Assembly: GCA_937872615.1 (NCBI GenBank)
Contig: CALMTT010000010.1
Span: 1-34,589 of the forward strand
Origin: an uncultured Verrucomicrobiaceae bacterium
Lineage (GTDB): Bacteria > Verrucomicrobiota > Verrucomicrobiia > Verrucomicrobiales > Verrucomicrobiaceae
DNA: 34,589 bases
Direction: 5' to 3'
The position numbers and the translations under genes were made by a program. Positions 1 to 34,589 of this stretch are shown here, in pieces. The number at the start of each line of letters is the position of its first letter. Position 1 is the first letter of the stretch. The notes below the pieces were generated by a model. The model was given only the letters and a program-made list of their open reading frames with translations, did no database searches and was not told the origin of the DNA.

Positions 1-2
1 CG

Positions 3-374
3 CCCGTGGCGCAGGTGCTCGCCAAACGACGCGGTGTCTGCCAGGACTTCGCGCAGGTCATGATCGCGTGTTTACGGTCCATCGGACTGCCTGCACGCTA
101 TGTCAGCGGCTATCTCGAAACCATGCCGCCGCCCGGTCAGGTAAAGCTCGTCGGCGCGGATGCCTCGCATGCCTGGGTCAGCGTCTATTGCGGCGATGGC
201 ATCGGCTGGATGGACGCCGATCCCACCAACAACATCCTCCCCGGCGAGCGCCACATCACCGTCGCCTGGGGTCGCGACTTCAGCGACGTCAGCCCCCTCC
301 GCGGCGTCACCATCGGCGCCGGCGAACAACGCCTCCAAGTCGCCGTCGATGTGCTGCCCGAGGGCGGGGAGTGA
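3..374 (+). CDS. Transglutaminase-like protein, C-terminal part (5' end outside window)
   Basis: The reading frame is open from the first complete codon and ends at TGA 372-374, so only the C-terminal ~123 residues are present. The visible part carries the whole catalytic triad of bacterial transglutaminase-like (COG1305-type) proteins: Cys in RRGVCQDFA, His in ADASHAWV and Asp in WMDADPTNN, followed by the usual HITVAWGRDFSDVSPLRG segment. Members act as cysteine-protease-fold hydrolases or acyl transferases; the substrate of this one cannot be told. The GTG at position 6 is only an internal valine, since this family normally has ~150 more residues upstream. No neighbour in the window belongs to the same pathway. 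Confidence 0.9.
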   Translation, partial: PVAQVLAKRRGVCQDFAQVMIACLRSIGLPARYVSGYLETMPPPGQVKLVGADASHAWVSVYCGDGIGWMDADPTNNILPGERHITVAWGRDFSDVSPLRGVTIGAGEQRLQVAVDVLPEGGE

Positions 375-532
375 GGTGACATATTTTGGCGCGATCATGT
401 CCACGCTGAACACTCATGGCTTCCATCCCGGCATCTAGGCGCTCGGGTTGAAGATGCTAGTCGCGGTTGGTGGATCAATGACGACAACGAACAAGCCTTG
501 TCAGCCATGCTGATCAAGGAATAGCATACCCC

Positions 533-1126
533 ATGAGACAGTCGCTTATCTTTTGCCTAGTTTGGTGCATCTCCGTTTCTGCAATGGACGAAAGCAAGAC
601 TACCGATACAATTCAGCCGGGCCACATCCTAAGTCTTCAAATTCGGGAGGATAAAAAGGAGGCTGTGCAGCAGCGGGTCGCTGTAACCGGAGAGATTCAG
701 GTGCCCTATCTTGGCTTGATGAAAGCGGCGGGCAAGACCTGCGTCGAACTGGCCGAGAAGGCGCGCAAGCAGCTTGAGCCCACGTATTTCTCCAAAGCCA
801 CAGTCGTCGTAAGAATCGACGACAAACTTATCTGCCCACAAGGAAGAACCACCCTCTGTCCCGGTCCACCTACCATCACCATCTTGGGAAACGTTGTGAG
901 GTCCGGCAAATATGATCTTCCGACCAATAAAGACACCACGGTCAGTGCCGAACTTGCCCGGGCAGGTGGCCACAATTCGGGAAAAGAGGTTCCCGGGATC
1001 AAAATCGTCCGAACAACACCGCTGGGCGAGAAAATCATTGTGGTGAACACTCACGCCGTTTTGGTCGAAAAAAAGGCGGAATACGATCTCGTCCTTCGGA
1101 CCAATGACGTCATCATCGTGGATTAA
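533..1126 (+). CDS. Small polysaccharide-export (Wza/BexD-like) periplasmic protein
   Basis: 197 residues. A signal peptide (hydrophobic residues 4-16, cleavage likely after SVSA) precedes a poly_export-type domain at about residues 27-95 (IQPGHILSLQI, then GEIQVPYLGLMKAAGKT). An SLBB-like segment follows from about 114 (ITILGNVVRSGKYDLP, AELARAGGHNSG). Family members form or line outer-membrane channels for capsule or exopolysaccharide. This one is shorter than Wza (~380 aa), has no lipobox and no adjacent co-polymerase or glycosyltransferase. Its base composition is visibly less GC-rich than its neighbours, with many AAA and ATA codons, which hints at transfer. An AAGGA at 516-520 could serve as ribosome binding site, though it is 12 bases from the ATG. 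It ends one base before bioA. Confidence 0.75.
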   Translation: MRQSLIFCLVWCISVSAMDESKTTDTIQPGHILSLQIREDKKEAVQQRVAVTGEIQVPYLGLMKAAGKTCVELAEKARKQLEPTYFSKATVVVRIDDKLICPQGRTTLCPGPPTITILGNVVRSGKYDLPTNKDTTVSAELARAGGHNSGKEVPGIKIVRTTPLGEKIIVVNTHAVLVEKKAEYDLVLRTNDVIIVD

Positions 1127-1127
1127 C

Positions 1128-2369
1128 ATGACGCCCACCGAACTCGCTGAACTCGAAAAACGCCATTCGTGGCATCCTTTCACGCCGATGCAGGCGTGGG
1201 GGGCGGAGGGGCATGAGCCGGTGATGATCGAAAGTGGCAGCGGCTGTGTGCTCCGGGATCAGCATGGGCGCGAGTATCTGGACGGGAATGCCTCGATCTG
1301 GACGAACATCCACGGGCACAACCATCCAGCGATCAATGCGGCGATCATCGAACAGCTCGGCAAGGTGGCGCACACGTCGTTCCTCGGCTTTTCGCATGCG
1401 CCGGCGGCTTTGCTGGCGAAGGAACTCGTCGATGTGCTGCCGGGCGGGAAGATGGAGCGGGTGTTTTTCTCCGATGACGGCTCCACGGCCATCGAGTGCG
1501 CGGTGCGCATGGCGTTGCAGTTCTGGCGGCAGAACGGACGACCGGAACGCGACACCATCGTCGCGTTTGATCGCGCCTACCACGGCGACACGCTCGGCGC
1601 GGCGAGCCTTGGCGGCATTTCGATGTTCAAAGGCAGCGCGAACCATTTTGGCTATCGCGTCGTGCGCGTGCAGAGCCTCGACGAGTTGCACGAGCAGGAG
1701 CCGGAGCGGCTCGCGGCGGTCATTATTGAGCCGTTGATCCAAGGCGTGGCCAACATGCGGCTGTGGCCGAAGGGCATGCTGCACGAGTTGAACGCGTGGT
1801 GCGGGCAAAACGATGTCTTTCTGATCCTCGATGAGGTCATGACGGGCTTTGGGCGCACGGGGAAGATGTTCGCGTGCCTGCATGAGGACGTCGTGCCGGA
1901 CTTTCTATGCCTCGCGAAAGGTCTCACCGGCGGCTACCTGCCGCTCGCGGCCACCTTGACGACGAAACGCGTGTTCGAGGGCTTCCACGGCCCCGAAAAG
2001 ACCTTCTTCTATGGTCACAGCTACACCGCGAACCAACTCGGCTGCGCGGCGGCGCTGGCCAGTTTGCGCATTTTTCGCGAAGAAGCTGTTTTGGAGCACC
2101 TGAAGCCGAAAATCGCTCTTTTGGCCGAATTGCTCGCCGAGCTCCAAAACGTGCCCGGCGTGCTCGCGACGCGTCAACTCGGCCTCATCGCCGGAATCGA
2201 TGTCGAAGCGAACGGGGCGGAGGTTTGCTTGGCGGCACGAAAGCACGGTTTGCTCACCCGGCCGATCCAAAACACGCTCGTCCTCATGCCGCCGCTGTGC
2301 GTGAGCGAGGCGGAGCTTCGGCAGATGGTGAAAGCGATCCAATTGGCCTTGGCTGAGTCGCAGAAGTGA
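1128..2369 (+). CDS. bioA: Adenosylmethionine-8-amino-7-oxononanoate aminotransferase (BioA)
   Basis: 413 residues; class III PLP-dependent aminotransferase. It makes 7,8-diaminononanoate from 8-amino-7-oxononanoate with S-adenosylmethionine as amino donor in biotin synthesis. Seen: the N-terminal HSWHPFTPMQAW block typical of BioA, WTNIHGHNHPAIN, FDRAYHGDT, ILDEVMTGFGRTGK (Asp235) and CLAKGLTGGYLPL with the PLP lysine at about 264, spaced as in E. coli BioA. An in-frame ATG at 1104 would overlap the upstream gene by 23 bases; I chose 1128 because the protein then starts directly at the conserved BioA N-terminus. It lies 1 base after the polysaccharide-export gene, so co-translation is likely. 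bioB is 7.5 kb away on the other strand; bioF and bioD are not in the window. Confidence 0.93.
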   Translation: MTPTELAELEKRHSWHPFTPMQAWGAEGHEPVMIESGSGCVLRDQHGREYLDGNASIWTNIHGHNHPAINAAIIEQLGKVAHTSFLGFSHAPAALLAKELVDVLPGGKMERVFFSDDGSTAIECAVRMALQFWRQNGRPERDTIVAFDRAYHGDTLGAASLGGISMFKGSANHFGYRVVRVQSLDELHEQEPERLAAVIIEPLIQGVANMRLWPKGMLHELNAWCGQNDVFLILDEVMTGFGRTGKMFACLHEDVVPDFLCLAKGLTGGYLPLAATLTTKRVFEGFHGPEKTFFYGHSYTANQLGCAAALASLRIFREEAVLEHLKPKIALLAELLAELQNVPGVLATRQLGLIAGIDVEANGAEVCLAARKHGLLTRPIQNTLVLMPPLCVSEAELRQMVKAIQLALAESQK

Positions 2370-2418
2370 GAATCAGGCCTGTGATTTTTGTGTAATCTGC
2401 CATATTGATTATTGATTC

Positions 2419-2424
2419 TATAAT
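2419..2424 (+). promoter_or_regulatory. Possible -10 element (TATAAT) upstream of the PelA-like gene
   Basis: A perfect TATAAT lies in the unusually AT-rich 2385-2440 stretch between bioA and the PelA-like gene, 54 bases before its ATG. No good -35 hexamer sits 16-18 bases upstream (the bases there read TCTGCC), so this is only a candidate. The position is sensible, since a new transcription unit should begin here. Confidence 0.3.
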
Positions 2425-2478
2425 TCGAGAGCCTAAAATGCGGGTGTTCGCAGCTCTGAAAAAGCCGCACCAACAGCC

Positions 2479-5328
2479 ATGACATCCTCGAATTCACTCC
2501 TCCTCCGCTCCGGTCTGCGTGACCGGGCCTCCGCATGGCTGAAAAGCCTCTGCGCTGCCGCGTTGATCGGCTCGCCCGCGATGGCGGTGGAGTTTGAGAT
2601 GCCGCGCAGCTTCTTCGTCGATCTCTCCACGCGCCCGGAGGCGCTCTCGCTGGCCGCGTTTGACCTCTGTGTCCTGCATGCGCAGGCCGAGGTGGACCTC
2701 GAGCCGGGCCACATGGCCGGCAACCGCTTCCTCGCGATGCTGAACGTGGCTGAGTTGCGCACGAAATCATTTCAGGAAAAGCTCGCCGCGAAGCAGTCGC
2801 TCACGCTCACGGCAGGCAGCGATAAAGAACAGCTCGTCGTGGCCGATCCGTCGCAGCCCGGCTGGCTCGGCTGGGCCGTGGCGGGTGCTGCTGATCCGGC
2901 AGCGAAGAAAGGCTTCGATGGCTTTGTGCTCAGCCTCGGCCAGCAACCGGCGAGCAAAGTCTGGCGTGAGGCCGTGCTGGAGCTGGCGCAGGTACTCAAG
3001 AAGCGTTTTCAGGACAAGCAGATCCTCCTCGATGCCCGCATCGGGCTCGGTGGCGAAGCCGCAGGCATCGCCGATGGCGTGCTGGCTCTCGGCGTGCATA
3101 CCCAAGGCGGCAAGAACGGCGCTGAGCTGGGCTCGCTCGATACCGCTCGTGAAGTGTCCGCGGTGTTGCGTCATGCCCGCGCCGCCGGGATGCGCGTGTT
3201 TGGCGTCGAGTTCGCCGCGCCGCATGATCACGAGGCCATTCGCGAGGCTGCGGGTCGTCTTCAAACAATGGGCGTGATGCCCTTCATCACCACGCCGTCA
3301 CTCGATGGAGTGAATCTCGGCCCGGTCGAGGAAGTCAGCCGCCGCGTGCTCGTGCTGCACGGCTGGGATGCCTCGCTCACTGGCGAGGCCGCGCCTGCTG
3401 CGGACACCACGCTGGCCGCCCGTTGCCTGCATGCGCCGCTCGAGTGGCTGGGATTCCGCCTTGAGTTCCTCACGATGACGAAGGACGCGAAGCTGCCTGA
3501 CGCCGCTGGGTTCCGCGGTGTGATCCTCGATGGCAGCCTGCTGCTCGATGTGGACCAGCAGAAGCAGCTCGCCGCCTGGGTGCGCGACGACGCGAAGGCG
3601 AAAAACATTCCCGTGCTGCTCGCTGGCATGCCCTGGCGTGATGAAGGCGTGCTCGCCGAAGTGCGTGACACGCTCGCCCTCGGCGGCACTGGCAAGCCTG
3701 CGCCAAAGCTCGTCAAGACTAGCGTGGCCCGCATGGACTCCACCGCGCTGCGCAGCGGCGTGAAGGCCACCGCACGGGCGATGGGCTTCCTCGATCTCGA
3801 AGCGCCGGAGGGCGCGAAAGTCGTGCTCGCCGTCCGCGGCCAGGACACGCTCGGCAGCGAGCATCACTTTGATCAGGTGTTTCACACCGCGTGGGGCACC
3901 GTCTGGATGGAACCCGCCGCGCTTTCCGCCGGACCGCAGGCCGATCTCTTCGCGCTCACCGCTGAATGGTTGAGCAAAAGTGGTGTCACCCCCGCGCCAG
4001 ACACGACCACGCTCGACGGCCGCCGCGTGTTCTTCAATACCTTCAGCGCCGAGGGTTTCACCACCCCGTCCGCGCTTCCCGGCTTCCGCCTCTGCGCCGA
4101 GGTCGTCCGCGAGCGTGTGCTGGGCCGCTACTTCCTGCCCTTCACCGTTGCCGTGTGCGAGGCCGACCTGCGTGGCTGGCGTCCCGGTCAGAATCCCGAA
4201 GACGCGCCGCACTACGAGCAGCTCGCCCGCGCCATCTTTGACATGCCGCACGTGGCCGCCGCCTCGTATTCCTTCTCGCAGCCCGCCGACTGGAGCTCCG
4301 GTGAAAAGATCAACGGCGCCCTCAACGAGCACGCGAAGACGAAGCGCTTCGACATGGAGCGCGAGGTGGCCGGTTCGATGAGCTACATCCACCGCGCCTT
4401 GCTGCCCGCTGGCAAAAGCGTCTCGCTCATGCTGTGGCCCGCCACCGGTGCACCCACGCCGGACGCCCTCGACTTCTGCTCCCGCATCGGCGTGCAAAGC
4501 CTCACGCCGGCGCCTTCCCGCACTGCGGGCCAGTCCGCGGTCATCGCCCTGCCCGAGGCAAACGAGATCACCGCGAGCAGTTGGGTGCATGGCGACAACG
4601 TGGAGGTCTTTGCCACCGCCGCGAGCCGTTCCGATGCCCGTCCCACGCTTGAACAGCAGCTCGCTGCCTTGCAGGCCGAGGTGAAAAACCCGCGCCGCAT
4701 CGCCCCGGTCGCGCTGAGTGCCTCCTTCCGCGATGTGCGTGATGAAAAGGGCCTCGCCGATCTCACCAAGGCTCTCGACTGGTGCGCTGCCGAGCCTTTG
4801 CACGCCACCACCGCCGCCGCGTATGCCGCCAGCGTGCGTGATGCCGCCCGCACCCGCGTGCTGAAGCTCGCCGACCGTCACTGGATCGTGCTGAATGAAG
4901 GCCGCGCTCGCACGCTGCGCCTGCCCGCCAGCGCCGGCGTGCCCGACATGCCCCGCTGCGAAGGCATCAGCGGCTTCACCGTGAGCAACGGCCAGCTTTA
5001 CGTCCACACCATGGGCGAGCAGCGCAGCGAGATCGTCCTCGCCGAAAGTGCGCCCGCCACGCCGCACCTGCGCCTCGAGGAATGCAGTGGCAAAATCGAA
5101 TTCCTCGAGCTCGCCTCACGTCGCGCTACTTTCCAAGTTTACGACTGGCGCCAGGTCGAGGTCGTGCTCGGCGGCTTCGAGCCGCACGGCCTATGCGCCT
5201 ACACCGAAAACGGCCGCCCCTACTCCGCGAATGCCGACGCGAAGGGCATCGTGCGCCTCGAACTCACCCGCCAGGCCACCGTGCAGCTCCAATCGCTGCC
5301 GCCCGCCCCCGCCACCGCCGCGAACTGA
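2479..5328 (+). CDS. Secreted PelA-like protein (hydrolase-like plus deacetylase-like halves), catalytic motifs degenerate
   Basis: 949 residues, about the length of Pseudomonas PelA (~948). A signal peptide ends near AMA-36. The N-terminal half resembles the PelA/GH114-type barrel: FDLCVLHAQAEVDL at 61, RFLAMLNVAEL at 83, GFDGFVLSLGQ at 145. A middle Rossmann-like part begins at RRVLVLHGWD (288). The C-terminal half follows the PelA deacetylase: RRVFFNTFSAEGF at 515, IFDMPHVAAASYSFSQPADW at 586, FDMEREVAGSMSYI at 624, and a tail with LRLPASAGVPDM. PelA hydrolyses and deacetylates the Pel exopolysaccharide in the periplasm. Here the expected metal ligands (Asp-x-Asp near 523-525, His-x3-His at 597-601) read S-A-E and Y...Q, and the LDTLD-type acidic motif reads LSLGQ. 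A structural or binding role is therefore more likely than catalysis. The TPR gene follows 30 bases later. The family call is from remembered motifs; the residue losses are seen. Confidence 0.7.
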   Translation: MTSSNSLLLRSGLRDRASAWLKSLCAAALIGSPAMAVEFEMPRSFFVDLSTRPEALSLAAFDLCVLHAQAEVDLEPGHMAGNRFLAMLNVAELRTKSFQEKLAAKQSLTLTAGSDKEQLVVADPSQPGWLGWAVAGAADPAAKKGFDGFVLSLGQQPASKVWREAVLELAQVLKKRFQDKQILLDARIGLGGEAAGIADGVLALGVHTQGGKNGAELGSLDTAREVSAVLRHARAAGMRVFGVEFAAPHDHEAIREAAGRLQTMGVMPFITTPSLDGVNLGPVEEVSRRVLVLHGWDASLTGEAAPAADTTLAARCLHAPLEWLGFRLEFLTMTKDAKLPDAAGFRGVILDGSLLLDVDQQKQLAAWVRDDAKAKNIPVLLAGMPWRDEGVLAEVRDTLALGGTGKPAPKLVKTSVARMDSTALRSGVKATARAMGFLDLEAPEGAKVVLAVRGQDTLGSEHHFDQVFHTAWGTVWMEPAALSAGPQADLFALTAEWLSKSGVTPAPDTTTLDGRRVFFNTFSAEGFTTPSALPGFRLCAEVVRERVLGRYFLPFTVAVCEADLRGWRPGQNPEDAPHYEQLARAIFDMPHVAAASYSFSQPADWSSGEKINGALNEHAKTKRFDMEREVAGSMSYIHRALLPAGKSVSLMLWPATGAPTPDALDFCSRIGVQSLTPAPSRTAGQSAVIALPEANEITASSWVHGDNVEVFATAASRSDARPTLEQQLAALQAEVKNPRRIAPVALSASFRDVRDEKGLADLTKALDWCAAEPLHATTAAAYAASVRDAARTRVLKLADRHWIVLNEGRARTLRLPASAGVPDMPRCEGISGFTVSNGQLYVHTMGEQRSEIVLAESAPATPHLRLEECSGKIEFLELASRRATFQVYDWRQVEVVLGGFEPHGLCAYTENGRPYSANADAKGIVRLELTRQATVQLQSLPPAPATAAN

Positions 5329-5358
5329 TCCGTTTTCACCTCTTTCCGCCTGCCGCTC

Positions 5359-7098
5359 ATGCCTTCCCCGAAACGCCACAGCCTTCGCGAGAACCTCCCG
5401 ATGCTCGTCCTGCTCTACGCAGGCCTCGCCGGAGCCTGGGGCTGGCGTTTGCAGGCCTCGAAGCAACCGCCCGTCGATGACACGCTGCAGGCCACGCGGG
5501 TGCAGGTGGTGAAACGCATTGCCAAAGTGCCCTCGCGCCGGCTCACGCCCGCCTTGTTCCAGCTCGGCATGCTGCCCGATGGCGAAGTGAAAAACCTCGC
5601 CCGCTGGATGGAGGAACCTTCCACACCGCGCCTGCGCCAGCTCACCGTGCAGCAAGGCCCCGTGAGCAGCGCCGGACCTTTGAACGCCGCGCTCATCCTC
5701 GCTGAAATCGACCGCGCCGATGCTCCAGCACTCGATGAGATGCGCCTGCTCGTCTCCGCCGCCGGTGATCGCATCGAGGAACCGGTCAAAATTGAAGCGC
5801 TCGGCACCCTCGCCCGCAAAGCCTCCGAAACTGGGGATCTTCACCTCGCCACCGACATCTGGCTCCGCGTCAGCGAATCGCCCGCCGCCACCTGGAGCGA
5901 GATCGAGGAACTTGTCACCGCCGCTCGTGCCGCTCGTCGCCCCGCCGCCGCGTTGAAAGTGCTCAAGTCATGGCTCGATGACGCCAAAGGCCATCTCACC
6001 AGCGAGCAACTCCCGAAGGCGCAGGACATGCAAATTCAGCTTCTCATCGAGGGAGGCCGCGTCGCCGAGGCCAGCCGCATCGCCCGCGATGCCTTGCGTG
6101 CGCTTCCTGCCAAGGCCGCCGTGCCGGAAATCATGCTCGAGCGGGCATTGCGTGCCGCCACCGCCGCCGCGGAATCCGGCGAGCTGCTGCCATGGATCGA
6201 GCGCCGCCTCCGCGAGCATCCCGAGCATGCCACCACCTGGGAACAGCTCGCCGCCGGCCGCGAAACCTCTGCCAGCTACCGTCACTGGCTCTGGCATGCC
6301 GCGACCGTTTCCGACCTCCAAAACCTCCACGGCACCGCTTGCGACCTTTTCTTCCGCGTCGCCGCCACCGGTGACTTGAAGTGCCTCGGCCGTTTGCATG
6401 CCCTCGCGGCTCAAACCGGTCGCACGAAGGATTTCAGCACGCTGCTCGAAGCACTCCAAAATCGCCCGCAGGACGCTCACAGCCTCATCGAGCTCGCCCG
6501 CGCCCTCGAAGCCGGTGGTGCCGCCGAGGCCGGACGCGATTTGCTTGCCGCTCATCTCAAAACACAGTCCGATGACCGTGACGCCGCCTTTGCCATGACC
6601 GAGATCGACGAAGCCCGCCGAGGCTCCGGCAGTGCCATGGTGTTGTGGGAAGGCTTCCTCCGCAAATTCCCCGACGACACCGCCGCGCTGCGTCGCCTCG
6701 CCGCCATGCAAACCGCCGATGGCCAGCACCTTCCTGCGCTGCGTTCCCTGCAACGCATCGCCGCCGCCGACCTCGCGGATGCCGACCTGCGCCACATCGC
6801 CACGCTCGGCGAGATCCTCGATGACACCTCGACCGCTCTTCAAGCTCGTCAGATGATCGTCGAACGCCAGTCGAAGCCCTCCGTGACCGATTTGATGGCC
6901 ATCGCCGCCCTCACCTCGCAGCACGACGATCCCGCGCTCGCCCACAGCGCCCTCGCCTCCGCCGCGGAAAAGGCCCCGCAAAGCAAACTCGTTGGCGAAT
7001 GGCTCCAAAACACCACCCGCCTCGGCACCGCCGGCACCTTCAGCACCGCCGTCGAGCAAGTAAAGCCCGCCATCGAGGTGCCGCAGGAGAAGAAGTGA
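5359..7098 (+). CDS. Membrane-anchored TPR-repeat protein
   Basis: 579 residues. A short basic N-terminus and one hydrophobic segment (about residues 13-31, LPMLVLLYAGLAGAWGW) suggest an uncleaved anchor. The rest is alanine- and leucine-rich helical repeat of TPR character, for example FLRKFPDDTAALRRLAAMQ and LIELARALEAGGAAEAGRDL. TPR arrays mediate protein-protein contacts. The gene starts 30 bases after the PelA-like gene in the same direction and probably shares its transcript. In Pel systems PelB carries periplasmic TPRs followed by an outer-membrane barrel, and PelE carries TPRs on an inner-membrane anchor. This protein has anchor plus TPRs but no barrel-like C-terminus, so a PelB/PelE-like scaffold role is an inference from context only. 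Confidence 0.75.
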   Translation: MPSPKRHSLRENLPMLVLLYAGLAGAWGWRLQASKQPPVDDTLQATRVQVVKRIAKVPSRRLTPALFQLGMLPDGEVKNLARWMEEPSTPRLRQLTVQQGPVSSAGPLNAALILAEIDRADAPALDEMRLLVSAAGDRIEEPVKIEALGTLARKASETGDLHLATDIWLRVSESPAATWSEIEELVTAARAARRPAAALKVLKSWLDDAKGHLTSEQLPKAQDMQIQLLIEGGRVAEASRIARDALRALPAKAAVPEIMLERALRAATAAAESGELLPWIERRLREHPEHATTWEQLAAGRETSASYRHWLWHAATVSDLQNLHGTACDLFFRVAATGDLKCLGRLHALAAQTGRTKDFSTLLEALQNRPQDAHSLIELARALEAGGAAEAGRDLLAAHLKTQSDDRDAAFAMTEIDEARRGSGSAMVLWEGFLRKFPDDTAALRRLAAMQTADGQHLPALRSLQRIAAADLADADLRHIATLGEILDDTSTALQARQMIVERQSKPSVTDLMAIAALTSQHDDPALAHSALASAAEKAPQSKLVGEWLQNTTRLGTAGTFSTAVEQVKPAIEVPQEKK

Positions 7099-7191
7099 AC
7101 GTGGCGTGGTGCGTGACACGCGCTGCTCAAACCACGACGCACTTTTCATTGGACGCTTCCAGCATGCGCCGGACTGTCGGCACCCTTTTGC

Positions 7192-7827
7192 ATGACACAG
7201 ATCTTCGATTTCATCGCCCATGTCGATAAACACCTGCAGACCTTCGCGGAGCAGCATGGCCCGCTGATTTATGCGCTGCTGTTCGCGATCGTGTTTTGCG
7301 AGACGGGACTCGTGGTGACGCCGTTTTTGCCGGGAGACTCGCTGCTCTTCGCCGTCGGGGCGCTGGCGGCGCAGGGCTTCATGCGCATCGAGATCATCAT
7401 TCCGCTGCTCGTGTGCGCCGCGATCCTCGGTGACAACGTAAACTACTGGATCGGTCGCAAATGCGGCGGCTGGATCGTGGACCAGCGATGGTTCAAACGA
7501 GACTACCTGGCGAAAACGGAGGCCTTTTTCGTGAAGCACGGTGGTCGTGCCATCGTGATCGCCCGCTTTGTGCCCATCGTGCGCACCTTCGCGCCGTTCA
7601 CCGCCGGTTTTGGCCGCATGCAATACCGCCGCTTCCTCATGTTCAGCCTCGGTGGCGGTCTTTTCTGGGTGATCAGCATCTCCATCCTCGGCTACGCCCT
7701 GGGCAACATCCCCATCATCAAGAGCAACTTCAAGCTCGTGTCCCTCATGATCATCGTCGTCTCCGTGCTGCCGATCGTCATCGAGGTAATCAAACACAAG
7801 CGCGAGGCCGCGAAGAAGGCCGATTGA
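7192..7827 (+). CDS. dedA: DedA-family inner-membrane protein
   Basis: 211 residues with hydrophobic segments around 27-60, 64-84, 148-172 and 182-201. DedA/SNARE-associated family proteins are inner-membrane transporters or lipid scramblases needed for undecaprenyl-phosphate recycling and membrane-potential homeostasis. The family signatures are intact: CETGLVVTPFLPGDSLLF (Glu37, Asp49) and IARFVPIVRTFAPFTAGF (Arg125, Arg131). These match the four residues known to be essential in E. coli YqjA/YghB with near-identical spacing. It starts 93 bases after the TPR gene and probably has its own promoter, though none stands out. Confidence 0.92.
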   Translation: MTQIFDFIAHVDKHLQTFAEQHGPLIYALLFAIVFCETGLVVTPFLPGDSLLFAVGALAAQGFMRIEIIIPLLVCAAILGDNVNYWIGRKCGGWIVDQRWFKRDYLAKTEAFFVKHGGRAIVIARFVPIVRTFAPFTAGFGRMQYRRFLMFSLGGGLFWVISISILGYALGNIPIIKSNFKLVSLMIIVVSVLPIVIEVIKHKREAAKKAD

Positions 7828-7881
7828 GCCTTCGAGCGCCATCTTGCCAAACGAGGCCATCCGGGCTACGAGGCCGCCACC

Positions 7882-8769
7882 ATGCTCTCACGCGTCTTTT
7901 TTGCCTTTCTCGGCCTCGTCACCCTCGCGGGCATCTGCCGTGCTCAAGATGAGGCGATGGAGCTGAAGCTCCGCTGGCAGCCGGGGCAGTTTTATCTTCA
8001 AGAAACGGACACGGACACCACGACGATGCTTACCGCGCTGGGGCAGAAGCACGATCAAAAGCTGCGCATGCGCCAGACGACCTCCGTGAAGGTCACGCAA
8101 AACGACGCGGGCGAGCAACTGGCCCGCGTGAGCATCGACTCGCTCAAAGGCGAGCTGCTGCAGGATGGTCTTTTGAACCCGTTTGATTCCGCGAAGATGG
8201 AAGACGCGCTGCCGGTGCTGCAAAAAGCCGTCGGCGGCACTGCCGGGCGGGCTTTCACGCTCGTCTATGATGCCAGCGGCACCTTCCAGGATGTGCGTGA
8301 CATCAGCTCGATGGTGCAAGGCGGTGCCACGCCGGACCTGACGAGCATCGCCGATGCCAAACAGATCGCCACGCTCTACCGCCGCTCGATGGAGATGGGC
8401 CTGCCAAAGATCCCCGTGCGTCCCGGTGACAAGTGGATCAGCGATGAGGTCATCCCCTTTGCCGAGGCCGGCGATGTGCAGGTGAAGCTGCACGCGAAAT
8501 TCGAAGGCGTGGTGGACCGCGGCGGCCGCAAGCATGCGCAGATCGCGTTTGAAGGCAGCATGGAGACTCAACAAGAGAACGGCACGAAACGCTCGGTGAA
8601 GGTCGGGCCGAAGTCGAAAGTCTCCGGGCAGGTCTTTTTCGATCTCGAGCGTCAAACGATCACGCTGTCCGTGCTGCTCGGCTTGGTGAATCTGGAAGTC
8701 GAGGGCAAAACACTGCCCGTGCGCCAGCAGGTGACGATGCGCCTCGCGGCAATGAAGCGCAGCAATTGA
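7882..8769 (+). CDS. Secreted protein of unknown function (DUF6263-like)
   Basis: 295 residues. A signal peptide with hydrophobic core at 5-17 and cleavage near CRA-21 is followed by a soluble, beta-rich region with no transmembrane segment. The start of the mature part (LKLRWQPGQFYLQETDTDT), the GRAFTLVYDASGTFQDV block and the VRPGDKWISDEVIPF block resemble DUF6263-type secreted proteins common in Verrucomicrobia and Planctomycetes; the family name is from memory and unverified. No catalytic motif is evident. It follows dedA by 54 bases and converges on the M23 peptidase gene with the two stop codons only 4 bases apart. Confidence 0.7.
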   Translation: MLSRVFFAFLGLVTLAGICRAQDEAMELKLRWQPGQFYLQETDTDTTTMLTALGQKHDQKLRMRQTTSVKVTQNDAGEQLARVSIDSLKGELLQDGLLNPFDSAKMEDALPVLQKAVGGTAGRAFTLVYDASGTFQDVRDISSMVQGGATPDLTSIADAKQIATLYRRSMEMGLPKIPVRPGDKWISDEVIPFAEAGDVQVKLHAKFEGVVDRGGRKHAQIAFEGSMETQQENGTKRSVKVGPKSKVSGQVFFDLERQTITLSVLLGLVNLEVEGKTLPVRQQVTMRLAAMKRSN

Positions 8770-8777
8770 GGCCTCAA
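8766..8777. repeat. 12-bp palindrome containing both stop codons of convergent genes
   Basis: The sequence TTGAGGCCTCAA is a perfect palindrome. It contains the TGA (8767-8769) of the plus-strand DUF6263-like gene and the TGA of the minus-strand M23 gene (read from 8776 to 8774). With no loop and no T-run it is a poor terminator by itself. Confidence 0.5.
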
Positions 8778-9448
8778 AGCTTCGGCGCTGGTCCGAGATC
8801 TGCCGCGCCAGCACCACGATGCGCTTGGATGAAGGCTTCCGGCGCGAGACGATTCAGCGGCGTGTCGGCGTAACCTTCCGCAGGATTGATGTACGGCCCT
8901 TGCCGCACCTCAAAGTGCAGATGCGCCAGATACGCGCCCTCGCCTGTGCCCACCGTGCCGATCTTTTCACCACGCTGCACCACCTGGCCGGGCTTCACGT
9001 GGATCGCGTCGAGATGCGCATACATCGTCTGCACCACCGGACCCGCCTCATCACCGGCCGGCAGGCGATGCGCCACGATGATCATCTTTCCCCAACCGGA
9101 GCCAGGCATGCCGGTGTAAACCACACGTCCCATGCCCGCCGCGAAAACAGGATCGCCGAGGTCTGAATTCTCGCCGCCGATGCCATTCAAGTCATCGCCG
9201 AGGTGGCGTGAAATGCGGAAGGGCCGCGCGTTGTAGGTCATCGCTCCGTGTTGCGAGCCGAGCGGCATGTCAAAGCGCACCGCCAGCGGCAGCGTGACCA
9301 CTTCCTCCGGCGTGAGACGATGAAAAGCCGGATCAAACGGCACCGCGCCATCCCATCGCATGCCATGCGCACGCCACCACGCGAACCCCGCCGCGGCGGC
9401 GACGAGAACGAGGCTGAAAAAGATGGCGAAGGCGCGTGCGGAGGCCAT
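8774..9448 (-). CDS. M23-family (LytM-type) metallopeptidase, membrane-anchored
   Basis: 224 residues from the chosen start. A hydrophobic segment at 6-24 serves as signal or anchor, so the enzyme acts in the periplasm on peptidoglycan cross-bridges or stems. The zinc site of the M23 family is intact: HxxxD in RHLGDDLNG (His82, Asp86), YAHLD (His145) and HLHFEVR (His176, His178). In-frame ATGs upstream at 9460 and 9472 are possible starts; 9448 puts the signal sequence right at the N-terminus. The start codon lies inside a 20-bp palindrome shared with the divergent zinc-ribbon gene. The core HLGxDxNGxGGxxSDLGxP is shared with the second M23 protein at 18682-19521. Confidence 0.88.
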   Translation of the reverse strand: MASARAFAIFFSLVLVAAAAGFAWWRAHGMRWDGAVPFDPAFHRLTPEEVVTLPLAVRFDMPLGSQHGAMTYNARPFRISRHLGDDLNGIGGENSDLGDPVFAAGMGRVVYTGMPGSGWGKMIIVAHRLPAGDEAGPVVQTMYAHLDAIHVKPGQVVQRGEKIGTVGTGEGAYLAHLHFEVRQGPYINPAEGYADTPLNRLAPEAFIQAHRGAGAADLGPAPKL

Positions 9449-9463
9449 GCTGCGCAGCATGGC
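9444..9463. promoter_or_regulatory. Perfect 20-bp palindrome holding the start codons of two divergent genes
   Basis: GCCATGCTGCGCAGCATGGC is its own reverse complement. On the plus strand it contains ATG at 9447 and 9459; on the minus strand ATG at 9460 and 9448. The same hexapeptide MLRSMA is therefore encoded on both strands at the N-terminal ends of the zinc-ribbon and M23 proteins. It could be an operator for a dimeric regulator, a hairpin over the start codons of either mRNA, or chance; the sequence alone does not decide. Confidence 0.5.
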
Positions 9464-9764
9464 ACGCTTCAAACCTCCCGGTCAATGCCCCGCATGCGGC
9501 GAATGGGTCCCCAAAGGCCAGGCCGCCTGCGATGAGTGCGGCGCCTGCGATCGCTCCGGCTGGCGGAATCCCGACACTTCGGCCACTTACGATGGTCTCG
9601 ATCTTCCGGAGGACGGCTTTGACTACGATGACTTCATCGCCCGCGAATTCGGCGGCCAGCAAGACCACGTGAGCGGCAACCAACGCAGCCTGTGGTTCTG
9701 GGTCGGCATCGTGCTCGTCATCATCCTCGCCCTCGGCTTCCTCATGCCGCTGCTGCGAGGGTGA
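9459..9764 (+). CDS. Small zinc-ribbon protein with C-terminal membrane segment
   Basis: 101 residues. Five cysteines near the N-terminus (Cys10, 13, 24, 27, 30 in CPACGEW...CDECGAC) look like a zinc ribbon. An acidic, Tyr/Asp-rich linker follows (YDGLDLPEDGFDYDDF), then a hydrophobic segment at about 76-97 that would anchor it in the membrane with the ribbon in the cytoplasm. An alternative start at 9447 would add MLRS. Function unknown; ribbon-plus-anchor proteins of this size are usually annotated as hypothetical. It is divergent from the M23 gene with 10 bases between start codons and converges with bioB. Confidence 0.75.
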   Translation: MARFKPPGQCPACGEWVPKGQAACDECGACDRSGWRNPDTSATYDGLDLPEDGFDYDDFIAREFGGQQDHVSGNQRSLWFWVGIVLVIILALGFLMPLLRG

Positions 9765-9765
9765 A

Positions 9766-9837
9766 AGCAGGGCGCAGATAGCAGAGAGCGACAGCCAAGG
9801 TCGCAGCTCATCGCGAAACGACTCGCAGCGCCCTGCT
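9766..9837. repeat. Perfect 10-bp inverted repeat in a convergent intergenic region
   Basis: AGCAGGGCGC (9766-9775) is the exact reverse complement of GCGCCCTGCT (9828-9837). The 52 bases between them hold a smaller hairpin, GCGAC (9788-9792) against GTCGC (9800-9804). The structure fills the gap between the stops of the zinc-ribbon gene and bioB. It may act as a two-way terminator or RNA-end stabiliser, but no T-run follows either arm. Confidence 0.45.
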
Positions 9838-9858
9838 CCATGCGCCTTGCACTCTGCG

Positions 9859-10896
9859 CTACGCGCAGCTCGCCGCGGCGTGCTCTTCCTTGTGGCAGGA
9901 GTGATCGCAGCAGGGGCTGAGAGGCACGCCGTTCATGGCAGTAGGGGCTTCGAGATCGGGATTCGGCTCCAGCGGCATGAGGCCGAGATCGCGGAGGAGC
10001 TTCATGTCCTCGTTCGCACGCGGATTGGCGGCGGTGAGGAGCTTGTCGCCGTAGAAGATGGAGTTCGCACCGGCGAAGTAGGCCAGCGCCTGGGCCTCGC
10101 GGCTCAGGTTCGTGCGACCGGCGCTGAGGCGCACCTTGGCCTTCGGGATGGCGATGCGGGTGACGGCGATCATGCGGATGAAGGCGAAGGCATCGACGAC
10201 GTCGTTGTCACCCAGCGGCGTGCCTTTGATGGGCATCAGCGCATTGATCGGCACGCTCTCGGGCTGCGGATTGAAGTTCGAAATGACCTCCAGCATCTTC
10301 AGGCGGTCCTCGATGGTCTCGCCGAGGCCGAGGATGCCGCCGCAGCAGACGGACATGCCGGCGTCCTGCGCATGACGGATGGTGCGGAGACGATCTTCAA
10401 AGCTGTGCGTGCTGACGATGTTCGGATAATGCTCCGGTGAGGTGTCCACATTGTGGTTGTAGGCGGTCACACCGGCTTCCTTGAGGTCGGCAGCCTCTTC
10501 CGCGCCGAGTTCGCCAAGGGTGACGCAGACTTCCATGCCGAGCTTGGAAACGTCGCGCACGATGTCGAGCACCTGATCGAATTTTTGCGTGCCTTTGCGC
10601 ACGCCTTTCCAGGCGGCGCCCATGCAAAAGCGGGTGGAGCCGTTCGCCCGAGCGGCGAGAGCACGCTCCATGACCTGCTCCTTCGGCATCAGCTTCTCCG
10701 CCTGCACGCCGGTGGTGTAGCGGGCGCTCTGGGCGCAGTAGCCGCAGTCCTCGCTGCAGCCACCCGTCTTGATGCTCAGCAGGGTGCAAAGCTGCACCGC
10801 GTTGTCCGTCCAGTGCTCGTCATGCACGGCGCGGGCCTGCTTGAGGAGGTTGAAGAAGGGCTGGTGATAGATGCGGTGAAGCTCGGCAAAGGTCAT
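9859..10896 (-). CDS. bioB: Biotin synthase (BioB)
   Basis: 345 residues; radical-SAM enzyme that inserts sulfur into dethiobiotin, the last step of biotin synthesis. The SAM [4Fe-4S] motif is CSEDCGYC (Cys47, 51, 54). Other BioB signatures are present: YNHNVDTSPEHYPNI, CCGGILGLGET and VRLSAGRTNLS. The in-frame opening continues upstream to 10989, but ATG 10896 gives the standard N-terminus and avoids overlap with the divergent sigma-factor gene. Unusual is the C-terminal tail after the normal core, SPCCDHSCHKEEHAAASCA, with four cysteines and three histidines. Its partner bioA lies at 1128-2369 on the other strand. Confidence 0.95.
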   Translation of the reverse strand: MTFAELHRIYHQPFFNLLKQARAVHDEHWTDNAVQLCTLLSIKTGGCSEDCGYCAQSARYTTGVQAEKLMPKEQVMERALAARANGSTRFCMGAAWKGVRKGTQKFDQVLDIVRDVSKLGMEVCVTLGELGAEEAADLKEAGVTAYNHNVDTSPEHYPNIVSTHSFEDRLRTIRHAQDAGMSVCCGGILGLGETIEDRLKMLEVISNFNPQPESVPINALMPIKGTPLGDNDVVDAFAFIRMIAVTRIAIPKAKVRLSAGRTNLSREAQALAYFAGANSIFYGDKLLTAANPRANEDMKLLRDLGLMPLEPNPDLEAPTAMNGVPLSPCCDHSCHKEEHAAASCA

Positions 10897-10987
10897 GGCG
10901 GGGGAAAAGTGCGCCGGATACTTGGCGCAAACCGCCGGGATGCACGGGAAAAGATAGACAAACCCCGCGCCTGCATCCGTCTCTCCC

Positions 10988-11494
10988 ATGATGCCGCGCT
11001 CCAGCCAGCTCGAACGCCTTTACGACGCCCATGCCGCGGGTGTCTTCCACTACCTGCACGGCATCGTGCGGTCGGAGGCGGATGCGAAGGACCTGCTGCA
11101 GGAGCTTTTCATCAAACTCTCCCGCCTCGCCCTGCCCGCCGATCTCGAAAACGAACGCGCTTATCTCCTGCGCATCGCCCACCGCCTGGCCATCGACTGG
11201 CTGCGCCGACATGCCAGCCGTGAAAAGGCGGAGCAAACGCAGCCGCAGGCGCTTTTCGCCCCGCAGGATGATCCCGATGCCGACCGCTTCGCCCGTCGTG
11301 TTGAGGCCGCTTTGCACGAGTTGCCGCCGGAGCAGCGCAGCATCGCGGAGATGAAGCTGTGGCACGGCCTCACCTTCGAGCAGATCGCCGAGACGCAGCA
11401 GATCCCGCTGAACACCGCCGCCAGCCGTTACCGCTACGCCCTCGAAAAACTCCGCGGCCTGCTGAAGCCGCTCTACGACGAATTGAAGCCATGA
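10988..11494 (+). CDS. ECF-type RNA polymerase sigma factor (module 1)
   Basis: 168 residues with sigma region 2 (LYDAHAAGVFHYLHG, DAKDLLQELFIKL, then RIAHRLAIDWLRR) and region 4 (LPPEQRSIAEMKLWHGLTFEQIA...SRYRYALEKLRGLL). Regions 1 and 3 are absent, as usual for ECF sigma factors, which direct RNA polymerase to a small regulon and are held by an anti-sigma protein. The start could be the first or second of two tandem ATGs (10988 or 10991). Its stop overlaps the next ATG in an ATGA, so the small membrane gene downstream is translationally coupled and is the natural anti-sigma candidate. It is divergent from bioB with 91 bases between starts. Confidence 0.9.
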   Translation: MMPRSSQLERLYDAHAAGVFHYLHGIVRSEADAKDLLQELFIKLSRLALPADLENERAYLLRIAHRLAIDWLRRHASREKAEQTQPQALFAPQDDPDADRFARRVEAALHELPPEQRSIAEMKLWHGLTFEQIAETQQIPLNTAASRYRYALEKLRGLLKPLYDELKP

Positions 11495-11772
11495 AAACGC
11501 CCCCCGATGCCTTCGAGCATGATTTGGAACGTCTCGCCCTCCGCGAGCTGCCACCGCACTGGCGGCAGGAAATCCTCGCGCAGGCGCACAAGCCCCGTTT
11601 CGCCCCGCCGCGGCCTCTCGCCTTCGTTTTGGCCGCCGCGTGGATCATCATCCTCGCGTTGCAGATGCTCATGCCGGCACCGTCGAATGTGCCGCTCGCA
11701 CCGCATGCGCCCGTTTTCGCCCCCAGCAGCCTCTTTGCCCTCAATCACCACCTCGACCTCCTCCAGCCATGA
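11491..11772 (+). CDS. Small one-pass membrane protein, candidate anti-sigma factor (module 1)
   Basis: 93 residues. A cytoplasmic stretch of ~40 residues with DAFEHDLERLALRELPPHWR is followed by one hydrophobic segment (about 41-60, FVLAAAWIIILALQMLM) and a short outer tail. There is no HxxxCxxC zinc anti-sigma motif. The anti-sigma role is inferred from position: it lies between the sigma gene and a membrane protein, with ATGA overlaps at both ends. The second module has a similar protein with a matching segment, LRWRDPPPAFLKASLEAA here compared with LALRELPPHWRQEILAQA. Too short and divergent for a known family to be named. Confidence 0.7.
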   Translation: MKTPPDAFEHDLERLALRELPPHWRQEILAQAHKPRFAPPRPLAFVLAAAWIIILALQMLMPAPSNVPLAPHAPVFAPSSLFALNHHLDLLQP

Positions 11773-13238
11773 AACGCCTCTTCAGCCTCCGCGTGCTCGT
11801 TTGGACCCTCGCCAGCCTCGCCACGCTCTACGTCCTCGCCGTCACTCTCGAGAACTGGACCGGCGCACGCGCCCTCGCCGCCGCGAAGGAAAAAGTCGCG
11901 AACGAAGGTGAGAGCCTCGACTTCATGGCCCTCGTGCCGCCGCTGCCGTCCGAAGCGGAAAACTTCTGCGCCATCGAACCTCTCGCCGGACTCACGAATC
12001 CGAAAAACGAGCCTGCGCAGGCTTTGAAGGCGCTCGACTGGACCAAGTTGCAGGTTGGCGGCCTCAACTCGATCCAACTCGCTCAAGCGCCCGATTTGAA
12101 GCCGTGGATCCAGCACCTCGCGAAGAACGGCATTGGCAAAGCAGATGCCACGCCCGCCGAGATGCTCGCCGCGCTCGATGCTGCGCATCCGATGCTCAAA
12201 ATGCTGGCCGATGCCGCGCCGCAGCGTCGCGCGGCGCAGTTCACACCGCGGCTTGGCGACGGCCTCCAGGAGATGTCGTTTTTTGAATTGCCGATGCCGC
12301 ATTACAACCACGCCCAGCGCCTCGCCAAGGCTCTGCTGCTCCGTTGCAATCTCGCCATAGCCGCCGGAAACGCCGCCGAGGCCGTGCGCTGCATCCAGGC
12401 CTCGCTGCGCCTCGCCCACGGCTGCTTCCAAGACCCTGTCCTCATCGGTTTGCTCGTCGGCTCCACGATTCACGCCACCACGATGGATCGCGTTTGGGCA
12501 CTCCTGCATGCCCGCATCGCCACCGATGCCGAACTGAACATCCTGCGCGATGAACTCACCCGCCTCGACCTGCCCGGCTCGATGCTCCACGCCATGCGTG
12601 GTGAGCTCGCCGGTGCAGCGCAGACCTTTGAGATGCTCAAAGGGCGTCCTGAGATGCGCAGCGGTATGTTTGGTCTGGTTACCGACTCGGGTCCGAAACC
12701 CGGCGATCCTCAACCATGGTCTGCAAGGCTTCTCAACTTGGTGATTCCCTCAGGGCTTTTCGATCACTCGGAGGCTTTGCTCATTCAGCAGGAGCTAGAC
12801 TTGCTCATCGTTCCCATGAAACAGGGCGGTTATGTGAAGCTCAGCCCGAAGTTGAAAATCCTCGACGCATCCATCAGCGAGCATCGCAGGCTGACCAATC
12901 CGCATGGCTGGCTCGTCGGTCTCGTTTTGCCCACCTACAACAGCATCGTGCGCGGCGTCAGCGAATCCGAAACGCGTCGTCGCCAGGCCTTGGCAGCACT
13001 CGCCATCGAGTCCTTCCGACTCGCGAAAGGTTCTCCACCGGAGTCGCTTCCCGCCGGCATCCTTGATGTCATCGATGAAAAACCCATGCGCTATCGCGTC
13101 GAAGGCGGCGGCTACGTTTTGTGGTCCATCGCTCACGACGAGGAGGACGATGGCGGCAAGCTGCCAGGCAAGGATGAGAAGGTCAGAGATGCCAAATTCA
13201 CCGGCGACTGGGTGTGGCGCATGCCCACGGGCAATTGA
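11769..13238 (+). CDS. Membrane-anchored protein of a paralogous family (module 1 copy)
   Basis: 489 residues. One N-terminal transmembrane segment (about 9-26) is followed by ENWTGARALAAAKEKV, the counterpart of the QWENR/W..ARELK motif of the three module 2 paralogues. The long helical, probably extracytoplasmic, part includes LRCNLAIAAGNAAEAVRCIQ. The C-terminus ends in YRVEGGGYVLWSIAHDEEDD followed by GG and a final DWVWRMP. That ending recalls the C-terminal loop of pseudopilin-like proteins in this phylum (xLWSxGxDxxDDGG...DWxW). Function unknown. Coupled by ATGA to the small membrane gene. It is the most divergent of the four copies; the start at 11769 is fixed by that overlap and by the signal-anchor position. 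Confidence 0.8.
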   Translation: MKRLFSLRVLVWTLASLATLYVLAVTLENWTGARALAAAKEKVANEGESLDFMALVPPLPSEAENFCAIEPLAGLTNPKNEPAQALKALDWTKLQVGGLNSIQLAQAPDLKPWIQHLAKNGIGKADATPAEMLAALDAAHPMLKMLADAAPQRRAAQFTPRLGDGLQEMSFFELPMPHYNHAQRLAKALLLRCNLAIAAGNAAEAVRCIQASLRLAHGCFQDPVLIGLLVGSTIHATTMDRVWALLHARIATDAELNILRDELTRLDLPGSMLHAMRGELAGAAQTFEMLKGRPEMRSGMFGLVTDSGPKPGDPQPWSARLLNLVIPSGLFDHSEALLIQQELDLLIVPMKQGGYVKLSPKLKILDASISEHRRLTNPHGWLVGLVLPTYNSIVRGVSESETRRRQALAALAIESFRLAKGSPPESLPAGILDVIDEKPMRYRVEGGGYVLWSIAHDEEDDGGKLPGKDEKVRDAKFTGDWVWRMPTGN

Positions 13239-13294
13239 AACCGCGTTTAAATAAAACCGGCCAGCTCAAGCGTCGTCTGCCAAACTGAACGCGG

Positions 13295-13783
13295 ATGCCG
13301 CCCAGCGAAGCCACTCTTTCCCGACTCCATGCCGACCACGCCGTGAGCGTGTATCGCTTCGCGTGGTCGGTGACGAAGGACGAGTCGCTGGCGCAGGAGG
13401 TGGTGCAGGAATTGTTTTTGAAGCTCGCTCGCGATGCCGAGGCCCTCACCACCGCCCGCTCGGAGCGGGCGATGATCTTCACGATGGCGCGAAACCTCGC
13501 GCTGGATGCCTTGCGGCAGCGTCAGCGGCAGGAAAAGGCGCTGGAGGCCTGGGAGCAGGAGCAGCCGCCGGATTGGTTCGAGCCTGCGGCCGATCATGAA
13601 GCACTCATCGCCGCGCTCGCCGCATTGCCGGAGGAGCAGCGCAGCGTCGTGCACCTGCATGTGTGGGAGGACATGAGCTTTCGCGAGATCGGCAAGCTGC
13701 TCGGCCTGCCCACGCAAACCATCGCCAGCCGCTACCGCTATGCCTTGGACAAACTCCGCGCCCATTCACCCACCCTCGTATGA
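13295..13783 (+). CDS. ECF-type RNA polymerase sigma factor (module 2)
   Basis: 162 residues, paralogous to the module 1 sigma factor. Region 2 shows LHADHAVSVYRFAWSVTKDE, AQEVVQELFLKLARD and MARNLALDALRQR. Region 4 shows LPEEQRSVVHLHVWEDMSF, REIGKLLGLPTQTIASRYRY and ALDKLR. It begins 56 bases after module 1 ends; that gap is AT-richer (TTTAAATAAAA around 13247) and may hold its promoter, but no convincing hexamer pair was found. It ends in an ATGA overlap with the next small membrane gene. Confidence 0.9.
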   Translation: MPPSEATLSRLHADHAVSVYRFAWSVTKDESLAQEVVQELFLKLARDAEALTTARSERAMIFTMARNLALDALRQRQRQEKALEAWEQEQPPDWFEPAADHEALIAALAALPEEQRSVVHLHVWEDMSFREIGKLLGLPTQTIASRYRYALDKLRAHSPTLV

Positions 13784-14136
13784 ACCCGGACCCCGAACAA
13801 ACCCTGCGCACCCTCCGCTGGCGTGATCCACCGCCGGCGTTTTTAAAAGCGAGCTTGGAAGCGGCACTCGCCGAGTCGCGACAGCGTCGAAAACACCGCG
13901 TCATCGGCTGGCTCGCCTTCATCCCACGACCGCTGCGGCTGCCGCTGGCCGCGTGCTGGCTGCTCGCACTCTATTTCCGCCTCACCACGCCGGAGGCCAT
14001 CCCGCAAAGCACGCTCGAAAACTATGCCAAGCTGCCGCCCATGACACCGGCGCAGCTCATCGCCCATCGCGAAACCACCGAACGCCTCGCTCATGAACTC
14101 CTCGAACAACGCCACGGTCCGATCCCGCCGCTCTGA
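13780..14136 (+). CDS. Small one-pass membrane protein, candidate anti-sigma factor (module 2)
   Basis: 118 residues: a cytoplasmic N-terminus with EQTLRTLRWRDPPPAFLKA, a basic patch (ESRQRRKHR), one hydrophobic segment at about 47-66 (RLPLAACWLLALYFRL) and an outer region rich in charged residues (MTPAQLIAHRETTERLAHEL). Like its module 1 counterpart it lacks a zinc anti-sigma motif. Position and coupling to the sigma gene through ATGA support an anti-sigma role, which is inference. The stop is followed within 2 bases by a palindromic repeat that separates it from the next gene. Confidence 0.7.
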   Translation: MNPDPEQTLRTLRWRDPPPAFLKASLEAALAESRQRRKHRVIGWLAFIPRPLRLPLAACWLLALYFRLTTPEAIPQSTLENYAKLPPMTPAQLIAHRETTERLAHELLEQRHGPIPPL

Positions 14137-14137
14137 A

Positions 14138-14235
14138 GAAAGTGGAACAGGTTTTTAACCTGTTCATCCCCCGTCCGCTCATGCACGCAGCCTCCCCATC
14201 CCAACCGACAGGTTGCAAACCTGTCCCACTTTCTC
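14138..14235. repeat. Inverted pair of palindromic repeat units
   Basis: Left unit 14138-14165 contains GTGGAACAGGTTTTTAACCT; right unit 14207-14235, read on the minus strand, contains GTGGGACAGGTTTGCAACCT. The two agree at nearly every position over ~28 bases (both begin GAAAGTGG) and lie in opposite orientation 41 bases apart. Each is itself a near-palindrome (ACAGGTT...AACCTGT). The left unit starts right after the small membrane gene's stop; the right unit is inside the first codons of the next gene and is translated as PTGCKPVPLS. Looks like an interspersed repeat element; the number of genomic copies cannot be seen from here. Confidence 0.8.
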
Positions 14236-15701
14236 GCCGCTGGCTCCGTCAGCTGCTTTGGGCCTGCGTCTGCGTCATCTCGCTGCTCGTCGTCTATTAC
14301 CAATGGGAAAACCGTCACGGAGCCCGAGAGCTGGCTGAAATGCGCACGCAACTCTTCGCGCGGCTCCGCACTGATGACCCGCTTATGTTTTCACCGCCGA
14401 AGGTCAGCGACGACGAAAACGTCTTCGCCATCCCCGCTGTGGAAGCATGGGCGACGGAGCCCTTGGAGCCGGGCAGTGCCTTCAAGCAGTATCACATCCC
14501 CGAGGAGGCTTTTTGGCCCAAGAACATGCCGAGGCCCGAACTCATCGAAAACGAAGCGGACGGCACCTCACACATCGACTGGGCGAAATGGACCGGCGGA
14601 CGCGATTTGAAAGGCGAAACGCCCGCATTGGCCCTGAATCGGGCTTTGGGCGATCTCGATGGCTTGCTGCCGAAGCTCGCTCAGGGCCTCGACCGGCCGC
14701 TCGCATGCCTCAAACCGGGTCTGCGTGAATCCATGGAGGCAGCGAAGGGACAAATCTGGGATACGGTGATACCCAAAACAGGCTCCATCAACGCCCACCA
14801 ACGGGCCCTCGACCTGCATCTGCGTTGCGCTGCCTGCGCAGGTGATCAGGCGAAGGCACAGCAGCTCGCGATGATCAGCCTGCGCTTGTTCCCTGAGTCG
14901 GCGGCAGCGCACGGGTCATTGGTTTCCGCGCTGGTCGCCGTCGCTTCTCACAACATCGCCTTCGGAGGCTTGCAGGAGGCGCTTTCACAGCCCGTGTGGG
15001 ACGAGCGAGGCCTCACGCTGCTCCAAGCGCAGTTGGCGAAAGAGAACGATCTTCACTACATGGTGAGAGCGCTCGGCAGTGAAACACTGTGGATGCATGC
15101 CCAGTACATCCGTGGCAGGCAGCAGCGGCTCGACTGGCGCAGTGATGACATCCTGAGCCGGCTCTCGTCAGGAGACATGTATGAGCGCCTCATTCAATTT
15201 GCCATGGTCATGGGCCCCATCGGTTGGCATGACGCGGACTCGGCTAACCATCTGCACGCCATGCTCCTCCACATCGGCCCGGATGCCGAGGATGCCTGGC
15301 TTGACGCCGGCACACGCGGTCGTAAGGCGAAACAACTCTGTGAAAACGTCTTGTTCGCCATCGCAGGAGTGCCCGTGCCCAACCCCCGGCGCCTCATCGG
15401 CGGTGCCGCCATCCCCAACGTCGGCAACCTTCATGCCGCTGCCGCCGAAACCCTCTTCCACCGCCGCTGCCTCATCCTCGCCTGTGAATTGGAAAAGCAT
15501 CGCCTGCGTCACGGCGCGTATCCCGCCGCCTTGCCGATTCTCAGCGGCTTTGAAACGCACGACCCCGCCCGCCCGAAGCAACCTCCCGGCTACCGCCTCG
15601 AAAACGGTGGTTACCTGCTCTGGTCCGCCGGGCAGGATGCCAAGAATGATGGCGGCGTGACCGACAAAGACTGGCTCTGGCGCATGAAACGCAATCCATG
15701 A
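14181..15701 (+). CDS. Membrane-anchored protein of a paralogous family (module 2, copy 1)
   Basis: 506 residues from ATG 14181; a GTG at 14142 in the same frame lies inside the repeat unit and is less likely. One transmembrane segment (about 26-42, LLWACVCVISLLVVYYQ) is followed by WENRHGARELAEMR. Family landmarks: KVSDDENVFAIPAVEAW, ALNRALGDLDGLLPKLAQGL, GPIGWHDADS, IPNVGNLHAAAAETLFHRRC, CELEKHRLRHGAYPAALP and a C-terminus GGYLLWSAGQDAKNDGG...KDWLWRMKR. The first ~18 residues (MHAASPSQPTGCKPVPLS) derive partly from the repeat and replace the WYTFRxARWxFR leader of the two following copies. Function unknown; probably an extracytoplasmic protein controlled by the module 2 sigma factor. ATGA overlap with the next copy. 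Confidence 0.82.
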   Translation: MHAASPSQPTGCKPVPLSRRWLRQLLWACVCVISLLVVYYQWENRHGARELAEMRTQLFARLRTDDPLMFSPPKVSDDENVFAIPAVEAWATEPLEPGSAFKQYHIPEEAFWPKNMPRPELIENEADGTSHIDWAKWTGGRDLKGETPALALNRALGDLDGLLPKLAQGLDRPLACLKPGLRESMEAAKGQIWDTVIPKTGSINAHQRALDLHLRCAACAGDQAKAQQLAMISLRLFPESAAAHGSLVSALVAVASHNIAFGGLQEALSQPVWDERGLTLLQAQLAKENDLHYMVRALGSETLWMHAQYIRGRQQRLDWRSDDILSRLSSGDMYERLIQFAMVMGPIGWHDADSANHLHAMLLHIGPDAEDAWLDAGTRGRKAKQLCENVLFAIAGVPVPNPRRLIGGAAIPNVGNLHAAAAETLFHRRCLILACELEKHRLRHGAYPAALPILSGFETHDPARPKQPPGYRLENGGYLLWSAGQDAKNDGGVTDKDWLWRMKRNP

Positions 15702-17185
15702 ACACACAAACTTGGTACACGTTCCGCTTCGCACGCTGGCTCTTCCGGCTGGCTTGGAATCGCCATGTCGCGTTGAGCCTCATCACGCTCTCCTCGCTGC
15801 TCGTTGTCTATTACCAATGGGAGAATCGCCGCAGCGCACGCGAGCTTAAAGCTGCGCGTGAGCGCTTGCTCGCACGCATCGGCACCGAAAACTGGCTCGA
15901 CCTCGCGGCCCCCAGAGTGCCGGATGAGCAGAACTTTTTCGCACTGCCCGTCGTCGAGCAGTGGATGCACCGCGATGGAAAGCGAATCCGCTACGTCATC
16001 CCGAAAGGCGTGTTTTTGCCTGAAGGCTTCGTAAAGCCCGAAATCCTCGAAAACGAGACTGAGGGCACCTCCCGTGTCGATTTCGCCAGTTGGGCCAAAA
16101 ATCGTGATTGGAATGGCGAATCGCCCGCAGCCGCCCTGAACCGCGAACTCGGCGACGGCAACGGTTTGCTCCCGAAACTCACCGCAGGCCTCTCCCGGCC
16201 CTTTTCCGCCTGGAAACCGCACCAGCGCGACGAATTCATCGCCGCAGGGGCCAATCCATATGACGTGACACAACCCCACATCAGCAATGTGAACCAGCAC
16301 ATGCTCGATCTCGGCCTTCATCTCCGCGTCGCTGCTGCCGCAGGTGATTTGGAAAAGACACGCAACACCGCGCTCATCCTGCTGCGTCTCTTTCCTGAGT
16401 CCGCCACCTCACATCACGGGCTGGTCGGCTCGCTGGTGAGCACCGCTGCGCACGGAATCGCCTTTGAGGCGCTGCAAGACGCCCTCGGCCAACCCGCGTG
16501 GACCGTGGAAAGCCTCCGCGCCATCCAACTCCAGCTTGCCAAGATCAACGACCTCGAAGTGATCGAGCGTGCCATGAGCATGGAGACACTCACCGGCTAC
16601 GGCGTCGGTCTCTTCATCCGCGAAAGCTGCCGCAAAGACGGCCTCGCCGTCGAAATGCTCCACTTTGGCAATGAGAACGACTCCTGGCTCGCACGCCTTG
16701 GCAACCAAGCCACGCGCCTCGGCTACATCTACGGTCCCACCGGCTGGCACGACGCCAGCACCGCCTTCTATGTCGAGTGCTACCTCGACACGCTCGGCCC
16801 CGCAGGTGAAACCGAGTGGATGAGTGCCCCTGAACGTCAGGAAGCCATCAAAAGCCGCTACAAAGCCGAATACGTCCACAACGACTGGCTCCGCGACTGG
16901 AACATGCGCCGCAAAATCGGCCTGATGTCGATCCCCCGCGTCGGCAACCTCTTCCCTGCCGCCGCGGAAACGCTCTTTCACCGTCGCTGCCTCATCATCG
17001 CCTGCGAGTTGGAAAAGCATCGCCTCCGGCACGGCGCATATCCTGCAACGCTGCCCGTTCTCAGCGGCTTTGACACCCAAGACCCCGCCGCACCTTCCAA
17101 ACAGCCCGGCTACAAACTCGAAGCCACCGGCTACGTCCTCACCTCCGCGCAGGGCTGGCAATGGCGCATGAAACGCACGCTATGA
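15698..17185 (+). CDS. Membrane-anchored protein of a paralogous family (module 2, copy 2)
   Basis: 495 residues starting MNTQTWYTFRFARWLFR, then a transmembrane segment (about 27-43) and QWENRRSARELKAARERL. It shares with its neighbours VPDEQNFFALPVVEQW, ALNRELGDGNGLLPKLTAGL, ILLRLFPESATSHHGLVGSL, GPTGWHDASTAFYVE, IPRVGNLFPAAAETLFHRRC and CELEKHRLRHGAYPATLPVL. Unlike the other copies its C-terminal loop is shortened: after YVLTSAQ it goes directly to GWQWRMKR, without the DAKDDGG acidic-glycine segment. If that loop binds a metal or partner, this copy should have lost it. ATGA overlaps on both sides fix the start and show coupling. Function unknown. Confidence 0.82.
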   Translation: MNTQTWYTFRFARWLFRLAWNRHVALSLITLSSLLVVYYQWENRRSARELKAARERLLARIGTENWLDLAAPRVPDEQNFFALPVVEQWMHRDGKRIRYVIPKGVFLPEGFVKPEILENETEGTSRVDFASWAKNRDWNGESPAAALNRELGDGNGLLPKLTAGLSRPFSAWKPHQRDEFIAAGANPYDVTQPHISNVNQHMLDLGLHLRVAAAAGDLEKTRNTALILLRLFPESATSHHGLVGSLVSTAAHGIAFEALQDALGQPAWTVESLRAIQLQLAKINDLEVIERAMSMETLTGYGVGLFIRESCRKDGLAVEMLHFGNENDSWLARLGNQATRLGYIYGPTGWHDASTAFYVECYLDTLGPAGETEWMSAPERQEAIKSRYKAEYVHNDWLRDWNMRRKIGLMSIPRVGNLFPAAAETLFHRRCLIIACELEKHRLRHGAYPATLPVLSGFDTQDPAAPSKQPGYKLEATGYVLTSAQGWQWRMKRTL

Positions 17186-18675
17186 AAACCTGGTACACCT
17201 TCCGTCTTGCTCGCTGGATCTTTCGATTCGTGACGACTCGTCGCGTCGTGTGGACGCTCATCGTGTTGGTCTCCCTGATCACGGTGCTGTGGCAGTGGGA
17301 GAACTGGCGCAGTGCGCGTGAGTTGAAGGCCGTGCATCAGCGTGTGATCGAGCGACTGGGCACGGATGATCCGTTCGCTTTCATGCCGCCGAGCGTCACG
17401 GATGAGCAGAACTACTTCGCGAATCCCTTGATCGAATCGTGGCTGCATGAGACGAAGCCGGGAACGCTGGGCACGCACTACAAACCACCAGCCGACGTGC
17501 TGGTGCCGGAGGATTTCATCACTCCGGAGATTGTCGAGAGTGATGACGGCGGACCTGGCAGGCTCGATTTGAAAGCGTGGATGGCGAAACGGGCGGCTCC
17601 CGCAGGTGAGGACGCCGTGACAACGCTTTCTCGTGAACTGGCACAACATCAGGCCATGCTTCAAAAGCTCGCGGAGGGAGTGAACAAACCTTATTCCATC
17701 ATGAAACCCGGCCAGCGAGAGGCGACCGAGGCTGCAGGCGGCAATACGTGGGAGGCGGCGATTCCCCAGTTTAAAAATCTGAACCGTTTTCAGAAGCAGC
17801 TCGGCCTTCATCTGCGCAGCGCGGCGATGGTGGGAGACAACGAGAAGACCGCAATGACCGCTCAGATCATGCTGCGCTTCAGCGAGGCACCAGCACGCGG
17901 CGGCATCATCGGCATCCTGGTGCCGCTGGCACTGCATGAGATCACTTTTGATGCGCTGCACGAAGCGCTGGAGCATCCGGCGTGGACCGAAGAATCGCTG
18001 AGCCGTTTGCAGGTGAGGCTGGGGCAGTTTGACGAGCTGGAGAGCTATGAGAAATCGTTCGGCGGCGAGATCACAGGCATGTTTGCCGCGCTCACCTACT
18101 TCCGCCGTCATCCTGAGGTGGTGGAGCAACTGAATGTGTCCCAACCGGGCTGGCAAGGCTGGGTGGACCGGGCTTTCGAGTTCGCGATGATTCGTGGCCC
18201 CATCGGCTGGCATGATGCCAACATCGCGTTTTATGCAGACTGCATGGTGGAGCAGCTCGGACCTGCTGGAAAGGCCGCATGGCTCACTGCAGGAGCCCGT
18301 GATGAAAAAGTGCGACAACTTAGCAAAGAGGCCAATTCATGGCCGAATCCCCGTCGCATCCTCGGAGCCATCGCCATCCCAAATGTCGGAAACATTTCCC
18401 GGGTGGCCGCGGAGACGCTTTTCCATCGTCGCTGCCTCATCATCGCGTGTGGGTTGGAAAAGCACCGGCTGCGTCATGGGGCCTTTCCGGCTTCGTTGGA
18501 GGCGGTGAAGGAGGATTTGAAGCTCTTCACGCTCGATGATCCGGCACGTCCCGGCCATCTGCCGGGCTTCCGGCTTGAGAAGGGGGGCTACCTGCTCTGG
18601 TCTGCGGGGCCGGACGCGAAGGATGACGGCGGCGTGAAGGACAAGGACTGGCTTTGGCGGATGAAGCGCCCTTGA
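17182..18675 (+). CDS. Membrane-anchored protein of a paralogous family (module 2, copy 3)
   Basis: 497 residues, starting MKTWYTFRLARWIFRF, with a transmembrane segment (about 24-40) and QWENWRSARELKAVHQRVIE. Landmarks: SVTDEQNYFANPLIESW, HQAMLQKLAEGVNKPYSIMK, GPIGWHDANIAFYADCMVE, IPNVGNISRVAAETLFHRRC and the complete C-terminal loop GGYLLWSAGPDAKDDGGVKD then KDWLWRMKR. An in-frame ATG at 17161 would add seven residues and overlap the previous gene by 25 bases; 17182 is preferred because it gives the same leader as copy 2 and the ATGA junction found at the other overlaps. It ends 6 bases before the stop of the convergent M23 gene. Function unknown. Confidence 0.82.
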   Translation: MKTWYTFRLARWIFRFVTTRRVVWTLIVLVSLITVLWQWENWRSARELKAVHQRVIERLGTDDPFAFMPPSVTDEQNYFANPLIESWLHETKPGTLGTHYKPPADVLVPEDFITPEIVESDDGGPGRLDLKAWMAKRAAPAGEDAVTTLSRELAQHQAMLQKLAEGVNKPYSIMKPGQREATEAAGGNTWEAAIPQFKNLNRFQKQLGLHLRSAAMVGDNEKTAMTAQIMLRFSEAPARGGIIGILVPLALHEITFDALHEALEHPAWTEESLSRLQVRLGQFDELESYEKSFGGEITGMFAALTYFRRHPEVVEQLNVSQPGWQGWVDRAFEFAMIRGPIGWHDANIAFYADCMVEQLGPAGKAAWLTAGARDEKVRQLSKEANSWPNPRRILGAIAIPNVGNISRVAAETLFHRRCLIIACGLEKHRLRHGAFPASLEAVKEDLKLFTLDDPARPGHLPGFRLEKGGYLLWSAGPDAKDDGGVKDKDWLWRMKRP

Positions 18676-18681
18676 ACGGGC

Positions 18682-19521
18682 TTACTTCTTCTCCTCGGCG
18701 CCGGGTGTGACCTGGCCGTTGCGGATCTTCGCTTTGAGTCGTGACCAGAAATCGTCGTCTTCGGGGTTCAGCTCGGGCTGGCGGCCCTCGACGGGCTTGG
18801 TGTCGAGGCGGGGAATGGCCGGGGCCTTGGCGGCATCGGCGTCACTGCGGGAATCGGCGATGGAGCCGCCATATGCCGCGAAGTTGTTCACGGGCACGTC
18901 ATACTTCCGCGAATCGACGGCGAGCTTGCGGTGGGCGTTGATGAAGGCGGTGGGCGAGTAGTAAACGCTGTTGTCGCGAGGGAACTGGGAGCGGTTCATG
19001 CCCACGCGGAGGTCTTTGCGCATCTCAAAGTGCAGGTGGACGAAGTACATGCCGTTGTTCCCGCCCATCGTGCCGACGAGCTGGCCCCTTTCGACGAGGT
19101 CGTGCAGTTTCACGACACGTTGATGCAGGTGCGCGTAAAGCGAATCGACCATGGCCACGCGGCCATCGAGCTCGCGGTAGATGTGGCGGACGATGATGCA
19201 ATTCCCCCACCCGACGCCGATGTTTGCGGAAAAGATCACCACGCCACGGGCGCAGGCGTAAATGGGAGCGCCGAGATCGCTATCGCCACCGCCGTTGCCA
19301 TTCCAGTCCTCGCCGAGGTGGCCATTCGGGAAGTAGCCGCGGGCTTTGTGATAGCCGGCGGCATCCGGCTTGCCCACGGGGAAGTCGAAACCATCCGCCA
19401 GACGCACCCGGATGGTGCTGCCAGCCTGCGCAAAACCCTGCGTCGAAGCCGCGAGCAGGCACAGCAGGGCCAGCAGCAGTCGGAGGGCAGGTTGGAGGTT
19501 GGATTTGGCGAATTCGGTCAT
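18682..19521 (-). CDS. Secreted M23-family metallopeptidase
   Basis: 279 residues. A signal peptide (hydrophobic 12-29, cleavage near GFA-QA) directs it out of the cytoplasm. The M23 zinc site is intact: HxxxD in NGHLGEDWNG (His68, Asp72), YAHLHQ (His131) and HLHFEMRKD (His162, His164). The substrate is expected to be peptidoglycan peptide. The core matches the M23 protein at 8774-9448, including NGxGG, SDLGxP and GWGxxIIV. It differs by a C-terminal ~80-residue tail, charged and proline-rich (LDTKPVEGRQPELNPEDDDF), which may be a flexible linker or binding segment. Transcribed with the DUF1592-type gene upstream, 76 bases away, though a hairpin lies between them. Confidence 0.88.
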   Translation of the reverse strand: MTEFAKSNLQPALRLLLALLCLLAASTQGFAQAGSTIRVRLADGFDFPVGKPDAAGYHKARGYFPNGHLGEDWNGNGGGDSDLGAPIYACARGVVIFSANIGVGWGNCIIVRHIYRELDGRVAMVDSLYAHLHQRVVKLHDLVERGQLVGTMGGNNGMYFVHLHFEMRKDLRVGMNRSQFPRDNSVYYSPTAFINAHRKLAVDSRKYDVPVNNFAAYGGSIADSRSDADAAKAPAIPRLDTKPVEGRQPELNPEDDDFWSRLKAKIRNGQVTPGAEEKK

Positions 19522-19573
19522 CCCGGGGAGAGCGGAAGGGCCGGGAGACTAGCGCAAAGGGCTGGAAAGGCCA

Positions 19574-19590
19574 GCAGGGAATCACCCTGC
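19574..19590 (-). terminator. Hairpin downstream of the DUF1592-type gene (weak terminator candidate)
   Basis: On the minus strand GCAGGG-TGATT-CCCTGC forms a perfect 6-bp stem with a 5-base loop just after the stop at 19598. A second short hairpin (GCTGG against CCAGC, 19561-19575) follows directly. There is no T-run, so it may reduce read-through into the M23 gene or only protect the mRNA end. Confidence 0.3.
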
Positions 19591-19597
19591 GGCGGCT

Positions 19598-21988
19598 TCA
19601 CTTGCTGTGAAAAATCTCACTCTGCACGATGGCATGAATCAGATCCCGCATCGCGTGGCCTTTGGCCTTCGATTGGGCCACGAGCCGCTCGATCTCACCG
19701 CGATCGGAAAAGCCCATCGGGCGGCCGGTGGCAAAGGTGAGGAGCTTTTCGGTCACGCAGCGGGCCACCTTGTCCTGATCGGCTAGGAGCACTTTTTGGA
19801 GTTCGGCAAGGTTTTGGAAGCTTTTGCCATCCGCGAGCTGTCCAGCTGCATCGACCGGTGGTCCGAGGCGGTAGCGCACTTTGCGGCCCTCGACCTTCAG
19901 ATCGACCTTTTCGCCCTCACCGAGGCTGCGGAAGCGCTCACGCCAGCCTCCGATGACGTCGTAGTTTTCCAAAGCGAAGCCCGGTGGATCGATGACGCGG
20001 TGGCAGCCCTGGCAGCTTTCCATCTCGCTGTGTTTGGCGAGCTGTTCACGCAGCGTGGTGGCTCCGCGGATGTCTGGCTCTACGCCGGGCACGCCCGGTG
20101 GCGGCGGTGGCGGCTCCATGCCGAGGATGCGGTCCATCACCCACACGCCGCGCACGACGGGCGAGGTGTTCGTGCCATTCGCGCTGACCTTCAAAATGCT
20201 CGCCTGGGTCAAAACACCGCCGCGACGGCTCTCGGGCGTGAGTTTGACCTTTTGCAGCTCCACGCCGCTGACGCCGGGAATGCCGTAATGCCTTGCCAGA
20301 CGGCCATTGAGCATCGCGAAGTCGCTGTGGATGACATTCGCGAGGCTGAGGTTTTGCGTGATGAGATGCGTGATGAAGCCACGTGTCTCGCGCAGCATGC
20401 TGTTGAGCAGCAGGCCGTCGTATTCAGGATAGAGCTGCTTGTCCGGCGTGGTGAATTCGATCTCGCGGAGGTTCAGCCAGCCATCGGTGAAATCAGTCAC
20501 GAAGCGCTCCAGCGTGCCCGCTTGCAGCAATCGCTCGGTTTGTGCTCGCAGCACCTCTGGCTGCGAGAGCTTCGCACTCAGCAAGGTGGCGTCGGGCGTG
20601 CTGCGAGTGAGGAAATAGCTCAGGCGCGAGGCAAGCTGGAGGTCGTTGAGCTTTCCAGCGGGCTCTTTGAGGAAAAGAAACTCCGGCGAGCACAAAATGG
20701 CGATCGCTGCGGTGCGCATGGCCACGAGGAAATCCTTTCCTTCGGCAAACTCGGCATCAAACAGCTTCACATACGGCTCCACCTCCACCGCTGTGGCCGG
20801 GCGACGAAACGCAGCACTCGCAAACGCAGGCAGCAGCTTGCGTGCATCACCCGCTGGATCGGTCGAATCGGCGGTAAAGACGGGTTTGTAGCCTGATTTG
20901 CCACGCATCCATGGTTTCTCCGGCATCACCTCGCGGAGCTTGGCATCGCCGAGAAGCTGCTTTTGACCTCGTGGCGGCCATTCGGTGATGAACGGACCTT
21001 CGAGCTCCACTTTCATCAAGGCGAGACCTTCACCTGGATAGTTCGCCGGGCCGTCTTTGACGGGCGAACGGCCATCCGGTCCATTCAGGCCCTGCGGGCT
21101 GATCCAGATGCCTTTGTTCGCATCGAGGTGCAGCGTGACTTCGACCGTGCCGGGCTTGCCGACGGGTAGTTCGTGATAGCTGTGCGTGACGTTGTCGGCA
21201 TTGCGGAAGTTGAAGCTGCCGGTGATCAGCGCAAAAACGGGTGGTTCCTCGATTTGATAGCCGTAACCGGTCACACGCAGCTTGTAGGTGCCGGAGGCTT
21301 TCGCGCGGAGGTTCGGGATGACGGTGCTCGGGAAGCCGCCTTCGTTGAAAACGACGATCGCGCCGTCGTCGCGCTTCAGCCAGTGCTTGCCCAGATTGTC
21401 CTTGTTGCGGTCGCTTTCGAGCGTGGCGCTCTGTGTGATCTTCTCCGGTTGCTGGTCGGCATACAGCGCGGTGTTCAGCGCCTGCTCCGCAGCCTCCATG
21501 TAGCGCTGCATCTGGATGCCGGAGATGGACAGCGCCTCGCCGATGTTGTCGAAGCCCGCGGCGCGGCCGTCTTCCGGCAGCGAGTCGATGACGTTCACTT
21601 TCACGCCGAGGAGGTCTTCGAGCGTGTTTTGATACTCGCGACGGTTCAAGCGTCGCAACACGGTGCCTTTCTGCGCCTTCGATTTCGCAACGAGATCACC
21701 GCCGAGCGCAGCCATGAAGTCTTGCACCTCGTCCTGCGTCGGCTGCTTCTTCTTTTTCGCCGGCGGCATCTCTCCAGCCGCCACGCGATCAAACACGCGC
21801 ACCCATTTTTTCAACGCGGCCGCATCCGTGCCATCGGTGGACACCGTCGCGAGATCGAGCCCGCCCTTCTTCATCTCCGCGTCATGGCAGTCCATGCAAT
21901 GCGTGTCGAGAAACGGCTGAAACGCCGGTGCCGCCGCGTGCGCGAGAGTGGCCAGACCAAGCAGAGCAATCGAAGTCAAAAAATGCAT
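19598..21988 (-). CDS. DUF1592-type cytochrome-like secreted protein (PSCyt1/DUF1587/DUF1595/DUF1592/DUF1588/DUF1585)
   Basis: 796 residues. Signal peptide (cleavage near AHA-18 or AAA-20). A heme c motif HCMDCH with DAEMKKGGLDL (Cys31-His35) is the Planctomycete-type cytochrome domain. Then, in order: a DUF1587 block LRRLNRREYQNTLEDLLG (from ~111), a DUF1595-like block (LPAFASAAFRRPATAVEVEP, ~385), DUF1592 (LASRLSYFLTRSTPDATLLS, ~457), DUF1588 (RRGGVLTQASILKVSANGTN, ending with a second heme motif CQGCH at 659-663) and DUF1585 at the C-terminus (GQLADGKSFQNLAELQKVLL, RDLIHAIVQSEIF). Such proteins are abundant and secreted in Verrucomicrobia and Planctomycetes, and a role in redox-linked polysaccharide use has been suggested. 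The usual DUF1552 partner is not adjacent. Confidence 0.92.
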   Translation of the reverse strand: MHFLTSIALLGLATLAHAAAPAFQPFLDTHCMDCHDAEMKKGGLDLATVSTDGTDAAALKKWVRVFDRVAAGEMPPAKKKKQPTQDEVQDFMAALGGDLVAKSKAQKGTVLRRLNRREYQNTLEDLLGVKVNVIDSLPEDGRAAGFDNIGEALSISGIQMQRYMEAAEQALNTALYADQQPEKITQSATLESDRNKDNLGKHWLKRDDGAIVVFNEGGFPSTVIPNLRAKASGTYKLRVTGYGYQIEEPPVFALITGSFNFRNADNVTHSYHELPVGKPGTVEVTLHLDANKGIWISPQGLNGPDGRSPVKDGPANYPGEGLALMKVELEGPFITEWPPRGQKQLLGDAKLREVMPEKPWMRGKSGYKPVFTADSTDPAGDARKLLPAFASAAFRRPATAVEVEPYVKLFDAEFAEGKDFLVAMRTAAIAILCSPEFLFLKEPAGKLNDLQLASRLSYFLTRSTPDATLLSAKLSQPEVLRAQTERLLQAGTLERFVTDFTDGWLNLREIEFTTPDKQLYPEYDGLLLNSMLRETRGFITHLITQNLSLANVIHSDFAMLNGRLARHYGIPGVSGVELQKVKLTPESRRGGVLTQASILKVSANGTNTSPVVRGVWVMDRILGMEPPPPPPGVPGVEPDIRGATTLREQLAKHSEMESCQGCHRVIDPPGFALENYDVIGGWRERFRSLGEGEKVDLKVEGRKVRYRLGPPVDAAGQLADGKSFQNLAELQKVLLADQDKVARCVTEKLLTFATGRPMGFSDRGEIERLVAQSKAKGHAMRDLIHAIVQSEIFHSK

Positions 21989-22054
21989 GAGCAGGCGAAG
22001 AACGACGCTGGAGGCGCAGACCTGACCGAAAAGTGGCTTGGCGTGATTCGGCGG

Positions 22055-23536
22055 TTACACGTCCCACGCCTTAGCGCGTGCAAGCGCCCGCTGCCAGGTG
22101 GCGATTTTGGCGGTTCGGAGGGCGGGTTTGAGCTTGGGCGTGAACTTCATGTCCGCTTTCCAGTGCTTGGCGATATCGGCCTGGTTCTTCCAGAAGCCGG
22201 TGGCGAGACCGGCGAGGCAGGCAGCACCGAGGGCGGTGGTTTCGTTGACCTTCGGGCGCACGACGGGCACGCCGAGGAGATCGGCCTGCATCTGCATGAG
22301 CAGGTTGTTGAGCGAGGCACCGCCATCGACGCGGAGTTCCTTCAGCTTGATGCCGGAGTCAGCCTGCATGGCGTGGAGGATATCGGCCACCTGGAGGGCG
22401 ATGGATTCGAGCGCGGCACGGGCGATGTGGCCGCGGCCGGTGCCACGCGTGATGCCGACGATGGTGCCGCGGGCATACGCATCCCAATGCGGAGCACCGA
22501 GTCCGGCGAAGGCGGGCACGAGATAGACGCCGCCGGTGTCCGGCACGCTGGCGGCGAGTTTTTCGACCTCGGCGGAGCTTTCGATGATGCCGAGGCCATC
22601 CCGCAGCCACTGCACGACGGCACCGGCGATGAAGACGCTGCCTTCGAGCGCATACTCCATCTTGCCACCGATGCGCCATGCGATGGTGGTGAGGAGTTTG
22701 TTTTTCGAGGCGATGGGCTTGGTGCCGGTGTTCATGAGCATGAAGCAACCGGTGCCGTAGGTGTTCTTCACCATGCCGGGCTGCGCACAGACCTGGCCGA
22801 AGAGCGCGGCCTGCTGATCGCCCGCGATGCCGGTGATGGGAATGGAGCCGCCGAGCAGCGTGGTGTGGCCGAAGAGGCCGCTGGAGTCCCGCACCTCGGG
22901 CAGCATGGAGGCGGGCACGCCGAAGAGGCTGAGGAGTTTTTCATCCCAGCGACCTTTGCGGATGTCGTAAAGCATGGTGCGGGAGGCATTCGAGACATCG
23001 GTGGCATGCACCTGGCCCGCGGTGAGGTTCCAAAGCAGCCAGCTATCGACGGTGCCAAAGGCGAGACGGCCCTTCGCGGCGAGCTGCTTGGCTCCTTTCA
23101 CATGCTGGAGGATCCACTGGACCTTCGTGGCGGAGAAGTAGGCATCGACGACGAGGCCGGTCTTTTGGGTGATAAGGCGGTCGAGCTTCTTTTTGCGCAG
23201 CGCATCACACACGGGCGCGGTGCGGCGATCCTGCCACACGATGGCATTACCGACGGGCCAGCCGGTTTCACGATCCCAGACGACGGTGGTCTCGCGTTGA
23301 TTGGTGATGCCGATGGCGGCGACATCGGCAGCGGTGGCCTTTGCCTTCACGAGAACCTCACGGGCGGTGGCGAGTTGGGTGTCCCAAATGGCCTGCGGAT
23401 CATGCTCGACCCAGCCGGGCTTTGGAAAGAGCTGCGGGAACTCCTTTTGCGCGACGGCGACGACCTTGCCGCTGTGATCAAAGAGGATGCTGCGGGAGCT
23501 GGTGGTGCCCTGATCGAGGGCGAGGACGTATTTCAT
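22055..23536 (-). CDS. glpK: Glycerol kinase (GlpK)
   Basis: 493 residues, close to E. coli GlpK (~502). FGGY-family kinase that phosphorylates glycerol to sn-glycerol 3-phosphate with ATP. Seen: the N-terminal phosphate loop [16 protein letters not shown]; glycerol-binding residues [14 protein letters not shown] (Arg81, Glu82), Tyr133 in DAYFSATK and the catalytic Asp240 in [13 protein letters not shown]; and the second FGGY signature region [20 protein letters not shown]. The family's [11 protein letters not shown] block is also present. No glpF, glpD or glpR is next to it, so glycerol uptake and oxidation genes must lie elsewhere. It starts 130 bases from the divergent gene at 23667. Confidence 0.97.
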
Positions 23537-23609
23537 GGTGGTGCGGCGGTTTTAGCGGGGAAGGGCTTCCGAAGTCAATCGCGGCTGTAAACGCCCCCGG
23601 AAGGTGGAA

Positions 23610-23639
23610 TTGGCATTTTCGGCCCTGATTGAATAGGAT
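23610..23639 (+). promoter_or_regulatory. Candidate sigma-70-type promoter for the gene at 23667
   Basis: TTGGCA (23610-23615) and TAGGAT (23634-23639) are separated by 18 bases and lie 27 bases before the ATG at 23667, within the only divergent gap on this side of glpK. The matches are five of six for the -35 and four of six for the -10. Verrucomicrobial promoter consensus is poorly known, so this is tentative. Confidence 0.35.
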
Positions 23640-23666
23640 CGGCCCGCGAACATCGAAACGACCGCC

Positions 23667-24338
23667 ATGCAAAATCCCCCTCTCTCCTCCTCCGTCACTC
23701 CCACGCTGCCGAAACGCTCGTTTTGGCGGCATCCGCTGGTGATCACGCTTTGTGTCCTGCTGGGGCTGGCCGGTGTGGCGGCGGCCGCGGCCGGGATCTG
23801 GTGGAAGTCGAATTTTGATCCGGCTCCCTTCAAGCCCGTGGCGCTCACGACGCAGGAGCAGGCCGCGTTTGACCAGAAACTGGCCGCTTTCACCGGCAAC
23901 GCCCCTGCTGCGCCCGCTCCTGCTCCGGTCACCGATCTCGAAAAACGCACGCTGGTGATCACCGAGAAGGAAGTGAATGCCTGGCTGGCCAAAAACGAGC
24001 TCGGCGAGAACGTGCAGGTGCGCTTCAAAAACGGCAAAATCACCGGTGCGATCATTTTGGAGCTGCCAGACGACTTTCCGGTCCTCGCCGGGCAGAAGAT
24101 CAAGGCCAGCCTGGCCCTCGTCGCCCATCTGAACGATGCCAGCCGTGACCTCGCCCTGCTGGTGGACGACGTGACCGTCGGAGGCATGCCCCTCCCGAAC
24201 GCCTGGGTGGGTGACATCAAGGGCCTGAACCTCGTGGACGAGACCGCTCACAAGGACCCGGCCATGGAAAAATTTCTGAAGGGCATCCGCCAGTTTGAGA
24301 TCCAGGACGGTCTGGCGGTGGTTAAGCTCAATGAATAG
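23667..24338 (+). CDS. Membrane-anchored protein of unknown function
   Basis: 223 residues. A short N-terminal tail is followed by one hydrophobic segment (about 24-46, LVITLCVLLGLAGVAAAAAG) ending in WWKSNFDP, then a proline/alanine linker (GNAPAAPAPAPV) and a compact C-terminal domain. That domain contains LVITEKEVNAWLAKNELGEN, ILELPDDFPVLAG and LLVDDVTVGGMPLP, a pattern like YpmS/DUF2140-type extracytoplasmic domains (an Nxx-Leu helix, then alternating strands and a GxxPLP loop). That similarity is from memory and not certain. Function unknown. Monocistronic: candidate promoter upstream and a strong terminator downstream. Confidence 0.72.
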   Translation: MQNPPLSSSVTPTLPKRSFWRHPLVITLCVLLGLAGVAAAAAGIWWKSNFDPAPFKPVALTTQEQAAFDQKLAAFTGNAPAAPAPAPVTDLEKRTLVITEKEVNAWLAKNELGENVQVRFKNGKITGAIILELPDDFPVLAGQKIKASLALVAHLNDASRDLALLVDDVTVGGMPLPNAWVGDIKGLNLVDETAHKDPAMEKFLKGIRQFEIQDGLAVVKLNE

Positions 24339-24402
24339 ACGGTAGCGCTGGCCAGCCCAGGAGGCTGTAACAGCTACAAACACGGACCTAAAGCCGCTTC
24401 AA

Positions 24403-24438
24403 GCCCGCCCGGAATCACCGGACGGGCCTCTTTTTTTC
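24403..24438 (+). terminator. Rho-independent terminator
   Basis: GCCCGCCCGG (24403-24412), loop AATCA, CCGGACGGGC (24418-24427): a 10-bp stem with one mismatch, followed by CTC and seven Ts (24431-24437). It lies 65 bases after the stop of the preceding gene and 53 bases before the giant PATR gene, so it separates the two transcripts. Confidence 0.88.
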
Positions 24439-24490
24439 TTGTTTAGAACGAACTAAATCGATTAGCATGACCAATTAAATCCCAACCAAA

Positions 24491-24985
24491 ATGCTAATGA
24501 AGATATTGCGTCGCCACCGACTCTCCATCGCCGTAATTTTGATCACCCTCCAGGCCACATGGCAGGTGGTGCCCGCCGCCCGGGGAGCAACGATCGACTG
24601 GAGCGCTGGCAGCAGCGCTGATTTTGTATGGGGAAATGGCCTCAACTGGGCGGGGGGAGTGCCGACGGTGACGGGTGACGCAGTGTTTGTGTCCCCGATC
24701 CCGAATCCTGGAACGCTTCCGAACCCAAACATCGTCTTGCTTGGCGCGGCGAGCGTGGCCAACAGCCTGAATTTCCAAGACCGCTACACACTGACCGGTG
24801 GTGACCTCACGCTAACCAGTGGCGGTATTCGCGTTGATCTGGCCCAGACGGCAACCATTGCGTCCCAATTGACGGGCGGCAACGGCCTCAGCAAAACCGG
24901 GGGGCGGGACCTTGAGGCTGACGAACGTGCTGAACAATTACACTGGCATTACCAGCATTTCGAATGGCTCGATTGTGTTGAGTGA
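24491..24985 (+). CDS. PATR-repeat giant protein, N-terminal piece cut off by a frameshift
   Basis: As written, the frame from ATG 24491 (or the second ATG, 24497) stops at 24985 after 164 residues. It begins with a signal peptide (RRHRLSIAVILITLQATW, cleavage near ARG-A) and the usual head of PATR proteins, IDWSAGSSADFVWGNGLNWA then PTVTGDAVFV. Residues up to about 138 (GGNGLSKTGG) look native; the rest (RDLEADERAEQLHWHYQHFE) is out of frame. Removing one G from the run of six at 24899-24904 turns GGRDLEADERAE into GGTLRLTNVLNNYTG, the expected PATR motif, and joins the open frame that continues to the window end. So this is the start of the same gene as the next entry. Confidence 0.8.
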   Translation: MLMKILRRHRLSIAVILITLQATWQVVPAARGATIDWSAGSSADFVWGNGLNWAGGVPTVTGDAVFVSPIPNPGTLPNPNIVLLGAASVANSLNFQDRYTLTGGDLTLTSGGIRVDLAQTATIASQLTGGNGLSKTGGRDLEADERAEQLHWHYQHFEWLDCVE

Positions 24986-27900
24986 TCCTGCCGTGCTTGG
25001 CGCGGATACCTCCACCGTTTTGATCAGCGGATCGGCCACACGTGGCTTCGGTGGGGGCTCTCTCGTTCTGGCGGGCACCGACACCTCGGGTGTGAATTTC
25101 ACGCGGGCCATCAACGCCACCGGTTTGGGGCCGATCACGGATCGCGGCGCAGCGCTGGTGAGCGTGGGCTTAAACCAGCTTTCCGGGCAGGTGAGCATGG
25201 CCCAAGGGCTGGTGAACACGCGGTTTATCTCGTCGGCAGGCATGCTTTCATTCACAGGTGGTCTTGATGTGGCAGGGACTGCGGGAACGACGGTTTCTCA
25301 GTTCGGCGGTCTCAATACCGCCGGCGCTGGCGCTTATGCTATCACCGGCGCTCTCACAGGTGTCGGAACACTTGAAAAAACGGGTTCAGGGACACTGCTG
25401 CTGAAACCTTCAGACACTTCAGGATTCACCGGGACGCTCCGCGTGAGCAGCAGCGCGACCGGGGTGACGAGCTCTGTGCGAATCACGACACCGAATGTGC
25501 TCGGCACTCGCACCGCGACGGGGACGGGCGGCGTGCTCGATATCAACGGGGGCACGCTGGAGGTGCGCATGGACACCCCTTCTGTGCTAGCAGGAGGCGC
25601 TCCGGCGAATATTTACCATCGTGCGAACACCAGCACGATCTTCGTGGATCATGCTCCCGGAAGCAATGTGATCAACCAGGTGGTCACCTTCGGCCAGTTT
25701 GCGTTCGAGGAAAACCTGACCATGAACTTCAGCGGTCGCAACGGCTATGGGATCACCTTGGGAGCTGCCCCCGTCCAGGGCGGCACCGCCGCATCGACCA
25801 TCACCAACAACATGAATGGCACCCTTACCTTCACGGGCGCCTTTTGGAGCAATGCGGACACGTCCAGCCGCACCATGACGATCAACGGTGCTGGCAACAC
25901 GCTCATCTCGGGGAATTTCACCGCATCGAGCACGACGACGAACGTGGACCACAGCCTGACGAAGGCGGGCACGGGTACTTTGACGATCTCCAGCACGGGC
26001 GGCACTCTGGATGGACAGGTCAACATCAACGCTGGCACGCTGGCGATCGCCGACTTCCGCTCGGTGAACAATAGCGCGACGAACAATTCCGGGGCCGTGC
26101 CCTTTGCCATAAATATCGGCAGCTCAGGAACGGCTGGCACACTCAATATCGGAGTCACCGGAGTAACTCCTACAGGGGCTGGATTGACCTCGCAGCGCGC
26201 CATCAACCTCTCCGGCACCACAGGCGGTGCCACCATCAACGCCAGCCAGCCCGGCCTGAACCCTGTCATCATTGCGACCATGGGCACGACCGGGGCGGGA
26301 GCCAAGACGCTGACGCTGGGGGGCAGCAACACGGCAGACAATGCCATCAACGGCGTGATCGCTGACAACGGTGCGGTGACAATCGTGAAGACCGATCTAG
26401 GTACGTGGGTTCTGGGTGGCAACAACACCTACACCGGCACCACCACGATCAGCGGTGGCACGCTGAAACTGAAAGCGAGCGCAGCGGCCTCAAACATCAT
26501 CGCAAGCACTGGTGCGTTCACCTTCAATTCCAACGCAACCACACAGACCGCGGGTGGAACGCTCGAATTGGTCGGCCTGGCAGGTTCCAACGTCGTGGAG
26601 AGCCTCGGAGCGCTCACCCCCACCCAAGGCATGAACACGGTCAAAGTGACACCGGGCTCCGGTGGCACCGCATCCCTGACCTTCTCCTCCTTGGGAACCG
26701 TGGCAGGCACTGCCGCAGTGAATTTCATCACGCCAAATCCTGCGACCAATATCATTACATTGACGGGGCAGGCCACCACGACGGCTGCCACGCTGCCAGG
26801 CTCCGGAAGGTTGTACATCAACGGTTCCAACTTTGCGCGGATCAATGCCGGCCAGGTGGTCACCCCGGTTTACGGGACGGATGCTGGTTTTGTGAACGCG
26901 GGTGCCGCCTTGACGGCGAGCAGCCACAACCGTCTGGCCAGCAGCATCGCCTCCCAAGCGGCGGTGACAGTGAGTTCCTTGAAGATTGACGGCTCTCAGT
27001 CGCTCAACATGGCCGGCACCCTGACGGTCTCGCTCGGGGGAGTACTTCAGACGGATGGCAGTGGCGTGATTTCCGGCGCGGGCATCACCACGAGTTCCAA
27101 TGCGGCGTTTTCGGCCCGGGTGAATCTTCCGACGGATTCGCTCACGATCAGCGCTCCGATCTCCGGGACGACGGGCGGGTTGACCAAGACCGGTGCTGGC
27201 GTGCTGGTGCTCTCGGGGGCGAACGCACAAACGGGTGCCACCACGATTAATGAGGGCACCTTGAGGCTTTCGGGCGGGTTGGCCACGCTGAGCGGCGCAT
27301 CGCAGGACCTGACGATCCGCCAGGGGGCGGTGTTTGACCTCAATGGTGTGAGCACAGGCGCGACGATCAAGAATCTCATCGGCTCCGGCACCATCACCAA
27401 CGGTGTGGCTCCCAACGCCCCTGCAGCGGCGACTCTGACGGTCGGGAACGGCACACCTGCCGCGTCGACCTTTTCGGGTGTGATCCAGGATGGCACCGGC
27501 GGCCCACTGAGCATTGTGAAACGAGGCACAGTGGCCTTCACCTTCAGCGGCCTGAACACTTACACTGGCAGCACAACCATCGAATCAACAGGATCGATCA
27601 CCACGCCCACACTGGCGGATATCGGTCTGCCAAGCGGCATCGGCGCGGGTAGTGGCACGAGCAATGCCACCAACGCGGCCAGCCTTGTTTTCCAAGGACC
27701 TGGCACGAGCCCCACGCCCGCTCTGATCTACACGGGAGGCGCCTCGGTGAGCACCAACCGCCTATTCACCCTCGACATGGCCACGGCGGGATCGACCGCG
27801 GTGATCACGAACAACTCCACCAGCGGCTCCGCATTGATCTTCAGCAACACGAGCCCCATCGTTTTCGGCCCCAACGCCACCACATCCCAGACTCTGACGC

Positions 27901-30900
27901 TGAGCGGATCCTCTTCGGCTGACAGCGCTTTCTTTCCTCAGGTCACGGACAATGGGGCTCTCCCCACGAATCTGATCAAGGCCGGAGCAGGCCAGTGGAT
28001 TCTGGCGAACTCGGCCAATACCTACACTGGCACCACCGCCATCGCACAAGGGGTGCTCGTCGCGCAAGATGGGCAGGGCCTGCCAAGTGCGAGCGGGTTG
28101 CTTCTCGGGGCGACGACGACCAGCGGTGTGCTCCAGACCAGCGGCAACTTCACCCGAAACGTGGCCGCGGCCGCAGGTGCTGGCACGGTCACATGGAATG
28201 GAACCACGGGCGGCGGCGGTTTTGCCGCGTTCGACACGAAGCTGGTCGTGGCTTTGGGTGGCACAGGTTCGCCGACCCCTCTTCAGTGGGGAGTCGGCGG
28301 CTTTGTCGGCACGGGAGGTGTCCAGACGCTGTTCCTGAGCTCCACAACCGCGCTCGATGAGGTGGAATGGCGGAACGCCATTGATCTGAATGGCGGAACG
28401 AGGACCATCCAAGTGGATGACAATGGCAACACCGCCTCGGACTTTGCCACCATCACCGGGGTGATCAGCAACAGCTCCGGCACCGGGAATCTGACGAAGG
28501 CGGGCACTGGCATTCTCCAATTGTTTGGTGAGAACAGCTATGCCGGTAACACAAATGTGACGGCGGGAACCTTGGTGGTTAGCTCGCTCGGTCTGAGCAC
28601 CGGGCCGGTCACGAATACCAGCGTGGGTACCAGCACCGGAGCCGAGACACAGGCTCAGGCAGTGACCCTCGGCAATGGCACCACGACGGGAGGGATTCTC
28701 ATGTATGTGGGTGGTGGCGAGACAAGCGACCGCATGATTCGGCTCAACACGACGACAGCCGCGAACCAGATCCATGCGTCCGGCACCGGCCCCCTGATCT
28801 TGACAAACGTGCTCAATGACCTGGCCACCGGCGCAAAGGTGCTGAACCTCCGTGGCAGCAATGCTGAAGGAAACATGATCACCAGCCAGTTGACCGACAA
28901 TGGCGGCGCTCTCGGCATCACAGTGGACGGCAGCGCGGTCTGGATCCTTGCCAATGGCACCAACTCCTACACGGGCGTCACGACGGTCAGCGCGGGGGCG
29001 CTGGGCATCGGAGCCGACACCGCGCTGGGCACCGGGAGCATCACGCTGAGCAACAGCTCAGTTTTCGCCTACGGGGCTGACCGTGTCGTCGCGAACAACC
29101 TGACGCACAACAACAACACGACCCAGGCCTTCATCGGTGATTACTCACTCAGCTTCACCGGCACTTACGCGAATGCCTCCGCCGGGAACAGCAACACGAT
29201 CACGAACAACATCCTGGCAGGGAAGAGCCTCACGTTGAACAACGTGACGAACAACTCCATCACCGCCGCCCGCACGCTGACCTTCAATGGCGCTGGAGCC
29301 ACGGTCATCAACGGGGATTTCACCACTTCGACGGCGTTCAACATGAACCTGACCTATTCCGGCACAGGCAGCCTGACCTTGGGAGGCACGAACACGACGG
29401 GCAACGTGTTCAACGGGGGCACCATCACGTTGTCATCGGGCAGCCTGATCCTCGGCGCGAACGAGGTGCTGCCGGATATCGTGAGCAACTCGGCCAACAC
29501 CGGCAACGTGGTCATCAGCCCGGCTGCGGGCATCACCGCCACTCTGGACTTAAATGGTAGGACCGACACGATCAACGGTCTCACCGGCACGAGTGCGGGG
29601 ACTTTGATCATGGACAACAGTTCTGCCTCGGCTGCGACACTGACGGTGGGAGCAAACGATCAGGCGGCGAACTGGAACGGCAGCATCACCCGGTCGGGCG
29701 GCGGCGGTATTACGATTGGCAAAACCGGGGTAGGAGCGGCCACGTTTGCGGGTCCTGCGGACATCACGGCGATCAATGTGCAGTCGGGCCTGCTGAAATT
29801 CACTGGAGGAATCACCTCGCCTTCGCAGGTCACGAGCATCATCGTCGCGGGAGAAGGTCTCCTGCAGTTGTTTGACGGTGTTGGAACCCCGTTGTCGAAC
29901 CTAACCACTTTGAATCTTGGGGCTGGATCCGGCACGGCCACTCTCGAGCTTGATGCGGGTTTGACGACTGACACGCTCACCGCCACGACGGCCGCAGTGG
30001 TGGCCAATACCATCAAGTTCAATATCAGAGACGTCGGATTGAGCCCGGGCGGCACCTATTCGCTGCTCGTGGCACCCTCGGGCCTTGCGGCAGGTTCATA
30101 CACACTGGGGCCTATCGGGGGCTACACGGGCTCCACGTTGAACGTGACGGACACGCTGGTGCAGCTCACGCTCGGCACTGCGGTCTCCGGAGCCATGTAC
30201 TGGAATGGCGCGGGCTCGTCCTTGGAATGGAATCTGGTGGACGGTTTGGGGAACGGTCTCAATTGGGCCACCGACAAGGCTGGCACCGTCACTCCGGCAC
30301 CGACCATTCCGGGTGCGGGCACCAGCGTCGTCTTCCAGGCGGACAACGCTGTGGCCGCCGGGGTTGGTCTGCCGCTGGCGACGACCTTGGAACAGAGCGT
30401 GCGGATAAACAACCTCGTGGTCGAGACGGCAACTGCTCCGCTGACCGCGCTGAGCATCGGGCCCGGCGCTATTCCTACCAACCGGCTCACGATTCAACCC
30501 ATCTCTTCCGTGGATGGTATCGATATAAAAACCGGTGCCGCCCAAGGTGTTTTGATTTCATCGCAATTGGCAGCCGGTTCTGCCCAGACGTGGAACGTGG
30601 GGGATTTCAACAGCGTTGCCCTCACTGGCGGTGTGACCACCACCGGTTCGCCTACCGTGACTGTCGGCAGCACGGCGAGTCTCGTTCCCGGTATGCAAAT
30701 CGTCGGTCCTGGCATTCCCACCGGGGCAGTGATCACGCAGATCAACGGCGCGACGTCGTTCACCATGTCGGCTAATGCGACCGGGCAGAACGCGGCCCTG
30801 CAGAATTACACGGCCACATCGGCCCTCACGGCTTCTGGCGGCTTGTTTTGCTCCGGGAACATCACCAAAACCGGCTCTGGACGTGTGGTCCTCAGCGGTG

Positions 30901-33900
30901 CGGGCAACACCTACACGGGCACGGCGGTGAATGTGATCGGTGGCATCCTCGAATTGCAAAATGTCACAGCGCTCGGAGGAGTGGCAGCCACACCGGGAAC
31001 TGGCGCCACGGTCACGGTGAATGGGGGCGCTATGTTCCGCTACAACAGCGCCACGGCAGGCACGGTGGCGAATCCTATCGTGCTCAACGGAGGCACTCTC
31101 GCCAGCGGCGGTTACACTTCCAATGCCACCTCGCTGGCCCTGACGGCCATCAATCACACGTTCAGCGGTCCTGTCACCCTGGCTGCAGATTCGGCCGTGA
31201 GCATGTCAGATCTGGGAGCCGGTGCCACGCCTGGCCACACCGTGACCTTGTCAGGAGTGCTTTCGGGCGCTGCCAAATTGACAGTGGACTCGGTTGGAAC
31301 GGTCAGCAGCGGCAACCAGCTCACCGGCACCTTGGTGCTATCCACGGCCAATCCCTCCTGGACCGGCGGCATGACGCTCAAGCGGGGAACCGTGGACCTC
31401 CGCATGGTGGATTCCCTCGGCACCGGGGCGGTGAATGTCGAGCTCGGCCGCATTCTCTTCAAAGGTGCCACCAACACCACATGGAACCAGTTTGCCAGCG
31501 GATTCACCCTGGACGCCGCCAGCGGCAATGCCGTGGTGGAACTCCAGCCGGACAATCAGGGAACCTCAGGCCTGTTCACTACTGATATCACCGGCACTAT
31601 GACCCTGGGAGGCGGCGGTGCCGCGCCCTTCCTGCGCCTCTACCAGGCGGACGCGTTTAGCAACATGACGATTTCAGGTCCTGTGGTGCTGAAAGCCAAT
31701 GCCACGATCCATAACTCGGGCGCGGCCGCGAATCAGCAGGTGAATGTCATTTCAGGTGTCATCTCCGAGAACGGCGGCTCCTTCGGCCTTTCAATCAATG
31801 GTGACACGGCTTGGGGCTCCACCAACTATCAGGTGCTCCGCCTTGATGCTGCGAACACCTTCACCGGCCCTCTTTCCCTTGCGGCAGGGACAGTGGAGTT
31901 CACCACGGTGACCAATGCGGGCGGTGCTGCCAGCAACCTTGGCCAGGGTTCCTCGATCAATCTTGGCGGCACCCTTCGGTTCGTCGGGTCGCTTGCCCAG
32001 AGCACGGATCGTCCCATCACTCTCACAGCTGGCAGCACGCTGAATGCCAGCGGCAGCGGCGGCGCGACGATCACCTATTCCGGCGCCATCACCGGCGGTG
32101 GCAGCGGGCTTACCTTGGACGGCAATGGGGAAGGTTTCCTTGACAGCATCCTTACCCAGACCGGCACGGCCGCTGACATCACCAAGGCCGGCACCGGCAC
32201 CTGGAGCCTCAATGCCACCAATGTCATCGCCGACGACATTCTGGTGAACTTGGGAACGTTGAACGTGAATGCCTCCCAGCAGACCACGGATGACTTCGTC
32301 GTCACCGGGGGTGCTTCTCCCACCATCGTGAACCTGAACGTGGCTAACGCCCATCAAGGGGATGATTTCTTCATCCGCAGCGGGGCCACGGTGTTTCTGG
32401 GGGTCAATGGCGCTCTCAGCAACAACGCCACCAATGGCATGGACGCCCTCTTGATTGGTGATTCGGGCACCAGCGGCGCCACGCTCGACCTGAAAGGACG
32501 GACGGGCAATACGGTCAACGCGGCGACGATCGGGACGAATGACACCATCAGTGGCTTCATCATCGACTCCGTCGGTGGTGGTGACATCTCGAGTACGGGC
32601 TGGACCGTACGGTTTGGCGAGGCCTCGGCCACCCTGGCCGGCGCCACATTGGCCAAGAATGGTGCGGGCACCTTCACCCTCTCCGGCAACAACACCTACA
32701 CGGGTGCCACCACGGTTACCGAGGGCACGCTCCTGCTGGATTACACGACACGCAACGGCAGCAAGATCGCCAGTGCTGCCGGAGTGACCATCGGAGGAGC
32801 CGCTACGGACACCACGGCTACGCTGAACTTCAATGGTAACGCGAGCGCGCCGAGCACCCAGGCCTTCACCACCCTCACCATCAGCCAGGGCAGCAACAAT
32901 TTCGTCGCCACCAGCAATGGCGGTCAGGCGATGAATGTGAACTTCACCACCATCACGCGCAATGCCGGCGGCACTATCGACTTCTCCCTGCCTGCGGTCG
33001 GCAGCATCACATCGACACAGGCCTTTACCAATGGTGCGCTTGGATATGCCACCGTGTCCAACGGGGCGGCCTTCCTGTCCAAGGATGGCTCGAACAACCT
33101 CCTGGCCTTGGTCCCTACTGTTCAAGACGATGTGACCACCTGGCTGGCTGCCAACAACGTGGGTGACAGCGCCTCGGGATTCTCCGGCCTGATCTCCGGC
33201 TGCATCGCCGTGAACAGCATCACGTTCAACACGGCCGGTTCCACGGTGAACTCCGCCGGAGTGCTCGGCATCGGCTCCGGCGGCATTTTGATCACCTCCA
33301 CCGCCACGGGTGCCCAGATGACGGGCGGGGTTCTCAGGTCCGGGCTCAACGATGTGATTGTGCATCAATATGCGACGGGGGATTTTGTCCTGAATCCGGT
33401 CATCACCGGTAGCACCGCTATCACCAAGACTGGTGCTGGCGGCCTGATCCTGTCCGGTGCGAACACGTTTACCGGAGCGGTGAACATCACGGAAGGCTTT
33501 GTCAGGGCTGCCGGCGGCCAGGGCATCGGTGACGCGGCCCCTGTGGCGCTCAAAGACATCGCGGGTGTGGGCCTGCAATTGCTCGCCAGCGAGACGATTG
33601 GCAATCTCTCCGGTGGCGGTGGCGCCGGCGGCAATGTTCTGCTGGGATCGAATGCCTTGACGACCAATGTCAGCGCCAACTCGACCTTCAGCGGCTTGCT
33701 CGTCGGCAATGGCAGCCTCGTGAAACAAGGCACGGCCAACCTGAATCTCGACACGTCGAGCTCGACGGGCTTCAACGGATCGGTGGTGATCAACCAGGGG
33801 CTCCTCCAGCTCAGCGGAAACGGCATTGTGAACCTGCCTGCGGTGACCGCCATCACCAGCAACGTGGGTGGCTCTTTGCTGATTGATTTCAACAGCGGCA

Positions 33901-34589
33901 CCACCGGTTCCAGCCGCATCAACGATGCCGCCACGATCAACCTGTCCTCGGTTGGAAACGGCTCCTTCTTTGGCGTGCACATCCGGAGCAATCAGGATGC
34001 CGGCCACAGCGAGACTATTGGCGCGATCAATCTGGTCGGCGGTGGGTCGACTATCGGTGTGAGCCAGGCCGGTGGCACGGGCCGCACGTTGACCTTGACG
34101 ACGGCGTCTTTGAACCGCCTGAACAACGCCACCGTCTTCCTCGACGGGCGAAACTTCGCTGTGACCTCTGGCGATAACCGTGGCCGTCTCTTTGTTACTT
34201 CCGCTCCGGCGACGGTTGGTGGAACGGGAGCGCCCGGATCCACGAACACGAATGTGCCTGTCATCCGCTATGCGGTGACACTCCAGAATCCCAATGCCAT
34301 CGCCATCGCCGATATCCCGAACACCTTTGCCAACTACAACGCCACGACTGGTGTCACGCCGTTGAACATCGCCACCGAATACAAGCTGGACGCCGCTGGC
34401 TACACCGCCTCCATCGATGCCAATGATAATCTCAGGTTCACCACGATCGCCGGCGGACTGGCCGCCAAGACCTTCAATGCGGTCGTTTTTGACTCGTCCG
34501 CTGCCCCGTTGACCATCAGCGGCGCGGGTGGTGGTGGCAATGTGCTTACGGTGAACAGCGGGGCGATGCTTTTCCCCTCCACCGCCTCC
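24909..34589 (+). CDS. Giant autotransporter-associated beta-strand (PATR) repeat protein, body, runs off window
   Basis: One frame stays open from about 24909 to the last base, ~3,227 codons with no stop met; the N-terminus is the preceding entry and the C-terminus lies outside. The protein is Gly/Thr/Ser/Asn-rich and predicted to be a secreted beta-helix. At least ten copies of the PATR unit (KTGxGTLxLSGxNTYTGxTTVxxGTL) are recognisable, near 26382 (IVKTDLGTWVLGGNNTYTGT), 27178, 27508, 27970, 28490, 28914, 30858 (KTGSGRVVLSGAGNTYTGTA), 32650 (LAKNGAGTFTLSGNNTYTGA), 33418 and 33715. The units usually precede an autotransporter barrel or PEP-CTERM-like sorting tail, not visible here. A second head-like segment (MYWNGAGSSLEW, NGLNWA) at ~30183-30360 splits it into two modules. 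Such proteins are typical surface or exported proteins of Verrucomicrobia; ligand unknown. Confidence 0.88.

Follow-up and report, generated by a model that had tools for sequence, protein, structure and literature searches.

The CnrYXH system of Cupriavidus metallidurans combines the gene of an ECF sigma factor (CnrH) with those of a small membrane anti-sigma factor that has a short cytosolic part (CnrY) and of a membrane-anchored periplasmic sensor (CnrX). CnrY belongs to the class II anti-sigma factors, and two of its helices wrap the sigma factor (PMC7406223). Class I (ASDI/zinc) systems are likewise encoded as a sigma gene followed by a membrane-protein gene and are autoregulated, the ASDI having an average length of 101 aa (PMC7406223). 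Of the 157 ECF groups, the majority have no member that has been studied experimentally (PMC8999054). Here we describe a cassette that recurs in Verrucomicrobiota, a conserved, unnamed genetic unit that is a variant of the ECF sigma/anti-sigma systems and whose third component is a protein of a kind that CnrYXH does not contain.

The window, i.e., the entire 34,589-nucleotide stretch of DNA that was analyzed, is contig C10 of the draft genome (6.8-Mb, 744 contigs) of a Prosthecobacter-like member of Verrucomicrobiota. Between positions 10956 and 18675, it holds two tandem cassettes, in each of which an ECF sigma gene is followed by the gene of a small protein with a single TM and by one (module 1) or three (module 2) genes for large proteins of ~490–510 aa (Table 1). 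A preliminary description of this DNA had read two such modules with the same gene order, and all eight genes are indeed present. It had also stated that ATGA overlaps join nearly all genes. This is the case for sigma1/small1, small1/large1, sigma2/small2, and large2/large3, and for large3/large4 only if the second ATG (17182) is the start of large4, but not for small2/large2, where a dispersed palindrome occupies the junction. This perfect palindrome, GAACAGGTTTTTAACCTGTTC, has 20 sites in the genome and 0 in the control. Because the overlapping start used by relatives (MNSSN...) runs into a stop at the palindrome, large2 must begin at either GTG 14142 or ATG 14181.

Table 1. Features of the two cassettes, in window coordinates.
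Feature	Position	Strand	Remarks
P1, ECF-type promoter AGACAAA-N15-CGTC	10956..10981	+	9 bases before ATG 10991; boxes and spacing conserved
sigma1, ECF sigma factor, 167 aa	10991..11494	+	ATG 10988 is an alternative start; Pfam, TIGR02937
small1, 93-aa single-TM protein, putative minimal anti-sigma factor	11491..11772	+	conserved cytosolic segment, then one TM; 4-base overlap with sigma1
large1, 489 aa; predicted signal anchor, periplasmic alpha-solenoid, and GspG-like C-terminal domain	11769..13238	+	
GspG-like domain of large1	12933..13235	+	
P2, ECF-type promoter AAATAAA-N15-CGTC	13249..13274	+	20 bases before sigma2
sigma2, ECF sigma factor, 162 aa	13295..13783	+	Pfam
small2, 118-aa single-TM protein, putative minimal anti-sigma factor	13780..14136	+	
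Dispersed palindrome GAACAGGTTTTTAACCTGTTC	14145..14165	.	small2/large2 junction
large2	14181..15701	+	ATG 14181; GTG 14142 is an alternative start
GspG-like domain of large2	15417..15698	+	
large3, 495 aa, C-terminal acidic loop lost	15698..17185	+	
GspG-like domain of large3, shortened	16937..17182	+	
large4	17182..18675	+	ATG 17182 in ATGA overlap; ATG 17161 is an alternative start
GspG-like domain of large4	18382..18672	+	own structure model; pseudopilin matches

Both sigma factors (162–168 aa) contain regions 2 and 4 only, above the Pfam cut-offs: Sigma70_r2 (2e-11) and Sigma70_r4_2 (5e-9) in sigma1, which also scores above the TIGR02937 cut-off, and Sigma70_r2 (9e-11) and Sigma70_r4 (1e-13) in sigma2. 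The two are 41% identical (z 19 against shuffles), the small proteins align weakly with each other (z 4.5), and the four large proteins share mutual identities of 26–47%. No family match was found for the small and large proteins of the window in Pfam or NCBIfam, no known family among PDB sequences, and no match to the anti-phage defence models of PADLOC. The closest homologues of module 2 occur, as far as the carriers are named, in Prosthecobacter and in Verrucomicrobiaceae MAGs. Genes for M23-family peptidases lie on either side of the modules (8774–9472 and 18682–19521, both on the minus strand), and a plus-strand ORF of >3,226 aa at 24912–34589, with repeats like those of autotransporter-type surface proteins, runs off the contig.

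The small proteins of the family share a common layout, in which a cytosolic segment, LxxLxxRxLPxxWRxEIL (LRxxRWRDPPxxFL in the module-2 form), leads through a basic stretch into the single TM, after which there is a short tail that is not basic. The best-conserved part includes the cytosolic segment and not the periplasmic tail. A short cytosolic segment, a single hydrophobic stretch with a basic N-terminal side, and an adjoining ECF gene make up a class II-type layout, and the likeness to CnrYXH extends to the third protein, which would be membrane-anchored and face the periplasm in both cases. However, no sequence similarity was found between the small proteins of the window and any solved anti-sigma chain: a profile search of PDB sequences returned no anti-sigma chain, although the known classes share only ~3–11% identity (PMC7406223). 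No known domain, and no anti-sigma domain in particular, was detected in the small protein. The comparison with CnrY is one of kind (size and layout), and homology is not implied. CnrYXH also differs in that the third protein of the cassette is ~490 aa long, combines a predicted solenoid with a GspG-like domain, and is often present in several copies, and in that no metal or efflux genes lie near the modules of the window. The resemblance to class I systems stops at gene order and autoregulation, since the cytosolic part of the small proteins is shorter than a typical ASDI and the Hx3Cx2C motif of the zinc anti-sigma factors (ASDI/ZAS) is absent, small1 having no cysteine and small2 a single one in its TM. 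By analogy with CnrY, we regard the small protein as a putative membrane anti-sigma factor of class II type and minimal size. In the genome of the window, small1 and small2 are the only members of their family, and the other ECF genes are followed by different membrane proteins.

A dispersed element of ~95 bases, with 23 matches in the genome of the window, lies in frame inside small2 of five relative loci (L035, L037 at L037:7665-7769, L038, L039, and L042), between the cytosolic segment and the TM. Its insertion in several relatives suggests that this stretch of small2 is a tolerant linker.

The cassette is not confined to the window. When a profile of the large proteins was run on the same genome and on relatives from the same genus and order, matches were obtained in 35 of 56 genomes, and longer stretches around 40 loci were examined for their neighborhood. 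A sigma gene lies directly upstream on the same strand at 33 of these 40 loci; the other seven are L046, L066–L068, L070, L071 (where the sigma gene is divergent), and L072. Between sigma and large genes there is a small single-TM ORF, which nearly always starts four bases before the sigma stop, mostly as a 4-base overlap. In a sample of 387 genomes from across the phylum, 110 have a match of the large type, often to the C-terminal domain only; 13 of 29 loci from this sample have a sigma gene upstream within the 1.5 kb examined, and in most of these a similar small ORF follows it. Dozens of genomes share this arrangement down to the 4-base overlap between sigma and small genes, which is far above chance, and the system spans Verrucomicrobiota rather than being "lineage-specific" as first described. 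Homologues of the large proteins might nonetheless have lain mostly away from sigma genes, which the preliminary description regarded as fatal to its proposal. This is not so among close relatives. In the phylum sample, many distant homologues have no sigma gene within 1.5 kb. Orphans also occur within the genus, where no fewer than four genomes (L066, L075, L077, and L078) carry a large homologue without a sigma gene, downstream of a short-chain dehydrogenase-like gene. A literature search, which did not extend to the published lists of ECF groups, found no paper on the cassette; its sigma factors may already carry an ECF group number.

Trees of the sigma factors and of the large proteins contain identical clades, a (module 2), b (module 1), c, and d, each forming a single group in both. 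Each sigma factor has therefore been inherited along with its own large protein. In both trees, modules 1 and 2 belong to separate, old clades, so that they are old relatives that now stand in tandem rather than products of a recent tandem duplication, and the trees do not support a co-duplication of the two modules. The tandem pair occurs in the window and in one sampled relative, G029. In clade a, the large gene is present in 1–3 copies per operon, and module 2 has amplified it. Comparison of the window with G029 gives identities of 93 and 87% for the sigma factors, 86 and 81% for the small proteins, and 70–72% for the large proteins.

An ECF-type promoter precedes the sigma gene in nearly all of these loci. 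The consensus A-N-A-Y-AAA, followed after exactly 15 bases by CGTC, is found 9–32 bases before the sigma ATG in 33 of 37 upstream regions, where 0.006 would be expected by chance from shuffled upstreams. CGTC is a typical ECF −10 element. The first box reads AAATAAA in clade a (once AGATAAA) and AGACAAA in clades b, c, and d; the spacer sequence varies between clades, whereas the boxes and their spacing are constant. The exact motif also occurs at five more distant loci (L076, L079, L083, L087, and L088), some of them in other families of the phylum, and L073 has the same motif with a spacer of 14. A promoter of its own precedes module 2, within the 56 bases between large1 and sigma2, and no sigma-70-type promoter was found across 10850–18900. 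As P1 lies very close to the ATG, the mRNA of module 1 may be nearly leaderless.

The promoter pattern is not in excess elsewhere, either in the genome of the window (10 matches versus 12 for a reversed control) or across the genus, where 34 genomes gave about 260 matches versus 387, with the reservations that a pattern this short and degenerate can miss other targets and that the reversed control is imperfect in composition. Matches that fall on the beginning of an rpoA-like gene and across that of a pilin-like gene look like chance. Taken together, the fixed-spacing promoter before each sigma gene and the lack of a genome-wide excess indicate that each sigma factor most likely transcribes mainly its own operon. 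The simplest reading of these patterns would be autoregulation with a very small regulon, although a wider one may lie behind degenerate promoters. The initial proposal that a sigma factor controls its own membrane-protein operon is thus borne out, insofar as the conserved promoter and the sigma gene upstream at most loci can indicate it. At 13 clade-c loci (e.g., L050 and L052), a conserved palindrome, ATTACAAGGGTAAT, with minor variants, lies ~100 bases upstream of the sigma gene, before the ECF promoter, and is perhaps an operator for a second regulator.

The large proteins were analyzed through structure models of large4. The model of its 504-aa form (pLDDT 89.8, pTM 0.87) begins with an anchor helix at the N-terminus, continues as an alpha-solenoid, and closes with a C-terminal domain. 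A fold search with the whole model was uninformative, returning generic helical repeats only; its top row, the anti-sigma factor DdvA, was not significant (E 0.14, probability 0.09). In contrast to the whole protein, the C-terminal domain modelled alone (pLDDT 90.9) gave a coherent answer: pilins or pseudopilins fill the best fifteen rows of the fold search, E. coli GspG being matched with Z 9.7 over 87 of 97 residues at 2.4 Å, and Z has dropped to 3.2 by the first unrelated row. The top eight rows of a Foldseek search are also all pseudopilins or pilins, with weak E-values. Profile–profile comparison with the genome's own pseudopilins gave a probability of 96.6% (E 6e-10), and that with GspG (2kep) an E of 0.0036. 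Pfam T2SSG (PF08334) matches 6 of 30 C-terminal domains weakly (best 1e-5) and none of the large proteins of the window. According to the models and profiles, then, the C-terminal ~97 residues have the fold of the major pseudopilin GspG, including the long α1 helix and the C-terminal three-strand β sheet. The domain differs from GspG/T2SSG in forming the C-terminal end of a helical protein and in lacking the GFTLxE prepilin site. Indeed, the prepilin peptidase site G-F-T/S-L-x-E is absent from the N-termini of the large proteins and present in three of the genome's own T2SSG loci, and the large proteins are therefore not pseudopilins. Elsewhere in the genome, at G000:C233:21481-21681 (-) (L151), a 683-aa open frame matches only the GspG-like part, so this module is common to other proteins too.

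The C-terminal signature noted in the preliminary description turns out to be part of the GspG-like domain, but it is not shared by all four proteins: large3 lacks the "xDxxDDGG" part and ends in ...YVLTSAQGWQWRM. The acidic loop of the domain is gone in large3 and in its two orthologues from G011 and G029, which makes them a natural test of its role. From the charge pattern and the single anchor, the N-terminus of the large proteins is predicted to be inside and their bulk periplasmic. The cell-envelope system originally suggested is in keeping with this predicted location, but a cell-envelope function is not supported.

We propose that each module works as an ECF sigma circuit that is nearly complete in itself, and we put the probability of this explanation as a whole at roughly 50%. 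The sigma factor would transcribe its own operon from AGACAAA/AAATAAA-N15-CGTC, a step for which conservation provides strong support. Through its ATGA-overlapping gene, the small protein would be made in a fixed proportion and reside in the inner membrane, where its cytosolic segment of ~40–60 residues may bind the sigma factor and keep it inactive, as CnrY does with CnrH. A signal in the periplasm or envelope would then free the sigma factor and raise expression of the operon, and with it the level of the large protein. The main product would be this large protein, an inner-membrane-anchored periplasmic solenoid with a GspG-like domain that probably serves as an envelope scaffold or binding protein and may feed back on the small protein. 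That the large protein is probably the effector is suggested by its homologues without sigma genes and by its one to three copies per operon.

The main alternative to the large protein as effector is that it acts as a sensor, like CnrX or RseB, controlling the hold of the small protein on the sigma factor, whose true targets would lie elsewhere behind degenerate promoters. We consider this possible but doubtful. The gene types and the membrane layout are those of systems with a sigma factor, a mini anti-sigma factor, and an anchored periplasmic sensor, such as CnrYXH, and the large protein is the fastest-evolving part of the cassette, although its faster evolution relative to the sigma factor fits an effector equally well. 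However, a sensor with distant targets does not readily account for the absence of a motif excess in the genomes scanned, for large genes that occur without any sigma gene, or for the fact that as many as three large paralogues can follow a single sigma gene.

It is improbable that the small protein instead assists the large protein, as its partner in the membrane or as a factor in its assembly, with sigma activity set by the sigma factor's own level and other inputs. The lack of a detectable anti-sigma domain would agree with such a role, and the second palindrome upstream of the clade c operons could represent another input, but it is the cytosolic segment rather than the periplasmic tail that falls within the best-conserved part of the small protein, and the small gene is coupled in translation to the sigma gene and not only to the large gene. 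Finally, an accidental grouping of neighboring genes with no functional link, for which one could cite the large homologues that stand alone, is hardly credible given the phylum-wide recurrence, the matched trees, and the fixed promoter.

A further reading, which we regard as quite unlikely, is that the phylum-wide sigma circuit serves a single kind of product, a solenoid protein that would present its GspG-like domain in the periplasm and dock on, cap, or mimic an assembly of the pseudopilus or type IV pilus-like kind, on which the mini anti-sigma factor would report. If true, this would constitute a new link between ECF signalling and pilus or secretion machinery in Verrucomicrobiota. The large proteins themselves represent a family for which neither Pfam nor NCBIfam has an entry. 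It is unusual for a predicted alpha-solenoid to be fused to a GspG-like domain and to stand under a dedicated sigma factor, and this combination suggests a role at the envelope. In a phylum that has been little studied, the cassette offers a compact circuit that can be tested and whose promoter, regulator, putative inhibitor, and product are each located to the base.
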